A stretch of 64,000 bases of DNA from Thermococcus cleftensis (lineage in GTDB: Archaea; Methanobacteriota_B; Thermococci; Thermococcales; Thermococcaceae): NCBI RefSeq assembly GCF_000265525.1, contig NC_018015.1, positions 1,586,322 through 1,650,321 of the forward strand, given 5' to 3'. The first letter of the stretch is position 1. Every line of letters starts with the position of its first letter. This document shows, in pieces, positions 1-64,000 of this stretch. A model generated the notes under the pieces. The model searched no databases. It saw only the letters and a list, made by a program, of their open reading frames with translations, and was not told the DNA's origin. The translations under genes and the position numbers were made by a program.

Positions 1-1
1 T

Positions 2-142
2 GCGTACTCCGGGAATGTTACCTTCGTGGTCACGGTTGAGTACGAGGTCAGGAAGGGCCGTTTCACCGCGGAGAAAAGGGAGGTGGGGCTGGAGTTCCCC
101 CTGAGGTTCGAGCTTCACGACGTCGGCACGGGCACTACCTGA
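2..142 (+). CDS. C-terminal end of an unknown protein (partial)
   Basis: An open frame enters from the left edge and stops at TGA 140-142. The 46 visible residues are rich in beta-branched residues (for example NVTFVVTVEYEV), suggesting a beta-sandwich, perhaps an envelope protein. The end overlaps the convergent endonuclease III gene by 8 bases. Too little is visible to name it. Confidence 0.5.
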   Translation, partial: AYSGNVTFVVTVEYEVRKGRFTAEKREVGLEFPLRFELHDVGTGTT

Positions 143-851
143 TGTCCCCGTTCCCCACTAATCCCTTCGCGTAAGGGCAGAGTTCTTTTAGCGGACACTC
201 GCCGCACTTTGGCCTTATGGGGTTGCATATGTTCTTTCCGTGGTCCACCATCGCGTGGTTCACGTAAATCCACTTCTCCCTGGGGATTAGTTCTCTCAGG
301 TACTCCTCGACCTTCTCAGGAGGAACCCTCGGTGGAGCCAAACCGAGGCGCTTGCTTATCCTGTTCACGTGGGTATCAACTGGGATAGCCTGCTTTCCGA
401 AGCCGTAAGCTAAAACGATGTTGGCGCACTTCCTTCCTATGCCCGGCAATTTCATGAGCTCATGAATGTCATCGGGCACCTTCCCGCCGTACTCTTCGAG
501 GATTATCCGCGAGGCCTTAACTATCCACTCACCCTTTGTCTTCCAGAGGCCGACGCCACGCTCCCTCAGAAAGCGCTGCATCTCCTCGACCGGCGTGTTT
601 GCTATAGTCTCGATGTCGCGGTACCTCTCGAACAGCTCCCCCCAGACGCGGTAGGTAACCTCATCGCGCATGCGCTGGGAGATAATGCAGTGAACCAGCG
701 TTCGGTAGGGGTCGCCGATGAGGAGCCTCTCCCTCGGGTAGGTTTTCATCAAAACCTCGACGATTCTCCCGGCTCTTTTCCTCTTCTCCTCCCAGGTTTC
801 ATCGAAGGTGAAGCCCTCAAGGCTTAACGAGCCTGATTTTGTTCCCGTCAT
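135..851 (-). CDS. nth: Endonuclease III (DNA glycosylase/AP lyase)
   Basis: Base-excision repair enzyme that removes oxidised pyrimidines and cuts the abasic site. The 238-residue protein has the helix-hairpin-helix LPGIGRKCANIVL with the catalytic lysine, the downstream catalytic aspartate in VDTHVNRISKRLGL, and a C-terminal 4Fe-4S loop with spacing C-x6-C-x2-C-x5-C (CNPIRPKCGECPLKELC). Its start overlaps the upstream gene by 35 bases, so the two are probably co-transcribed. The length is slightly above the bacterial family because of an N-terminal extension of about 20 residues. Confidence 0.95.
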   Translation of the reverse strand: MTGTKSGSLSLEGFTFDETWEEKRKRAGRIVEVLMKTYPRERLLIGDPYRTLVHCIISQRMRDEVTYRVWGELFERYRDIETIANTPVEEMQRFLRERGVGLWKTKGEWIVKASRIILEEYGGKVPDDIHELMKLPGIGRKCANIVLAYGFGKQAIPVDTHVNRISKRLGLAPPRVPPEKVEEYLRELIPREKWIYVNHAMVDHGKNICNPIRPKCGECPLKELCPYAKGLVGNGDIR

Positions 852-1248
852 GGATTATCACCACTGTTCCTTTGGAGACCCTAACTCCGTTAAGTTCTTC
901 GAACTCGTCGCTATAAATCTTTTGCCCGGTGTGGTTCAGAATTAGAACCTTTCTGCCGAGCACAACGACAAAGCCGCCGTCGAAGGGAACAACTTCCTTC
1001 ACAGCTTCGTCGAACTCGAAGTCCAGAACCTCCACGTCCCCCCGCGAAAGCTCTATCTTCGTCCCCCTGCCAACCTTTAGAGGGCTCGGCTCGGCAAGGA
1101 GAACCTTGAAGGGCAGTGGCTTTCCAAGGAGTTCAACCTCGACCTCTTCTCCAGTCCTTAGCTCCCTTCCCATTAGCTTGTCCTTTAATATCTCCTCGAA
1201 ACCAGGGGGTAGCTCGGCGTCGAAGAGGGGCTTCATGACGACCCTCAT
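817..1248 (-). CDS. Thermococcales hypothetical protein upstream of nth
   Basis: About 143 residues, soluble, predicted mostly beta. The N-terminal half (MKPLFDAELPPGFEEIL, then a basic/hydrophobic beta part) loosely recalls small beta-barrel domains; the C-terminal half reads like repeated short strands (FDGGFVVVLGRKVLILN). Three in-frame starts lie close together; 1248 is chosen because GGGGTG lies six bases upstream, with 1236 the alternative. It overlaps nth by 35 bases in an apparent operon. No catalytic motif is visible and I cannot assign a function. Confidence 0.75.
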   Translation of the reverse strand: MRVVMKPLFDAELPPGFEEILKDKLMGRELRTGEEVEVELLGKPLPFKVLLAEPSPLKVGRGTKIELSRGDVEVLDFEFDEAVKEVVPFDGGFVVVLGRKVLILNHTGQKIYSDEFEELNGVRVSKGTVVIIHDGNKIRLVKP

Positions 1249-1300
1249 CACCATCACCCCGCGATGGACTTCTGGTGGTAATAACGTTATCGCCCAAAGC

Positions 1301-1331
1301 TTTATAAACCAATGTATCTAGCGATATATCG
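1301..1331 (+). promoter_or_regulatory. Promoter and candidate PadR operator
   Basis: TATA box TTTATAAA lies at 1301-1308. Downstream, at 1322-1331, is the perfect palindrome CGATATATCG inside an AT-rich region (1313-1331). It lies where transcription should start, so a bound regulator would block initiation. Autoregulation by the adjacent PadR protein is inferred. Confidence 0.5.
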
Positions 1332-1340
1332 GTGAAAGCA

Positions 1341-1805
1341 ATGGAGAGACCTAACTTCAGGGGATACATGAAGATACTTATCCTTGACCTCCTCCGGGAG
1401 CCGATGCACGGCTACGGGATAATGGCGGAGCTGGAAGGAAGATACGGCATGAAGCTGAGCGCCGGAACTGTGTACCCTATCCTCGCCTCCCTGCGGAGAA
1501 GCGGCCTGATTGAGGTGACCAGCAGGGGTGAGAGGGAGAAAAAGACCTACGTGATCACCGAGAAGGGGCTGGACTACCTCGCGGAGCACGCTGATGATCT
1601 CGCCGAGGCAAAGCGCAGAATGCGCGCCTACAAGGCGTTCCTTGAGCTGGGAGGCGACGAGCTGAGGGCGGCCTTCAAGGAGCTCTTTGAGTCCGTGGAC
1701 GAACTGACGGACGAGCAGAGGGCGAGGATCAGGGAGCTTTTTACCGGCTGCGCTAGGGAGCTGAGGCTGGTTCTTCTTGGAGGTGGAAGTTATGAAGGCG
1801 ATTGA
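1341..1805 (+). CDS. PadR-family transcriptional regulator
   Basis: Winged-helix repressor. The N-terminal domain shows the PadR signature: ILDLLREPMHGYGIM, then SAGTVYPILASLRRSGLIE as recognition helix, and the wing containing REKKTYVITEKGLDYL. A helical C-terminal dimerisation region follows. ATG 1341 is chosen because GGTGA sits at 1331-1335; an in-frame GTG at 1332 lacks a site. The gene overlaps the ABC ATPase by 14 bases, so it very likely regulates the exporter it is co-transcribed with, probably in response to a toxic or lipophilic compound. Confidence 0.9.
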   Translation: MERPNFRGYMKILILDLLREPMHGYGIMAELEGRYGMKLSAGTVYPILASLRRSGLIEVTSRGEREKKTYVITEKGLDYLAEHADDLAEAKRRMRAYKAFLELGGDELRAAFKELFESVDELTDEQRARIRELFTGCARELRLVLLGGGSYEGD

Positions 1806-2769
1806 GGTTGAAAACCTCGTTAAGAAGTACGGCGACTTTGAGGCCGTCAAGGGTATTTCGTTCGATGTAAAGCAGGGGGAGATATTTGCCTTCCTTGGCC
1901 CGAACGGGGCAGGAAAGACCACAACCGTCCACGTCCTCACGACGTTGCTGAAGCCAACGGCCGGGAAGGCCATAGTCGCCGGCCACGACGTTGTCAGGGA
2001 ACCGATTGAAGTCAGGAGGAAGATAGGGATAGTCTTCCAGGATCCGAGCGTTGATAGAGAGCTTACCGCCTACGAGAACATGCTCATTCACGGCAGGATA
2101 TACGGCGTTGAGAACCTGAAGGAGAAGATAGAGCGCCTCCTCAAGTTCGTCGAGCTGTGGGAGTTCAAGGACAGGCCCGTCAAGTTCTTCTCGGGCGGAA
2201 TGCAGAGAAGGCTTGAGATAGCCCGCTCGCTGCTCCACGAGCCGGAGATACTCTTCCTCGACGAGCCGACCATAGGTCTTGACCCGCAGACCAGGGCGCA
2301 CATCTGGGACTACATCAGGGCCATGAAGGAGGAGCACAACATGACGATATTCCTCACCACCCACTACATGGACGAGGCCGAGCAGTTAGCCGACAGGATA
2401 GCGATAATGGACCACGGGAAGATAATCGCGGAGGGCACCGCTGAGGAACTGAAAAAGCTCGTTGGCAACGATATAATCTACCTGAAGCTCCAGGCAAGGG
2501 AGGAGCTCAAGTGCCTCAAGGCGGATTTCATCAAGGGCTGCAAGGTGCTCCCGGACGGGAGGATCAGGCTGGACGTGGACAACGCGGCAGAAGCTTTGCC
2601 AAAGCTCTTCGAGATGGCGAAGGAGAACGGTATCAAAATCCTCGAAGTCACATACCACAGGCCGACGCTCAACGACGTCTTCCTGCACCTCACAGGCAGG
2701 GAAATCCGGGACGAGGGCGGAGAGCAGAGCGTGGCGAAAATGATGATGAAGGCTCGCATGAGGAGGTGA
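1792..2769 (+). CDS. ABC exporter ATP-binding protein (DrrA-like)
   Basis: Nucleotide-binding subunit of an ABC-2 type exporter. Walker A GPNGAGKTT, Q-loop FQDPSVD, signature FSGGMQRRLEIARSL, Walker B ILFLDEPTIGLD and switch histidine TTHYMDEAEQ are intact. The C-terminal about 90 residues form the extra domain typical of drug and daunorubicin exporter ATPases (HRPTLNDVFLHLTGREIRD). ATG 1792 is chosen because GGAGGTG is at 1779-1785. Four bases separate the stop from the permease gene, completing a three-gene operon with the PadR regulator. Confidence 0.95.
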   Translation: MKAIEVENLVKKYGDFEAVKGISFDVKQGEIFAFLGPNGAGKTTTVHVLTTLLKPTAGKAIVAGHDVVREPIEVRRKIGIVFQDPSVDRELTAYENMLIHGRIYGVENLKEKIERLLKFVELWEFKDRPVKFFSGGMQRRLEIARSLLHEPEILFLDEPTIGLDPQTRAHIWDYIRAMKEEHNMTIFLTTHYMDEAEQLADRIAIMDHGKIIAEGTAEELKKLVGNDIIYLKLQAREELKCLKADFIKGCKVLPDGRIRLDVDNAAEALPKLFEMAKENGIKILEVTYHRPTLNDVFLHLTGREIRDEGGEQSVAKMMMKARMRR

Positions 2770-2773
2770 TTGC

Positions 2774-3538
2774 ATGCAGGTCTTTTTCACCATGATATAC
2801 CGCGAACTGAAGCGCTTTTCCCGCTCACGGGCGAGGGTGATAGGGAGCATAATCAACCCGCTCATCTGGCTCATCTTCTTCGGCAAGGGCTGGGGCGGGG
2901 TCTTCGACAACCCCATGGCGGCCCCGATATTCGGAGGCGTCGACTACATGACCTACCTGGTGCCTGGAATAATAGCCATGACGGTCTTCAACATGAGCTT
3001 CATGCAGGGCATAACGCTCATCTGGGACAAGCAGTTCGGCTTCCTGAAGGAGATTCTGGTGGCTCCCGCAAGCAGGACGGAGGCAATACTCGGCAGAATC
3101 ACCGGGGGAGCGCTCATGGCCATGATACAGGGCGTCATAATCCTGGCACTCAGCTTCACGATGGCCGACCTCAGGGTGAGCGGAATCCTCCCCGCGCTGG
3201 GCCTGAGCTTCCTCGTCGGGATAGCGATAGCGGGCATGGGGGTGGCGATAGCCCTCAAGATGACCAGCATGGAAGGCTTCCAGATGATAGTGACCATGAT
3301 AATGCTCCCGATGACCTTCCTCAGTGGGGCGTTCTATCCAATAAGCACGATGCCCGAGTGGATGCAGTGGCTGGCAAAGGTGAACCCCCTCACCTACGCG
3401 GTGGACGGCTCCCGCTACTACCTTGCCGGTGTCGAGCCGACCTTCGGAATCGTCACCGACTGGGTGGTGCTAATCGGCCTCGCCGCGCTGTTCGCCGGAA
3501 TTGCCGCGCTTGGCTTCAGGAAGGCCACGATAGACTGA
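2774..3538 (+). CDS. ABC-2 type exporter permease
   Basis: Membrane subunit paired with the preceding ATPase. The 254-residue protein has six hydrophobic segments in the ABC-2 pattern: a cytosolic N-terminal helix (MIYRELKRFSRSRARV), a long first external loop, and the conserved stretch MTFLSGAFYPISTMPEWMQW before the last helices. Likely exports a hydrophobic compound or drug; the substrate cannot be told from sequence. Confidence 0.92.
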   Translation: MQVFFTMIYRELKRFSRSRARVIGSIINPLIWLIFFGKGWGGVFDNPMAAPIFGGVDYMTYLVPGIIAMTVFNMSFMQGITLIWDKQFGFLKEILVAPASRTEAILGRITGGALMAMIQGVIILALSFTMADLRVSGILPALGLSFLVGIAIAGMGVAIALKMTSMEGFQMIVTMIMLPMTFLSGAFYPISTMPEWMQWLAKVNPLTYAVDGSRYYLAGVEPTFGIVTDWVVLIGLAALFAGIAALGFRKATID

Positions 3539-3566
3539 GCGGGACACGAAATCTCTGGCCACGCCC

Positions 3567-3592
3567 TTACTTTTCTTTTCCATCTCCCTTTT
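3567..3592 (+). terminator. T-rich terminator after the exporter operon
   Basis: Two pyrimidine/T tracts (CTTTTCTTTTCC and CCCTTTTG) follow the permease stop by about 30 bases, which is how Thermococcales terminate without a hairpin. An AT-rich promoter-like segment (about 3635-3655) for the next gene follows. Confidence 0.45.
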
Positions 3593-3680
3593 GTAGTGCG
3601 TGTTGCTCTGTGGCTGTCAGTATTTCAATTTTCAATCGAAATCTTTTTATTCTTTTGCGTTCTAAACCTTCCGATGCGGA

Positions 3681-4223
3681 ATGAGTGAGGTGATCCTCCC
3701 CACTTTCATGCTTGTACTCGGCGTTTCGGTCTTCGGCGTCTATCCCTTCCATCTCTTCAGGAAGAGACGGCTCTCCCTGGAATCGCTGGTTGTGTACCTG
3801 GCCTTTATGGCTTGGGTCGTGACATTATCCATCGGGGCAATTCTCAACAGCGGTCTCCTCATAATTGGCTCGTTTGGAATGATGCTGCTAACGGCCGGTC
3901 TCGCTCTCGCGTTCCGAAAGGAGATGCTGAGGGACTCTTACTCCGTCGAGGTCTCACCGGAGGAGCCCCTCAGGCTACGCTGGCTGGTAACGCTCAACTC
4001 TTCCTTCTGGGTGTGGTTGGCCTACCGCAAGGGCTCAACGTTGGCGGCGACCCTCAACGTCATTATAACGTACCTGGCCGTCGTGGCAACGCTGTTCCTC
4101 CTGAACCACTTTCTCGGCGGCCACTTCCCCCTGAAGTCCTTCGCGGTGGTCTATGCCGTCATCATGCTCTTTCATTTCAGGGGCGTTTATCGGAGGCTCT
4201 ACGAGAAGACCGGTGTGGACTGA
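3681..4223 (+). CDS. Hypothetical membrane protein
   Basis: 180 residues with about five hydrophobic segments: VILPTFMLVLGVSVFGVYPF at the N-terminus, a pair near residues 37-78, and a pair near residues 130-165. A charged loop (FRKEMLRDSYSVEVSPEEP) separates the halves. It belongs to no family I recognise. The next gene, also a small membrane protein, follows 48 bases downstream on the same strand. Confidence 0.7.
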   Translation: MSEVILPTFMLVLGVSVFGVYPFHLFRKRRLSLESLVVYLAFMAWVVTLSIGAILNSGLLIIGSFGMMLLTAGLALAFRKEMLRDSYSVEVSPEEPLRLRWLVTLNSSFWVWLAYRKGSTLAATLNVIITYLAVVATLFLLNHFLGGHFPLKSFAVVYAVIMLFHFRGVYRRLYEKTGVD

Positions 4224-4271
4224 ACGCGGTAGCCTTAAATCCCCCAAGCGCGTACTGCTTCCGTGGGTTCA

Positions 4272-4781
4272 ATGGCTGGAAGGACGGAAGCTGAGGGAAA
4301 AGTACCAGGGCGGGAGGAGATTGAGGGGCTCGAAGAGGCCCTTGGCATAGCGGACCACGTTCACAACATCTTCGTGATGGCGCTGATAGTTTCCACGATA
4401 ATCTCTGGGGTTGTGTGGGTTTACGAGAGGTTGGTTCTCTCAAACTCCATTCCGATGCCGCTGGAGATACAGGCGATGGTGGTCTTCCTCGTGGCCTTCG
4501 CCGCGACCTTCTACATCACCAACGCGAGGAGAATGAGAAGGGGTTACCTCATCGCCGGCGCATTCCTCCTGCTTCTTGCCCTCTGGGGCCTTGAGGCCGT
4601 CCTCGCGGGGGTTGAATCTGTGGAGGAGAGGGTGCTCATAGCCGCTTCCTTCGCCCTTGGAATCGTAGGTCACGTTCTCTACTCGAACAGAAGGTTAATG
4701 GAGAGGGTGGAATGGTTCCTGATGCTCCTCCTCGCGGGAACACTCGCGGTCGTTCTCCTCGTCTGGCTACTCACCCTTTGA
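4272..4781 (+). CDS. Hypothetical four-helix membrane protein
   Basis: 169 residues: a charged, cytosolic N-terminus (about 35 residues rich in Glu and Lys) followed by two hydrophobic pairs (for example FVMALIVSTIISGVVWV and MLLLAGTLAVVLLVWLL). ATG 4272 is preferred over GTG 4263. The last 11 bases overlap the convergent pgk gene. No recognised family. Confidence 0.65.
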   Translation: MAGRTEAEGKVPGREEIEGLEEALGIADHVHNIFVMALIVSTIISGVVWVYERLVLSNSIPMPLEIQAMVVFLVAFAATFYITNARRMRRGYLIAGAFLLLLALWGLEAVLAGVESVEERVLIAASFALGIVGHVLYSNRRLMERVEWFLMLLLAGTLAVVLLVWLLTL

Positions 4782-6006
4782 GAAGGTCCTTGAAACGCTC
4801 GTAGCTCTCCTTGAACGCCTCGAGGACTGGAAGTTTCTCCCCCGCGAAGAAGCTCAGCATCGCGCCACCGCCGGTTGAGACGTGGCTTATCCCGGTTATG
4901 CCGTACTTGTAGATGCTCGCTATTGAGTGGCCACCACCAACGACGCTGAAGGCTTTGCTCTCGCCTATCGCCCTGAAGACTCCGACCGTTCCAATTGCGA
5001 ACTCTTCACGCTCGAAGACGCCCATCGGCCCGTTGGCGACTATCACCCTCGCCTTCATGAGAACCTCGCGGTACTTCTCAACGGTTCTGGAGCCGATGTC
5101 GAGGATCGGGTGCCCGTCGAAAAGCCACTTCTCATCACTCAGGAGGTCCACCTCAACGCGCTCACCCCTGTAATCAACTGCGAAATCAACGGGCGTTCTG
5201 ACCTGCGGATAGAACTCGTCGAGGATTCTTTCAGCCCAGTCCACCAGCTCCAAGAGGCCCTTCCTTTCCATGAACTCGAGGTTGGCATCGCCGAGGTTGA
5301 AGCCCTTGGCGAGGGTGAAGACGTGGCCGACGAGACCGCCGGTTAGAATGAGGTCCGCCTTTTCCCCTCTCAGAACGTTCTCTGCAACGCGGAGGGAATC
5401 GTCCACCTTTGCCCCTCCAAGCACGTAGACCCTCGGCTTCTCCTGGGTCTCGTAGGCCTTTGTGAGCGCCCGGATCTCCCTTTCCATGAGGAGGCCCATT
5501 ATCATCGGCTTGAGCCTTGCGAAGCCCACCAGCGATGGCTGGCTCCTGTGGGCGGCGGCAAAGGCGTCGTTCACGACGTAGTCGATGAGCGGGGCAAGCT
5601 TCCTCACGAAGAAAGTTTTCTCACATTCCTCAATCGGCTTGTATTTGATCTCCTCTGCAGAAAAGCGGAGATTTTCGAGCATTATGGCCTCCCCGGGTTT
5701 AAGCGAGCTTATCTTCTCTCTCGCGTACCTCCCAAAGATGTCCTCGACGTACTCCACCTCCTGCCCGAGGAGCCCGCTGAGTATCTCGGCGTGCTGCTCG
5801 GTGGTAATGTAGTCCCCCTTGTACGGCTTGCTCTGGTGCGTCCCTATGACGAGCTTGGCCCCACCCTCAAGGAGGTACCTTACCGTCGGGAGAACCGCTC
5901 GAAACCTGGCGTCACTGATGATATTCCCGTCCTTGACGGGGGAGTTCAGGTCGGCCCGTAGAAAGACGGTTTTATCGTGATAATCGAAGTCGGTGAGCCT
6001 GAACAT
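4771..6006 (-). CDS. pgk: Phosphoglycerate kinase
   Basis: Interconverts 1,3-bisphosphoglycerate plus ADP and 3-phosphoglycerate plus ATP; in Thermococcales it serves mainly gluconeogenesis because the catabolic direction is bypassed by ferredoxin- and NADP-dependent enzymes. 411 residues, normal length. Seen: N-terminal FLRADLNSPV, substrate loop VNDAFAAAHRSQPS, hinge YVLGGAKVDDSL, nucleotide site VANGPMGVFE and the C-terminal STGGGAMLSFFAG. A TGM-like site lies just upstream of its promoter. Confidence 0.97.
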   Translation of the reverse strand: MFRLTDFDYHDKTVFLRADLNSPVKDGNIISDARFRAVLPTVRYLLEGGAKLVIGTHQSKPYKGDYITTEQHAEILSGLLGQEVEYVEDIFGRYAREKISSLKPGEAIMLENLRFSAEEIKYKPIEECEKTFFVRKLAPLIDYVVNDAFAAAHRSQPSLVGFARLKPMIMGLLMEREIRALTKAYETQEKPRVYVLGGAKVDDSLRVAENVLRGEKADLILTGGLVGHVFTLAKGFNLGDANLEFMERKGLLELVDWAERILDEFYPQVRTPVDFAVDYRGERVEVDLLSDEKWLFDGHPILDIGSRTVEKYREVLMKARVIVANGPMGVFEREEFAIGTVGVFRAIGESKAFSVVGGGHSIASIYKYGITGISHVSTGGGAMLSFFAGEKLPVLEAFKESYERFKDLLKG

Positions 6007-6036
6007 TCCATCACCATCGCGGTGTTAAATTGTGGA

Positions 6037-6070
6037 GTTAAAAAGCTTATTTTGAACACCTGCGGTGATA
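6037..6070 (-). promoter_or_regulatory. pgk promoter with a TGM-like (Tgr) site
   Basis: Read on the minus strand, TATCAC-CGCAG-GTGTTC occupies 6070-6054, against the published Thermococcales glycolytic motif TATCAC-N5-GTGATA. The first half is perfect, the second half matches three of six bases. An AT-rich TATA-like element (CTTTTTAAC, 6045-6037) follows, placing the motif upstream of the promoter, the arrangement linked to activation of gluconeogenic genes by Tgr. Confidence 0.45.
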
Positions 6071-6090
6071 AGGCCGTTCCGGGGAAAGAG

Positions 6091-6188
6091 ATTTATAAAA
6101 TGAGCACGATAGGGGGGTGATGGTAGAGTTCACTTTCATGGGTGAGACTGATGCCGTGGAGTCCCGATTTAATAAGAACTGCCTCTAG
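6091..6188 (+). promoter_or_regulatory. Promoter and short leader ORF before the Mrr-PepSY gene
   Basis: TATA box ATTTATAAAA is at 6091-6100. A start codon at 6120, directly preceded by GGGGGGTG (6112-6118), opens a 22-codon frame ending at TAG 6186-6188. It is out of frame with, and overlaps, the main gene start at 6151. It could be a regulatory leader peptide or chance; the predicted transcription start lies very near its ATG. Confidence 0.35.
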
Positions 6189-8286
6189 GGAAACGCTGAT
6201 TGAGAACGTGATAGAGCTGCTGAGGAGAATGGGCTTCAGGGAGTACGAGAGGGTCGCCGGCAGGAAGGAATGGGGAATCGACGTGGTGGCGATAAGGGAC
6301 GACCCTATAGCCGGAATGGAGAAGGTGGTTCTTGCGCTCCACCCAAAGGGCTTGGCGTCTTCCAGGGACATCAACGTTTTTGCAGACCTCGCTGACAAGT
6401 ACAGAGCCGACAAGGGAATACTCATATCTCCCGCCGGCTTCACCAAGGACGCCAAGGTTCTCATCTCCAGGGAGTACCGGGGACGGATAGTCCCGTGGGA
6501 CGGGGAGAAGCTGGCCTCGCTCTTTAACAACTACGGCCTTGAACCCCCCGAGGAACTGGTCAGGGAGATGGCGAAAGCTCACGAGAAAAGTGAAGACACT
6601 CCCATAGAAGAGTTCGAGCTGGACGCTCCCCTGCTCCACGACTTCTCGTCGGAGGAGGTTCTCAGGAAGGTCGCCTCCTTTGCCGCCTCAAGGTACCCTG
6701 TGAAGCCCGAGGAGATAGAGCTTGAGTCCGTTTCCGTGACCCTCTCCAGCGCCTACATTTTCTCCTGGTCGGTGGAAGGTGAGGAGGAGAAGGACAAGGC
6801 CGTGGTGTTCTCGGACGAGGACATTGTTCTCAGAGCCACCCAGGATAAGAGGCTGAGCGTTCCGGTTACAAAGGCTCTCCTGAACGACCGCTCCATCATA
6901 AGGGCCACCGAGAGGGAAGTGGAGGTCCCGATAAGCCCAAGCGAGGCCGTCTTCGTTCTCAAGGCTGCCGCCGCGAGGGAGCTCGGTGTTCCGGAGGGGA
7001 AGATAACGATACACGAAAGGAAGAAGGTCTACGTTCCCAAAACCACCAAGCTCTCCATCAGGGCGGGGGAGAACCAGGCGGAAGCGCTGGTGAACCTCGA
7101 GACTGGAGACGTGGAGCTGGAGATGGAGCCCCTCCCCGATGGGTACTTCATTGAGAGGGTTCGCAACGAGGTCCTCAAACAGACTGGGGAGGGTGTGAAG
7201 GCGTACGAGCTCAGGAGGGTGAACGGAAAGGTCAAGATAACCGGGACGACCGAGAGGTTCTCCTTCGAGGCTTCTTTCAACGCCTACACGGGCAAACTCC
7301 TCGGAATGGAGGTTATAATGAGCGATGAGGCCCTGGAAGAGCTCCTCAGGAAAGCCTACCCCGATGGAAGGGTGCTTAACCTCGAGAAGGGCAAGAAGGC
7401 CGCGGTGGCGGATATCCTGCTTGAGGACGGGATAGCGGTCGTCAGCGTGGACCTCACCACTGGAGAGTACAGGGAGGCGAGAAAGCTACCCTCGCCGGAG
7501 GAAGCCTCCGAGAACGCCAGGGCGGTGATAGAGGGCAACTTCCCCCTCAGGAACCTGGAGATGAGCTCGTACCGCGTGCTGGAGCACAAGTACCTCGAGC
7601 TGATTCTCGAGAGCGCCGATGGAAGGGCGGTCGTCAAGGTGGACGGCTCGACAGGTGACGTGCTGGACTACCTCGTCGAGGTGACGGCGGAGAGGGCCAG
7701 GGAGATAGTCTCGGGGCGGTACGGGGACTTCGAGATAAAGTCGGTTGAAGAGGACGAGACCGAGTACAGGGTCACCGCCGAGAACGATCGTCATATAGTA
7801 ACCGTCAGGGTCAGCAAAGATGGAAAGCTGATAGAAGAGACCGACCGCGTCCTCAGGAGGGAGCTGGCGGAGAAAATCGCGGTGGAGAAGGCAAGGGAGA
7901 TAGACGAAGAGGCCACGGTCAAGTCCCTTGCCCTAAGAGAGAACTGGGTGGCGGAATTCGCGGGGAGGACGAAGGTCGGCAGGATAGTTCTCCACAGGAC
8001 GACCGGCGAGGTTATCGAAAGCGACGTCCGCTTCACCGAGATGGCAATAAAGGAGGGCTACCTCAAGCACGTGGCCGAGAAGTACGGGGAAGAAAACCCC
8101 ACCGTCGAGAGGCTCACCCTCTACGAGGAGAAGGGCTACGTCCACGTCAAAGTGGCCGGTAAAGAGACGCTCTACTACGCCAGGATAGACCTCAAAACGG
8201 GAAAGATAACAAGCGAGGACAAAGCCCCTGCGAAGGGGTTAACGGCGAAGCTCAAACAGCTCCCGCTGGAAAACAAGTACAAGTGA
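6151..8286 (+). CDS. Mrr-type nuclease fold fused to PepSY-like repeats
   Basis: 711 residues. Residues 1-115 look like the Mrr/restriction endonuclease-like fold: RETLIENVIELLRRMGF, GIDVVAI with the catalytic-type Asp44, then ALHPKGL where the usual Gln/Glu-x-Lys is replaced by His-Pro-Lys66, and DLADKYRADKGILIS. From about residue 150 the chain is a series of about six units each ending in a motif like LETGDVE, AYTGKL, LTTGEY, GSTGDV, HRTTGEV and LKTGKI, the pattern of PepSY-type domains. No signal peptide or membrane segment, so it should be cytosolic. ATG 6151 has GGTGA at 6141-6145. Nuclease activity is uncertain. The stop abuts the convergent gene at 8287. Confidence 0.7.
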   Translation: MPWSPDLIRTASRETLIENVIELLRRMGFREYERVAGRKEWGIDVVAIRDDPIAGMEKVVLALHPKGLASSRDINVFADLADKYRADKGILISPAGFTKDAKVLISREYRGRIVPWDGEKLASLFNNYGLEPPEELVREMAKAHEKSEDTPIEEFELDAPLLHDFSSEEVLRKVASFAASRYPVKPEEIELESVSVTLSSAYIFSWSVEGEEEKDKAVVFSDEDIVLRATQDKRLSVPVTKALLNDRSIIRATEREVEVPISPSEAVFVLKAAAARELGVPEGKITIHERKKVYVPKTTKLSIRAGENQAEALVNLETGDVELEMEPLPDGYFIERVRNEVLKQTGEGVKAYELRRVNGKVKITGTTERFSFEASFNAYTGKLLGMEVIMSDEALEELLRKAYPDGRVLNLEKGKKAAVADILLEDGIAVVSVDLTTGEYREARKLPSPEEASENARAVIEGNFPLRNLEMSSYRVLEHKYLELILESADGRAVVKVDGSTGDVLDYLVEVTAERAREIVSGRYGDFEIKSVEEDETEYRVTAENDRHIVTVRVSKDGKLIEETDRVLRRELAEKIAVEKAREIDEEATVKSLALRENWVAEFAGRTKVGRIVLHRTTGEVIESDVRFTEMAIKEGYLKHVAEKYGEENPTVERLTLYEEKGYVHVKVAGKETLYYARIDLKTGKITSEDKAPAKGLTAKLKQLPLENKYK

Positions 8287-8910
8287 TTAGGCCATCAGCA
8301 TGCTCTCTATCATTCTTATTGCTTCCACTATCTTCTTCTCGGGCTTTTCCTCGTTCCGCGGTATCTCCAGGTTTATGACGAGCCGCTCCTCCTTGTTCTC
8401 CTCAAAGTCGTATATCTCCAGCTCCTCCACCTCGACGTCCTCGAAGATGCTCTCGAGCTCTGGGCTTATTATCTTCTTGTCGTTGCCGTAGACCTCGACC
8501 CTAACAACGTCGTCGGTGGTTGAGGCAACGACCACTATCTCGTAGGAGCCGACCTTCTTCACGAAGCGGAGGGCGCTTCCGTAGCCTTCAACCTCCTCCT
8601 TAAAGCCAAGCTGGCGCATCGTGCTCCTTATCGCCTCGGTCTTGCTCTTTATCCTGTTGAGCACCCTCTCGCGGAGCCGGTAGCTCTCGAAGAGGGCCTT
8701 CTTTATCCCTTCGCCGGCCTCCTCAACCGGGCCTTCCCATATTCCTATTATCTTGATGCCCGAGGAGGTGGGCTTGAGCTCTATCTTAATGGAATCGACG
8801 TCAAAGTCTCGCAGGTCGTCTATTTTAAGCTCGCTGAGGGTGAGGATATCAAATTCAATCCTCACGATGTTACCAAAGGCCTTGCCCTTGAACTTCACCT
8901 TCACCACCAT
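8287..8910 (-). CDS. Hypothetical protein, Thermococcales type
   Basis: 207 residues, soluble, alpha/beta, highly charged. Start at ATG 8910 (MVVKVKFKGKAFGNIV); the longer frame upstream has an Ala/Arg/Pro-rich translation unlike real protein. The middle (GEGIKKALFESYRLRERVLNRI) looks helical and the end (VVEAIRMIESMLMA without recognisable motif) is an amphipathic helix. It ends one base from the convergent Mrr-PepSY gene. Function unknown. Confidence 0.7.
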   Translation of the reverse strand: MVVKVKFKGKAFGNIVRIEFDILTLSELKIDDLRDFDVDSIKIELKPTSSGIKIIGIWEGPVEEAGEGIKKALFESYRLRERVLNRIKSKTEAIRSTMRQLGFKEEVEGYGSALRFVKKVGSYEIVVVASTTDDVVRVEVYGNDKKIISPELESIFEDVEVEELEIYDFEENKEERLVINLEIPRNEEKPEKKIVEAIRMIESMLMA

Positions 8911-8998
8911 GGGGGGCTTATGGGGACGGTTTAAAAACTCTTCCCCAGGAAGGAGGGCTTTGAAAAACGAAAGGTAACGTAAAAAAGAGATGGAAGGC

Positions 8999-11008
8999 TT
9001 ACTTTCTCCTCCTGAGAAGAGCCGGGAGGAGTGCGAGGCCCACGAGAGCCGCCGGACCGCAGGTGCTTCCACCCTCGCTGGTCTCGGTCTGGCTCGGGCT
9101 GCTGGTGCCAGTGCTTCCGCCAACGGTGTAGGTGGTCTCGCCGGTGTTGCCGTAGAAGTCAGTCGCGATCACCTTGATGGTGAACTCGCTTGCATCAACG
9201 CCCGGGATCTCGGTGTAATAGGTGGCCTCGACCTCTGCCGGCTTCATCGAGAACGCCGGGTATTCCGCCAGAACCTTGCCATCGCTGATTATCTGCACCT
9301 TCATGTCCCTGATTCCGACGTTGTCGCTGGCGGTGACGTAGACCTTGAACCTCTGTCCCGGCCTGGGCTTGCCCGGCATGAGGTAGCCTACCTTAACCTC
9401 GGGCCCCTGGGTATCGGCTTCCTTGACGACGGTTATCTGGCTGACGCCGGCCGGGACGGTGACGTTGAGGAGCATGTAGTAGGTTCCGCCGATTTCCCTC
9501 TCGCCGAGGACGGTGTAGGTTATATTGGTGTGTTCCGGATCAACCTTGGCTCCCGCGGGTATCTCGAGGACGAAGGGCCCGCTGACGGCCTCGCCAAGCT
9601 CGTTCACGAACTTGACTGCAGTCCCGTCTTCACCGTTCTGCCTGTAAACGATAAACTTCTGCGGTATCGGGAGGGAGCTTATGCCCTCGTGAAGGACGTC
9701 GCCGGCGAGCGGGAACTTCACGGTGCCGTTTTCATAGACGTAGATAACCTGTGATCCGTACCAGCTCGGGGTGGTGTAGCCCCTGCTCTGGTCGGCCTGG
9801 CTCGGCGGGTTGCTGGTCTTGTCCGGGGCGCCGGTGGTGGTGACGGTGTAGAACCAGTGCTCGTTGCCCTCCTTGTCGATGTAGAGGACCGGCTTGTCCC
9901 TGTGAATGTGTCCGGCAAGGACGAGCCTGACGTTGTACTTCTCGACGAGCTGGAGGAAGGTTCTGGCTATCTCGTCGTACTCGCCGTTCTTACCTTCCCA
10001 GTCCCAGCTAACGTATTTGGTCAGGGTCTGCCAGTCACCGTCATCGAAGGCGGTGTAGCCCTTTATGGTCCCGCCCCACTTGCCGTCGGGGGTGCTGTAC
10101 CAGAACGGGTGGTGGACGAGGACTATTGGTACCTTGTCAGGGTGGCTCTTTAGCACGTTTTCCATCCACTGGAGCTGCTCAAGCTCGGGGTGCCTCTCCT
10201 CGCCCCTGCTGTCCAGACCGATTATCAGAAAGTCGCCTATGACCTCGTAGAAGTACCTGGGGCCAACGTACTTGTTGTAGTAGGTCGGTGGGTGGTCGTG
10301 GTTGCCCTTTATGCTTATGAAGGGCGTGCCTGCGGCGGTGCCGTGGAGTATTGCCTCGTCGAACATCTTGTAGCCCTCGCTGTCGCCGTTGGTATCGACG
10401 TCGTCGCCCGTGCTGATTATGAGGTTGATGACGTTCTCACTCTGCAGGCCAGTCATGGCGTAGTACGTCATAAAGCTGTCGGCGGCGGTGTAGCTGTGCA
10501 TCGCGTAGGGATGGTCGCAGTACTGGAGTATCTCTGGAATGCTCTTCTGGAAGTAGTCCCCGCAGACGAAGCCCATCTTGGAACCGCTGGTGACGTGAAG
10601 GTCGCTGCCGTGGGCTATCCTGAGAACCGTTGGGGCGTCCTTCATGACCCACACGCCGTTGGGTATCGTGACCTCGCCCCTGTCGCTCTTGACGACGAGG
10701 AAATACACGTCCGGAACCGCGTCCTCCGGTATCTTGGCCTTGATGATGCCGTTCTCGGTGCCGACGATTTCAAGGTCATAGGGTCCGTGGAGTATCGAGA
10801 CTATCTGGAGGGACTGGATTGCAACGCCTTCCGCTGGCTGGATTTCAACGACATCTCCTGGTTTCCCTATGGCTGGAACTCCTGGCAGGGGCTGAATCAG
10901 AACCTCCCCCGGAGCCACCGAGCTCGAGGCGGCCCAGACCGTGTTCACTGGAACCGCCGCTATGGTAAGCAGGGCCACCAAAAGGGCCATAAGCTTGCCG
11001 GCCTTCAT
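8999..11008 (-). CDS. Secreted metallophosphoesterase with CGP-CTERM anchor
   Basis: 669 residues. Signal peptide (MKAGKLMALLVALLTIAAV), then a calcineurin-like phosphoesterase domain with all metal-site blocks: GSDLHV, STGDDVD, KGNHDH, VHHPF and AGHIHRD (roughly residues 130-390). Beta-sandwich regions follow, with a bacterial Ig-like segment (GQRFKVYVTASDNVGIRDM). The C-terminus STCGPAALVGLALL plus RRRK is the Thermococcales CGP-CTERM signal, implying processing and lipid-type anchoring at the Cys. Probably hydrolyses phosphate esters, nucleotides or similar at the cell surface. Confidence 0.92.
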   Translation of the reverse strand: MKAGKLMALLVALLTIAAVPVNTVWAASSSVAPGEVLIQPLPGVPAIGKPGDVVEIQPAEGVAIQSLQIVSILHGPYDLEIVGTENGIIKAKIPEDAVPDVYFLVVKSDRGEVTIPNGVWVMKDAPTVLRIAHGSDLHVTSGSKMGFVCGDYFQKSIPEILQYCDHPYAMHSYTAADSFMTYYAMTGLQSENVINLIISTGDDVDTNGDSEGYKMFDEAILHGTAAGTPFISIKGNHDHPPTYYNKYVGPRYFYEVIGDFLIIGLDSRGEERHPELEQLQWMENVLKSHPDKVPIVLVHHPFWYSTPDGKWGGTIKGYTAFDDGDWQTLTKYVSWDWEGKNGEYDEIARTFLQLVEKYNVRLVLAGHIHRDKPVLYIDKEGNEHWFYTVTTTGAPDKTSNPPSQADQSRGYTTPSWYGSQVIYVYENGTVKFPLAGDVLHEGISSLPIPQKFIVYRQNGEDGTAVKFVNELGEAVSGPFVLEIPAGAKVDPEHTNITYTVLGEREIGGTYYMLLNVTVPAGVSQITVVKEADTQGPEVKVGYLMPGKPRPGQRFKVYVTASDNVGIRDMKVQIISDGKVLAEYPAFSMKPAEVEATYYTEIPGVDASEFTIKVIATDFYGNTGETTYTVGGSTGTSSPSQTETSEGGSTCGPAALVGLALLPALLRRRK

Positions 11009-11052
11009 GGTACCACCAAGAAAAGCTGAAATAAATCGGTTATAAGCTTTCC

Positions 11053-11646
11053 CTACCCACCTTCGTCCAGTGCCGCCATCATAGCCTCAGCCAGCTCCGA
11101 GCTTCCCCCGAACCGCCTGTAGGAGGAATAGTTCTCGACTATCCTTTCGCGCAGCTTCTTGGCGACATCAATCTTCCCGTTCCTCCTTGCTACCTCCAGT
11201 CTGGTGAAGTCCACGGCCATCTCGAGGAGGTGGAAGTCCGCCCTGCTGAGGGGCATTGGGGGTAAGACTCCAGCGATGACCCCCGCGGGTTCCAGGGAAC
11301 ATTTCATCACCGTCGCCTTTCCGAGCTCGTCCTCGTGGGGCTCTTCCCGCCACTTAACCCTTCCGTAAACTCCAGGTAGGGTTTTTATCCAGCGATAACG
11401 ACCGTTACCTTCGAACTCCAGCTTGACGGGAACGTTCAGGGCCAGCTTTACAATAAGCTCGACATCGTTGGTGACCTGTAGAGAGGCATACGGGTGTTCC
11501 TTTAGCTCACCAGCGCTCTTTCCACCGAAGAGCTTGAAAAACAGCCTCTCTCCCTTCCTCACGACTCCTACTGGGGTGACGTTTGATCTCGTGACCAGGA
11601 GAACCTCGTAAACCTGGCCCTCCCGGAGGAACTCCAAAAGCTCCAT
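11053..11646 (-). CDS. DUF447 family protein (flavin-binding split barrel type)
   Basis: 197 residues matching DUF447: N-terminal GQVYEVLLVTRSNVTPVGVV, a central ASLQVTNDVELIV, and the C-terminal helical part RLEVARRNGKIDVAKKLRERI. Family members have an FMN-binding split-barrel-like fold; the reaction is not known. It lies between a CGP-CTERM gene and the ABC importer without sharing an obvious operon with either. Confidence 0.85.
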   Translation of the reverse strand: MELLEFLREGQVYEVLLVTRSNVTPVGVVRKGERLFFKLFGGKSAGELKEHPYASLQVTNDVELIVKLALNVPVKLEFEGNGRYRWIKTLPGVYGRVKWREEPHEDELGKATVMKCSLEPAGVIAGVLPPMPLSRADFHLLEMAVDFTRLEVARRNGKIDVAKKLRERIVENYSSYRRFGGSSELAEAMMAALDEGG

Positions 11647-11678
11647 GCCACCACCTAGGGATAATTAAAAAGAGGGGT

Positions 11679-12743
11679 TTAAAGCTGCTGCTTTGGAAGG
11701 ACGATTATGTCGTCCCTCTCAACGTAGAAGGTCACCGGCTGGGTTGGCCTCAGGCCGGCAACTTCCCTGTCGCTTATCGTTCTGGCTATTATCCTGGTGT
11801 CCCCGAAGAGACCGACGACCTCGATGAAGAAGCCGTAGTATTCAACGAGATCAACGGTTCCTGTAAAGGAAACTGCATTCTCCACCGGTTTGAGTTTTAT
11901 CCTCTCTGGCCTAATGACTATGACCACGTCGTCGCTCTTCTCGGTGTAGTAAAGGCCGTCGAGTCTTATTCCTTCGAACTCAACGGTAACGCGGTCACCG
12001 TTCCTCTCGACGACCTTCGCGGGAATGACGTTGGTCTTACCCATGAAGCTGGCCACGAACTCTGTCCTCGGACTCTCGTATATCTCCTTCGGCGTTCCGA
12101 CCTGCTCGACGGTTCCGACGTTCATGACGGCAATCCTGTCGCTTATGGCCATGGCCTCCTCCTGGTCGTGGGTAACGTAAATCACCGTTATGCCGAGCTC
12201 GCGCTGTATGCGCCTTATCTCCGAACGCATCTCAAGGCGGAGCTTGGCGTCGAGGTTGCTCAGCGGCTCGTCCAGGAGGAGAACCTTGGGCTCGACGACG
12301 AGTGCCCTCGCTATGGCAACGCGCTGCTGCTGACCTCCGGAAAGCTGGGTCGGGTAGCGGTCCGCAAAGCCCTCTAGCTTGACGAGCTCGAGTGCCCACT
12401 GGACCTTTTTCTTTATCTCCTCCTTTGGAACCTTCCTTAGCTTGAGGCCGTAGGCGACGTTGTCGAAGACCGTCATGTGGGGCCAGAGGGCGTAGTTCTG
12501 GAAGACGAGCACCGCTCCGCGCTTGCTGGAGGGGAGGTAGGTGACCTCCTCGTCGCCGAAGTATATCGTCCCGCTGTCCGGGAAGTCAAGGCCGGCTATG
12601 ATCCTCAGCGTCGTGGACTTTCCACAGCCGCTCGGTCCGAGCAGGGTGAAGAGCTCCCCCGCCTTTATGTGAAGGTTTATTCCTTTGAGGGCAACGGTTT
12701 CTCCAAAGGTTTTGACGATGTTTTCGAGTTTGACATCAACCAT
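11679..12743 (-). CDS. ABC importer ATPase (ferric/polyamine type)
   Basis: 354 residues. Walker [12 protein letters not shown]-loop [10 protein letters not shown], signature [15 protein letters not shown], Walker [13 protein letters not shown] and switch His in [10 protein letters not shown], then a C-terminal TOBE domain (about 100 residues). This is the FbpC/PotA architecture. ATG 12743 is chosen because GAGGTGG is positioned correctly, while GTG 12752 has no site. Ten bases after the permease stop, so it belongs to the same transcript. Confidence 0.95.
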
Positions 12744-12753
12744 CTCAACCACC

Positions 12754-14592
12754 TCATGTGAGACCTATGAAGGAGTACTTCTGCTTGGTTATAAGGTTCG
12801 CAAGGACTATGGCGATTATCTGGACCGTCATCAGGAAGACACCCAGTGCCGCGGCCAGGTTGGCACTTCCGACGGCACTTGTCATGAGCTCCACCATTCT
12901 GGCCGTTATCGGATAGTAGTCGGGGTTAATGGAACCGAGGGTGATACCCACGCTGGTCTCGCTCATACAGTAGACGAAGCTCAGCATTGCACCTCCAAGG
13001 AGGTTAAGGAGTATCAGCGGTATCAAGATGCCCGTCAGTGCCTTCCACCTGCTGGCGCCGAGGTTTAGGGCTGCTTCTTCAAGGGACACGTGGACCTGTT
13101 GGATTCCTGCAGAGATTGAACGCGCCGCGAAGGGGAGACGTCTTATCGAGTAGGCCAGTATGAGCACCATGGCCGGGTTGAAGCCCAGCAGGTTGGTGGG
13201 GTCGAGGGGCGTGTTCGGAAACACCTTGGCAAAGAAGAAGAAGTAGCTCATGGCTATGACGATACCTGGGACGGCTATTGGTATGGTTGAGAGGCTGTCG
13301 AGTATCGGACCGAGTTTGCTCTTCTTGAACCTGCTGGAGGCGTAGGATGCCGTGAGCGATAGCAGTATGATGACAATAATGGCCGCCGTCGAGTACATTA
13401 CGCTGTTTATGATGACCCTCTCAATATCTGGCTGGGTTATGATGCTCTGTATGTGGGCGGTGGTGAAGCCCTGGGGCCAGGTTCCTGCCCAGCTCTCGCT
13501 GAAGGCCAGCATCACGACACCGACCTGTGGGAATATTGATATCAGAAGTATTGGGACGACGACAAAGTATATCAATGCAGCCTGCCAGGTCTTTGGTTTG
13601 GCAACCCTAGGCTTCCACCTTCCGCCCTTGCTGAGCATTGCGTACTGCCTCATGCTGACGTACTTCCTGATTCCAAGGAACATTAGGATAGCTATGGTGA
13701 GCATTATGAGGGCCAGCGCGGCGAGCTGTGGACTGCCAACGTTGAAACCGCTGGTGAAAGCGCTGTAAATCTGGAAGGACATGAGCTTCCTGGCGAGGGG
13801 ATTGCCCTGAAAGACTATCGGCGCGGCAAGGTCCTCGAGGCTGAAGATGCCGACGAGGGTTGCACCGGCCGCTATTCCCGGAAGGGCAAGCGGGAAGGTG
13901 ACCGTCCTAAAGAGGTGGAATCCCCTGCTTCCAAGGTTCTCGGCCTGCTCCTCCAGCGTTGGATCGATGTTGATGAAGCTCGCGTAGGCGTTGAGGTAGA
14001 CTATCGGATAGTATGTCAGGGTCTGGGCGATTATGACGCCGACGAGACCGTCTATGACCACCCTGTGAGGGAATATATGGAGGGTGTCGTAGAATATCCA
14101 GTTTATTAGGCCGTTGGGGAGGAACATCTTCTTGACGATGAAGACGTTGACAAAGGGCGTGACGAGGAGCGGGACGAAGAGGAGTATGCGCATGATGTTC
14201 TTGCCCGGAAAGTCGTAACGTGCCATGACAAAGGCGAAGATGGTTCCGAGTATAGTCGTCAGTATCATGACGCTTATGGCAACTATTATTGAGTTGAGCA
14301 CCACTCCGAAATCAACGCCCTGAATGTAGTATATCTGCTCCCCGTTGGGCATAGTGACGAGCTTGGCGAAGTCTCCAGTGGGCCAGCTGATGTAATAGTC
14401 CGACGTCAGGATGCTGGTGAACCAGTGGAGAGAAAAGTGGCCGTTGTACTCGAATGCCACCGCCAGCATCGCCAGCACTGGGATCACGAGAAACGCTACC
14501 AGATACAGGAGAGGGAACAGGAACGACGCTGCCACAACGGGATCGAACAGTGGGGTTCCGAAGAGTCTCTCGCTCCACTTGCTTACCCGCAT
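12754..14592 (-). CDS. ABC importer permease, fused double domain (FbpB type)
   Basis: 612 residues containing two binding-protein-dependent permease domains. Each has the cytosolic EAA loop: [20 protein letters not shown] with LPGI, and [20 protein letters not shown]. Twelve or so membrane segments. Fused permeases of this type serve Fe(III), thiamine or sulfate-like importers. A TATA-like TATTTAAATA (14658-14667) lies upstream, so it may be transcribed separately from the binding protein. Confidence 0.93.
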
Positions 14593-14742
14593 TGAGCATC
14601 AACCTCCGCTAGCCTTTACGACAATACCAGCCACTCTTTGTTGGTCGAGAGCGGGTCTATTTAAATATTTCCGAAAACCGCTTGATTTGTCCGTTTCCAA
14701 AAAAGGGTTCAAAAGAGAAAGGAATCTGCAAGAAGTTATCAA

Positions 14743-16182
14743 TCAACCGGTCATACTCTGGAGGTCCTGGAGTACCTTGTCGTACTTGTTGCCCGCCGCC
14801 TGGCGCCACTCCTGGACGAGCTGGTCCTGGAAGTTCCTGTCCTTCACGATCTTGTCGTTTATCTTCTTGGCATACTCCTCGGTGAAGGTGACGGTCTGAC
14901 CGGTTTCGGGGTCCTTGAACTCTATCGGGGCGGTAAGCTCTGCCTTGAGCTGCTCGAACTGTTCTTTGGTTATCTTACCGTCCCTGTATGCCTGGACTAT
15001 TGCCACCCACGCGTCGTGGAGCTTCTGGTTCGGATCTACGAGGGTGGCCTTGAAGTAGTACTGGACGGCGCTTATGGTCTCGAGGGCGCGCTTGTCGTCA
15101 AAGGGTATTCCTTCAGCGTTTATGGCGTCCTGGTAGGCCTTCTCGAGGGCGGGCCTGGCCTCACCATAGGTCTTGCCCTCGTTCTCGCCCTTGAAGATGA
15201 CGTCTGCGTAGGGCTTGGTGATGGTCATTTCGAATATCTGCGGGTTGATCGGGAGCCTGTTAACGTCGGGGCTCATCCAGACGGCCTGGCCCTCCGTGAG
15301 GACCCAGTAGATGAAGGCCTGGGCCGCCTCGGGGTGCTGGGCGTTCTTGAGGAGCGCTATCGGGTCGCCGTTGATTATGCTCTCCCCCTTCGGGACTATG
15401 TACTGGCAGTCCGGGTTCTGCTGCATGGCTGTGTAGCCGTAGAAGTCGATGGTGTTTCCAGCGGCGATCTCGCCGTTTATGACTGCGTCCCTGACGGCGT
15501 CGCTCTGCATGTAGACCTTGGAGTTGGCCGCTATGAGGGTCATTATGCGCCAGCCGTCCTCCCAGCCGAAGGCTTGGAGGATAATCTGGTATATCCTAGT
15601 GTTGGAGGTACTCCTTGTCGGGTCTGCTATGCCGTACTGGGGCGGGTTGAGCGCCCACTCCTCGCTTGCTATGTCCTCCCACTTCTGAGGAACCGGGAGG
15701 TTCCACTTCTCGAGCTGCTTCTTGTTCACGGTGAATCCGAACGACGAAAGGGCCGCGGCGATCCAGTAAACGTTGTCTCCGTCCTTCCTTACCATGGGCA
15801 TTCCCGCCAGCTCGGTCGGGATCGGGTTCCCTATGAGGCCGAGAACCTTCTCGTCAGTTATCGGTGCGAGATAGCCGGCCTTGTAGAGGTCGTCGAAGAG
15901 TGTAGGCCCTCCACCCCAGCCGACGTCAGCGCCTTTCTCGATGTAGCTCGGCCAGAGGCTCTCAGGGACCTTGATGAACTTGAGGTCCACGATGTTGTAC
16001 TGCTTGGCGATGTCACTCTGGAGGAAGGTCTGCTTGACCATATACTGTATCGTCGCGTCGTGCCTGGTTATGACGACGAGGGTTATTCCTGAAGTTTCGC
16101 CGTTTCCGCCGCTTATGCAACCGCTGGCAACAACACTAAGGGCAAGGAGCAGGATAAAGCCGATTGCCACGGGCTTCTTCAT
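14743..16182 (-). CDS. ABC substrate-binding lipoprotein (AfuA type)
   Basis: 479 residues. The N-terminus is a lipoprotein signal (MKKPVAIGFILLLALSVVASGC), with Cys at the lipobox. The body is a periplasmic-binding fold (GADVGWGGGPTLFDDLYKAG, VYWIAAALSSFGFTVNKKQL, GEIAAGNTIDFYGY, NGDPIALLKNAQHPEAA) of the class that binds ferric iron or small anions. The last about 90 residues are charged and helical, unusual for the family. Gene order binding protein, permease, ATPase gives a complete importer; the substrate is probably iron but not proven. Confidence 0.9.
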   Translation of the reverse strand: MKKPVAIGFILLLALSVVASGCISGGNGETSGITLVVITRHDATIQYMVKQTFLQSDIAKQYNIVDLKFIKVPESLWPSYIEKGADVGWGGGPTLFDDLYKAGYLAPITDEKVLGLIGNPIPTELAGMPMVRKDGDNVYWIAAALSSFGFTVNKKQLEKWNLPVPQKWEDIASEEWALNPPQYGIADPTRSTSNTRIYQIILQAFGWEDGWRIMTLIAANSKVYMQSDAVRDAVINGEIAAGNTIDFYGYTAMQQNPDCQYIVPKGESIINGDPIALLKNAQHPEAAQAFIYWVLTEGQAVWMSPDVNRLPINPQIFEMTITKPYADVIFKGENEGKTYGEARPALEKAYQDAINAEGIPFDDKRALETISAVQYYFKATLVDPNQKLHDAWVAIVQAYRDGKITKEQFEQLKAELTAPIEFKDPETGQTVTFTEEYAKKINDKIVKDRNFQDQLVQEWRQAAGNKYDKVLQDLQSMTG

Positions 16183-16270
16183 GGTTTATCACCCGGTTAT
16201 GCCAATCGTGGGTGGTTCGAGAAACTCAATAAAAAATTAATGGTTCAAGGGACAAAGAAAATGGGAGGGG

Positions 16271-17320
16271 TCACTTCCTCCTCCTGTAGAGGGCGAGCGG
16301 AATAAGGGCGAGGCCCACGAGGGCCGCTGGGCCACAGGTGCTTCCACCCTCGCTGGTTTCCTCCTTACCGAGGTTGCTCTGGACGGTTATGGCCCAGTGA
16401 ATGAAGTTGGTGACGAACTGCGGGCCGTCGAGGTCAACGCCGTGGTACTCGGGGGTCCACATCGGCTCGTAGCCGCCGTAGGGAGTCTCACCGCTGACGA
16501 CGAGGACGTTCTTCTTGTCCTCAAAGAGCTGGACAGCCATGAGCGGGAACTCGCCGGTGTCGCCGGCGGTGTACGCCTGGGCCGCTGGATCAGTGTTCTC
16601 AACTATCTGCCCGTCGGCGCTGGTGGTTACGATGATATATATTCCCTCGGCTATTCCGCCGTGGAGGCTCTTCCAGTTGCCGTTCTCATCGACGTAAGCA
16701 ACGACACCCGGCCCATGGAAGAGAACCTTACCCCCGTTCTTGAGGTCCTTGGTGAGCATGTCCTTGTCGGGGGTTCCGCTGTCGGGGTTCACAAGGCCTA
16801 TGACACGATAACCGGCTCCGGCGTTGCTGGTGGCGTCCTCGGCGGAGCACTGGTCAAGCCTGAGGTTGGCGCCTATGGCGTCGAGAATTGAGTTGGCGAA
16901 GTCGATCCTCTGCGGGCCGTCACCGTAGTCCGAATCGCCCGCGACCCAAAGAATCCTGTTGCCGTCGTTCCACCACTGGACGATGGCCTGTATCTCGTCC
17001 GGACTGAAGGCCTGTGTTGGCTGGCCAATGATAAGGAAGTCCACGTCCTTTATGGCGTCGTAGGTTATCTTGTCACCGAGCTGGGGGATTCCAAGCTCGT
17101 CGGCCTTCTCGGTCGGGCCAATGTAAGCCCAGCTGACGTCGCTGATGGTCTTTATCATTCCCTCGGCTATGACGTTGCCGTCCTTGTCGGTCAGAACAGC
17201 CAGTCCCTTGTCGCTCTCGCCGTGGGCGAGATCGACACCGATGGTCGTAGCGCTGGCCATGGCAAATCCAAACACTCCAAAGAACACAAACACAGCCAGT
17301 ATTATTGCAGCCTTCCTCAT
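16271..17320 (-). CDS. CGP-CTERM anchored secreted protein, glutamine-amidotransferase-like fold
   Basis: 349 residues. Signal peptide (MRKAAIILAVFVFFGVFGFA), then an alpha/beta region: VDFLIIGQPTQAFSPDEIQAI, WWNDGNRILWVAGDSDYGD and NVLVVSGETPYGG, a pattern of secreted class I glutamine-amidotransferase-like domains. The C-terminus (STCGPAALVGLALI, RRRK) is CGP-CTERM and nearly identical to that of the phosphoesterase at 8999. No catalytic Cys triad is evident, so a binding role is more likely. Confidence 0.82.
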   Translation of the reverse strand: MRKAAIILAVFVFFGVFGFAMASATTIGVDLAHGESDKGLAVLTDKDGNVIAEGMIKTISDVSWAYIGPTEKADELGIPQLGDKITYDAIKDVDFLIIGQPTQAFSPDEIQAIVQWWNDGNRILWVAGDSDYGDGPQRIDFANSILDAIGANLRLDQCSAEDATSNAGAGYRVIGLVNPDSGTPDKDMLTKDLKNGGKVLFHGPGVVAYVDENGNWKSLHGGIAEGIYIIVTTSADGQIVENTDPAAQAYTAGDTGEFPLMAVQLFEDKKNVLVVSGETPYGGYEPMWTPEYHGVDLDGPQFVTNFIHWAITVQSNLGKEETSEGGSTCGPAALVGLALIPLALYRRRK

Positions 17321-17475
17321 GGTATCACCGGGTTATCTAAGGCTGATGAAGTTATAAATCTTATGAATCGGAAAGTTTTTCGTCCCTGTTAAACTTTGAA
17401 GCCCTGCAGTGAGTTCCTTTCCCCCGGCAGTAAAACCCTTAAAGCCTTCCGCCGTTTCAGGCTCAGGTGGTAGTG

Positions 17476-18603
17476 ATGGACATAGAGGAGAGGATTCAGC
17501 TCATAAAGAGGAAGCCCACGGAGGAACTCTTGACTGAAGAGAACCTCAGGCACCTGCTCGAAGTCGGCGTTCCAATGCAGCACTACATAGGATTTGAGAT
17601 AAGCGGTTACATTCACCTCGGAACCGGACTCATGGCTGGGGCGAAGATAGCCGACCTCCAGAAAGCAGGAATCAAGACGAGGATTTTCTTAGCCGACTGG
17701 CACAGCTGGATAAACGACAAGCTCGGCGGTGACTTGGAGACAATCCAGAAGGTGGCTTTGACCTACTTCAAGGAGGGCATGAAGCAGAGCATAAAGGTCA
17801 TGGGCGGTAAACCAGAGAAGGTCGAGTTCGTTCTCGCGAGCGAGATACTCGAGAAGGGCGACTACTGGCAGACGGTCATAGACATATCCAAGAACGTTAC
17901 CCTTGCGAGAATGATGCGCTCGATAACGATAATGGGCCGCCAGATGGGTGAGGCAATAGACTTCGCAAAGCTCATCTACCCGGCAATGCAGGTTGCTGAC
18001 ATCTTCTACCAGGGTGTTACGATAGCCCACGCCGGAATGGACCAGAGGAAGGCCCACGTCATAGCCATTGAAGTCGCCCAGAAGCTCAAGTACCACGCCC
18101 TCGAGTGGAATGGAGAAAAGCTCAAGCCGGTTGCCCTGCACCACCACCTCCTCCTCGGCCTTCAGGAGCCGCCGGTCTGGCCAATCGAGAGCGAGGAGCA
18201 GTTCAAGGAGCTGAAGACCCAGATGAAGATGAGCAAGAGCAAGCCCTACTCGGCGGTTTTCATACACGACAGCCCTGAAGAGATAAAGCAGAAGCTGAGA
18301 AAGGCCTTCTGTCCGGCCAGGGAGGTCAAGTACAACCCCGTCCTCGACTGGGCCGAGTACATAATCTTCAGGGAAGAGCCAACAGAGTTCACGATTCACC
18401 GTCCGGCCAAGTTCGGCGGCGACGTCACCTACACGACCATTGAGGAGCTCAAGAGGGACTTTGCCGAGGGCAAGCTCCACCCGCTCGACCTCAAGAACGC
18501 GGTAGCTGAGTACCTCATCGAGCTCCTCAGGCCGGTCAGGGAGTACTTTGAAAAGCACCCCGAACCGCTGGAGCTGATGCGGGAGATAAAGATCACCCGC
18601 TGA
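17476..18603 (+). CDS. tyrS: Tyrosyl-tRNA synthetase
   Basis: Charges tRNA-Tyr. 375 residues, the size of the Pyrococcus enzyme. HIGH-type motif HLGTG (about residue 50), tyrosine-site sequence QVADIFYQ and GMDQRKAHVIA, and KMSKS as KMSKSKP (about residue 250) are all present. ATG 17476 (MDIEERIQLIKRKP) matches archaeal orthologues; GTG 17467 upstream is rejected. Confidence 0.97.
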   Translation: MDIEERIQLIKRKPTEELLTEENLRHLLEVGVPMQHYIGFEISGYIHLGTGLMAGAKIADLQKAGIKTRIFLADWHSWINDKLGGDLETIQKVALTYFKEGMKQSIKVMGGKPEKVEFVLASEILEKGDYWQTVIDISKNVTLARMMRSITIMGRQMGEAIDFAKLIYPAMQVADIFYQGVTIAHAGMDQRKAHVIAIEVAQKLKYHALEWNGEKLKPVALHHHLLLGLQEPPVWPIESEEQFKELKTQMKMSKSKPYSAVFIHDSPEEIKQKLRKAFCPAREVKYNPVLDWAEYIIFREEPTEFTIHRPAKFGGDVTYTTIEELKRDFAEGKLHPLDLKNAVAEYLIELLRPVREYFEKHPEPLELMREIKITR

Positions 18604-18606
18604 GCC

Positions 18607-18620
18607 TTCTTTTCCTTTTC
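18607..18620 (+). terminator. Pyrimidine/T tract after tyrS
   Basis: CTTTTCCTTTTCC directly follows the tyrS stop and precedes the Lrp gene by about 15 bases, a possible intrinsic terminator or attenuator between the two. Confidence 0.35.
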
Positions 18621-18635
18621 CAGCTGGTGGAGCCG

Positions 18636-19109
18636 ATGCCCGGAGTAGACGAGAAGGACAGGGAAATTCTCAAAATCCTCCGTTCGAACGGTAGGATTAC
18701 TCTGACAGAGCTGGGGAAGAGGGTAGGCCTGTCCCCTGCGAGCGTTAAGAACAGGCTTGAGAAGCTCGAAAAGCTCGGTGCGATAAAGGGCTACTCCGCC
18801 GTTATCGACCCGGCTTTCCTGGACGAGTACGTTTCGGCGTTCCTCGAGCTCAAGCTCGCGATAGACGATCATACCGTGGACTCTCTGCTGAAAAAGGTCG
18901 CCGAACTCGAAAACGTCGAGGCGGTTTACAGAAAAACCGGAGAACGGAGTATACTGATAAAGGCCTCGTTCCACGACACGGACGAGGTTAAGGTCTTCGT
19001 CGGGAGACTCAAGGATCTCTTCGGCAAGAACCTCGAGAGGGCCGAGGTGACCCTTATCCTGGACACCTTCAAGGAGGGCTGGATACCCTTCGAGAGAAGG
19101 AGAGGGTGA
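18636..19109 (+). CDS. Lrp/AsnC family transcriptional regulator
   Basis: 157 residues. N-terminal helix-turn-helix DEKDREILKILRSNGRITL with SPASVKNRLEKLEKLGAIKG, then a C-terminal RAM-type ligand domain (alpha-beta, AFLELKLAIDD and SILIKASFHDTDEVKVF). ATG 18636 has GGTGG at the right distance. The stop shares one base with the start of the helicase gene, so the regulator and the helicase are co-expressed. Targets unknown. Confidence 0.92.
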   Translation: MPGVDEKDREILKILRSNGRITLTELGKRVGLSPASVKNRLEKLEKLGAIKGYSAVIDPAFLDEYVSAFLELKLAIDDHTVDSLLKKVAELENVEAVYRKTGERSILIKASFHDTDEVKVFVGRLKDLFGKNLERAEVTLILDTFKEGWIPFERRRG

Positions 19110-21715
19110 TGTCCGTGCTCTTCGTCATCAGGCCGGGAAGGAAGAAGAACGAGCTGGAAGCGTTTTTCATCGAGAGCGAGCCGGAAAAGCTCACCGCGAT
19201 GAAGAACCTGAAGGCTGACAGGATATACCGCTTCATAATGCGCGAGGGGAGGCTCTTCAAGGTCCTTGAGGGGAGCAACTACCGCAATCCGAAGGAGATC
19301 GAGAAGCTCCTCCGGGGGGCAAGAATCGTCCTAGTGAACGCCGATGAGTGGGAGGACTACTTCAGGCGGAGGCTCCAGAACAAGAGGGTTGAGAAGGCCG
19401 AGCTGTGCCGCCTCTGCCTGCTGGAGGGCAGAATAACAGTTCTCACACCCGGAAACCGAATAAAATACCGGGACGAGTACATCTGCGAGCGCTGTGCCGA
19501 GGACGAGCTGAGGAGGGAGCTCCGCTTTCGCTTTAACAGCGTGGCCATGTTCGACCAGGCAAAGAAGCTCCTCGACAGGTTTAGAGACCTCGATAAGGTT
19601 CTCTACGCCTTCGACCCGCGCTTCGACCCGACGAGGCACCCGGAGATAACGAAGTGGGACGAGCTGAAGGCAAAGCACGTAAGAGTTGAGAAGCTCAAAG
19701 TGGACGAGCTGAATCTCCCCGAGAAGTTTAAATCCGTTCTCAAGGCGGAAGGCGTCAGCGAGCTCCTCCCGGTTCAGAGCCTGGCCGTTAAAAACGGCCT
19801 CCTCAAAGGGGAGAACCTCCTCGTCGTTTCGGCAACAGCGAGCGGTAAGACGCTCATAGGTGAGCTGGCGGGCGTTCCGAGGGCGATGGAGGGGAAAAAG
19901 CTCCTCTTCCTCGTTCCGCTCGTTGCCTTGGCAAACCAGAAGTACGAGGACTTCAAGCGGCGCTATTCTAAACTCGGCCTCCGCGTTGCCATTCGCGTCG
20001 GTATGAGCAGGATTAAGACGAGGGACGAGCTGGTGGTGGTCGATACTGGAATAGACGCCGACATCATAGTGGGAACCTACGAGGGCATTGACTACCTCCT
20101 CAGAGCGGGGAGGAAGATAGGGAACGTGGGGACGATCGTCATAGACGAGATTCACACCCTCGACGACGAGGAGCGCGGACCGAGGCTTGACGGCCTGATA
20201 GCGAGGCTGAGAAAGCTCTACCCGAAGGCCCAGTTCATAGGCCTGAGTGCCACCGTCGGAAACCCCGAGGAGCTTGCCAGAGAGCTTGGCTTGAAGCTCG
20301 TCCTCTACGACGAGAGGCCCGTCGATTTGGAGAGGCACATAATCATAGCTAGAAACGAGTCCGAGAAGTGGCGTCACATAGCGAGCCTCTGCCGTGCCGA
20401 GGCGATGAGAAAATCCAGGCAGGGCTACAGGGGCCAGAGCATAGTCTTCACCTTCTCGCGCAAGAGGACGCACGAGCTTGCCGCCTACCTCACGAGCAAA
20501 GGCCTCAAAGCCAAGCCCTACCACTCAGGTTTGCCATACAAACAGAGGAAGCTCACCGAGATGGAGTTTTTGGCACAAAGGCTCGACGTGGTTGTTACGA
20601 CAGCGGCTTTGGGGGCGGGTGTTGATTTTCCTGCATCGCAGGTCATCTTCGAGAGCCTCGCCATGGGCAACAAGTGGTTGAGCGTGAGGGAGTTCCACCA
20701 GATGCTTGGTCGAGCTGGAAGGCCGCTCTACCACGAGAAGGGCAGGGTTTACCTCATAGTCGAGCCCGGGAGAAAATATTCCGCCCAGATGGAGGGGACG
20801 GAAGAGGAAGTGGCGTTCAAGCTTTTAACAGCTCCAATCGAGCCCGTGATGGTGGAATGGAGCGACGAGCTTGAGCAGGACAACGTTTTGGCTCACTCCT
20901 GCGTCTTCAATCGTCTCGACGTCATCGAGGACGTGCAGGATAAATGCCTCGGCGCCAACCAGAGCGCCGGGAAGGTTCTGGAGAAGCTCAGCGGGTACGG
21001 CTTCGTCCGCCTCAAGGGCTCCCTGGTGGAGGTCACGCCCTACGGAAGGGCCGTGAGCATGAGCTTTTTGCTCCCCAGGGAGGCGTCCTTCATAAGGGGC
21101 AACCTTGGAAAGAAGCCAGCCCAGTGGATAGCCGTCAAGCTTTTGCCGTTCGAAAACCTTTACCTGAGCGGGACGCTCCAGAGGGAGCTTGAAGGCGCGG
21201 TTAGGGGAAGAATAAGCGCGAACGTCTTCTCGCCCAGCTTCGCCTCGATCCTTGAGGAGCTGGACAAGGTCATCCCAGAACTCAGCCCCAACGCGGCGGA
21301 GAGGCTGTTCACGATCTATCAGGAGTTCTTTATGTGTCCAGAGGACGACTGCACCGACTACGCGATGGAGCGCGTTAGCAACCTGATAATCGAGCTGAGG
21401 AGGAACGGCAAGCACCCAACCCAGATAGCGGAGCACTTCAGGAAGGTCTACGGCCTCATCGTTTACCCGGGCGACGTCTTCACGTGGCTCGACGGAATAG
21501 TCAGAAAGCTTGAAGCCATCGAGAGGATAGCGAGGGTTTTCGGGGTAGGGACTGCCGAGAACGAGGCGAAGCTTCTCAGGAGGGAGATCGAGGAGGGCAG
21601 GACAATACGAGGGGACCATGGGGGCGGAAGAGGACACCAAGGGTCCTTAGATTGGAGGGGCCGGGAAGGCAGGAAAGATCGGGGAAGGTACGGGAATGGA
21701 AGGAAGAACGGCTGA
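19109..21715 (+). CDS. DEAD/DEAH-box helicase with zinc finger and RGG-like tail
   Basis: 868 residues. An N-terminal region of about 95 residues without known motif is followed by a zinc-finger-like C-x2-C (CRLC) and C-x2-C (CERC) pair, then a superfamily 2 helicase core: Q-type VQSLAVKNGL, Walker A VSATASGKT, DEIH box, motif III LSATVG and motif VI HQMLGRAGRPL. It resembles the Hel308/Ski2 group of archaeal helicases. The last about 35 residues are Gly/Arg/Lys-rich (GGGRGHQG, GREGRKDRGRYGNGRKNG), an RGG-like nucleic-acid tail. Probably acts in RNA or DNA unwinding. Confidence 0.9.
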   Translation: MSVLFVIRPGRKKNELEAFFIESEPEKLTAMKNLKADRIYRFIMREGRLFKVLEGSNYRNPKEIEKLLRGARIVLVNADEWEDYFRRRLQNKRVEKAELCRLCLLEGRITVLTPGNRIKYRDEYICERCAEDELRRELRFRFNSVAMFDQAKKLLDRFRDLDKVLYAFDPRFDPTRHPEITKWDELKAKHVRVEKLKVDELNLPEKFKSVLKAEGVSELLPVQSLAVKNGLLKGENLLVVSATASGKTLIGELAGVPRAMEGKKLLFLVPLVALANQKYEDFKRRYSKLGLRVAIRVGMSRIKTRDELVVVDTGIDADIIVGTYEGIDYLLRAGRKIGNVGTIVIDEIHTLDDEERGPRLDGLIARLRKLYPKAQFIGLSATVGNPEELARELGLKLVLYDERPVDLERHIIIARNESEKWRHIASLCRAEAMRKSRQGYRGQSIVFTFSRKRTHELAAYLTSKGLKAKPYHSGLPYKQRKLTEMEFLAQRLDVVVTTAALGAGVDFPASQVIFESLAMGNKWLSVREFHQMLGRAGRPLYHEKGRVYLIVEPGRKYSAQMEGTEEEVAFKLLTAPIEPVMVEWSDELEQDNVLAHSCVFNRLDVIEDVQDKCLGANQSAGKVLEKLSGYGFVRLKGSLVEVTPYGRAVSMSFLLPREASFIRGNLGKKPAQWIAVKLLPFENLYLSGTLQRELEGAVRGRISANVFSPSFASILEELDKVIPELSPNAAERLFTIYQEFFMCPEDDCTDYAMERVSNLIIELRRNGKHPTQIAEHFRKVYGLIVYPGDVFTWLDGIVRKLEAIERIARVFGVGTAENEAKLLRREIEEGRTIRGDHGGGRGHQGSLDWRGREGRKDRGRYGNGRKNG

Positions 21716-21719
21716 AGGA

Positions 21720-22526
21720 TCAGCCTCCTATCTGCAGCACCAGCTGGGCGGGGTCCCTTATCGCCGGCCCCAGGCCTAGGACGTAGACCATCAGGTACCA
21801 GAGGCGTCTTTCCTCCTCGTCCGGGACCAGCTTCTGGAGGCCGTAGTAGACCACAACAAGAATGAATGTTATCCACGGGTAGTAGAAGTACGCCCCGAAG
21901 TGCTGAACCAGAATGTTCTCCAGCCAGTGAACCTCGCGGTAGCCGTAGAAATGAATCGCCACCACCGTTGACCCCATGTCGTAGAGGTGAGCTAAGACGG
22001 CATAGAGGTAGAGCCTGTCGAAGGGCCGGTACCTGTATATCAGCAGGGCCGGAATCCAGGAGACGAAGGTGTGGATTAGCGTCAGCTCGTAGGGCTCCCA
22101 GCTCTTGGCGTGTGTGACGAGGAGGTAGTTGGCCCCTAGCGCCAGAAGTGCGCCCCAGCCAAAGGTCAGCTTGGGGTATGTCTTCAGCTTCGCGTCCAGA
22201 ACTATCGCGGGGAGCATTACAAAGAACGTCGTGAAGAAGATTCCCGGCGTGAGTATCAGCGGGTTCTGGGGTAGGATCCCCCCATCAACGAGGGCCCTGA
22301 CCGTTGACCCGAAGACGACCATCAGGGTGACCGCCATAAAGAGCGTCCTGTCGATTTTAATCCGGAGGGGTTTCAGTATATACCTATAGGTATATATTGC
22401 ACCGAACCCGAGCAGGAGGGCGTAGACGAGGGTGTTCACAGGGTTGTAACCGCTCCTTGTGAACATGGGTTCCCAGAAGTACTTGTAGAGGAAGTTCCAT
22501 ATCTCGTGTTGGAGTGATTCAAGCAT
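21720..22526 (-). CDS. DUF63 family membrane protein
   Basis: 268 residues, about seven hydrophobic segments. Matches DUF63: an N-terminal YNPVNTLVYALLLG, GSTVRALVDGGILP, and the central YTRS-like helix pattern typical of these archaeal integral membrane proteins. No function is established for the family. Convergent with the helicase gene, four bases apart. Confidence 0.85.
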   Translation of the reverse strand: MLESLQHEIWNFLYKYFWEPMFTRSGYNPVNTLVYALLLGFGAIYTYRYILKPLRIKIDRTLFMAVTLMVVFGSTVRALVDGGILPQNPLILTPGIFFTTFFVMLPAIVLDAKLKTYPKLTFGWGALLALGANYLLVTHAKSWEPYELTLIHTFVSWIPALLIYRYRPFDRLYLYAVLAHLYDMGSTVVAIHFYGYREVHWLENILVQHFGAYFYYPWITFILVVVYYGLQKLVPDEEERRLWYLMVYVLGLGPAIRDPAQLVLQIGG

Positions 22527-22618
22527 CTTATCCCCCCAATCGGAAATCGAGAGGGCAATTTAAATTTCTTTTGGGGAAGGTTTATTAACGTTCCTTTCAA
22601 TGGCCTTTGGGTGATACC

Positions 22619-23002
22619 ATGTACGGCCCGGGCCACCTCGTTGCAATAGGCACTGCAGGCATCTTCGCGTTCCTGTTCAGTCTGTTCATCGCGGCCCTCT
22701 TCCTGTCGCTGGCGGGCAAGCTGATAGGCATAGAGAAGGCCTCAATAGGGAGGGCAATGATAGCCATTCTTGGCGGAGGAATCGTTGGCGGAATAGTGGC
22801 CGTTGTGACCGCGGCAATCTTCCCTCCACTGGCGCCGTTGCTGGCCTTCCTGGCCAATATGTGGGTCATAAAAACCGTCTTTGACACAAGTTGGCTTAAA
22901 GCCTTCCTGGCGTGGCTCCTGTCCTTCATAATAGCAGGCCTCGTGTTCGGCGTGCTGGCGCTGCTGGGCCTCTTCACCATAGGCGCCCTCGCTTCCCTCT
23001 GA
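22619..23002 (+). CDS. Small hypothetical membrane protein
   Basis: 127 residues with three to four hydrophobic helices (FAFLFSLFIAALFLSLAGKL, AMIAILGGGIVGGIVAVVTA, AFLAWLLSFIIAGLVFGVLA). GGTGAT lies before ATG 22619; a TTG at 22607 is rejected. TATA-like TTTATTAA is at about 22581. No recognised family. Confidence 0.65.
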   Translation: MYGPGHLVAIGTAGIFAFLFSLFIAALFLSLAGKLIGIEKASIGRAMIAILGGGIVGGIVAVVTAAIFPPLAPLLAFLANMWVIKTVFDTSWLKAFLAWLLSFIIAGLVFGVLALLGLFTIGALASL

Positions 23003-23064
23003 GGCCATCTTTGTCTTTTGCGGAAGTTATAAATACCAGGAGCGCGTTATCGAAGGTGATGGCC

Positions 23065-23700
23065 ATGTTCTTCAAGCCGGCCGAACTTCAGGCCAAGGAG
23101 GTCAAGCCCTTTGACGGTTTTCCCTTTGGCTTAGGTGAGGGAACCCTGGCCGGCTTCGTGTTCGCGGACGAGCTTTCCGAGACGGTTTTCCTCCACCACC
23201 TGGCCTCGTCTGCCCTGAAAAGCGGTTCGGTTTACCATCTGGGGCCCGGCGGCGTTCTCTCCGTGCGCCTGCTGAAGCGCCTCGCCGAGGACGTCTCAAA
23301 CCTCTACGCCGGCAACGTTTACTCCCTCGACGACCTTCTAAAAGCCCTCGAAGCGGTTGATGACGGCTCGCTCGTCCTCGCCTCCCGCTTTCCCGCCCTC
23401 GCGGGCGTGTCCAGGGAAGGTCTGTTGGAGGTCCGGAAGGCGGTGGACCGGAAGGGCCTCGTTCTCGTCCTGGGGCATTCTACCATCGAGCTGAACGAGC
23501 TCGACCTTCCTTCCGAGTTCAGACGGTTCTATACCCTTCCGGAACTCTTCGATGCCCTGGCAGTTCTGAGAACCAGCTCCTACCGCGGCCACTACCGGCT
23601 CAGCATCACCGTTCTCCGCGCGCCTCCCGACTACGTTTCAAGCCTCGGCGACCACTCCCTGCCTATTGACTCCCTCGTCAAGGCAATTATTCAGTTGTAG
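23065..23700 (+). CDS. Hypothetical protein, RecA-like without P-loop
   Basis: 211 residues, start at ATG 23065 (MFFKPAELQAKEV) with AGGTGAT just upstream. Alternating strands and helices (SVYHLGPGGVLSVRLLKRLA, LVLASRFPALAG, GLVLVLGHSTIEL) resemble the RadA/KaiC family core, but the Walker A is replaced by GPGGVLS, so ATP binding is unlikely. Longer upstream frame rejected because it overlaps the preceding gene and has Arg-rich translation. Overlaps the convergent ecfT by 10 bases. Confidence 0.55.
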   Translation: MFFKPAELQAKEVKPFDGFPFGLGEGTLAGFVFADELSETVFLHHLASSALKSGSVYHLGPGGVLSVRLLKRLAEDVSNLYAGNVYSLDDLLKALEAVDDGSLVLASRFPALAGVSREGLLEVRKAVDRKGLVLVLGHSTIELNELDLPSEFRRFYTLPELFDALAVLRTSSYRGHYRLSITVLRAPPDYVSSLGDHSLPIDSLVKAIIQL

Positions 23701-24452
23701 ATGCTCACGTGGCCTATTCCAAGGGCGTAGCGGAGGTACACCGCCAGTCCGAAGAGGACAAGCACGAGGACGACCGCCGCGTAGTCCCTCGCGCTCATCT
23801 CTATGTCATAGAGAAAGGTTCTCTTCTTAGAAGCCCCAAGGGCCCGACTTTCGAGGGCTATGCTGAGCTCGTGGGCCGTTTTGAGCGATGCAACGAGGAG
23901 GGGAATGAGAACCGCCGTCATCTTCTTTGCCCTGACTATGAAGTTCCCCCTGTCCACCTCCCAGCCCCTGCTCCTCTGGGCGTCCATTATGTTCCTAGAG
24001 AGCAGGTAGAGGGTTGGAATGTAGCGGAGGGCTATCGATATCGTCAGTCCGAACTCGTAGGGCATTCCCAGTCTCACGAAGCCGAGGATAAGGTCGCGCT
24101 GGCTGGTCGTCATCAGGAGGAGAAAGGTCAGGAGGGCAAAGGTGAGGAGCCTCATCGCGAAGGAAACCCCGAAGAGAAGTCCCTTGAGCCTCGGCTCGTA
24201 TATCAGGGGCCACACCACCAGGGTTATGACCACTATCGGCAGGAGGGGCTTCAGGAGCCTCAGTTGCTCCCCCAACCCAACCCCACCAAGCAGCCGCCCG
24301 ACGAGCAGGAAGAGGAAGAACATCGGTATCAGAACGGCTGGATCGTTATAGAGCATGAGCGCGGCTATTCCCGCGGCCGTTCCGATTATTTTCACCCGCG
24401 GGTCGAGGGAGTGCAGGAGGGAATCATTCTCAGTGTAGAAGGGGTAGATCAT
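23691..24452 (-). CDS. ecfT: ECF transporter transmembrane protein EcfT
   Basis: 253 residues. Energy-coupling factor T component that links the ATPase to the substrate-binding S protein. About five hydrophobic segments and the two cytosolic coupling motifs of the family: DAQRSRGWEVDRG and ALESRALGA. Overlaps the ATPase stop by four bases (ATGA). With the adjacent ATPase and BioY it forms a biotin uptake system. Confidence 0.92.
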   Translation of the reverse strand: MIYPFYTENDSLLHSLDPRVKIIGTAAGIAALMLYNDPAVLIPMFFLFLLVGRLLGGVGLGEQLRLLKPLLPIVVITLVVWPLIYEPRLKGLLFGVSFAMRLLTFALLTFLLLMTTSQRDLILGFVRLGMPYEFGLTISIALRYIPTLYLLSRNIMDAQRSRGWEVDRGNFIVRAKKMTAVLIPLLVASLKTAHELSIALESRALGASKKRTFLYDIEMSARDYAAVVLVLVLFGLAVYLRYALGIGHVSIYN

Positions 24453-25240
24453 CTCGCACCACCCGCCAGAGCCTCCACCAGCTCGTCCACGCTCCTCACG
24501 AAACCCACTCCAGCCCTCTCGCTTATCCTCAGGAGCTCGGGCTTTTCAAGGCCGTAGTCGTGCAGTTCCAGGGAGAAGAACTCCTCCACCGGACCGTCGA
24601 AGACTTTCCTGCCCTCGTGGAGCAGAACCACCCTCTCGGCCAGCCTCGCCACCAGCTCCATGTCGTGGGTTATGAGGAAAATCCCGTGCCCCTCCGAGTG
24701 GAGCCTTCTTATCGCCTCTACGACGCCCTCTTCGGACCTTCCGTCGAGTCCCGTCGTGGGTTCATCGAGTATCAGATATTTGGGCTTCATCGCGAGGACG
24801 CACGCTATGGCCAGCCTCTGCTTCTCACCGCCGCTCAGGGAGTACGGTGTTCTCTCCTCAAAGCCCTCCATGCCCACGGCCTTCAGTGCCCACCTGACGC
24901 GCTCCTCGATCTCTTCCTCACTCAGTCCGAGGTTTCTGGGTCCAAATGCCACCTCGCGAAAAACGTTCTCCTCGAAGAACATGTGCTCGGGGTTCTGGAA
25001 GACGTAGCCGACCGTGCGCGAGAGCTCCGCCACCGTGTGCTCGCGAGTGTCCATTCCGTCCACGAGAACCCTCCCCCTAGTCGGCTTCAGAAGGCCGTTC
25101 AGGTGCTTGGCCAGCGTTGTCTTTCCGCTCCCGTTGGGACCGACTAGGGCGACTATTTCCTGACCCATCTCGAAGCTGACACCGCGAAGGGCCTCCCTGC
25201 CGTTCTCGTAGACGTGCCAGACGTTTTCGGCCTTCAGCAT
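24449..25240 (-). CDS. ecfA: ECF transporter ATPase (EcfA)
   Basis: 263 residues. Walker A GPNGSGKTTL, Q-loop GYVFQNPEHMFFEE (the ECF-type Gln-loop), signature LSGGEKQRLAIA, Walker B ILDEPTTGLD and switch His in FLITHDMEL. Start at ATG 25240 (MLKAENVWHVYENG); the 17 extra upstream codons are not protein-like. Only one ATPase gene is present, so it probably works as a homodimer with EcfT. Confidence 0.95.
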   Translation of the reverse strand: MLKAENVWHVYENGREALRGVSFEMGQEIVALVGPNGSGKTTLAKHLNGLLKPTRGRVLVDGMDTREHTVAELSRTVGYVFQNPEHMFFEENVFREVAFGPRNLGLSEEEIEERVRWALKAVGMEGFEERTPYSLSGGEKQRLAIACVLAMKPKYLILDEPTTGLDGRSEEGVVEAIRRLHSEGHGIFLITHDMELVARLAERVVLLHEGRKVFDGPVEEFFSLELHDYGLEKPELLRISERAGVGFVRSVDELVEALAGGAR

Positions 25241-25331
25241 CGCTTCACACTCTTCGGCTGGATTTAAAAACGTTCCCAACGGCGACGGCAAAAGGTTTTA
25301 AGGCTCCCCTCCAGCATCTCTCGGTGGTTAC

Positions 25332-25850
25332 ATGAACGCCAGGGAGACTTCCTTTGCCGCCCTCTTCGCGGCCCTAACCGCGGTCGGTGCCCAGATAAGC
25401 ATACCCATAGGCCCGGTTCCGATAACGCTTCAGGTTCTGGTCGTTCTCCTGAGCGGGCTCGTCCTCGGGCCGAGGCTCGGCTTTCTGAGCCAGCTCGTTT
25501 ACGTGGTCATGGGTGCCGTGGGGCTCCCGGTGTTCGCCGGTTTTCAGGGCGGGTTCGCGGTGCTCTACGGGCCGACTGGGGGGTACATAGTCGCGTTTCC
25601 AATAGCGGCGTTCATAGCGGGGTATGTGGCCGAAAAAACTGGAAAGAAAAGCGGCATGCTCGGAGGCTCCCTGGTCGGGGTCGGGGTAATATACCTCCTG
25701 GGCTGGCTGAGGCTCGGCCTTTTCCTTGGGGGAGACTTTCAGAAGGCCTTCCTCCTTGGGGTGATGCCGTTCCTGCCCGTTGATGCAATAAAAGCTGGAG
25801 TGGCGGTTTTGATAGCAGACAGGGTCAGAAAAGCAATAGAAATAGGGTGA
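25332..25850 (+). CDS. bioY: Biotin transporter substrate-binding subunit BioY
   Basis: 172 residues, six membrane helices. BioY signature: AQISIPIGPVPITLQVLVVLL near the N-terminus, then GLVLGPRLGFLSQLVYVVMG and GPTGGYIVAFPIAAFIAGY. It captures biotin for the EcfTA module encoded divergently just upstream. A TATA-like element (TTTTAAGG, about 25294) supports this start. Confidence 0.95.
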   Translation: MNARETSFAALFAALTAVGAQISIPIGPVPITLQVLVVLLSGLVLGPRLGFLSQLVYVVMGAVGLPVFAGFQGGFAVLYGPTGGYIVAFPIAAFIAGYVAEKTGKKSGMLGGSLVGVGVIYLLGWLRLGLFLGGDFQKAFLLGVMPFLPVDAIKAGVAVLIADRVRKAIEIG

Positions 25851-25858
25851 ATGGCAGA

Positions 25859-26890
25859 TCACCAGTCGGCCATTCCCTCTTCAAGTATTCCTACTGCCTG
25901 CTTCTGGTGAAGCGCCGCCTTTCTCAGGTCTATGAAGATGTAGATCCTCGGGAAGTTCGCAACAACCGGCCCGTACTGGCTCGCGTTGGCGTAGTAGTCA
26001 GCGGCTGTGTCGTTCTGTATCGTCGCCAGACCGAGGGTTTCGTTGTCCAGCCCCCCATCGAGGGCCTCCCCGTAGAGGGTGTTGTATCTGTCGAGGTTCC
26101 TGTGGTACTGAATGTAGTAGTAGAAGTTGAATAACATCACGTTTATTCCCTTTTGAGCCGGTGTCTCAGGTGTGGGAACCACTTGGGAGTAACCCAGGTT
26201 GTTCAGTATCATCTCCCTGTAGAACGCCTCCCATTCGGGCCCCTTTCTTGCGACGCTGTATTCGATGGTAAGGCCTGTTACAAACACCCTGCCGTTTCCA
26301 AGGGTGTAGACTGCAGTGCTCGGCCTGCCGTACTCGGGAGTTCCCGATGGTGCCTGAACTGTGATTATCTCCGCGTCGGCGGGAAGGTTGTTGAGGTAGG
26401 CGTGGCTTGCGTAACTGCTGGCGAGGGTCGTGTTGTTGGCGATAACGTAATCCCTGCGTGAGTAGCTCTTGGTCAGCGTCACGTCCCTGGGCAGGGGTGT
26501 CGTCCACACTCCACCGCCCCAGCCCCAGTTGGCGGCGTGGATTTCGAGGACCCTTCCTGCCCTTACGTAATCCTCCAGCTTGCCCATCTGTGGCCCTATT
26601 TCGTCGTAAAAGTCCTGGGACTGGTCGCTTACAATGATAATCATGTCGTACGCATCTATTAGGGTCTGGGCTGTTCTGTTCTGAAGTTCCGTACTCGTCA
26701 TGACGTCGTATGGTACCCCCATGCCCGTGAGGGTATACTCAACAGCAGGCGTACCCCAGGCGTCAGAGTTCTTTAAAACCAGCACGTTGTAATCCGTCAG
26801 GGGCTTTGCGGAAGCCGACGGGGGCCCCAGCACTGCCACCAGACTGAAAAGCATGAGCAGCGATACCGCTGCGCTCAAAATTTTTTTCAT
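25859..26890 (-). CDS. Secreted hypothetical protein, amidotransferase-like
   Basis: 343 residues. Signal peptide (MKKILSAAVSLLMLFSLVAV). The body has alternating strands and helices: YNVLVLKNSDAWGTPAVEYT, YDMIIIVSDQSQDFYDEIG and NGRVFVTGLTIEYSVARKG, similar in plan to the CGP-CTERM protein at 16271. Here no CGP-CTERM or membrane anchor follows: the protein ends AVGILEEGMADW, so it should be released or surface-bound otherwise. The stop is 8 bases from convergent bioY. Function unknown. Confidence 0.78.
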   Translation of the reverse strand: MKKILSAAVSLLMLFSLVAVLGPPSASAKPLTDYNVLVLKNSDAWGTPAVEYTLTGMGVPYDVMTSTELQNRTAQTLIDAYDMIIIVSDQSQDFYDEIGPQMGKLEDYVRAGRVLEIHAANWGWGGGVWTTPLPRDVTLTKSYSRRDYVIANNTTLASSYASHAYLNNLPADAEIITVQAPSGTPEYGRPSTAVYTLGNGRVFVTGLTIEYSVARKGPEWEAFYREMILNNLGYSQVVPTPETPAQKGINVMLFNFYYYIQYHRNLDRYNTLYGEALDGGLDNETLGLATIQNDTAADYYANASQYGPVVANFPRIYIFIDLRKAALHQKQAVGILEEGMADW

Positions 26891-27008
26891 AATACTCTCT
26901 CCTTTTTGGTCCGAACCGAGCAGAAGAACTTTTCGGGACTCCTACCCTTAGTTTATTGTAGGCTTTGAACTATTTAAGCCTTCTTACATAATTTTGAAGT
27001 GTTTCCAA

Positions 27009-27608
27009 TCAAATTTGGCTTCTCATCTTTTCCAGCGTCTCCTCAGCGAACCTGACGTCGAAGGAGTTCCGCACCCTGAAGAAGCTCAGCGTGACCTTCG
27101 GGTTCCTCTTCGCCAGTTCCTCAATTGGCAGCGGTTCGTAGTCGAGGAACTCCACTACCCTGCCCAGGCTCCGGTATCCCTCGGCCAGTGCCGCCTCAAT
27201 GGCATCGGCAAGGGCGTCAGGCTCGTAAACCGCATGCGTAACCTCTGCCGTCCCGTCCCTCCAGACGGGTATCAGGGCCTCCGGCTCGTTCTCGTAGAAG
27301 AGGCCCGTCATGTAGTTCACGAGGAAGGGCATTATCAGCGGCATGTTGCCCTCGGCCAGGAAAAACGGCGCTTCCGGGAGGGCCTTCAGGAGAGCCTCCA
27401 TCTTGCCCCTCGCGGAAACAGGAAGGGGATTCGAGACGTGGAGTGAATAAACCCTGAGTCTGTCCCTCCTGACCACAGTGATGACCTCGTCTATCCTCTT
27501 GCTCATCAAAAGCCTCCTCTCGGTGAGCTTAATCACAGGTTCATCAGCCACTGGAACAGTGTAGTTCTCCCACTTCTTTTCAGGGAACGCTATCACGTAG
27601 GCCCTCAT
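27009..27608 (-). CDS. MobA-like nucleotidyltransferase family protein
   Basis: 199 residues. N-terminal beta-alpha-beta core of the NTP-transferase fold (DEVITVVRRDRLRVYSL), a short PFFLAEGNMPLIM in the place of the catalytic Asp/Pro loop, and RSLGRVVEFLDYEPLPIEEL at the molybdopterin-guanine-dinucleotide-type C-terminus. The N-terminal nucleotide loop (LAGG) seen in active MobA is not visible, so activity is doubtful. A poor fit elsewhere; assignment is tentative. Confidence 0.5.
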   Translation of the reverse strand: MRAYVIAFPEKKWENYTVPVADEPVIKLTERRLLMSKRIDEVITVVRRDRLRVYSLHVSNPLPVSARGKMEALLKALPEAPFFLAEGNMPLIMPFLVNYMTGLFYENEPEALIPVWRDGTAEVTHAVYEPDALADAIEAALAEGYRSLGRVVEFLDYEPLPIEELAKRNPKVTLSFFRVRNSFDVRFAEETLEKMRSQI

Positions 27609-27649
27609 GGTCTCGAGTCTGCGGCTGGGTTTAAAAACCTCGGGGAAAG

Positions 27650-27697
27650 TTTTATATACTTTGAGTTACTAAAATTCTCGCGAAGAAAACGGAGGTG
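27650..27697 (+). promoter_or_regulatory. TATA box and ribosome site of the DUF1931 gene
   Basis: TATA-like TTTTATATAC at 27650-27659 and GGAGGTG at 27691-27697. The distance between them suits a transcription start near 27682. GTG 27704 is six bases after the ribosome site; ATG 27698 touches it. Confidence 0.6.
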
Positions 27698-27703
27698 ATG
27701 GCA

Positions 27704-28165
27704 GTGGCGGAGATGGTGATTCCATACCCCCAGCTCCAGAAGATACTCGAAAGAACCTGTGAGCTGGCCGTTATTAAGCCCCGCGCCGAGGAGATGATGG
27801 AGATAGTCGAGAAAAAGCTCGCTGACCTCTTCGAAGTGGCCTACGAAAATGCCAAGGCCGAACGCTCAGGCACGATAAAGCTCAGGCACATACCCATCAC
27901 AAAGGGCTTCAGGAACAGCCTCAACCTCTTTAGAGCGGTCATCGAAGACGAGAAGGTTCAGATCGAGCCCATCAGGAAGTACGTCCTCAGGAAGATACCC
28001 GGCGACATTCCGCTCGAGGAGGAGGTAGTGAACGAGCTTCCCATAATAGCGGGAACCCTCTTCGTGCTCGTTGGGAGGGTCATCAAGGCCCTGCACCCGG
28101 AGATAAAGAACGTCTACCCCGAGCACATCGAGGAGGCCAAGAGGGTTCTGGACTACACTCTCTGA
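27704..28165 (+). CDS. DUF1931 histone-fold protein
   Basis: 153 residues. DUF1931 proteins contain two histone-fold-like helix units. Seen: [54 protein letters not shown] and [19 protein letters not shown]. Likely DNA- or protein-binding, possibly a chromatin protein, but its role is unproven. GTG 27704 chosen by ribosome-site spacing; ATG 27713 and 27698 are alternatives. The 3' end overlaps the convergent vapC by 13 bases. Confidence 0.85.
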
Positions 28166-28503
28166 GCCCCTTCTTTTTTCTCCGAGCTGAGCCTTAGCCC
28201 CTCGAACTCCTTCCTTATCCACTCGAAGTGCCTATCCTCCGTGACGAGCCTCAGCCCCCTGTTCATCGCCACGGCGGCAACTATCGCGTCAACCGCCGGG
28301 ACAGGCGTCCCCCTCCTCACCATCGCCTGCGATATTTTAATCGCCAGCAGGTAGTCTTCGAGGCTCGGCGTTATCACCGTCAGTCCGAGCTCAAGCGCCC
28401 TCGGGAACTCCACGACGTTTAGAACGGTTGTGTATCCGTTCAGCTTTTTTCCGGATTTTGTCGCTTCAATCAGGACGTTGGTGTCGTAGAGAGCCTCTTC
28501 CAT
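28153..28503 (-). CDS. vapC: VapC-family PIN toxin
   Basis: 116 residues. PIN-domain ribonuclease: first acidic residue in [10 protein letters not shown], a Glu in TVLNVVEF, Asp in [13 protein letters not shown], and Asp in [11 protein letters not shown]. These match the metal-binding quartet, so it should be active. Its start overlaps the antitoxin gene by 34 bases. VapC toxins cut specific RNAs; the target is unknown. Confidence 0.92.
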
Positions 28504-28742
28504 TCCGCATCCCTCGTTTTCTCAAGTGCCTCCTCGTATTTCTCAAGGGGGGTGCTCTCAAGCTCCCTCCTGAAGTCCTCGCCGAGAAGGGACAGTATCT
28601 CCTCAGAACCCAGCTCCTCGGCCTCGATTTTGGCCAAATACTCCGCTATGGCCTTTCTCGCTACCTCACTCCACTTTATTTCGGGGTGTTTCTTCATTCG
28701 CCTGTAGAGGTCGGGGGGGATAGAGAGGGTTATGTTCGGCAT
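28470..28742 (-). CDS. vapB: VapB-type antitoxin (ribbon-helix-helix)
   Basis: 90 residues. N-terminal ribbon-helix-helix (MPNITLSIPPDLYRRMKKHP, then EVARKAIAEYLAKIEA) for DNA and dimer contacts, and an acidic/basic C-terminal tail that should wrap the toxin. Encoded before vapC in one operon, the order usual for VapBC, so autoregulation by the pair is likely. Confidence 0.88.
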   Translation of the reverse strand: MPNITLSIPPDLYRRMKKHPEIKWSEVARKAIAEYLAKIEAEELGSEEILSLLGEDFRRELESTPLEKYEEALEKTRDAEWKRLSTTPTS

Positions 28743-28804
28743 AGCATCACCGCACTGGAATATGTGAGTTCACGTATTTAAGTGTTGTGAAAAAATGGAA
28801 AGGC

Positions 28805-30703
28805 TCACTCCTTGAGCCACCTCTCCATCCACCCGGCTATAAGCTCCAGGCGCCTAACGCGGTGCTTCGGCTTTCCGCCCCTGCTGAGGTCGTGGTTCTC
28901 GCCCGGGAAGAGGGCAAGCTCAACGGTCTTGCCGAGGTATTTCAAAGCCGTGTAGAACTGCAGAGCCTCCGGCAGCCAGCACCGATAGTCCTCCATGCTG
29001 TGGATTATGAGGAGAGGCGTTTCAACGTTCGGCGCGTACTTCAGCGGGCTCTTCCCCCAGTAACCATCGAGGTTGCTCCAGGGGTCGCCTCCTATCTGGT
29101 CGGGGGCGAAGTAGTAGCCGATGTCAGTCGTGCCGAAGAAGCTCACCCAGTTCGAGATGGAGCGCTGGGTTACGGCAGCTTTGAAGCGCTTCGTGTGGCC
29201 GACAATCCAGTTGGTCATGAAGCCGCCGTAGGAGCCGCCGGTGACGCCGATTCTCTCCGGGTCGATGAAGTCGAAGCGCTTTAAGGCCTCGTCAACAACC
29301 TCCATCAGGTCCTTATAATCCCGCTCGCCGTAGTGCCCCCTGATGTCGGCAAAGTTCTCACCGTAGCCGTCGCTGCCGCGCGGGTTGGAGAAGATTACCA
29401 CGAAGCCCTTGGCAGTAAGAACGTGGAACTCGTGCATGAAGGAGTGGCCGTAAGCCGTCTTCGGCCCTCCGTGAATCTCCAGAACGGCCGGATACTTCTT
29501 CCCAGGCTCAAAATCAACGGGCCTCATTATCCATGCGTCTATCTCGACGCCATCGCTGGCTTTAACCTTGAAGTGCTCGGGCTTCGAGAGGGAGTAGTCT
29601 CTAATCCAGCCGTTGAAGTCCGTGAGCTTTTTCTCCTTCCCGTCGCGGAGGACGTAGAGCTCCGTTGGTGTAACCGCGTCCTGGGCGGTGAAGGCTATGT
29701 AATCGCCTATAGCGAAGCTCTCGACGCTCCTGTCCCCGCCGATGACGTGCTCTATCTTCCCCTCGAGGTTAACCCTGAAGAGGTTGGCCCTCGGGCCGTC
29801 GGTGGCGACGTAATAAATCCAGCCGTCTTTAAAAGCCAGCTCCGCCCTCTGAGGCCCTCGAACATCGCTGTTGAGCGAGTTGTAGGCCGAGCGGTCGAGC
29901 TTGGCGGTGAGCTTCCTTAGCTCTCCCGTCTCCGGGTTGTAGTGGTAGATGTGGGTGTTCGTGGGAATGCCCCTCTCCCTCGTGTTGGCCTTCAAAATGA
30001 ACGTCCCGTCGTCGAGGGGAATGAAGTCACTTACGCTCCACTCCCCGGGGGTTAGTCTCCTTGCCTTCCTGCCCTCGAGGACGTAGAGGTCGCTCACCAT
30101 CGGCTTCCTCTCGCGGTCCTCCTGGGCTATGAAGTAGAGCTTTCCTTCATAGAACCTAATCTGCGAGACGTCAAGGTTTTTCGGCGTCAGCCGTCTCTTC
30201 TTCCCGCTTTCAATATCCACCAGGTAAACAACGCTCCTCTTCCCGTAGACCCAGCCGACGCCGTTGAACCAGAAGGGAAGCTCCTTAATCAGGTGGACGT
30301 CATCCTTCGGCTTCTTCTCAATGTCTATCGGCGTGACGACCGCTATTCCCTTCCCGTCCTCGGTGAAGCGGAGGTTTTTGATTCCGTACTTGAACCTCGC
30401 TAAAAGCCTCGCCTCCCCGCCGTCCGTGGGAATAACGTAGAGCTCGGCCTCCTTGCTCTCCTTGTCCCGCTTCGAGGTGAAGGCTATCAGCTTACCATCG
30501 GGAGAAAAGCGCGGGTTCGCGTCCTTGTTGCCAGAGGTAAAGGGCCTGACCTTCCTCCCGTCGTAGAGGTAGAGCCTTGAGAAGTAGTCGTCCTTCTCCA
30601 CGCTTATTTCGGTGACCTGGAAGACCACCTTCCTTCTGAAGGCGTCGATGTTTCCGACGAGCTTGAACTTTCCTAAGTCTTTCTCACCCAGACCTTTCGC
30701 CAT
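28805..30703 (-). CDS. Acylaminoacyl-peptidase / prolyl oligopeptidase (S9)
   Basis: 632 residues, the size of Pyrococcus acylaminoacyl peptidase. N-terminal seven-bladed propeller (about residues 1-380, many SGKK/DGRK blade motifs) and C-terminal alpha/beta hydrolase with the triad Ser491 (GGSYGGF), Asp572 (SMEDYR) and His604 (GENHDLS). Start at ATG 30703 (MAKGLGEKDLGKFKL); the extra upstream frame overlaps the divergent gene. Removes N-acylated residues or cleaves short peptides in the cytosol. Confidence 0.93.
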   Translation of the reverse strand: MAKGLGEKDLGKFKLVGNIDAFRRKVVFQVTEISVEKDDYFSRLYLYDGRKVRPFTSGNKDANPRFSPDGKLIAFTSKRDKESKEAELYVIPTDGGEARLLARFKYGIKNLRFTEDGKGIAVVTPIDIEKKPKDDVHLIKELPFWFNGVGWVYGKRSVVYLVDIESGKKRRLTPKNLDVSQIRFYEGKLYFIAQEDRERKPMVSDLYVLEGRKARRLTPGEWSVSDFIPLDDGTFILKANTRERGIPTNTHIYHYNPETGELRKLTAKLDRSAYNSLNSDVRGPQRAELAFKDGWIYYVATDGPRANLFRVNLEGKIEHVIGGDRSVESFAIGDYIAFTAQDAVTPTELYVLRDGKEKKLTDFNGWIRDYSLSKPEHFKVKASDGVEIDAWIMRPVDFEPGKKYPAVLEIHGGPKTAYGHSFMHEFHVLTAKGFVVIFSNPRGSDGYGENFADIRGHYGERDYKDLMEVVDEALKRFDFIDPERIGVTGGSYGGFMTNWIVGHTKRFKAAVTQRSISNWVSFFGTTDIGYYFAPDQIGGDPWSNLDGYWGKSPLKYAPNVETPLLIIHSMEDYRCWLPEALQFYTALKYLGKTVELALFPGENHDLSRGGKPKHRVRRLELIAGWMERWLKE

Positions 30704-30821
30704 AGAAACCACCGAACCAACTCGGCCTTTTTCGTATAAAAGCTTAGCGTTTCGATAGTCGTCTCCGCGACGTGTTTGCAACCCCGAAAGGTATTTAAGG
30801 ACATCAACCATGGTTGTGGTG

Positions 30822-31964
30822 ATGAAACTCTCCAGGAGAAAACATCTCGCGGCGCTCGCAATAGCGGGCATGGTCCTCCTAACCGTCGTCCAGTGGTGGA
30901 GCTATCGCCAGGTCGGCGAGATGCTGGAGGGCTACCCCGGTAGCCGGGTCGTTGCCCACTACCATGAAAACGTCAGCCCGATTTTGCCGGCTCTCTACGT
31001 CCGCTCCCTTGAGGATTCCCTGCTTGGCTATTCTTACCTGCCGTCTACCGGCGAGTACTACCTCCTGGTCAGGGGGCGTGAGGGCAAACCGGACGAGCAC
31101 TACCGGCTGGAACTAATGGGGCTGGAGAGATCCTACAGCAACTTCCTCAACCTCACCTCCGAATACATCGCACTCTGGTCTGAAACCGGAAACGAATCGA
31201 CCTTTATCCACGCTATGAGCCTGTTCAGGATAACCCTCGAGGTCAGGAGTGAACTTGAGAAACTCAAACGCGGTGAAAACGTGACGGAGATCCTGGTGAG
31301 GCCACCCTATCCCTACAGGCTTTTCCACGGCGGGAACCCGGTTCCGGGTGAGATCGTGGTTTCGCTTCTCCTGCTGGCGGGCGCGATTCTCCTGCTTTCC
31401 AGGATCGACGTCCTCATTGAGATGCTCTCGGATTTCAGGAACCTGGCACTCCTTCTTGCCCTTATCATCGGGGTCTCCTTCATCTCCTACGGCCTCCTTC
31501 AGGAACACGACCCGCTCCTCGGTGTCGAGTCAAAATGGGAGGATAAGCTCAACTTCTGCGGCGAGAGGGCCTACTACGTCCCTCGCAACGCCCGGGTGGA
31601 CTCCCTCCTGCTCGACGCCGTGGGTTCGGCGGAGTACGTCCGTGTCGAGAGGTGGAACGGGAGGGCCCTCTCAATAACGCTGGCACTTCTCCCGGAGAGG
31701 GCGGAAGGGCTACTCGACAATCTGTCCGAAGAAACCACTGTGCTCTACGTCTATTCCCTTCCTTCGTGGCCCGAAAGGCTGGAAATTGATGACGCCTTGG
31801 TATCGCTGGTCCGGGAGGACCTGCTCGAGACAGGGGGACTGGACGAGGGTGCCGTTGATGCCGTGATGTCCGCTTCCCTCAATGGGCTGGAGAGGTCGGG
31901 AAGGGAGTTCGGTTTCTGTGCGAACGTTACCATATTGGAGTTCGACTTCGGAGGGATCGGGTGA
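30822..31964 (+). CDS. Hypothetical membrane protein, first of a pair
   Basis: 380 residues. N-terminal signal/anchor (LAALAIAGMVLLTVVQWW), a long external region with several N-glycosylation sequons, two central membrane helices (VVSLLLLAGAILLLS and LALLLALIIGVSFISYGLL), and a second external region. Start at ATG 30822 after GGTG. No recognised family. Ends at TGA 31962-31964, overlapping the ATG of the next gene (TGATG), which suggests translational coupling. Confidence 0.65.
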   Translation: MKLSRRKHLAALAIAGMVLLTVVQWWSYRQVGEMLEGYPGSRVVAHYHENVSPILPALYVRSLEDSLLGYSYLPSTGEYYLLVRGREGKPDEHYRLELMGLERSYSNFLNLTSEYIALWSETGNESTFIHAMSLFRITLEVRSELEKLKRGENVTEILVRPPYPYRLFHGGNPVPGEIVVSLLLLAGAILLLSRIDVLIEMLSDFRNLALLLALIIGVSFISYGLLQEHDPLLGVESKWEDKLNFCGERAYYVPRNARVDSLLLDAVGSAEYVRVERWNGRALSITLALLPERAEGLLDNLSEETTVLYVYSLPSWPERLEIDDALVSLVREDLLETGGLDEGAVDAVMSASLNGLERSGREFGFCANVTILEFDFGGIG

Positions 31965-33073
31965 TGAGGAAGTCGTCGAAGGTGATATTTGCCCTGGCCT
32001 TTCTCCTGGTGGCCGTCCCATTCGTGGACTGCGGCATAGCGGAGTTCCTCCTCCGGGACGTGCCGGAGGTGCCGGTGGTTGTGGGTACGCCCGTGACGTA
32101 CGGCATCTACTTCCCCAAGACCTATGCCGTCCTGGAGGCCGGGAGGAACGGGGAGATAGTGTGGAGGGCTGGGGATACGCTCTATGTTAGGACTTCGGGG
32201 GACCTGAACCTCCCAACCGAGTACGATTACCGACCCCAAATTCAGGAGCTGATTGAGAACCGCTCTGCAGAGATTCAGCGGATCCTTGAGGAAGTGAAGG
32301 ACGGAAAGGGAAACTGGAACGCGAGCGAGCTGTACCTCCGGCTTTCACACGTGGTCTGGCTCAACGAGAGCATCTCCGAATACGGGGACCGCTTGGGCGA
32401 GGCGAGCGTCGAGCTGTTCCCGGTGGTCGGAACCCTGGCGCTCCTGCAGGGCCTGGTGATAACCCTCGCGGGTGTAGCCTTCGCCTTCGAGATAAGGGAC
32501 TTCGCCGACAGGGAGCCTGCAAAGGCCCTGGCGGTGGCGGTGCTCTTCTCCGCCCTGCTACTGGTTGGCTACGCCTTCATCTTCGCAGGATATCCCTTCA
32601 ACACGGTGCACCACTCAATTCCCGAGGGGTTCCTGGCGGGAATACAGCCGGTGGAGCGGAACTCCTCGGTCAGTCCTCCCTGCCTTGAGAGCTGGTACGT
32701 CAGGGCGACGCCGGAGGTGGAGAGGATCTTCCGGGAGCACCTCCTGGACAACCCGCCGGTCTATGCAGACGACCCCGATTACTCCGTTCACTACCTCGAG
32801 CTGTGGCTCAACGAGAGCGAGAGGGACGCGCTTTTCTCAGAGCTTGAGAGCCTCGGCGCGGTGTGGGTCTGGGACAGGGAATGCTGGGACCGGGAGCGCC
32901 TGGCCACACTCAACGAAACTGAGGCCCTTGGGAGGGAACTCCTCGATAGGGGCTACATAGACGAGAGGGACTTTCGCGGGCTGGAGGCTTTGATAGACGC
33001 CGAGAGGAAAAGGATAATGGAAATGAAGTTTCCGGCCAGATACCGCGTGATGGTGAGCTTCGTGGCGGGCTGA
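31964..33073 (+). CDS. Hypothetical membrane protein, second of a pair
   Basis: 369 residues with the same plan as the preceding gene: N-terminal hydrophobic segment (VIFALAFLLVAVPFVDC), a glycosylation-rich external region, two central helices (LALLQGLVITLAGVAFAF and ALAVAVLFSALLLVGYAFIF), and a Cys-containing C-terminal external domain. The pair may form a heterodimer. No known family; restricted-looking composition. Confidence 0.65.
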   Translation: MRKSSKVIFALAFLLVAVPFVDCGIAEFLLRDVPEVPVVVGTPVTYGIYFPKTYAVLEAGRNGEIVWRAGDTLYVRTSGDLNLPTEYDYRPQIQELIENRSAEIQRILEEVKDGKGNWNASELYLRLSHVVWLNESISEYGDRLGEASVELFPVVGTLALLQGLVITLAGVAFAFEIRDFADREPAKALAVAVLFSALLLVGYAFIFAGYPFNTVHHSIPEGFLAGIQPVERNSSVSPPCLESWYVRATPEVERIFREHLLDNPPVYADDPDYSVHYLELWLNESERDALFSELESLGAVWVWDRECWDRERLATLNETEALGRELLDRGYIDERDFRGLEALIDAERKRIMEMKFPARYRVMVSFVAG

Positions 33074-33134
33074 CCACGATCCTGAGCTACCTTTTTAAAT
33101 CCCCCTTCTCCCCTTTATCCGGGAGGTGGCGGCC

Positions 33135-35567
33135 GTGACCGTCAAGGTCCGCTTTGATAAAGAGGTTAGGGATTACGCCAAGGGCGAGAAGGTTAAGGAC
33201 TCCGTTCTCAAGCTCACCGAGACTGCCCTTGCTCAAGCGCTTGAGAAGTTCCACAGGAGAATGATAATCATAGAGGGGGACACCCTGAAAAAGGCCGAAC
33301 TGGCTGGAATCCTTGCTGGCGCCTCCGCGAGGGTTCTGGACGGGATCCTGGAGGAGCTGAAGAAGAAGCGCCTCCGCGACGAGAGCGAAGGCAAAATAGA
33401 GGTTCTCTACGCCACCGATGCCCTCGGCGAGGAGACCTTCGGCAGGAAGCGCTACGAGGCCTTCAGGAAGCACTTCGACGTTCTGGCCGGCTCGAACGCG
33501 GAAGTCAAGGCCGTCACGTTCAAACACACCCGCGATATCCTCGGAAGAACCTACGACCTCCTTATCCTTGACATGAGTTACGACTACTCCCCGAACGACC
33601 TCGGAAGGATAATCGAGACTGTCAGGGGAGGCGGACTGATATTTATCCTGGCCCACCCCTTCGAGAAGTGGAAGAACATGTGGACGGGCTTCCACAAGAG
33701 CCTCGTAACGCCACCCTACACGATAGACGACGTCAAGAAGCGCTTCAACAGGAGGCTTATCAGGAAGTTCACGGAGCACGATGGAATATACATCATCACC
33801 GAAAACGGGAAAGCGAAGAAGAAGCCGAAGAGGAGCAAGACCCAGGCGAGGATTAAAGCGAGGAAAGGCGTTCCCATTCCTGAGGAGACCCTCTTCCCGC
33901 GCGAGCTCTACGAGATGGCCCTCACCGAGGGGCAGGTGGAAGTTCTCAGGGCCTTTGAGGGGCTGGTCGAGGAGGAGGGAATGCTCGTCCTTACAGCCGA
34001 TAGGGGGAGGGGCAAGAGCGTCTCGGTTGGGATCGCGGCCATAGGCTTTGCCCTCGCGCTCAAGAAGAGGACGAGGATAGTCGTCACCGCCCCCGAGCCG
34101 GAGAACGTCCAGGCCCTGTTCCGCTTTGCCAAGAGGGCTTTGGAGAGGCTCGGCTTCAAGCCCCACGTCGTCGAGGAGAGGGGCCTGATAAAGGAGCTCT
34201 ACGCCAGGAAGATCGGGCTCAGGTATTATCCGCCCACCGAGGGCTACCGCAAGAGCGCCGACCTGTACATACTCGACGAGGCCGCTGGAATCCACGTGCC
34301 GATACTCCACAAGTACCTCAACAAGGAGAGGGTTGTTTACTCCTCCACGATTCACGGCTACGAGGGAGCAGGAAGGGGCTTTTCAGTCAAGTTCCTGAAG
34401 AAAGCCAGGGAGAAGCGCTCCTTTAAGGAGCTCCACATGGACGAGCCCATTCGCTACGCCGAGAACGATCCCATAGAGGGGTGGCTCTTCGACGTCCTCC
34501 TGCTCGATGCTGAACCGGTCGAGCTGACAGAGGAGGACTTCGAGCTGATTAAGAGGAAGGAGGTTTACCTCGAAGAGCCCGACCTCGACGACTGGTTCGA
34601 GAACGACAGGCCCGATCTGAGGCACTTCGTGGGCATCTACGTTTTAGCACACTACCGCAACAGGCCGAGCGACGTGGCTTTGCTCGCCGATGCGCCCCAC
34701 CACGAGGCGAGGGTTCTGAGGCTCAAGAACGGAAAGATCGTGACGGCGATACAGATAGCCAAGGAGGGCGGGATTCCGAAGAAAGTTATAGACAAGATGG
34801 CCAAGGGCTACAAGCCTAGGGGCAACATAATCCCCGACATGATGGTCAAGCACCACCTGGCGAAGGAGTTCGCCAAGCTGAAGGGGTATAGAATAGTCAG
34901 GATCGCCACCCACCCAGATGCGATGGATCTGGGCCTCGGAAGCAAAGCTTTAGAACTGCTAGAGAAGGAAGCCAGGGAGAAGGGCCTCGACTGGATAGGC
35001 TCGGGCTTCGGAGCGAGCGAAGAGCTCGCCAGGTTCTGGGTCAGGAACGGCTTCGCGGTGGTGCACCTCAGCCCCGCCAGGAACCCGGTGAGTGGCGAAT
35101 TCACGGCGATAGTCCTTAAACCGATAAGCGAGAGGGCGAAGAAGCTCATTCGCCAGGCCAGCGACGAGTTCAGGATCAGGCTGACCGAGTGGCTCGGTGA
35201 CACCCACAGGGAGCTTGAGCCTGAAATAGTTCGCTGGCTCTTCGAGACGCCCTTCGGCGAGGCAGTCGATTACCCCGTCCACCTCACGGAGATTCAGAAG
35301 AAGAGGCTCGACGCCTTCACGGGCAAGGTTCTGACCTACGACACGGTGGTTGATGCGGTGAAGCCAATCGTCAAGCTCTACTTCCTCGACGGCTGGATGA
35401 AGCCCTACCTAGATGAGAGACAGATAAAGCTTCTCATCTACCGCGTCCTTCAGGCCCACAGCTGGGAGGAAACGGCGAAGCTCATAGACAGGACGGAGAT
35501 GTTCACAATGATTGAAGTCAGGGATATAATAAGGGGCCTCTGGTACTACTACAAGAGGCTCCTCTGA
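33135..35567 (+). CDS. tmcA: tRNA(Met) cytidine acetyltransferase TmcA (Nat10 type)
   Basis: 810 residues. Makes N4-acetylcytidine in RNA using acetyl-CoA and ATP; in Thermococcales this modification is widespread in RNA and linked to growth at high temperature. Seen: N-terminal DUF1726-type domain, helicase-like Walker A LTADRGRGKS with LDEAAGIHV, GNAT acetyltransferase part (VRIATHPDAMDLGLGSKALE), and a C-terminal tRNA-binding helical region. GTG 33135 follows GGAGGTGG. Confidence 0.95.
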   Translation: MTVKVRFDKEVRDYAKGEKVKDSVLKLTETALAQALEKFHRRMIIIEGDTLKKAELAGILAGASARVLDGILEELKKKRLRDESEGKIEVLYATDALGEETFGRKRYEAFRKHFDVLAGSNAEVKAVTFKHTRDILGRTYDLLILDMSYDYSPNDLGRIIETVRGGGLIFILAHPFEKWKNMWTGFHKSLVTPPYTIDDVKKRFNRRLIRKFTEHDGIYIITENGKAKKKPKRSKTQARIKARKGVPIPEETLFPRELYEMALTEGQVEVLRAFEGLVEEEGMLVLTADRGRGKSVSVGIAAIGFALALKKRTRIVVTAPEPENVQALFRFAKRALERLGFKPHVVEERGLIKELYARKIGLRYYPPTEGYRKSADLYILDEAAGIHVPILHKYLNKERVVYSSTIHGYEGAGRGFSVKFLKKAREKRSFKELHMDEPIRYAENDPIEGWLFDVLLLDAEPVELTEEDFELIKRKEVYLEEPDLDDWFENDRPDLRHFVGIYVLAHYRNRPSDVALLADAPHHEARVLRLKNGKIVTAIQIAKEGGIPKKVIDKMAKGYKPRGNIIPDMMVKHHLAKEFAKLKGYRIVRIATHPDAMDLGLGSKALELLEKEAREKGLDWIGSGFGASEELARFWVRNGFAVVHLSPARNPVSGEFTAIVLKPISERAKKLIRQASDEFRIRLTEWLGDTHRELEPEIVRWLFETPFGEAVDYPVHLTEIQKKRLDAFTGKVLTYDTVVDAVKPIVKLYFLDGWMKPYLDERQIKLLIYRVLQAHSWEETAKLIDRTEMFTMIEVRDIIRGLWYYYKRLL

Positions 35568-35953
35568 GCTTCCCTTTTCTCCAGTGTTTTCAGGATAACA
35601 TGATCCACGATGCCGACGATGAGGTACAGGGGGAGCAGGTACAGGAGGAACTGAAAGGCACCTTCGGGGCTAAGGGAAAGCCACTTGACGACGAGCGCCG
35701 CGGTGATGGTGTTGAGGAACACCAGCCCAAAGTAAGCCTTGAGGGCGTGCCTCCTGAGCTTTCCGAGCGCGTGCCCCATGAGAACGGCCGCGCTGGTTCC
35801 GGCAACCGCCCCCGTAATACCGTTGTCGTCGAAGTTCTCTCCGAAGAGCGCGGCGACGATGACTATGGCCACGAGGGCGGTGGCTATCCCGAGCGCCATA
35901 GCTGTGAGCTTTCCCCTGAGTGGAGCTTTTCCGGACTTGGACTTCACCGCCAT
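35549..35953 (-). CDS. Small hypothetical membrane protein
   Basis: 134 residues: basic N-terminus (KSKSGKAPLRGKL), then four hydrophobic segments (LGIATALVAIVIVAALFG, GAVAGTSAAVLMG, AYFGLVFLNTITAALVV, FLLYLLPLYLIVGIVD). Overlaps the convergent tmcA end by 19 bases. ATG 35953 chosen for GGTGGGAGC upstream. Family not recognised. Confidence 0.62.
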   Translation of the reverse strand: MAVKSKSGKAPLRGKLTAMALGIATALVAIVIVAALFGENFDDNGITGAVAGTSAAVLMGHALGKLRRHALKAYFGLVFLNTITAALVVKWLSLSPEGAFQFLLYLLPLYLIVGIVDHVILKTLEKREAQRSLL

Positions 35954-36106
35954 GCTCCCACCGGCGTACTTTTTCACTCTGTGCGGATTTTATAACCCAT
36001 CGTTTTAAAGTTTTCCCGGGCTGGGAATCAACCTTTTTATAGGATTGTCCCGTAGGTAGTGTGGTATCCCATTGATTCATTCCCACAATCCCAACGGTGA
36101 CCTCCC

Positions 36107-36619
36107 ATGGCAGGCAGCAACTGGGAGCGCATAATATCGATGACGAAGGACGGAATGAGGAGCATCGGAATGATGCGCAGGAAGATAAGCAGGGGTAGGA
36201 AGATAGCCCTCCTCATCGATGGTCCGAACATTCTGCGCAAGGAGTTTGGGATAAAGCTCGAGGACATCGTTGAGGCCCTCGAGGGTCTCGGCGACCTGCG
36301 CGTCGCCAAGGTTGTTCTCAACCAGTACGCCCCCCAGGGATTGATAGAGGCGATCTCCAACCAGGGCTTCGACACTATAGTTGTCTCCGGCGAGACCGGG
36401 GTCAAGCTGGCCGTCGAGGCGATGCGCGAGATTTACAACCCCAACATCGACGCCATAGCCCTCGCCACTAGAAACGCCGAGTTTCTACCGGTCATACTGA
36501 AAGCCAAGGAGAAGGGGAAGGAAACGATAGTCCTCGGAATTGAACCAGGCTTTTCCGCGGCACTGAAGCACGCCGCCGACTACACCATAATCCTGACTCC
36601 CAAGGGTGGTGAGCGATGA
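36107..36619 (+). CDS. NYN/LabA-like domain protein (TIGR00288), copy 1
   Basis: 170 residues. NYN domain of the PIN-like nuclease superfamily, with conserved [31 protein letters not shown], and [20 protein letters not shown]. Acidic residues at the usual metal sites (Asp in IDGPN, Asp/Glu near the middle) suggest an RNase. A 30-residue basic N-terminus distinguishes it from copy 2. Overlaps the next gene by four bases (ATGA). Confidence 0.88.
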
Positions 36620-36848
36620 AGGAGAGCATCTTCAAGGTCCTCCGCAGGGGTGAGAAGGAGGTAGGGGAGGAACCTGCCAAGCCCGTTAAAGGCAAGAGTA
36701 TAGGGCTGATAATTGACGGTCCGAACATTCTGCGCAAGGAGTTTGGGATAAAGCTCGAGGACATCGTTGAGGCCCTCGAGAGGATAGGAAAGATTCGGGT
36801 CGCCAAGGTTGTTCTCAACCAGTACGCCCCCCAGGGATTGATAGAGGC
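36221..36848. repeat. Identical DNA blocks in the two NYN genes
   Basis: 36221-36283 equals 36718-36780 (63 bases), and 36302-36351 equals 36799-36848 (50 bases), both at offset 497. The 18 bases between them differ, and so do the flanks. Within the blocks even third codon positions are the same. Confidence 0.95.
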
Positions 36849-37122
36849 CGTCGTGAACCAGGGGCTTGAGCCAATCATAGTCGCCGGCGACACCGACGTT
36901 AGGATAGCGATAGAGGCGATGGAGCTGATTTACAACTCCGACGTTGAGGTGATAGCCCTCGCGACCCGCGACGCCGACTTCCTGCCCATAATAAACGAGG
37001 CCAAGAGGAAGGGCAAGGAAACAATCGTCATAGGAGTGGAGCCGGGCTTTTCAGTTGCCCTTCAGAACGCGGCCGACTACGTCATACGCATGGAGGGCAA
37101 GGAGAAGGGGAATGACTTTTAA
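36616..37122 (+). CDS. NYN/LabA-like domain protein (TIGR00288), copy 2
   Basis: 168 residues, a tandem paralogue of the preceding gene. The same NYN blocks are present: [32 protein letters not shown], and [20 protein letters not shown]. The N-terminal 30 residues differ ([14 protein letters not shown]), possibly giving different partners. Two blocks are identical in DNA between the copies (see the repeat entry). Confidence 0.88.
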
Positions 37123-37154
37123 GGCCGCTCCCTATTTTATCCCGGTGGGAGAAG

Positions 37155-38087
37155 GTGATAGTTGAAATAATCCTCTTTGCCGTCGGACTGGTTCTGCTCA
37201 TCAAGGGAAGCGACTACTTCGTTGAAGCCGCTTCACGGGTTGCAAAGGGCTTCGGGGTGAGCGAGTTCATCATAGCGCTCGTCCTGGCGAGCATAGCCAC
37301 CACTCTGCCGGAGGTTACCGTCTCGGCCATCTCCTCCTACCAGGGGAACCCTGACATAGCGCTGGGCAACGCGATTGGAAGTGCCCTCGCCAACATCGCC
37401 CTCATTCTCGGCGTCTCCGCACTTCTGCGGCCCCTCAGCGTTGAGAAGACCGCCTGGAAGAACTCCCTCTTCATGGTAGGAGTTACTGCCTACGCGGGAC
37501 TGCTGATGTACGACGGAACCATCGGCAGGCTCGACGGGTTGAGCCTTATCCTCATCTACTTTGGCTTCCTCTACTACCTCTACCGGAAACACATGACCCT
37601 CGAGGAGCTCCCGGAGGGCGGCAGGGGTAATCCGAGGAGGGACGCGCTGATAATGCTCGCAAGTGGCCTGGTTGTAGTCACCGGTGCCAAGCTGGTGGTG
37701 GACAGCGCGGTCACGATAGCAAGGGCCTACGGCGTTCCAGAGGTGGTGATAGGCCTCACCATGGTCTCCATCGGGACCTCCCTGCCGGAGTTCACCAACT
37801 CCCTGATGGCCACCATCAAGAGGCTCCCCAACATAAGCGTGGGCAACATCATCGGGGCCAACATACTCGACGTGCTGATGGTGATAGGCATAGCCTCGCT
37901 CATAAACCCGATACGCGTTGATGCGACGGTCTTCACCTTTACTCTCCCGCTGACACTGCTCGTCATGGGCCTTCTCACGGCCGTCCTGAGGCTCACTGGT
38001 AGGATAGACAGGGTAACCGCTGGTGTTTTTCTGGCTGTATATGCTTACTTCCTATACGTCTACACCACCGGTGCCGTGAATCTCTGA
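37155..38087 (+). CDS. Sodium/calcium exchanger family (CaCA) protein
   Basis: 310 residues, about ten membrane helices in two inverted halves. Each half carries an alpha-repeat: ASIATTLPEVTVSAI with GNAIGSALANIALILG, and VSIGTSLPEFTNSLM with GNIIGANILDVLMVIG. Exchanges Ca2+ (or K+) against Na+ or H+. Start is GTG 37155 with GGTGGGAG upstream; TATA-like TATTTTATC lies before. Function as Ca2+ efflux is inferred. Confidence 0.93.
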   Translation: MIVEIILFAVGLVLLIKGSDYFVEAASRVAKGFGVSEFIIALVLASIATTLPEVTVSAISSYQGNPDIALGNAIGSALANIALILGVSALLRPLSVEKTAWKNSLFMVGVTAYAGLLMYDGTIGRLDGLSLILIYFGFLYYLYRKHMTLEELPEGGRGNPRRDALIMLASGLVVVTGAKLVVDSAVTIARAYGVPEVVIGLTMVSIGTSLPEFTNSLMATIKRLPNISVGNIIGANILDVLMVIGIASLINPIRVDATVFTFTLPLTLLVMGLLTAVLRLTGRIDRVTAGVFLAVYAYFLYVYTTGAVNL

Positions 38088-38194
38088 TTTTATTCTCAAC
38101 TTTTTCCGACTTCCCGAAACTGTGAAGCAAAGCTTTATTAGCCCTGCTATTACCCCATTATTGGAAACCAAAACCCGGTAGTGGAGGTGGTGAG

Positions 38195-39328
38195 ATGAGA
38201 AGGCTGGGCCTTTTCCTGGTTGTTGTCCTCCTCCTCGGCGTTCTGGCCTCTCCCAGGCCCGTTAAAGCCGAGGAGACGCTGACGGTGTACTCCTACGACA
38301 GCATAGAGTGGTGGATGAAGGAGATAGTGCCGATATTTGAGCAGAAGTACGGCGTCAAGGTGAACCTCGTCCTCATCGGCGACGCCGGTGAGGTTCTCAA
38401 CAGGCTCATACTGGAGAAGGACAATCCTCAGGCGGACGTGGTGGTCGGCATAGACAACAGCTACCTCGCCAAGGCCATCGATGCCGGAATACTCGAGCCT
38501 TACAGGCCGGCAAACGCGGACGTTATTCCGGACTGGATAATCGAGAAGTTCGACCCGACGTTTCACCTCACCCCCTACGACTACGGCTACATAGCCATCA
38601 ACTACCGCAAGGACATGGTTCAGAACCCACCGGCAAGTCTCGAAGACCTCACCAAGCCCGAGTGGAAGGGCAAGCTCATCATCGAGGACCCGCGCACCAG
38701 CTCGCCGGGAATGGCCTTCCTCCTCTGGACGATAGCGGTCTACGGTGACGACTGGCTCGACTACTGGGAGAGGCTCAAGGCCAACGACGTCCAGATAGTC
38801 AAGGGCTGGAGCGAGGCATGGGGAGCCTTCAGCGAGGGTGAGTATCCTCTCGTTCTCAGCTACGCCACATCACCGGCGGCAACGGTTTATTACGAGAACA
38901 ACACCAACGTCGGAGCCGTCGCCTTCAGGGAGGGCAACTACCTCCAGATAGAGGGTGCCGGAATAGTCAAGGGCGCCAAGAACAAGGAGCTGGCGAAGAA
39001 GTTTATCGAGTTCCTCATCAGCGAGGAGGCCCAGGAGAAGCTCCCGCTCAACCAGTGGATGTACCCGGTGAACAGGAACGTCAAGCTCCCGGAGGTCTTT
39101 AGCTATGCCGTCAATGTGGAGGAGCCCGTCACCATAGACCCCAAGGAGATAGAGGAGAACTACGAGACTTGGCTCAAGCAGTGGACGGCCCTGATGGTCG
39201 AGGGCAAGAGCCCGGAGGAGATAACCGGGACGACCTCAACCTCGCCGGAAGGGGAGAACGGCGGTATCTGTGGGCCGGCACTCATAGTTGGCCTTGCCGT
39301 CCTTCCGCTCCTTCTCAGGAGGAAGTGA
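38195..39328 (+). CDS. ABC substrate-binding protein (thiamine type) with CGP-CTERM
   Basis: 377 residues. Signal peptide (MRRLGLFLVVVLLLGVLA), then a family-1 thiamine/iron binding fold: GDAGEVLNRLILEKDNPQADV, YDYGYIAINYRKD, SSPGMAFLLWTIAVYGDDW and WSEAWGAFSEGEYPLVLSY. The C-terminus GGICGPALIVGLAVLPLLL-RRK is CGP-CTERM, so it is surface-anchored rather than lipobox-processed. No permease or ATPase gene is adjacent in the window. A TATA box GCTTTATTAG lies about 65 bases upstream. Confidence 0.88.
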   Translation: MRRLGLFLVVVLLLGVLASPRPVKAEETLTVYSYDSIEWWMKEIVPIFEQKYGVKVNLVLIGDAGEVLNRLILEKDNPQADVVVGIDNSYLAKAIDAGILEPYRPANADVIPDWIIEKFDPTFHLTPYDYGYIAINYRKDMVQNPPASLEDLTKPEWKGKLIIEDPRTSSPGMAFLLWTIAVYGDDWLDYWERLKANDVQIVKGWSEAWGAFSEGEYPLVLSYATSPAATVYYENNTNVGAVAFREGNYLQIEGAGIVKGAKNKELAKKFIEFLISEEAQEKLPLNQWMYPVNRNVKLPEVFSYAVNVEEPVTIDPKEIEENYETWLKQWTALMVEGKSPEEITGTTSTSPEGENGGICGPALIVGLAVLPLLLRRK

Positions 39329-39330
39329 GA

Positions 39331-39350
39331 TTTTCTTTTCCTCTTTAACA
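39331..39350 (+). terminator. T-rich terminator after the binding protein
   Basis: TTTTCTTTTCCTCTTTAACA directly follows the stop at 39328, a typical archaeal T-run terminator, and sits before the convergent tRNA gene. Confidence 0.5.
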
Positions 39351-39397
39351 TTTCATGGCCATTTAGCAGAACCTTTTAGAATCGAATTTTTGGGAAA

Positions 39398-39474
<77 letters not shown>

Positions 39475-39524
39475 TCGGGCTAATGGTCTTGGGGGAGTTT
39501 TATAAAAGTTGTGGTGGGGCAGGC

Positions 39525-40817
39525 TCACGGGTAGAGCCTGCTCGGCGTCCTTGGGAAGAGCGTGGCCCAGCGGACGTGGTCGAGCTTCAGCACCCAGGCG
39601 ACGAGCCTCTCAAGGCCCAGTCCAAAGCCGCTGTGTGGAACCGAGCCGTACTTCCTGAGGTCGAGGTACCACTCGTAGTCCTCCGGCTTCATGCCCTCCT
39701 CCCTTATGCGCTCCACGAGCTTGTCGTAGTCGTCCTCACGCTGTGAGCCACCGATTATCTCGCCATAGCCTTCCGGCGCGAGCATGTCGGCGGCGAGAAC
39801 CTTTCTCGGGTCTTCAGGATCTTCCTTCATGTAGAATGCCTTGATGTGCTTTGGATAGCCGTAGACGAAGAACGGTGCCTCGAACTCCTGAGTGAGTATT
39901 CTCTCCTCGTCGGCGCCCATGTCCTCGCCCCATTCTATCTGCACGCCCTTGCTCTGGAGTATGTCGATTGCCTCGTCGTAGCTTATCCTCGGGAAGGGCG
40001 GAACGGCGTTCTTGAGCGTCGTTAAGTCCTTCCTGAAGGTCTCGATGTCGCTCCTCCTGAGCTCAAGCGTTCTCTGAACCATGTAGCTGACCAGCTCCTC
40101 CTCCACCTTCATGATGTCCCAGAGGTCCATCCAGGCGGCCTCGAGCTCAAGGTGCCAGAACTCGGTGAGGTGCCTCCTCGTCCTGCTCTTCTCCGCTCTA
40201 AAGCTCGGAGTTAGCGACCAGACCTTTTCGAGGCCGAAGATTGCCGCCTCAAGGTAGAGCTGGGCCGACTGGCTGAGGTAGGCTGTCTTGTCAAAGTACT
40301 TGAGCTTGAAGAGGGTCGCTCCCCCCTCAACTGCCCCCGTGACGAGTATCGGCGGGAAGACCTCGTACCAGCCGTCCTGGAGGAGCCACTCTCTAGCTGC
40401 CTGCATCAGCGTGGCTTTAACCTTCATTATGCTCGCGACCTTGGGCGAGTGGAGGTGCAGGTGCCTCACGTCGAGCAGGAACTCCTCGCTCGCGTCCTTC
40501 GTTATCGGGAAGAAGTCCACGTTCTGGATTATCTCTATCACGTCCGCCTGAACCTCGACTCCCGTCGGCGCGCGGGGGTCGGCCTTGACGGTTCCCTCGA
40601 TGATGACGCTCGACTCGATGCCGAGCTTTTTGGCTGCCTTGTAGGCTTCTTCACTCCTATCCTTGGCGAAGACGATCTGAACGATTCCGCTCGAGTCCCT
40701 CAGCACTATGAAGACCCTCTTTCCGACTTCCCTCTTTCTGTAAACCCAGCCTGCGAGCTTGACGCGCTTGCCCTCCATATCGGGCCGAAGGTCTGCGCAG
40801 TAAACTTTATCAATCAT
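39525..40817 (-). CDS. asnS: Asparaginyl-tRNA synthetase
   Basis: 430 residues. Class II synthetase charging tRNA-Asn. N-terminal OB-fold (VKLAGWVYRKREVGKRVFIV), motif 2 FRAEKSRTRRHLTEFWHLE, motif 3 SGFGLGLERLVAWVL, and end LFPRTPSRLYP. This ending and the insertion sequence follow archaeal AsnRS, not AspRS (which ends in FPRDPxRLxP). ATG 40817 is chosen since GGAGGTGG is well placed; GTG 40826 is rejected. TATA on the minus strand is at 40855-40848 (TTATAAAG). Confidence 0.95.
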   Translation of the reverse strand: MIDKVYCADLRPDMEGKRVKLAGWVYRKREVGKRVFIVLRDSSGIVQIVFAKDRSEEAYKAAKKLGIESSVIIEGTVKADPRAPTGVEVQADVIEIIQNVDFFPITKDASEEFLLDVRHLHLHSPKVASIMKVKATLMQAAREWLLQDGWYEVFPPILVTGAVEGGATLFKLKYFDKTAYLSQSAQLYLEAAIFGLEKVWSLTPSFRAEKSRTRRHLTEFWHLELEAAWMDLWDIMKVEEELVSYMVQRTLELRRSDIETFRKDLTTLKNAVPPFPRISYDEAIDILQSKGVQIEWGEDMGADEERILTQEFEAPFFVYGYPKHIKAFYMKEDPEDPRKVLAADMLAPEGYGEIIGGSQREDDYDKLVERIREEGMKPEDYEWYLDLRKYGSVPHSGFGLGLERLVAWVLKLDHVRWATLFPRTPSRLYP

Positions 40818-40847
40818 CTTTACCACCTCCAGAGGCTTTGAAGGTGA

Positions 40848-41046
40848 CTTTATAACGGTAGCGATTGGTCTAAGCGAGAAGAGTCAATTCGTCCAGAGGG
40901 CAAGGGTGCGGGACCTTCTTCTAATGACCACAAGGAGCGGCATGGTACTTAATCCTCGGGGGTGGCATTTAAGTTCTTTGGGCAAATTTATGTCGATGTG
41001 TCAGAAGTTTTATTTATTCTGATGGCAAATCTCCAAAAGGTGATGG
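40848..41046. promoter_or_regulatory. Divergent promoter region between asnS and the amidohydrolase
   Basis: Contains TTATAAAG on the minus strand (40855-40848) for asnS and TTTTATTTA (41008-41016) on the plus strand for the amidohydrolase, whose ribosome site AGGTGATGG is at 41038-41046. The remaining about 150 bases show no coding frame or RNA I can support. Confidence 0.5.
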
Positions 41047-41047
41047 A

Positions 41048-42265
41048 ATGTTTGCGCTCATCGGAACCGCAGTCGATGCGGAGTCAGTCAGAAGGAACGC
41101 CGCGGTAATCGTCGAGGGGAAGGCCATTCGGGCCGTTGTCCCCGCTGACGAGCTCAGGGAATACGGTGTCGATGAGGTATACGGTGGAGGGAACCACATT
41201 GTGGTTCCTGGCCTTATAAACGCCCACACCCACGTGGCGATGGCGCGCTTTAGGGGCCTCGGTGAAGACTTGCCGACGGAGGAATGGCTTGAGAGAATAA
41301 TCTGGCCAATGGAGCAAGGGTGGACGCGAAAGGACATCAGGAAGTGGGCGGAGCTTGGAATCCGGGAGGCCCTCGCAAACGGCTCGACGACGATAAATGA
41401 TCACTATTTCTTTGCCAATGAAATAGCCGAGGTTGCCGAGAGGCTCGGCGTTCGGGCCTTCATCGGACAAACTATGATGGACGAAGTTGACTTCCCCCTC
41501 GCGAGTCCCGAGGAGGGCTTTCGGTTCTTCAGGAGGTGGCTCGGAAGGAGCGAACTCGTTACCCCAGTCCTAGCTCCGCACGCGACCAATACCGTCTCGC
41601 TCGACCTATTTAGAGAAACCGCGGAGCTGTCGGAGGAAACCGGTGCGAGGGTTCACCTTCACCTCGCCCAGAGCAGGGCCGAGGTTGAGGGGGTTAAAAA
41701 GCGTCACGGCACTTCCCCCGTCGGCCTCCTTGGAAAGACAGGCCTGCTGAACGAAAAACTCATAGGCGTCCACGGCGTTTACCTCGGAGAGGAGGACTTC
41801 TCCAGACTCGCTGGAGCCGGCTCGACCCTCGTTCACTGCCCGACGAGCAACGTAAAGCTCGAGGGAAGGACGATTAACCTTGAAAAGCTCCTCGACCTCG
41901 GCCTCAACGTTGCCCTGGGAAACGACTCGCCGAACCCGACCGGAATCCTCGACCCCTTCCTGGAGATGAGAACCGCCGGAATCGTTGCCAACCTAACGGC
42001 AGGAAAGCCCCATGCCGTTCCGGCGAGGGAGATATTCGGCATGGCAACGCTTTTCGGGGCGAGGGCGCTTGGTCTGAGGGCCGGACTGATAAAACCGGGT
42101 TATCTCGCCGATTTGGTTCTCATAAACGCCGAAAAACCCTGGTTCAGACCGATGGAGAACCTCTACTCACTCCTCGTTTACTCCGCAAGGGGAAGCGACG
42201 TCGAGGTCGTTGTGGTGGACGGCAGGGTGGTGTACGGGAAGGGGGAGAAGACTGAAAAAGGCTGA
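41048..42265 (+). CDS. mtaD: Amidohydrolase, MtaD/SAH deaminase type
   Basis: 405 residues. Deaminase of S-adenosylhomocysteine, 5'-methylthioadenosine or a related adenosine. TIM barrel metal site NAHTHV, further His in ATNTVS and HLHLAQS, the VHCPTSNVKLEG block, and GNDSPNPTGILDPF (replacing the usual GTDGxASNN). The changes in the last motif leave the substrate uncertain. Family length is normal (about 400). Confidence 0.85.
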   Translation: MFALIGTAVDAESVRRNAAVIVEGKAIRAVVPADELREYGVDEVYGGGNHIVVPGLINAHTHVAMARFRGLGEDLPTEEWLERIIWPMEQGWTRKDIRKWAELGIREALANGSTTINDHYFFANEIAEVAERLGVRAFIGQTMMDEVDFPLASPEEGFRFFRRWLGRSELVTPVLAPHATNTVSLDLFRETAELSEETGARVHLHLAQSRAEVEGVKKRHGTSPVGLLGKTGLLNEKLIGVHGVYLGEEDFSRLAGAGSTLVHCPTSNVKLEGRTINLEKLLDLGLNVALGNDSPNPTGILDPFLEMRTAGIVANLTAGKPHAVPAREIFGMATLFGARALGLRAGLIKPGYLADLVLINAEKPWFRPMENLYSLLVYSARGSDVEVVVVDGRVVYGKGEKTEKG

Positions 42266-42285
42266 TAAAAGCACAGGCCTAAAGC

Positions 42286-42705
42286 TCACACCCTCCTGAC
42301 TATCAGCTTGACCCCGTCCACCTCGGAGACCTCGACAACTTCACCTATTTTCAGCTTTTCGTCGTTCTCGCTGAGCGCTATCCACCTGTCTCCCTCGAGT
42401 TCGACTATGTAGTGATCCTTCCCTATCTCGACGACCTTCCCGCGCTTGCCCTTGAGCTCGAAGGTGTATTTACCCTTTCCCGCGTCCTGAACGTCCTTCT
42501 TTATGTAGCGACCCACGATGATGTACGAGATCATCGCCGCTATGAGGGCTATGACAAAGCTCTCTGTGAAGTTGACTCCGAAGCCCATGAGGAGCCCAAG
42601 GACGACCATGGCCACTCCTATCGGCGTTATGAACGCCGTGACCATCATGTCAAGGGCTATCACGAGAAGGCCAAGGATAAGGAGGGAAATAGGGAGCGTC
42701 TCCAT
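42286..42705 (-). CDS. NfeD-family membrane protein (short form)
   Basis: 139 residues: two to three membrane helices ([51 protein letters not shown]) then a C-terminal OB-like beta barrel ([20 protein letters not shown]). NfeD of this size lacks the ClpP-like protease of longer forms and usually forms a complex with a slipin. Lies 33 bases downstream of the slipin gene, almost surely co-transcribed. ATG 42705 chosen by GGTGGTG. Confidence 0.9.
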
Positions 42706-42738
42706 GATCACCACCGTCAAAAATTGAGAGAAAGGGCT

Positions 42739-43677
42739 TTAAGTCTTTTCAGGGGTGAGGGAGCTTCCCTCTTCCTGGGGAACCGCCCGTTCAGAATCTC
42801 CCTTCGGAGGCTCTGGTATCGGAGCGTCCTTCACCTTCTGGAGGATTCTCAGCAGGCCGATGAGGGCTTCCGTGTCGTACGGGACAATGAGGTTACCGTA
42901 CTTGGCCAGCTCGGGCATCTTCTCAATGTACTGAAGCGTCAGGTACTTCTCGTCCGCCATCTTGAGGGCCTCGAGAACTTTCCTTATTGCCTCCGCCTGG
43001 CCTTCGGCCACGAGTATCTGCCTCTGCTTTTCGCCCTCCGCCTTCAGTATAGCAGCTTGCTTCTGGCCCTCTGCTTCCTTGATTGCAGCCTCCTTCTTAC
43101 CCTCTGCGAGGAGTATCATCGCCCTCTTCTCCCTTTCAGCCGTCATCTGCTTGGCCATCGCGTCCTGAATGTCCTTGGGCGGGTCTATGCGCTGTATCTC
43201 CACCCTGGTTATCTTGACTCCCCAGCGGTCGGTTATCTTATCCAGTTCCTCCCTCAGCTTGGCGTTGATTATGTCCCTCCCGCTCAGCGTCTCGTCGAGC
43301 TCCATCTCACCTATAATGGCACGCAGGTTGGTCTGGGCGAGCTTGATTATCGCCATGAGGAAGTCGCTGACGTTGTAGACGGCCTTTACCGGGTCGAGTA
43401 TCTGGTAGTAAACGATGGCATCAACCGTAACGACGACGTTGTCCTTACAGATGACCTCCTGCGGCGGCACATCAACGACGTGCTCGCGCATGTCCACGAC
43501 CTTGACGCGCTCCATGAAGGGGATTATGAAGTGTATTCCCGGCTCCAGGATCCTGTTGAACTTTCCAAGGCGCTCGACGAGGCCCTTTTGGTACGGCCTT
43601 ATCACCTTCACACTCAGCAGGAGCATTATCAAAAGAAAAACCCCTATGATAACCAGGGCGGTTCCGGCAAAAGGCAT
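42739..43677 (-). CDS. Slipin/stomatin (SPFH) protein
   Basis: 312 residues. One N-terminal membrane helix (LVIIGVFLLIMLLLSVKVI), SPFH domain (GLVERLGKFNRILEPGIHFI, YYQILDPVKAVYNV, WGVKITRVEIQRIDPPKDI) and a coiled coil of Glu/Ala/Lys-rich repeats (EGKKEAAIKEAEGQKQAAI). Forms ring-like membrane scaffolds with NfeD. ATG 43677 follows GGAGGCGAT; a palindromic TATA CTTATAAG is at 43723-43730. It follows an ESCRT/kinase cluster, so it may take part in the same membrane function. Confidence 0.93.
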   Translation of the reverse strand: MPFAGTALVIIGVFLLIMLLLSVKVIRPYQKGLVERLGKFNRILEPGIHFIIPFMERVKVVDMREHVVDVPPQEVICKDNVVVTVDAIVYYQILDPVKAVYNVSDFLMAIIKLAQTNLRAIIGEMELDETLSGRDIINAKLREELDKITDRWGVKITRVEIQRIDPPKDIQDAMAKQMTAEREKRAMILLAEGKKEAAIKEAEGQKQAAILKAEGEKQRQILVAEGQAEAIRKVLEALKMADEKYLTLQYIEKMPELAKYGNLIVPYDTEALIGLLRILQKVKDAPIPEPPKGDSERAVPQEEGSSLTPEKT

Positions 43678-43758
43678 TACTATCGCCTCCGGTTGTTGTT
43701 CAAACTTTGAAGAATGGAAGTTCTTATAAGCCTTGCTGTATTCTTCTATAAGTCCCAC

Positions 43759-44901
43759 TCAACCTCCGAATTCACGGGCCCACCTTTCATAGCGTTCAAC
43801 ATATTTCTTGGTAAGTGGGGATTTTATCTTCTTAAACGCCTCCTCGAAGTCCCTCATCTCCAGTGGTCTGATCCTGAGCTCCAGCTTTCTCGGGTCACCC
43901 TCCGAGAGCACCTCGAAGTCGGCGAGCTCGGGGTTCTCCTCTTCGAGCATGTGATGTATTGCCAGGTTGCACAGGTTCGCTATCTCCCTGCCTGAATACA
44001 GGCGCTTCACGCTCTCCTCTGCTATACCATCGAGGTCAAGCCCGCTTATATCCAGACCCTTGGTGTGTATCTTCACAATCTCTTTGATAGCCTCCCTATC
44101 GGGTAATGGTACATAAATCCTCAGCGGAAACCTTGAGAGCAGTGCCTCGTCGAGGTCCCAGGGGGTGTTAGTTGATGCAAGCGTAAGAACGAATTCCTCC
44201 TCTCCCCCCTTAAAGCCATCTATCTCGGACAAGAGGGTCGCTAAGGTTCTTCGCGTTGCCTCGTGGACGCTCTCTCTTTTCAGACTGAGCGCATCGACCT
44301 CGTCGATGAAAACTATGCTGGGAGCCTTCTCCCTCGCCAGCTCATACAAAGCTGTTATCAGCTTTGATGACTCGCCGTAGTACTTGCTGAGTACCTCTGA
44401 AGCTTTGACATTGAAGAAAGTGGCCTTCAAACTCCCCGCCGCCGCGGAAGCGAGAAGGGTCTTGCCTGTTCCAGGTGGGCCGAAGAGGAGAATTCCCCTC
44501 CACGGCTTTATAGCTTCGGGCCTCTTTGCGAAAGCTATGGCCACGTTTCGGGCCAGCAATCTCTTGACATCTTCTAGCCCCCCGATGTCCCTCCACGTGA
44601 CGGTGGAACGGGCTATCAGCCCCTCCACTTGTGCCCTGTACTCATCGGTAGATGCTCCCCCCTTGAGGCTGGCCTGTGTTCCACGGGGTGGTGAGGTTTT
44701 GAGTTCCTCCGCGGCCTCCTCCCAGCGCCTTGCCTTTTCCAGGTAGAATTCTCTCCTGCCGGGCATCTTCTCCGCCAGTGTCTTCAGAATCTCCGCGCAC
44801 TTGAGGGCGTACTTTCTGGCCTCGTCTACCTTGCCCCTCGCCAGCTCCGCCTCGTACTCCTTTCTGCATTCCTCAAAAAGAGAGAGGTAGAGGGACTTCA
44901 T
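43759..44901 (-). CDS. MIT-AAA ATPase (Vps4/katanin type), module B
   Basis: 380 residues. Residues 1-70 form a three-helix MIT-like domain (ECRKEYEAELARGKVDEARK, YALKCAEILKTLAEKMP). Then AAA core: TWRDIGGLEDVKRLL, Walker A LFGPPGTGKTLLAS, pore loop KASEVLSKYYGES, Walker B IVFIDEVDAL, second region LTLASTNTPWDLDEALLSRF with the Arg finger, and a Vps4-type C-terminal helix (FEEAFKKIKSPLTKKYVERY). Vps4 remodels ESCRT-III filaments; here the ESCRT-III-like gene sits directly upstream with one base between the genes. Function is inferred from family and context. Confidence 0.88.
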   Translation of the reverse strand: MKSLYLSLFEECRKEYEAELARGKVDEARKYALKCAEILKTLAEKMPGRREFYLEKARRWEEAAEELKTSPPRGTQASLKGGASTDEYRAQVEGLIARSTVTWRDIGGLEDVKRLLARNVAIAFAKRPEAIKPWRGILLFGPPGTGKTLLASAAAGSLKATFFNVKASEVLSKYYGESSKLITALYELAREKAPSIVFIDEVDALSLKRESVHEATRRTLATLLSEIDGFKGGEEEFVLTLASTNTPWDLDEALLSRFPLRIYVPLPDREAIKEIVKIHTKGLDISGLDLDGIAEESVKRLYSGREIANLCNLAIHHMLEEENPELADFEVLSEGDPRKLELRIRPLEMRDFEEAFKKIKSPLTKKYVERYERWAREFGG

Positions 44902-44902
44902 C

Positions 44903-45469
44903 TCAACCCCTCATCATGTCCTCTATCTGCTTCAGCCTGCTCTTCGGCTCGAGATCCGAAGATGCGGAGGCCTCAAAGAGCGATGCTGCCTCTTCGATGG
45001 TCTCGGCGTCGAAATCCCCCGTCAGAATGCTTTCACTCGTCAGGTCAAGCATCGTGCCGAGCGCCTCGTCAAGACCCTCTACCTTTGTCATAGCCTTCTC
45101 AAACTCCACCTGCATCTTAGCAACGTCCTCCGCCCCTGGCCCTTCGGCTATGCTCTCAACTATGTCCCGGCTGAACTGAATGAAGTTCGCCGAAACCTTC
45201 ACCAGCTCCCTCTGAATCTCCGCCTCCTCCATGAGGAGGAGCAGCCTCTTCGCCTGCTTTATCCTTTCTTCGAGCGCCAGGTACTTCATGGCGCTCCTCC
45301 TGAGCAACGCCTCGTCCCCCAGTTTCGCCGCTTCCTTGCCCTGAAGGAATATCTTGCGCTTTAGGTTTTCGAGGTTGTTTATGTACTGCTTCAGCGCCAT
45401 CTTGGCCTTCCTCATTCGAACCTTGCGCTCAATTTCCTTCTCCTCTTTGGACTTCCAGAACTTCACCAT
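44903..45469 (-). CDS. ESCRT-III (Snf7/CdvB)-like protein
   Basis: 188 residues, almost wholly helical. A basic N-terminal helix (EKEIERKVRMRKAKMALKQY) is followed by a helical hairpin (KIFLQGKEAAKLGDEALLRR, then ALEERIKQAKRLLLLMEEAE), matching the Snf7 core, and an acidic C-terminus (EGLDEALGTMLDLTSESILT) that ends with SRLKQIEDMMRG, close to an MIT-interacting motif (MIM1 consensus LxxRLxxLR). The ATPase with the MIT domain is encoded one base downstream. No family was confirmed by a search, but the combination is strong. It would form membrane filaments. Confidence 0.72.
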   Translation of the reverse strand: MVKFWKSKEEKEIERKVRMRKAKMALKQYINNLENLKRKIFLQGKEAAKLGDEALLRRSAMKYLALEERIKQAKRLLLLMEEAEIQRELVKVSANFIQFSRDIVESIAEGPGAEDVAKMQVEFEKAMTKVEGLDEALGTMLDLTSESILTGDFDAETIEEAASLFEASASSDLEPKSRLKQIEDMMRG

Positions 45470-45510
45470 CTTTCAGTCCTCCCAGCACCTGTAACTTTCC
45501 ACAAACGGCA

Positions 45511-47358
45511 TCATTCAACCTCCCGCCCGGGTACCCCCTGGGAGAGCATCTTTCTTACCTCCCTCTCGATGTTCCCCTTAAGTTTCCGGTACTCCTCCAT
45601 TACCCTTCTCAGCTCCTCAAACTTCGTCCTGAAATCCCTGACCGCCCGCTCCCTGTCTTTCCCTTTGCTGCTTTTGAGAGCTTTCAATGAACTGGAAACC
45701 TCGTCGTATATCGTCCTTGCCTCCTCTGGGAGTTTAGATGGGTCTATTGAGCGGAATTCCTTCTCCAGGAGCTTTACCTCGTTCGGTTTTCTGCGAAACT
45801 TTACCGCGACGGCTACGCCGAGGATTAAAACCGCGGCGCCGATGGTGTACGGGCCGAGGGGTGACTCCCCAGCGATGCTCTGGTAGCTGGGGCTGACGGT
45901 GGCTTCACTCCCCTCTCCTGCTTCAGCGGTTTCCTCCGCCGTCTCCCGGGGGGTTAGTTCCCCTTTGATTTCCTTCGTTTCCCCGGCCCCAACTTCAACG
46001 AGTGTTTTGTAAACGTCATATCCTTCCTTCTTTATCGTTACCCAGTACGTTCCCGCCCTCACCTTGTACCCGGTTAGGGGAGTGTTTCCTATGTACGTGT
46101 CGCCGAGATATACCTCCGCCCCGCTTGGTTCAGACAGCACAGTCAGGTATCCGATGGGATCAAGATTCGCGGAAACTTCTGCAGTTTCACCTGCTCTCAC
46201 CTCTATGCTGTCCTCGTAATCTTCGTATCCTTCTATGGACAGCCTGACGGTGTAGGTTCCCGGGTCGAGCTTGAGTTCGAGGGGCGTCTTTCCAGCGGCA
46301 TCGCCGTTTATGTATACCTCGGCCCCGGAGGGGTTTGAGTTCACCTTCAAAACTCCCCACGAGGGGGTGAGCCGGGCGCTTATCCGGTACTCCTGCCCGG
46401 GTTCTACGGTTATCACCTTCTCGTACGCCTGATAATCAGTCATCGTTACCTTCACCCGGTAAATCCCCGGGCTCAGACTGTACCCCTGCACTGGCGTGGT
46501 TCCAATGTACGTTCCGTTTACGTACACCTTCGCTCCAGCGGGTTCAGAGGTTACACCGAGCGTTCCCGGCTTCGGCTTCAGAGCGGCTGAGATAACCTTC
46601 GTCTCGTTGTCCCTGACGGTGACCGTCGTCGAGTACTCAAAATAGCCGTCCAGGAGGAGCTTTATCCGGTAGGTGCCGGGGGAAAGCTCCTGGGTCAGGG
46701 GAGTTCTCCCTATGTAGTCCCCGTCCAGGTAAACCTTGGCGTTCGAGGGGGTGGATTCCACCCTGAGCTTTCCCACGATCTTGTCCAGGCTGGCGTATAT
46801 CGTCCTGTACTCCCCGGTCTCAAGCACGACGGTCGTGTTGTATGGCCGGTAGCCCTCCTTCATTATCACTACGTCGTGGCGCCCCGAGGGGAGCCTGACG
46901 GTAAGGGGCGTTTTTCCGCGGTATTCCCCGTCTATATAAACGGCCGCATCGCTGGGGTCCGAGGATACCCTCAGGGTGGCCGTGTCGCTAACCACTGTAT
47001 AGCCGTCGTCAAGGTAAAAGCGCAGCCTGACTGACACGTCTCCTGAAATCCCCATGAACACGTCGAGTGGCTCCACGTCGAAACCGTGGGAGAGATCCCC
47101 GTAAAGCCTCTCGTTTAGGAGGACGGTGTACATTACTGGACTCCCGTCCGGCAGGGCCTGAAACTCGAATATCACCTTCTCGTTGAGGAGGTCCACGTCG
47201 TAGATCTTTATCCTGTAGAGGTTCTCCCCCGTGTACGTGTTCCTCACTATCAGGGAGTCCCCGACCTTGTACCACTCTTCCATCGTGGTCTCTGAAAAAG
47301 CCCTTGGGAGAAACAGGGGTAAAAGCAGGATCAACAGCACCAGTGCGCCCTTCCTCAT
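45511..47358 (-). CDS. Membrane protein with five PEGA repeats and helical tail
   Basis: 615 residues. Signal peptide (MRKGALVLLILLLPLFLPRA), about 100 residues of beta domain, then five PEGA repeats (each like DPSDAAVYIDGEYRGKTPLT, SPSNAKVYLDGDYIGRTPLT and so on, spanning about residues 125-475). A membrane helix (IGAAVLILGVAVAVKF) leads to a cytosolic helical tail (LPEEARTIYDEVSSSLKAL to EYRKLKGNIEREVRKMLSQ). PEGA repeats sit on the cell surface and often hold S-layer or peptide contacts. Encoded just upstream of the ESCRT-III-like gene. Confidence 0.9.
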   Translation of the reverse strand: MRKGALVLLILLLPLFLPRAFSETTMEEWYKVGDSLIVRNTYTGENLYRIKIYDVDLLNEKVIFEFQALPDGSPVMYTVLLNERLYGDLSHGFDVEPLDVFMGISGDVSVRLRFYLDDGYTVVSDTATLRVSSDPSDAAVYIDGEYRGKTPLTVRLPSGRHDVVIMKEGYRPYNTTVVLETGEYRTIYASLDKIVGKLRVESTPSNAKVYLDGDYIGRTPLTQELSPGTYRIKLLLDGYFEYSTTVTVRDNETKVISAALKPKPGTLGVTSEPAGAKVYVNGTYIGTTPVQGYSLSPGIYRVKVTMTDYQAYEKVITVEPGQEYRISARLTPSWGVLKVNSNPSGAEVYINGDAAGKTPLELKLDPGTYTVRLSIEGYEDYEDSIEVRAGETAEVSANLDPIGYLTVLSEPSGAEVYLGDTYIGNTPLTGYKVRAGTYWVTIKKEGYDVYKTLVEVGAGETKEIKGELTPRETAEETAEAGEGSEATVSPSYQSIAGESPLGPYTIGAAVLILGVAVAVKFRRKPNEVKLLEKEFRSIDPSKLPEEARTIYDEVSSSLKALKSSKGKDRERAVRDFRTKFEELRRVMEEYRKLKGNIEREVRKMLSQGVPGREVE

Positions 47359-47380
47359 GACCATCACCGCGGTGTTGGGG

Positions 47381-48049
47381 CTAGTGTCCGCCGAGGTACG
47401 AATCGAAGGTCAGAACGCGAACCCCTCCCGTCCTGGTGACCCGGGCCTCGACCTCCCTTCCGATCACGGTCTCGATGCCCCTCCTCTTTGCCAGCTCAAC
47501 GAGGACGTCCGTCACAACGGTGGGCACTATCAGGACCTTCCCTCCAATGGGCTGGGTGTTGAGCTTCATCACCATCGAAACCACGCTGTCCGTTGCCACC
47601 GGTCTGAGCGACTCATCGAGCAGCACAGCGACGTGATTCCTGCGGGCGTGGTCTATGTATCTCAGAACCTGGGTTTTCCCATCGTTTCCACCTTTTTGCC
47701 GTGTGTTCCCGATCGAGGAATGTGGAGCAGGCACTGCCACTTCCCTGAGGCCTGGAGTTTCCAGGAGCTCTGATATTGCGCCCGTGACGGTTTTTTTCAG
47801 TGCTATGTACTCTCCGACCAGAACCTCAAGCCGCGAGATCTCCACCTCGATGCTTTCGAGGGCCTTTGAGGCTCCTTCCTTGTCGCCCCTCCTGATGAGC
47901 TTCCCGGCGTGTTGAATGAGTGCCAACGCCCCTCTGAGACCCTCTTTGCCCTCCTCTGGAACCCTGTCCTTCAGAGAATCGAGGCGCCCCCTCAGCTCCC
48001 GGAGCCTTTTCTCTTCCTTTGACGGTAAAATGGAGGAAAAAATGCCCAT
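47381..48049 (-). CDS. Soluble protein with shared helical domain and alpha/beta C-terminus
   Basis: 222 residues. N-terminal about 110 residues are helical (EEKRLRELRGRLDSLKDRVP to GEYIALKKTVTGAISELLE), similar to the cytosolic tails of the PEGA proteins nearby. The C-terminal half (HVAVLLDESLRPVATDSVV, VLIVPTVVTDVLVELAKRRG) is alpha/beta and loosely Toprim- or Rossmann-like. No membrane segment. I cannot name a family; a soluble adaptor role is inferred from the shared tail. Lies between the PEGA gene and the transmembrane PP2C gene. Confidence 0.7.
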   Translation of the reverse strand: MGIFSSILPSKEEKRLRELRGRLDSLKDRVPEEGKEGLRGALALIQHAGKLIRRGDKEGASKALESIEVEISRLEVLVGEYIALKKTVTGAISELLETPGLREVAVPAPHSSIGNTRQKGGNDGKTQVLRYIDHARRNHVAVLLDESLRPVATDSVVSMVMKLNTQPIGGKVLIVPTVVTDVLVELAKRRGIETVIGREVEARVTRTGGVRVLTFDSYLGGH

Positions 48050-48060
48050 ACCGGCACCCC

Positions 48061-50790
48061 TCAGTGGCGGTAGAGGACCACCGTTATGTTGTCGTCGCTT
48101 CCGTAACCGTAGGCCTTTTCCACGAGTATCTTCACGGCCTCCTCGAGGGACGGGGCGGCGAGGACGGTTCTGGCGATCTCGCTATCCGGCAGAGCATCGC
48201 TGAGGCCGTCGGAGCACAGGAGCAGGTGGTCACCCTTCTGCAGGCTCACCTTCTTTATGTCGTTCCTGTCTATGTTTATGGTCTGGGAAATGCCGAGGGC
48301 CTTGGTTATGACGTTCTTCTGCGGGTGCTTCCTGGCCTCCTCGGGCGTTATCTCGCCCTTGTCTATGAGCTCCTGGACGAGCGAGTGATCCTTGGTCAGC
48401 CTCTTTATGCTTCCGTCTGGCCGTATCAGGTACGTCCTGCTGTCACCTATGTTGGCGATGGTGGCCTCGTTGCCCCTGACTATGGCTGCCGTCAGCGTGG
48501 TCCCCATGTTGTACCACTCCGGGTGCGCCGGGTCGTGTCCCATCTGGTAGATTACCTCGTTGGCTCTCTGAATGGCCTTCCTGAACACCTCCTCGGGATC
48601 CTCGAACTTGTTGTTCTCCAGGGTCTCCTTGAGTATCTCAATCGCCTTCCTGCTCGCAACCTCGCCGGCGAGGTGTCCTCCCATGCCATCGGCAACAGCC
48701 AGGAGTATGTTGCCCCCTATCTTCTCGACAATGTATGCGTCCTCGTTGTTCTGCCTGCGTCCTATGTAGCTCTTGGCCGCCACGTGCTTGGTCACGTCCA
48801 CGCCGAGGGTCTGCTTGTAGGGTGCTATTCTGAGCTTGAGCCTGTCGTACTCGGACACGAACTTCTCCTTCAGGACGATGGGCCTCCTGTAGTCGCCCCT
48901 TTCGAACGCGGCCCGGGCTTCGCTCACGAGCCTTCCCATCTCGTCCAACTTCTTTTTAACCCCTTTGTCCTCCAGAAGGTTGAGGGAGGCGAGCTCGCTC
49001 CGGAGGCTTTCGATGATATCCTCCATCGTTTCCACGGCCTCCCGGGCCTCGTCCACGCGCTTCTTGTCCTGGTACTTGGTGTATCCAATGTATCCTCCGT
49101 AGCCCAGGCCAGCCAGGAGGAGCAACGCAATCACCGCCAGGAGAACCGTATTCCAAGTGTAGCTGCTCTCCGCGTCATCAATCGACTTGCTGGCGTCGTT
49201 CAGCAGGCTCTCCACCTGGGCCACGCTCGCAACGATGTAACTCTCGGCCCCACCGGAAGCCGACAGGGCCGAGTTGAACTCGTTCACGGCGCCTAGGAGG
49301 TCCTCCGCCCCCTGGGCGTTCTGGGCTTTGAGGTACGCTCTTATGATCATCAGGGCTGCATTGACCTTGTTCAGCTCCTCCTCCGCTCGCTTGAGCTTGT
49401 CGTCCGCGCTTATGATTGATATGGCTGGCTTCTTCTTTCTGGCCTCCTGGAGTCTTTTCTGAACCTGCTCGTACCTCTTCTCCAGGTCATTGAGATTCTC
49501 CTCGGTCATGTTGATTTCCTTAACGCCGAGCCTTGCCATCATCTGCTCCAGGATCCTCTCCCTGATGACCTTGAAATCGCCGTTGTTGATCACTTCAACG
49601 GCCAGCGAGATGGCGTTATCGTAATCGCCCCCTGAGAGCGCTGTCTTGGCCTTCTTGAGCTTGGATTCGAGGGGTTTGATGATTACGTCGTAGTAATCCT
49701 GTGGAAGTGCGTTGTACTTGACCGTTATGTTCTTAACTGTCTCGTCAGCCTTTCCAACGAGGCACTCCGCGAGGGGCTTTTTGACGTTTTCCAGGGTGCC
49801 ACTGGCGGATTTCAGGTGTGAAACCGCCTCGGGCATCCTGTTTCCGGACAGGTTCTCCTTCGCTATCGCCAGCTGCTGATTGACGGTTTTTAGAGCCTCC
49901 TCAAGGGTTTTCTGGTCGGTCGTTCCGGTGCAGTACTTCTTGAAATAGTCATCGTACTCGCGGTATTTTTCGCTGAGGGCGTCGAGCTTGGCCTGGATTA
50001 TTTCCCTCATGCGGCTCATGACCTCACTTATCGTCGCGTTTGCCTCGGAAACGTTCCCGGCCTCCAGCTGGGCTCTCGCCTTCTCGATCTCGCTCTCGAG
50101 GTCGGTTATGGTCTTATTATCCACGTTGAGGAACTCCCTGTTGTCCTTGATTGCCCGGAGCGCGCTTTCGGCGGAGTCAATCTTCCCCTCCACCTCTTCC
50201 AGCGGGACCAGGCACTTTTCGGTCTCTCCCTTTGCAGTGTCCAGCTTTTTCCTCGCCTCCAGGAGTGTGGTTATGGCATCTGCGAATTTTGAGTGATCCT
50301 TGCTACCTTCATTTATCAGCTCTCTCGCCCGATCAAGGAGCGATTTTACCCCATTGAGGTCGCTTTTGATCTCCTCGGCCGCTGTTTTATCGCTGCACGC
50401 TTTGGCGTCCTTTGAAAGCTGGGTGTACTCTGTATTGAGGTCCGTCGTGATGTTCGTCAGCAGTTCCGCGAGGGGGTTCCAGAAGCCGTTTATCAGGGTC
50501 GCGTTGGCGCCCTCTGAATCCCCGTTGTTCAGCTGTTCTTTTGCAGTGGTTATGCTCTGGTTCAGCTTTTTGATCTCCTCCGGGGGCACGTCCAGGGCCT
50601 CTTTGTTCTCGTTCAGGGTTTTCAGAGTCTGGTTGGCAAGGTCTATGTCCTTGTTAATCCCTTCCACATCGCTTGAAGCTTGCTGGGTTGAATCCTGGGT
50701 CGTCTGTCCGGTGTCCGCGGCAGTCACAGGCACGCTGAGCACCATAATGATGAGGAGGAGTATTGAAACAACACGCCGCAGGCTAACCAT
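48061..50790 (-). CDS. Transmembrane PP2C phosphatase with large external helical region
   Basis: 909 residues. Signal peptide (MVSLRRVVSILLLIIMVLSV), about 500 residues of external alpha helices (many heptad-like segments, for example YVDNKTITDLESEIEKARAQ-type), a membrane helix (VLLAVIALLLLAGLGYGGYI), a cytosolic helical domain (SEYDRLKLRIAPYKQ), and a C-terminal PP2C domain from about residue 670: NNEDAYIVEK, VADGMGGHLAGEVAS, NIGDSRTYLI, CSDGLSDAL and SDDNITVVL, all metal Asp residues present. Dephosphorylates Ser/Thr; the external part likely acts as sensor. Next to a kinase gene. Confidence 0.92.
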   Translation of the reverse strand: MVSLRRVVSILLLIIMVLSVPVTAADTGQTTQDSTQQASSDVEGINKDIDLANQTLKTLNENKEALDVPPEEIKKLNQSITTAKEQLNNGDSEGANATLINGFWNPLAELLTNITTDLNTEYTQLSKDAKACSDKTAAEEIKSDLNGVKSLLDRARELINEGSKDHSKFADAITTLLEARKKLDTAKGETEKCLVPLEEVEGKIDSAESALRAIKDNREFLNVDNKTITDLESEIEKARAQLEAGNVSEANATISEVMSRMREIIQAKLDALSEKYREYDDYFKKYCTGTTDQKTLEEALKTVNQQLAIAKENLSGNRMPEAVSHLKSASGTLENVKKPLAECLVGKADETVKNITVKYNALPQDYYDVIIKPLESKLKKAKTALSGGDYDNAISLAVEVINNGDFKVIRERILEQMMARLGVKEINMTEENLNDLEKRYEQVQKRLQEARKKKPAISIISADDKLKRAEEELNKVNAALMIIRAYLKAQNAQGAEDLLGAVNEFNSALSASGGAESYIVASVAQVESLLNDASKSIDDAESSYTWNTVLLAVIALLLLAGLGYGGYIGYTKYQDKKRVDEAREAVETMEDIIESLRSELASLNLLEDKGVKKKLDEMGRLVSEARAAFERGDYRRPIVLKEKFVSEYDRLKLRIAPYKQTLGVDVTKHVAAKSYIGRRQNNEDAYIVEKIGGNILLAVADGMGGHLAGEVASRKAIEILKETLENNKFEDPEEVFRKAIQRANEVIYQMGHDPAHPEWYNMGTTLTAAIVRGNEATIANIGDSRTYLIRPDGSIKRLTKDHSLVQELIDKGEITPEEARKHPQKNVITKALGISQTINIDRNDIKKVSLQKGDHLLLCSDGLSDALPDSEIARTVLAAPSLEEAVKILVEKAYGYGSDDNITVVLYRH

Positions 50791-50799
50791 CTCAATCCC

Positions 50800-52767
50800 T
50801 CACATCCATTTTTTCAGCACGGTTTCCACCTTCCTGAAGGTGTCCTCTGTTGGTCGGGCGTTTTCGGAGGCCATGAGTGATACCTGGGCGTGCAGGTCCC
50901 TCAGCTCCGGGTGGCCGGTTTCGTGGTAGAGCGCGTCGAGATCGGCGGCGAGCTTCGCGAGCTCCGATGAGACTTCCTGGGCGAAGCCGTCCACTATCGC
51001 CTTGATGCGCAGGTAGGCGTTCTCCGCGAGAATCTTCGTCCTCTCCCTTGAGCTGACGCTGTCCTTGATATGGACTCCCATGCGTATCAAAACTTCCTTG
51101 ATGTCGTTCTGCAGCTCCCTTACCGTCTGGTAGCGCTTCTCCGGGTCCTTTTCGAGCATCTTCATCACTATCTCATCAAAGACCCTCGCCTCAGGGTTGA
51201 GGTATGAGGGAGGCTCGGGGGTCTTGTTCAGTATGTTGTTGATGATGGTTCCCTCGTACTCGGCCGTGAAGGGGTGCTTGCCGGTCAGTATCTCGTAGAA
51301 GACGATGCCGAGCTGGAAGATGTCGCTCCTGTGGTCGATGTGCTCAGGGTCCTTTATCTGCTCGGGGGAGGAGTAGAGTATGGTCTTGTGCCTGACGAGA
51401 GAGGATTTCCTGGTGGCCTTCGACGCAAGCCTCGCGAGACCCCAGTCTCCGAGTTTAACCCTCTCCAGGCTTCCGAATATGAGTATGTTGCTCGGCTTTA
51501 TGTCCCTGTGGTATATCTTCTGGGAGTGGGCGTGGTGGAGGGCACGGCCGATCTCGAATATTACCCTTCCGGCCACCGATGGACTTACCGGTTTCTTGAC
51601 TTCCTCCAGGTTACTGCTGGCCAGCTCCATCTCGAGGAAGCCGAGCCTCGGGTCGGCGCGGTGGACCTTGACGATGTTCTCGTGGTCGAGCTTTTGGGCC
51701 GCCGCGAACTCGCGCATGAACGAGGAGGTGGATTCTTTGTCCAAGTATTTGAGCACCTTGAGGGCTACCTTGTGTCCCTGTGGGTTCTTGGCCTCGTAAA
51801 CGTATGAGAACGCACCCTCTCCGATGGTCCGTATTATCCGATACCTCTCCTTTATCTGCTCCAGCCTCGTCTCAAAGTTCACCGACAAGTCGAAGGTCTC
51901 CTCCTCGACGACTTCCTCCTGGAGAACGAAGCTGTTCTTGTCCGGAATCTGGAGGCGCCAGCCCTTGGGGACCTCTCCGGTGTAGAGGAGTTCGGTGATT
52001 CCGTAGAGGTTGCTGTCGCAGGCCTTTATCAGCTCGTTTATCATTGCGACTTCCTCTACCAGGTCGTGCTTCTTCGCCATCTCCAGGAGGTTCTCCAGGA
52101 CCTTCTTCGCGCTCTCGAGGCTCTTCTTAGCGGAGAACCAGTCCTCCTTCCTGTACATCTCGGCGGCCTCTATCATCATGTCCGCTACCGCCTGGAGCTG
52201 GAGCATTATTATCTTCCTGTGGGCAACTATGAGGGCATCGAACCTGTCGTCCTCCATCGGAACCTCAACGGTTTCGAGCTCCCTTATCGCCTCCCAGAGC
52301 TCCTGCTCGGTCTGGGCGTTCTTTATTTTCTGGTATATCCTCCTGAAGTTGGCTATCTTCCTGAGGTTTTCAGTGGTCTCTATGGTGTTCCTGAGCTTCT
52401 GGATCAGCTCCTCCCGGTCGCCCTCCTCCACCTCCAGAACCGTGAGGGCCTGGCGGTACTTCTCCAGCGACTCCGTGAACTTTGATATGGCCTCCTCAAA
52501 GTTCCTCGCCTTGAGCAGCTTTTCTCCATCGTGCCTCAGCCTGAGGGCGTTGCTGAGGAGGAAATCCCTATCTGGAAGGGCCGCTATAAGGGCCCTCTTA
52601 ACCATTTCAAGCGCGGTTCCGGTGTCATCGGTGCTCAACGCGTTTAGAGCGTTCTGAAGGTAATCCTTAGCCTGCTCGATGTTCGAGCCGGGTAATCCGA
52701 GCGTCATATAATTTGAGATTTTCGGGAGATATGACTCGATCTCCCTCAGGTCAGCTATCCTGCCCAA
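50800..52767 (-). CDS. Hanks-type Ser/Thr kinase with helical N-terminus
   Basis: 655 residues. Residues 1-300 are helical and TPR-like (LRHDGEKLLKARNFEEAISK, FTESLEKYRQ); the kinase domain spans about 308-562: GEGAFSYVY glycine loop, VALKVLK lysine, HRDIKPSN, DWG for DFG (LGDWGLAR), and SSPEQI for APE. The C-terminal about 85 residues are a helical tail as in the other kinases. No membrane helix. TTG 52767 is chosen since GGGGTG lies six bases upstream and a TATA box is at 52803-52811; GTG 52797 is the alternative. Confidence 0.9.
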   Translation of the reverse strand: MGRIADLREIESYLPKISNYMTLGLPGSNIEQAKDYLQNALNALSTDDTGTALEMVKRALIAALPDRDFLLSNALRLRHDGEKLLKARNFEEAISKFTESLEKYRQALTVLEVEEGDREELIQKLRNTIETTENLRKIANFRRIYQKIKNAQTEQELWEAIRELETVEVPMEDDRFDALIVAHRKIIMLQLQAVADMMIEAAEMYRKEDWFSAKKSLESAKKVLENLLEMAKKHDLVEEVAMINELIKACDSNLYGITELLYTGEVPKGWRLQIPDKNSFVLQEEVVEEETFDLSVNFETRLEQIKERYRIIRTIGEGAFSYVYEAKNPQGHKVALKVLKYLDKESTSSFMREFAAAQKLDHENIVKVHRADPRLGFLEMELASSNLEEVKKPVSPSVAGRVIFEIGRALHHAHSQKIYHRDIKPSNILIFGSLERVKLGDWGLARLASKATRKSSLVRHKTILYSSPEQIKDPEHIDHRSDIFQLGIVFYEILTGKHPFTAEYEGTIINNILNKTPEPPSYLNPEARVFDEIVMKMLEKDPEKRYQTVRELQNDIKEVLIRMGVHIKDSVSSRERTKILAENAYLRIKAIVDGFAQEVSSELAKLAADLDALYHETGHPELRDLHAQVSLMASENARPTEDTFRKVETVLKKWM

Positions 52768-52802
52768 CCCCAACACCCCCAACGCGGGGCATAACACCCG
52801 CT

Positions 52803-52811
52803 TTTATTAAT
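52803..52811 (-). promoter_or_regulatory. Internal promoter before the helical kinase
   Basis: Minus-strand ATTAATAAA (52811-52803) is a good archaeal TATA box. Transcription would start near 52780, some 13 bases upstream of the TTG start at 52767. It suggests the kinase can be made independently of the propeller-PEGA gene. Confidence 0.5.
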
Positions 52812-52856
52812 GCAAAGTGCTTATTAACGTTGTTATTTCCCCAAAGGGGGACGGCA

Positions 52857-55106
52857 TCACTCTTCATTGCCTCCCTCCCCCTCTGAAGGCCCTCCTGCGG
52901 TCGGCTGGTTCAGCAGGCTCATGATGTCCCTGCTGATCCTCTCTTTCATGTTCCGGTACTGGCCGCTGAGCTCTATGACGCGCTGGACCTCCGCGGCAAT
53001 CTCCTTCCTGAGTCTTTCGAGGCCCTTCCTGTCTCTCCTGTGGTATGCCTCTTCCACGGCCTTTCTCTTCCCCTCCAGGACCTCCAGTATCTCACCTGCC
53101 TCCTCCGGGACGTTTTTCCTCTTCGCTGAATCTATCATTGCGAGCAGTTCCTTGTAGCTTGTCCTGAAGCGGTATCCCCTGTACGCCTTTACCAGAAGGA
53201 GCAGGACTATTAGAACGGCTATGCCAGCCGCCGCCCTGACTCCGTAGTAAACCGGATCCACCTGCATGTTCGGTAGCAGCTCCCTGGTCTCCCCGGGGCC
53301 CAGCGAGACCGTGGTGGTGTAGTCCTTCCTTCCCTCCTTTTTGAGTACCACCTCGTAGCTACCGGGCTGGATAGAGATCGATGTTGGTGCGGTTCCGTAG
53401 TAGGCCCCGTCCACGTAAACTTCTGCCCCTGAGGGTTCGTTTATCTCGAGCTTCGCTGGACAGGGCTCCAGGCGGGCCGTCACCGCCACGGGTGTGGGTG
53501 AGTTTATTGACACCTCTTCCCTGTAATCCCCGCAGAATCCGTTGGCCCTCACCGTGACGTTATGGTCCCCGGCGGGAATCGTGTAGTTTAGAAGGGGCGT
53601 TTTGCCCACGGGTATGCCGTCTATGACCACCTGGGCGCCATCGACGTTGGAGTAGACGTTTATCGTGCCGTTGGCCAGGGGCAGGGAAATGTACTCTTTG
53701 ACGACATCGCCCGGGGAAACGCTCACCTCAACGACCTTCGTGTGGTAGTACTCCTTTGCGACCTTTACCGCGTAGGTTCCCGGGAGAACTGCGAAGGCTA
53801 CTGGAGTTTTTCCTATCCTGGTGTACTCCCCGTTCTCCATCAGGTACACCTGGGCATCGCTGGGGTCGGTCAGTATCTGGATCACTCCCGGAACCCTGAA
53901 CAGTGCAACCGTGCCGTCCTTGGTTCCAACCGCCAGGTAGTTCCCGTCCTGAGAGAGCGCCACGGCGTAGACTGGAGAACCCACGTTGCCCTTCCAGAGG
54001 AGGTAGCCGTTCTCGTTGAAAACGTAGACGTTTCCTCCCGTGTCGCCCACTGCTATGATGTTGCCTGAGGGGGTGATATCAACGTCGAAGGCAGGCGCGT
54101 CCAGCTTGTACCTCCACACGAACTCCCCCGAGAGCCGGTAGAGGTAGGCGTAGTAGTTCCCGGAGCCGGTCCACTTCCCGCTGGGATCGAGGTGGAGCCC
54201 GGTCACGGCGGCGTAGTACTTCTCCGATATTGCCGTGCCCACGACCGCATCATCGAACTCCCTGGTGGACTTCAGGAACGTCCCGGAGAAGAGGAAGAGC
54301 TTGCTGTACTCGTTGTCGTCCCTCCTGTAGAACCAGGGGGAGTGCGACACCGCCAGGTAGTTTCCGTAGGCATCGACCTCAGGCAGATCAACGCCCACGA
54401 GGTTGGTGGCTATTCTGGAGCCGGTGTAGCTGAAACGTATGATCTTCCCCTCACTACCAACGTATATCCTGTCCTGGCCCGCGGACACCGAAGAGAAGAA
54501 CTCCTTGGTCTGCGAGGTGTAGGTCCAGAGCACGTGCTTCCTGTCGTCCAGGTAGATTATCTTCCCGTACTCTGGAGAACCGTCCCTGTTCGTGTCGTAG
54601 CCAACCGCGGCCACGATGTTCTTACCGTCCTTGGCTATGTCGAGGGACGCTATGAAGCCTCCAGTCAGGTAGTCCCATATCGGCCTTCCGTCCCAGCTGA
54701 AGTAGTATATCCTTCCGTTCTTGCCTCCGGCAACCACGTACTGGCCGTTCGGCCCCACCTTGATCGCGTAGACCTCGGTGTTCACTGTGTACGTCCATTC
54801 CGGGGTTATCTGCGGTGCAGAGGCCTCCGCGTGAGCCGTTCCCAGGAGCGATATCAAAACGATCCCGATGATGAACGCCGTCCTCCACTTCATGGATACC
54901 ACCCGTTCACACCCTCTCATTACCGGTGCCTCCGGCTTCATAGTGGCGAAGACATTAAGCAATATAGTCCCCACCATGGCCAGGGCCAGAAAAGTTGCAT
55001 GGGACGGGGCTATTTGTATCAACGTCATAAGTATGGCCCACTGGTTATCTGCGATAAATACAACAACTGCCAAAATGGAGTAGAGCCATTGCAGTTGATT
55101 CTTCAT
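52857..55106 (-). CDS. Beta-propeller and PEGA membrane protein
   Basis: 749 residues from ATG 55106 (GGGGGAG and a TATA at 55170-55162 fit). The first 71 residues carry two hydrophobic helices; a second in-frame ATG 54893 with GGGTGG begins a clean signal-peptide form (MKWRTAFIIGIVLISLLGTA) of 678 residues. Then a WD40/YVTN-like propeller (repeat type DGNYLAVGTKDGTVALFRV), three PEGA repeats (DPSDAQVYLMENGEYTRIG first), a membrane helix (AGIAVLIVLLLLVKAY) and a cytosolic helical tail (VPEEAGEILEVLEGKRKAV, GQYRNMKERISRDIMSLLNQ). Probably a surface sensor; the start is unresolved. Confidence 0.85.
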   Translation of the reverse strand: MKNQLQWLYSILAVVVFIADNQWAILMTLIQIAPSHATFLALAMVGTILLNVFATMKPEAPVMRGCERVVSMKWRTAFIIGIVLISLLGTAHAEASAPQITPEWTYTVNTEVYAIKVGPNGQYVVAGGKNGRIYYFSWDGRPIWDYLTGGFIASLDIAKDGKNIVAAVGYDTNRDGSPEYGKIIYLDDRKHVLWTYTSQTKEFFSSVSAGQDRIYVGSEGKIIRFSYTGSRIATNLVGVDLPEVDAYGNYLAVSHSPWFYRRDDNEYSKLFLFSGTFLKSTREFDDAVVGTAISEKYYAAVTGLHLDPSGKWTGSGNYYAYLYRLSGEFVWRYKLDAPAFDVDITPSGNIIAVGDTGGNVYVFNENGYLLWKGNVGSPVYAVALSQDGNYLAVGTKDGTVALFRVPGVIQILTDPSDAQVYLMENGEYTRIGKTPVAFAVLPGTYAVKVAKEYYHTKVVEVSVSPGDVVKEYISLPLANGTINVYSNVDGAQVVIDGIPVGKTPLLNYTIPAGDHNVTVRANGFCGDYREEVSINSPTPVAVTARLEPCPAKLEINEPSGAEVYVDGAYYGTAPTSISIQPGSYEVVLKKEGRKDYTTTVSLGPGETRELLPNMQVDPVYYGVRAAAGIAVLIVLLLLVKAYRGYRFRTSYKELLAMIDSAKRKNVPEEAGEILEVLEGKRKAVEEAYHRRDRKGLERLRKEIAAEVQRVIELSGQYRNMKERISRDIMSLLNQPTAGGPSEGEGGNEE

Positions 55107-55161
55107 CTTCCGAACTCCCCCGCCCGCTTTTCGTACTTATCTATCCTCTATTATGACCAAA

Positions 55162-55170
55162 CTTTAATAC
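55162..55170 (-). promoter_or_regulatory. Promoter for the propeller-PEGA gene
   Basis: Minus-strand GTATTAAAG (55170-55162) is a TATA-like box. About 60 bases downstream is the ATG at 55106 with GGGGGAG before it. It opens the second half of the cluster (43.8-55.1 kb). Confidence 0.45.
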
Positions 55171-55270
55171 TCGGAATGTTTCTCTAAAGCCCGGTATTTT
55201 TGGAAATGTACTGTTCACGCTACCACCTATCCGATTACAGTGTTGAAGGATAAGATGTTTTTGGGCGTTT

Positions 55271-56017
55271 TTACCACCTCCAAACCATGACCGTCACGTT
55301 GTCCCTTGTGACCGGCAGGGCCTCTTCAATCAGCTTTTTCGCTATCTCCTCCGCGCTCCTGCCCTGCGAGGCTATCCCCACTATCCTGCCCTCGGCCACG
55401 TAGTCGTGCAGTCCGTCGGAGCTGAGCAGAAGAACGTCCCCGTGCCTCAGCTTCCATTCGTAGAAATCAACCTCAAACTTGGCCCCGAGGGCCCTCGTTA
55501 TGATGTTCCGCATCGGGTGCCTCCTCGCTTCATCAGGGGTTATCTCACCTTTATCAACGAGCTCCTGGACGAGTGAGTGGTCCTTCGTCCTGGTGATGAT
55601 TTTTCCATTCCTTATCAGGTACGCTCTGCTGTCCCCAGTGTTGGCTATGAGAACCCTTCCTGGGGAAACGAGGGCGGACACAAGGGTTGTCCCCATTCCC
55701 TTCCTCTCTCCTGTGGCGTTCTCCAATATTCTGGAGTGTGCCAGCTCGTACGCTTTCCTGAGCGTTATCAAGGTGAGATACCCTGGAGCGCCAGGTTCGT
55801 ACTCCTGGAGAAGCGTCTCTTTCAGAACCTCAATTGCAATCCTGGAAGCCACCTCGCCGGAACTATGACCCCCAACCCCATCGGCCACCGCCAGGAGGTA
55901 TGAGTCAGGCAGTTTCAGGATTAAGAAGTTATCCTCGTTGTTGTATCTTTCCCCAACGTGGCTTATGGCGGCCGCAAATGGGAGAAAAAGAACATCGGTA
56001 TCTCCATTTACCTCCAT
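55271..56017 (-). CDS. PP2C-family protein phosphatase (soluble)
   Basis: 248 residues, a stand-alone PP2C. Motifs: YNNEDNFLIL, VADGVGGHSSGEVAS, MGTTLVSALV, ANTGDSRAYLIR, SSDGLHDYV and RDNVTVMVW, with all metal Asp present. Close to the domain of the transmembrane phosphatase at 48061 (both have SLVQELVDKGEITPDEAR-like segments). The ATG overlaps the kinase stop (TGATG at 56017-56019), so translation is coupled and the phosphatase probably opposes that kinase. Confidence 0.93.
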   Translation of the reverse strand: MEVNGDTDVLFLPFAAAISHVGERYNNEDNFLILKLPDSYLLAVADGVGGHSSGEVASRIAIEVLKETLLQEYEPGAPGYLTLITLRKAYELAHSRILENATGERKGMGTTLVSALVSPGRVLIANTGDSRAYLIRNGKIITRTKDHSLVQELVDKGEITPDEARRHPMRNIITRALGAKFEVDFYEWKLRHGDVLLLSSDGLHDYVAEGRIVGIASQGRSAEEIAKKLIEEALPVTRDNVTVMVWRW

Positions 56018-57432
56018 CACCCCTCCACCTCCCTTTGCACCTTGTGGAGTAGGATTTTCAGCTCGTCCAGCGTGGACTTGCTTATCGGCACACTCTCCCG
56101 CATCATCAGCTCGAACTGGCCTATCGCGCCCTCGAGCTCCTCCCTATGGTTCCTTGAGAATGCCTTCAAATCTTCGAGCGCGTTGATCAGGCCAGCCTTG
56201 TCGTTGAGCTGAGCGTGGAGTAAAGCGTTCCTGCTCAGCTGTTCCACCAGCTGGCGCATAAGCTTCTTAAGCTCCCTGCTGTCGATTGTCATGCTCATCG
56301 TGGTTTTGGTCTTCTCGATTTCTTTCGCCAGCTTATTTCTCTCCCCGTCGAGCTTCTTCATCAGCTCAAGATCACGGAGGAACTCCTCAACGCTCTGGTA
56401 GCGCTCCTCCTTCCTCTTCGCGAGGAGCTTCTCGAAGATGCCGTCGTATTTAGCCAGAGCCTTGTTGAAGTGGCTCGGCGGTTTGGGTTTTACTGCCGGG
56501 TTTATCACCTTGGCCATGACCACCGCTGGAGAAGTTCCCTGATATGGAAGTTTCCCTGTGAGGAGCTCGTAGAATATCAGGCCGAGCTGGTAGATGTCTG
56601 TTCTGGCATCGGTGTGGCCGTAGGTCTCGTCATCGAGCTGTTCCGGGGCCGCGTAGAGGAGGGTTAATCCCTTCGTGGTTGTCGCGGTCGTTGATATGGC
56701 ACCGACTTTAGCCAATCCCCAGTCAGTTATCTTCGGGGTTAAATTGCTCGTTATCAGGACGTTCTGGGGCTTCAGATCCCTATGGAAGACCTGTTTTGCG
56801 TGGGCGTGCTTGAGGCCCTCGGCAATGCCCCTGATGAAGTGGAGCGCCTTCTCCTCATCGACGGGCTTCGGGTACTTTCCTAGGTCCCTTATGACCTCGC
56901 CGTTAAGCTGGATTCCGTCAACGAATTCGATCTCGAGGTAGGGTAGAGGCTCGTCGAAGGTGTTGTAGAGCTTGACGATGTTCGGGTGATCAAGGAGGCG
57001 CCAGGCCCTGACCTCCTTGAGGAAGAACTTCTTGGCCTTCTCGTCCAGACGGGAGACCTTGAGGGCCATGACTTTGCCGTCCGATTTTCTCCTCACTTTG
57101 AACACTTTTGCAAAACCGCCCTCGCCGAGGAACTCAAGGGGCTCGTACTTGTCGAGGAGCTCGGGCGGGAAGCCGGGGAGTATACTGCGGATGTAGAGTT
57201 GATTTGTTTTCCGATTTTTCTTGTGTTCCGTTCTGGTTTTAGGAATGACATTCATCTTTTTAGATGCCCAGTACCCAGCTATTCCTATGGGATTCAGTGC
57301 TAAGAAACTCCACACAATCTTACGTAAGCGCCCTATGTCGTCTCGCCACATTATGTCTCTTAACGTTAACGCCATGGACAGCACTATTATCGTGCTTAAG
57401 ACAATGTTGATGACAACACCAGTAACACTCAA
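56017..57432 (-). CDS. Hanks-type kinase with N-terminal membrane helices
   Basis: 471 residues. Two N-terminal membrane helices (VVINIVLSTIIVLSMAL and KIVWSFLALNPIGIAGYW), then the kinase core at about 94-355: GEGGFAKVF, MALKVSR, HRDLKPQN, DWG (TDWGLAK), and AAPEQL; the activation segment STTATTTKGLT is rich in Thr. A helical tail follows (ALLHAQLNDKAGLINALEDL). TTG 57432 is preferred as GGGAGGAGG lies eight bases upstream; TTG 57483 extends the frame but lacks a ribosome site. Followed by the coupled PP2C gene. Confidence 0.85.
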   Translation of the reverse strand: MSVTGVVINIVLSTIIVLSMALTLRDIMWRDDIGRLRKIVWSFLALNPIGIAGYWASKKMNVIPKTRTEHKKNRKTNQLYIRSILPGFPPELLDKYEPLEFLGEGGFAKVFKVRRKSDGKVMALKVSRLDEKAKKFFLKEVRAWRLLDHPNIVKLYNTFDEPLPYLEIEFVDGIQLNGEVIRDLGKYPKPVDEEKALHFIRGIAEGLKHAHAKQVFHRDLKPQNVLITSNLTPKITDWGLAKVGAISTTATTTKGLTLLYAAPEQLDDETYGHTDARTDIYQLGLIFYELLTGKLPYQGTSPAVVMAKVINPAVKPKPPSHFNKALAKYDGIFEKLLAKRKEERYQSVEEFLRDLELMKKLDGERNKLAKEIEKTKTTMSMTIDSRELKKLMRQLVEQLSRNALLHAQLNDKAGLINALEDLKAFSRNHREELEGAIGQFELMMRESVPISKSTLDELKILLHKVQREVEG

Positions 57433-57472
57433 AATGTATACCTCCTCCCAATGTGTATGGTCATTGAACCAT

Positions 57473-58669
57473 TCATCCCCCAAACTCCTCCGCCCACTTC
57501 TCGTACCGCTCGATCTCCTTCCTCGTCAGCGGGGACTTGATCCTCTTGAAGGCCTCCTCGAAGTCCCTCATCTCAAGCGGCCTGGTCTTCAGGGAGCGCC
57601 TCCTGAGCTTCTCATACGGCAGTTCCGCCAGCTTGTGAAGGTCCCTGTTCTCCTCGCGTATCATGTGCCATATCGCCTCCTGACAGAGGTTCTTGAGGTC
57701 CCTTCCGGAGTAGAGCCTCCTGACACTCTCCTCCGCTATCGCGTCGAGGTCGAGCCTGCTTATGTCCAGTCCGCGGGTGTTGATCTTGATTATCTCCTTT
57801 GTGGCCTTCTCGTCAGGCAGGGGGACGTAGATCCTGCGCGGGAACCTCGACAGAACTGCCTCGTCAAGGTCCCAGGGGGTGTTGGTCGCCGCCAAAGTCA
57901 AGACCAGTATGTCGCTCTTCTTGTCCTGGAAGCCGTCCAGCTCCGTGAGGAGCGTCGAGAGCATCCTCCTGCTGGCCTCGCTCTGGTCACCGGAGCGCCT
58001 GGTCGTCAACGCGTCTATCTCGTCCATGAAGACTATGCTCGGGGCCTTTTCCCTGGCAACCTCGTAGAGGGCCGAGATTATCTTGGTGGACTCTCCGAAG
58101 TACTTGCTGAGGACGTTGCTGGCCTTAACGCTGAAGAAGGTTGCGTTCAGGCTTCCGGCCGCGGCGCTCGCGAGTAGCGTTTTGCCGGTTCCCGGCGGGC
58201 CGAAGAGCAGGATACCCTTCCAGGGCTGAATCGATTCGGGCCTCTGCAGGGCAGAGATGACGACCGTTTCCATCATCAGCATCTTGACCTCTTCCAGCCC
58301 GCCTATGTCATTCCACTTGACCTTGGACTTCGTTATCAGGTTCTCGACGTATTGCTTGAACTTGTCCTCCTCGCCGTCCTCCGTCCCGGCCTCCCTTCCG
58401 CTTCCACCTTCCTTCATCGGCCTGTGCTTCCTCTTTACTCCGTAGCGGCCGGCCTCAACGTCCCGTGCTATGGTTTCCCACTTCTTGGCCTTCTGCAGGT
58501 AGCTCTCGCGGTTGAACTCGTCGTACTTCGCGAGCTGCTTCAGTATCCTGGAGCATTCGAGAGCCTTTTTTCTGGCGGTTTCCTTGTCTCCCTTCTTTAT
58601 CGCTTCCTCAAACTCTTTCTTGGCCTTCCTAAAGGCTGACATCAGGGGACCGGAAAGATCGACGGACAT
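57473..58669 (-). CDS. MIT-AAA ATPase (Vps4/katanin type), module A
   Basis: 398 residues. MIT-like N-terminus (SAFRKAKKEFEEAIKKGDKE, CSRILKQLAKYDEFNRESYL) and a charged linker. AAA core: DIGGLEEVKMLMMETV, Walker A LFGPPGTGKTLLAS, pore KASNVLSKYFGES, Walker B VFMDEIDAL, LAATNTPWDLDEAVLSRFPR, and end helix FEEAFKRIKSPLTRKEIERY. Closely related to the 43759 ATPase, but no ESCRT-III-like gene is next to this copy in the window. ATG 58669 (GGTGGTG upstream). Probably works with the flanking kinases. Confidence 0.88.
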   Translation of the reverse strand: MSVDLSGPLMSAFRKAKKEFEEAIKKGDKETARKKALECSRILKQLAKYDEFNRESYLQKAKKWETIARDVEAGRYGVKRKHRPMKEGGSGREAGTEDGEEDKFKQYVENLITKSKVKWNDIGGLEEVKMLMMETVVISALQRPESIQPWKGILLFGPPGTGKTLLASAAAGSLNATFFSVKASNVLSKYFGESTKIISALYEVAREKAPSIVFMDEIDALTTRRSGDQSEASRRMLSTLLTELDGFQDKKSDILVLTLAATNTPWDLDEAVLSRFPRRIYVPLPDEKATKEIIKINTRGLDISRLDLDAIAEESVRRLYSGRDLKNLCQEAIWHMIREENRDLHKLAELPYEKLRRRSLKTRPLEMRDFEEAFKRIKSPLTRKEIERYEKWAEEFGG

Positions 58670-58772
58670 TTCAATCACCACCTGTTTTTGAATTGTGCCA
58701 CATCAACCCCGAAAAACAAAACCTCCCGGGGGTTGCGAATTTTCAAACGTGGACTGTTAGGTGACTCCAACC

Positions 58773-60695
58773 TCACCTCGACACCTCCCTCTCGATCCTC
58801 AGTACTAGCGCCCTAACCTTCTCCTCGACTTCGGAACCTATCGGAATCCCCTCCTTCAGCAACATCTCTACTTGGACTATGGCGCTGAGTAAATCGTCGA
58901 GGTTCTCCCTCGTGTAGAACTTTAGGTCGTCCAGCGCCGCCAGCAGTTCTGCCTTATCGTTGAGCCTCGCCGCCAGAATCGCGACCTTGGCGGTCTTGCG
59001 GACGCTCTCGATCTTCAGCCTCTCGAACTCTTCCCGCGAGCGGCTTCTTCTCAACGCCAGGCCGGTTTTGATCAGCTCCCCTTTCTCCTTCTCCAGCTCC
59101 GCCAGGGATTCGAGGGCCTGGAGGAACTCCTTGATGCTCTGGTAGCGCTCCTCCTTCTTCTTCGCGAGCAGGCGCTCGAACATTCCGTCGAACTTCTTGA
59201 GCTCTTCCTTAATCTCGGAGACGGGCTTCGGCTTTGTGTAGAGGATTTTGCCGACGAGAGCACCGGGGGAGGTGGCCTTATACGGAAGCTCGCCGGTGAG
59301 GAGTTCGTAGAAGATTAAGCCCAGCTGGTAGATGTCGGTTCTTCCGTCTGGCTCGCCGTAGGTCTCCTCATCGAGCTGCTCCGGGGCCGCGTAGAGAGGG
59401 GAGTATCCGTAGTGCATGCTCAGCGAGCTCCTCGCGCTTATCTTGGCTAAACCCCAATCCGTTATCTTGGGTGTCAGGTCGGCCTTGAGGAGAACGTTGA
59501 GCGGCTTCAGGTCGAGGTGGTAGATGCCCTTTGAGTGTGCGTGGGCTAAACCCTCGGCGATGCCCGTGATTAGTTTAATTGCCACCCTCTCGGGAACGGG
59601 CTTCGGATAAGCTCCGAGGTCTCTGAAAAGCTCTCCATCGACCTCAACGCCCTCAACGAACTCCATTTCAATGTAGGGGAGAGGATAGACATTTGCTTCG
59701 TAGAGGGTCACTATGTTTGGATGATTGAGCTGATACCACGACGCCACCTCTTTAATGAAGAACTTGCCCGTCTTCTCGTCTATCCTCGGTATCTTGAGGG
59801 CGACGATTTTTCCGTCCTTTTTCCTTCTGGCCTTGTACACTTTCGCAAAGCCGCCCTCGCCGAGGAACTCAAGGGGCTCATAGTGGGGGAGAAGCTCGAC
59901 CGGAAAACCTTTGATGTTTCCACTTCCCCTGTGAGCTCTCTGGAACGCGGAGGAAGTGTCGGGGAAATTTATGAGTCTCCGCGCCATTCCTCCAGGCTTT
60001 CTTTCCTCTACAATTGGCCCGCCCTTCAACCTTTCGAGTGCCTTGTTTATTCTGCTCACTATGAGCCGTGCTTCCTCCCCGCCAATCGTCTCGTGCCTTC
60101 TCTTGGCCTCCTCAAGGAGCCTTTGAACCTGGGCGCCGGTTATCTTGTAGGTTATCTTCCACTGCCCCCCGAGCCTTCCAACGCCTAAGTCCTCAGGGAA
60201 GACCTCCACGTACGCCTCTGGCAGAAACGAAGCGGAATACTCCTTTGGGGCGACGAGCGTGCCTAGGTACTCCTCACCGGAGAGAACCCGTGATATGTAT
60301 TCCAAATGCCTGTCCTCCCAGTCGGCGGTTCTAAGGAGCTCCTCGAGGTCCCGTATAACCTCATCGGGGAGGAGGTTCCTGACCGGTACCCCTGTTGAGG
60401 CGTCGCTCGGGGGCCTTACGGCATCGCAGTAAAATCCAACGAAGTACCATCTGCCGTCGAGAGGGTTCATACTCACAAAGAGCACAATTCCCCTATGGAA
60501 TCTTTTGGGCCTTTTGAGGATAACTCCGTAGTACTTGTCGGGCGAAAATCCCTCGTAGAAGTTCCACCACTCGTGAGCGTAGCCTGTTTGTCTGACGAAC
60601 TCGAATCCGGATTCGTACTTTTTCCTAAACGCTTCCCAGTCGAAACCTTTCCAGCGGTTGAAGGACCAGTTTATCTTGGCCACGAGTTTGTCCAA
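58773..60695 (-). CDS. Hanks-type kinase with unknown N-terminal domain (HLD variant)
   Basis: 640 residues. The first about 180 residues are a soluble alpha/beta domain of unrecognised type (GYAHEWWNFYEGFSPDKYYG, FVSMNPLDGRWYFVGFY), perhaps PUA-like. Kinase core about 275-530: GEGGFAKVY, VALKIPR, DWG (TDWGLAK), AAPEQL, but the catalytic loop reads HLDLKPLN, replacing the usual Arg of HRD. A helical tail follows (LAARLNDKAELLAALDDLKF). No membrane helix. TTG 60695 has GAGGGGGTG upstream; ATG 60728 would overlap the previous gene by 11 bases. Confidence 0.85.
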   Translation of the reverse strand: MDKLVAKINWSFNRWKGFDWEAFRKKYESGFEFVRQTGYAHEWWNFYEGFSPDKYYGVILKRPKRFHRGIVLFVSMNPLDGRWYFVGFYCDAVRPPSDASTGVPVRNLLPDEVIRDLEELLRTADWEDRHLEYISRVLSGEEYLGTLVAPKEYSASFLPEAYVEVFPEDLGVGRLGGQWKITYKITGAQVQRLLEEAKRRHETIGGEEARLIVSRINKALERLKGGPIVEERKPGGMARRLINFPDTSSAFQRAHRGSGNIKGFPVELLPHYEPLEFLGEGGFAKVYKARRKKDGKIVALKIPRIDEKTGKFFIKEVASWYQLNHPNIVTLYEANVYPLPYIEMEFVEGVEVDGELFRDLGAYPKPVPERVAIKLITGIAEGLAHAHSKGIYHLDLKPLNVLLKADLTPKITDWGLAKISARSSLSMHYGYSPLYAAPEQLDEETYGEPDGRTDIYQLGLIFYELLTGELPYKATSPGALVGKILYTKPKPVSEIKEELKKFDGMFERLLAKKKEERYQSIKEFLQALESLAELEKEKGELIKTGLALRRSRSREEFERLKIESVRKTAKVAILAARLNDKAELLAALDDLKFYTRENLDDLLSAIVQVEMLLKEGIPIGSEVEEKVRALVLRIEREVSR

Positions 60696-60717
60696 ACGAT
60701 TCACCCCCTCAGAGCAG

Positions 60718-62310
60718 TTAAATTCCATTAATCGCGTGAACAACAACCTCCGCCCGCTCTACTATCTCCCCCGGAACTGGCAGGCCTTCCTCAACCCTGG
60801 CTTCGAGTCCCTTTATCAGGCCCTCCAGCTCCTCCCTAGCCTTTCCTCTGGCGTACCTCCTGAGGGAGAGAGCGTACTTGAGGACCTCCTTGGCATCGCC
60901 GAGCCTCAGGTGAAGGAGGAGCAGCTGGCCGGCGTAGTATGCCGAGCGTGAAAAGTCCGTGCTCCTCTCAAGCTCCCTCCGGTACTTCCCACCGAGAATC
61001 TCCGCCAGATCCCTCTGCAGCTCAGCAACCGACTGATAGCGCTCCTCCTTCCTCTTGGCAAGGCATCTCATTATTATCGGCTCGAGGGGCTTTGCATCGG
61101 GGTTCAGCTCGCTTGGGGGAACGGGATTCTCCATCGTTATCTTTCCGGCGACCTCGACGAAGTCCTCACCGTCGAAGGGCACCCTTCCGGTCGCGAGCTC
61201 GTACATGAGAACGCCGAGTTGCCATATATCGGTCCTCTCATCGGTTCTGCCGAAGCGTTTGCTTATCTGCTCCGGAGCGGCGTAGAGGGGGGTGAAGGTA
61301 GCTGTGGTTGTTCTGCTCTCTGTCAGAATCTTGCTGAGCCCCCAGTCGCTTATCTTTGGCGTGCCGTCCTTCAGGAGGACGTTGCTCGGCTTTATGTCCC
61401 TGTGAATTACTCCCCGCTCGTGGGCGTACTTCAGGCCCTCGCAGACGTCAAAGGCTATCTCCGCCACCCTCTCAGGGGAAAGGGGCTTCTTGATGTTCCC
61501 CAGCGAGCCTTCGCAGTACTCCATCTCTATGTAGGGCACAGGAACGATGTTCGCCTCGTAAAGCTGGACTATGTTCCTGTGCCTCAGCCCGCTCCAGACG
61601 GCAACCTCGTGAAGGAACTGCCTTCCCGCTCCCTCGGAAAGGCTGTGGGGAACCTTAAGCGCTACCACCGAGCCGTCCGGTTTCACGGCGCGGTAGACGA
61701 TAGCAAAGCCGCCGGAACCGATTGGCTCCACCGAGGAGTACATCGATAGCAGTTTCTCCAGCCCGCCGGGCCCCGAGGGCAGGGGTTCGGGTTCCCCCCT
61801 GGGGAGCGGCTTAACCCTGAGCGTTAAGGGAACTCTCACCAGGTAGATTCCGGATTTCAGCCCTGCGCGGGCTTTTATCTCGCCGACTTTCCGCGGAATG
61901 AACCTCACGAAGGTTGATTTGACCTCACCAGGCGCTAGCGAGAGGTCTATCCTTCCCGGGGACGCCTTTCCATACTCCGCAAGCTCGTCCAGCCTTATCG
62001 TGACGGTCAGGGGACGGCTTGAGACGTTCCTCATTCCGATCCGGAGGAGGGCCTCGACGCCTTCGTTCAGCTCTGGAGGTGCTTCAAAGATGAAGCCCTC
62101 ACGGAGAACCCTTCTGATGTCCTGCCTTCTTGGAGGCATCTTTACGGCCGGCGGCCGCTTGGGGGCGGTGCCTCCCTCGAGCAGGCGGATTATCGTGGGC
62201 AGGAAGATGAACAGGGCCAGGACTAGTCCAAACTTGCCCAGGAAGTACACGAGGAATATGGAAATAAAAAGACGACGAACGAAATCCGCCTCCCGGGAGC
62301 GTGGGTGCAT
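60718..62310 (-). CDS. Hanks-type kinase with membrane hairpin and Ig-like domain
   Basis: 530 residues. N-terminal hydrophobic hairpin (RLFISIFLVYFLGKFGLVLA, LFIFLPTIIRLL), an Ig-like beta domain (RIGMRNVSSRPLTVTIRLDE, RIDLSLAPGEVKSTFVRFIP), and the kinase core at about 190-445: GSGGFAIVY, VALKVPH, HRDIKPSN, DWG (SDWGLSK) and AAPEQI, then a helical tail. The ATG overlaps the stop of the upstream gene (TAATG). The Ig-like part should be cytosolic if the hairpin is inserted. Confidence 0.87.
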   Translation of the reverse strand: MHPRSREADFVRRLFISIFLVYFLGKFGLVLALFIFLPTIIRLLEGGTAPKRPPAVKMPPRRQDIRRVLREGFIFEAPPELNEGVEALLRIGMRNVSSRPLTVTIRLDELAEYGKASPGRIDLSLAPGEVKSTFVRFIPRKVGEIKARAGLKSGIYLVRVPLTLRVKPLPRGEPEPLPSGPGGLEKLLSMYSSVEPIGSGGFAIVYRAVKPDGSVVALKVPHSLSEGAGRQFLHEVAVWSGLRHRNIVQLYEANIVPVPYIEMEYCEGSLGNIKKPLSPERVAEIAFDVCEGLKYAHERGVIHRDIKPSNVLLKDGTPKISDWGLSKILTESRTTTATFTPLYAAPEQISKRFGRTDERTDIWQLGVLMYELATGRVPFDGEDFVEVAGKITMENPVPPSELNPDAKPLEPIIMRCLAKRKEERYQSVAELQRDLAEILGGKYRRELERSTDFSRSAYYAGQLLLLHLRLGDAKEVLKYALSLRRYARGKAREELEGLIKGLEARVEEGLPVPGEIVERAEVVVHAINGI

Positions 62311-64000
62311 TACCTCCTCACCCTCCGGTGGAGCAGTGCCGGAAGCAGTGCGGGAATAGCGAAGAGCCCTGGCCCGCAGATGCCACCGCCGCCCTCCTTG
62401 GTCTGCGTCTCGGTCTCAACATCGCCGAAGTTGCCCATTTCAAACTCCTTCAGCTTCTCCTCGCTCAGTCCTCCGGTTCTTGCCTGGGCCAGTATCTCGC
62501 TGAGTGCCTTCTCCCCGTTCTTGCCCACGTTTTCCAGTGCAGCCCTTGCATTCTCCGCCAGCTCCTTCGCACCCTTCACGTCACCGTCCTTGAACTTCCC
62601 GGCCGAGTCGAGGAGTGGATCAACGTAGTTCCAGAGGCGGACGTCCTTCCTCCAGTACTCGTCCACGACCGCCGCGGCTCCATCAGCCGCATCGAACAGC
62701 TCCTTCTGCTCTCCTTCCAGCTTTCCGCTCATGGACACCGCCTTTCCGAGGGCGTCCTCCAAGTTCCCAGATTTGTAGCTCTCCTCAACGGGGCTTACGT
62801 CGATGCCCCCTTTCGACAGTATGGCCGTATCATACTGGACCCAGAACTCCCTGAATGCGGTTATCCACGCCTCAAGAGCCTTATCCCTCGCGGCCGCGTA
62901 GTTTCCGTTAAGGTATTCCTGCCTCGCCTTCTCAAGAATGGGCCCCGCGAGGTCCGCGCTGTATCCAAGCCCGTTCATCTTGTCAATCAGTTCCTCCGTT
63001 TTCTGAATGGCGTAGCTGGACACCTCGCGCAGGTAGCCCTCAGAGGGCTGGAAGTTGATCTCCTGGCCGCCGAGTCTGTATTTTTCCATCGATACCTGTG
63101 GGCTGGTGGTAGTGGTGGTGACCGTTCCGGTTGGGGTCTCTATCTCGGACCTCTTCTCCAGGGTCAGCGTCACCGTTTCGCTCTCTCCCAGATCCAGGGT
63201 AACGGTCGTTTCGTTCGAGTAGTAGCCCTCCATGCTCACCGTGATTTTGTATTTTCCTGGATTGATAGTCAGGCTGAGCGGCGACGTGCCCTTATAAACA
63301 CCGTTTATGTAAACCTCGGCCCCGCTTGGGTTGGTCTTCACCGTGAGGACCGCGTAGTTGAAGTTGAAGAAGCCGAGCTTTTCTCCCCCTGCGGCCAGGT
63401 AATCGGCCTTTTCCGTCCCGGCCACGGAGTTCGTGTTGCCAAGGTCGTAGAAGTTCACAGATGAGCCGTCCTTTATCGTCAGTACCTCTACTCCTTTATC
63501 GGTCGCGATTCCGACGTAGTGGAGCGTGACCGCCAGGTTCTTGGGGACACCTCTGGTCGCCTTTGACCATTCAACGTTTCCGTTCCTGTCCGCCAGGTAA
63601 ACCTTTCCGTCCGAGGTAAGGATCGCTATGTACTCCCCGTCCGGGGTGAACTCCAAGTCGATGACGTTTGGAACCGTCAGCTTATCGCGGAACGTCCCGT
63701 AGACGTCGAGTATCCAGACCCCGTCCTTTCCGCCGGCCGCTATCAGGGAGTTGTCCGGGCTTATTGCCAGGGCCTCGAAGTTCCTGTCGGCGCTGGAGTC
63801 GGCGTAGGGGTCGTACTTCCACCCTTCGGTTCCATCGGCCCGGTAGTAGATGACCTTGTCCCCCGCTACGACTATTGCTTTGTCCGCGAATCCAACCGAG
63901 TAGCCGACCTCTGCCGCCATGGCAACCCCGCCTGTGGTCTGGGTTTCGGGAAAGCGCAGGAACGTCAGCTTTCCGGTGTATCTGTAGGCCTCAACGCTGA
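62310..64000 (-). CDS. CGP-CTERM surface protein with propeller and PEGA domain (N-terminus missing)
   Basis: An open frame runs off the right edge; at least 562 residues are visible. Beta-propeller blades (AISPDNSLIAAGGKDGVWIL, EFTPDGEYIAILTSDGKVYL), one PEGA repeat (SGAEVYINGVYKGTSPLSLT), a 250-residue helical region (YAAARDKALEAWITAFREFW), then GICGPGLFAIPALLPALL and RRVRR, a CGP-CTERM. So the helical region is external. Any start seen at 63920 is internal: the frame stays open to 64000. Confidence 0.9.
   Translation of the reverse strand, partial: SVEAYRYTGKLTFLRFPETQTTGGVAMAAEVGYSVGFADKAIVVAGDKVIYYRADGTEGWKYDPYADSSADRNFEALAISPDNSLIAAGGKDGVWILDVYGTFRDKLTVPNVIDLEFTPDGEYIAILTSDGKVYLADRNGNVEWSKATRGVPKNLAVTLHYVGIATDKGVEVLTIKDGSSVNFYDLGNTNSVAGTEKADYLAAGGEKLGFFNFNYAVLTVKTNPSGAEVYINGVYKGTSPLSLTINPGKYKITVSMEGYYSNETTVTLDLGESETVTLTLEKRSEIETPTGTVTTTTTSPQVSMEKYRLGGQEINFQPSEGYLREVSSYAIQKTEELIDKMNGLGYSADLAGPILEKARQEYLNGNYAAARDKALEAWITAFREFWVQYDTAILSKGGIDVSPVEESYKSGNLEDALGKAVSMSGKLEGEQKELFDAADGAAAVVDEYWRKDVRLWNYVDPLLDSAGKFKDGDVKGAKELAENARAALENVGKNGEKALSEILAQARTGGLSEEKLKEFEMGNFGDVETETQTKEGGGGICGPGLFAIPALLPALLHRRVRR

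Follow-up and report, generated by a model that had tools for sequence, protein, structure and literature searches.

A third ESCRT-III family protein next to a second Vps4-type ATPase in the Main-clade ESCRT locus of Thermococcus cleftensis

Background

A short helical protein is encoded one base ahead of an MIT-AAA ATPase in Thermococcus cleftensis, a thermophilic euryarchaeon that bears FtsZ: does it belong to the ESCRT-III family, and if so, is it part of a system already known or of a separate one? The question was raised by a preliminary description of the DNA analysed here, a stretch of 64,000 nucleotides (the window), which had read the pair as ESCRT-III and a Vps4-like ATPase and had suggested a separate euryarchaeal branch. 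As a discovery, the presence of ESCRT-III and Vps4 in Euryarchaeota comes too late: such loci have already been published for Thermococcales and Methanococcales (PMC4390880; main text of PMC10936438), and Makarova 2010/2015/2024 place the Thermococcales ESCRT in a 'Main' clade (the 2010 work as cited in PMC10936438). A 2021 review (PMC10117752) credits Thermococcales with Vps4 homologues only and no ESCRT-III, and a 2024 EV study (PMC10927574), which found no ArvA GTPase there, calls the Thermococcus mechanism undetermined; how vesicles bud in Thermococcus is thus still a matter to be settled.

Results and discussion

A real and strongly conserved gene

44903-45469, minus strand: E3_X, ESCRT-III family protein, 188 aa (Snf7, AF2/Foldseek, dN/dS)

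E3_X is the name given here to the 188-aa product of this T. cleftensis ORF, which starts with ATG and has a GGAGG motif a little 5' of the start. The ORF is a real gene and not a chance reading frame: it is under strong purifying selection (dN/dS of 0.01-0.10 for pairs of E3_X, 0.011 being the lowest), full-length relatives with 77-96% identity occur in 30 of 94 Thermococcales genomes, and within its own genome no protein matches the Snf7 profile better, Rad50 and ESCRT-III-B ranking lower. A cross-genus comparison identifies E3_X as the most conserved member of the operon: between genomes G000 and G092 its identity is 84%, compared to 75% for the two other ESCRT-IIIs, 73% for the main Vps4, 52% for the winged-helix protein and 44% for the arCOG08177-like protein. 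The remaining 64 of the 94 Thermococcales genomes possess no E3_X, and the system is therefore dispensable, which weighs against the reading of E3_X developed below. A search of NCBIfam returned no meaningful family for E3_X. A viral or mobile origin was also considered and rejected, as no relative was found among viral contigs.

A second Vps4-type ATPase directly downstream

43759-44901, minus strand: Vps4_2, second Vps4-type MIT-AAA ATPase, 380 aa (AAA 5.8e-38, Vps4_C 9.7e-6)
44659-44901, minus strand: MIT domain of Vps4_2 (AF2 bundle, Foldseek to 2v6y)

The arrangement first noticed, a short helical protein one base before an MIT-AAA ATPase, was borne out: the 188-aa ORF at 44903-45469 (minus strand) is followed by an ORF running from 44901 to 43759, which begins 1 base past the end of E3_X, and a GAGGGG resembling a ribosome-binding site lies within the 3' end of the E3_X gene, ahead of Vps4_2. 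Judged by sequence and predicted fold, Vps4_2 is an ATPase of the Vps4/CdvC type, with an MIT fold, an AAA domain and a Vps4_C domain. Its Walker A/B and sensor 1 motifs are intact, and it shares 61% identity with the main Vps4 (57473-58681). The N-terminus is barely recognised by the Pfam MIT profile (E 0.2), and is modelled by AF2 as a three-helix bundle (pLDDT 86.5), for which the MIT domain of Sulfolobus solfataricus Vps4 (2v6y) is the nearest structure and top Foldseek match (TM 0.76/0.81, rmsd 2.0). MIT domains from yeast and other sources rank just after it; the domain is so small that the Foldseek E values are poor.

The surrounding locus

42286-42720, minus strand: NfeD-like protein, SPFH partner (NfeD 2.6e-10)
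42739-43758, minus strand: SPFH/stomatin-type protein (Band_7 5.8e-47)
45511-47367, minus strand: PEGA-repeat membrane protein, helical tail on the cytosolic side (PEGA 2.7e-99; signal and TM segments from sequence)
47381-48049, minus strand: 222-aa protein (N-terminal helical domain, BLASTP E 4.6e-6 to the tail of the PEGA protein at 52857-55106)
48061-50790, minus strand: membrane-anchored PP2C phosphatase (PP2C_2 2.7e-21; Stp1 family 2.3e-76)
50800-52797, minus strand: Ser/Thr kinase with N-terminal MIT- or TPR-like helices (Pkinase 1.5e-43; MIT 0.002, below cut-off)
52857-55106, minus strand: membrane protein with beta-propeller and PEGA ectodomain (PEGA 5e-39, WD40 1.4e-13)
55271-56020, minus strand: PP2C phosphatase (PP2C 4.8e-17; by synteny, compact operons have its homologue between main Vps4 and E3_X)
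56017-57483, minus strand: Ser/Thr kinase of the ESCRT locus (Pkinase 3e-47)
57473-58681, minus strand: Main-clade Vps4 (AAA 3e-40, Vps4_C 5.9e-8; tree)
58773-60746, minus strand: Ser/Thr kinase of the ESCRT locus (same-locus homologues elsewhere; kinase motifs in translation)
60718-62310, minus strand: membrane-anchored Ser/Thr kinase of the ESCRT locus (Pkinase 7.6e-46)
62310-63920, minus strand: propeller/PEGA membrane protein, 5' end past the window edge
L011:5801-6415 and L011:6412-7011: two other ESCRT-III genes
L011:7054-8934: 626-aa arCOG09748-like winged-helix protein (described architecture)
L011:8903-9427: 174-aa arCOG08177-like protein (described architecture)

A canonical Main-clade locus adjoins the E3_X region, its upstream part lying beyond the window (L011:5801-9427). 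The T. cleftensis locus is a Main-clade euryarchaeal ESCRT locus, and E3_X is its third ESCRT-III. The Main-clade system of PMC10936438, among whose members that paper names the Thermococcales, likewise combines genes for Vps4, ESCRT-III, arCOG09748-like and arCOG08177-like proteins, a Ser/Thr kinase and a phosphatase at one locus. Our arCOG09748 and arCOG08177 candidates, assigned by described architecture rather than by arCOG profiles, are syntenic at about 20 other Thermococcales loci. The main text of PMC10936438 has neither a third, separately placed ESCRT-III nor a paired second Vps4, although its supplementary tables may list E3_X; compared with that main text, the third ESCRT-III and its pairing with a likely private Vps4_2 look unreported, whereas the machinery overall is known already. 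Of the separate euryarchaeal branch suggested earlier, one part survives: sequence searches, in a phylum set made up almost only of Thermococci, showed the family in Thermococcales alone. E3_X is, however, a paralogue that belongs to the Main-clade system already known, not a system apart.

The genes between the two Vps4 genes encode PP2C phosphatases, kinases, propeller/PEGA membrane proteins and the 222-aa protein. A helical domain is common to the cytosolic tails of the two PEGA proteins at 45511-47367 and 52857-55106 (pairwise E 6e-5) and to the N-terminus of the 222-aa protein. The C-terminal half of the 222-aa protein has a weak match (E 2.3e-5) in the C-terminal region of archaeal DnaG. 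Residues about 76-150 of the kinase at 50800-52797 weakly resemble MIT (E 0.002) or TPR, with inconsistent scores among its relatives; such a region could carry this kinase to ESCRT-III filaments.

The SPFH-NfeD pair (42286-43758) flanks the ESCRT locus in several genomes, and the SPFH gene lies 3' of Vps4_2 in G000, G022, G033, G044 and G029. An SPFH gene also closes the ESCRT locus in G017 and G042, both without E3_X.

Family and predicted fold of E3_X

Each test of the family membership of E3_X is indecisive alone; jointly, and together with the neighbouring genes, the sequence profiles and the structural model argue convincingly for ESCRT-III. The Snf7 profile search proposed in the preliminary description gave matches throughout the family and fell below the curated threshold for the single protein: Pfam Snf7 (PF03357) is matched by all 26 aligned E3_X relatives (best E 5e-6), which are close to one another, so that these matches are not independent tests, but T. 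cleftensis E3_X itself reaches only E 0.0077 and 16.4 bits against a gathering score of 27.3. Sub-threshold matches of this kind would also suit a protein of the kinase-phosphatase locus that is a helical adaptor or a coiled coil, BAR-like or structural, and that resembles ESCRT-III without belonging to it and is a client of the ATPase. We regard such an adaptor as improbable, given that Snf7 is matched by every one of the 26 members and that the partner ATPase combines an MIT fold with a Vps4_C domain.

Comparison of E3_X with the two other ESCRT-IIIs of the locus by hhalign gave a weak result because the profiles are too shallow (Neff about 1.3-1.7), and an ORF-background test was used instead, in which each profile was searched against a background of about 1,765 ORFs taken from 31 loci. 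Self-matches aside, the E3_X profile found ESCRT-III-B first (20 matches, best E 0.0013; nearest non-ESCRT ORF 1.3), and the ESCRT-III-B profile recovered E3_X from the same background (18 matches, best 0.012; nearest unrelated ORF 3.2). This specific mutual recognition likewise speaks against an adaptor. Between ESCRT-III-A and ESCRT-III-B the relationship is plain (1e-22 to 1e-25). Among PDB sequences, the E3_X profile turned up no ESCRT-III chain, and its sole match was RanBP2 (E 0.25).

The AF2 model of E3_X (pLDDT 82) is all-helical, with the helix order of ESCRT-III and a long helical hairpin (helices at residues 8-50, 53-107, 113-150, 155-170 and 175-187). The structural comparison with CHMP or CdvB that had been proposed came out in favour of ESCRT-III by rank and less clearly by significance: the best Foldseek matches in the PDB are CdvB and CdvB2 of S. 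islandicus, with a probability of 0.99-1.00, but the same matches have E values of only 0.016-0.1 and a TM of about 0.4. CdvB and CdvB2 occupy most of the top ranks, which argues against an adaptor; BAR domains and designed helical bundles follow close behind, little below CdvB, and would be consistent with one. The basic first helix and acidic C-terminus described earlier were confirmed by net charges of +10 (residues 1-50) and -6 (residues 151-188), and the N-terminal half is the most basic among the three ESCRT-IIIs of the locus.

Thus the preliminary reading of an ESCRT-III family protein beside an MIT-AAA (Vps4) ATPase in a euryarchaeon with FtsZ holds, by profiles, predicted fold and the three FtsZ/tubulin-family genes of the T. 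cleftensis genome. Among known systems, the predicted fold of E3_X is nearest to CdvB and CdvB2 of the Sulfolobus CdvB/CdvB1/CdvB2 and CdvC set. In contrast to Sulfolobus Cdv, E3_X has no winged-helix tail and its tail is MIM1-like and not MIM2, while T. cleftensis also has FtsZ, and no CdvA was noticed at the E3_X locus. Eukaryotic CHMP/Snf7 proteins are alike in helix order, basic helix 1, acidic C-terminal part and, as far as sequence can suggest, a C-terminal helix of the MIT-interacting type; similarity to them in sequence is at profile level only, and E3_X does not follow the MIM1 consensus.

The C-terminal helix

44906-44944, minus strand: C-terminal MIM1-like amphipathic helix of E3_X, residues 176-188, KSRLKQIEDMMRG (motif in relatives)

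The end of E3_X had been called MIM1-like, and this is true of its core rather than of the complete motif. All 26 aligned relatives end in a helix of the form P-x-x-(x)-[RK]-L-x-x-I-E-x-x-M-[RK], which contains the MIM1 core RLxx(L/I), but none of the 26 fits MIM1 in its strict form, the helix being without the upstream Leu of MIM1 and without the Lys/Arg that follows the core. A relative in G089, outside the 26, deviates from the terminal-helix motif. The motif is absent in ESCRT-III-A and ESCRT-III-B, so that E3_X alone of the three has it. In the CdvB proteins of Euryarchaeota, Frohn et al. 2022 (PMC8970359) detected no motif for protein interaction; the E3_X helix is therefore a concrete candidate, but no more than that. 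On its sequence, we consider it a candidate MIT-interacting motif that is MIM1-like and not a canonical MIM1.

Variation of the locus and the Vps4 tree

The position of E3_X takes several forms. The compact form, recognised by spacing in 13 genomes, has E3_X closing the main operon in the order arCOG08177-like protein, winged-helix protein, ESCRT-III-A, ESCRT-III-B, kinase, main Vps4, PP2C, E3_X. The intermediate form has an expanded main locus with E3_X at its end, and in the expanded form, to which T. cleftensis belongs, Vps4_2 directly follows E3_X (12 of 12 loci in 11 genomes); besides these 11 genomes, G050 has, where a contig ends, a fragment that resembles Vps4_2. In a few genomes the main locus occurs without E3_X. 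Altogether, 38 genomes have a main or second Vps4; 30 of them carry E3_X, and none of the other 56 genomes does. These counts do not represent independent events, as the genomes are related.

In the Vps4 tree, Vps4_2 and the 'solo' Vps4 of Thermococcales share one branch (support 100/100) apart from the main Vps4, with long branches that make the exact order of Vps4_2 and solo copies uncertain. An identity of Vps4_2 with the published 'solo' Vps4 was rejected: the solo copies form their own subclade and occupy other loci without ESCRT-III. No ESCRT-III-like ORF was found at the solo loci (L106-L114), whereas Vps4_2 is accompanied by E3_X at each complete locus.

Mechanism and cellular role

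From the gene, its family and fold, the MIT fold of its neighbour, their adjacency and their conservation, we think it probable that E3_X is a third Main-clade ESCRT-III of Thermococcales, which works as ESCRT-III proteins do and is recycled by Vps4. By analogy with the family, the basic first helix would bind the inner face of the cytoplasmic membrane, and the long hairpin would open and polymerise into filaments that bend or constrict the membrane. The MIT domain of Vps4 would then hold the C-terminal amphipathic helix, and ATP-driven threading would strip subunits from the filament. The single Vps4 of compact genomes would serve E3_X, and Vps4_2 is its likely dedicated recycler in T. cleftensis and ten other genomes. 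The kinases, PP2C phosphatases, propeller/PEGA proteins and SPFH-NfeD genes around E3_X suggest a regulated assembly: the neighbouring kinases and phosphatases may control it by phosphorylation, and the propeller/PEGA membrane proteins and SPFH-NfeD may tie it to membrane signals.

The cellular role would be cargo sorting or the remodelling of vesicles and membranes rather than core cytokinesis. Sorting of phosphorylated proteins has been proposed for the Main clade in the main text of PMC10936438. The composition of the system resembles CdvB-CdvC, and it could on that ground act in cytokinesis beside FtsZ, as ESCRT-III does in TACK archaea; however, with three FtsZ/tubulin-family genes in the genome and with E3_X absent from two-thirds of Thermococcales, division is unlikely as its main role, and a cytokinetic function seems to us poorly plausible, the more so as the main text of PMC10936438 argues that the ESCRT of FtsZ archaea is not for division. 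Least plausible of all, and very improbable, is an E3_X of the bacterial-type PspA/Vipp1 branch that repairs membrane stress with the SPFH-NfeD pair, since, in spite of the adjoining SPFH and NfeD genes and the SPFH-PspA links noted in the main text of PMC10936438, the PspA_IM30 profile matched neither E3_X nor its relatives at E <= 1 while Snf7 matched all members, the partner is an MIT-Vps4, the locus is Main-clade ESCRT, and many genomes with E3_X are without an adjoining SPFH gene.

The ESCRT-III reading of E3_X admits a more specific version, which we offer tentatively and doubt more than we believe: a specialised Thermococcus module, in which Vps4_2 would be coupled to E3_X under kinase/phosphatase and propeller-PEGA control for vesicle budding or cargo sorting in FtsZ-dividing cells, and in which the solo Vps4 of Pyrococcus-like genera would be a relative of Vps4_2 that has lost its ESCRT-III. 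Against the proposed working of E3_X stands an unpublished result cited in PMC10117752: in T. kodakarensis, EV production reportedly did not change when Vps4 homologues were disrupted singly, a result that would need reinterpretation with redundancy considered. The locus encodes three ESCRT-III proteins and two enzymes of the Vps4 type, and some species of Thermococcus are genetically tractable, so that the function of ESCRT outside cell division can be tested by deletion. Unusually conserved and with a likely private Vps4, E3_X is a good experimental handle on non-division ESCRT.

As a minor observation, two ESCRT-III-B ORFs contain one in-frame TGA each (L101 in G024, near position 3875; G062:C98:45495-46094), which may reflect a sequencing error, decay or misplacement of the start.
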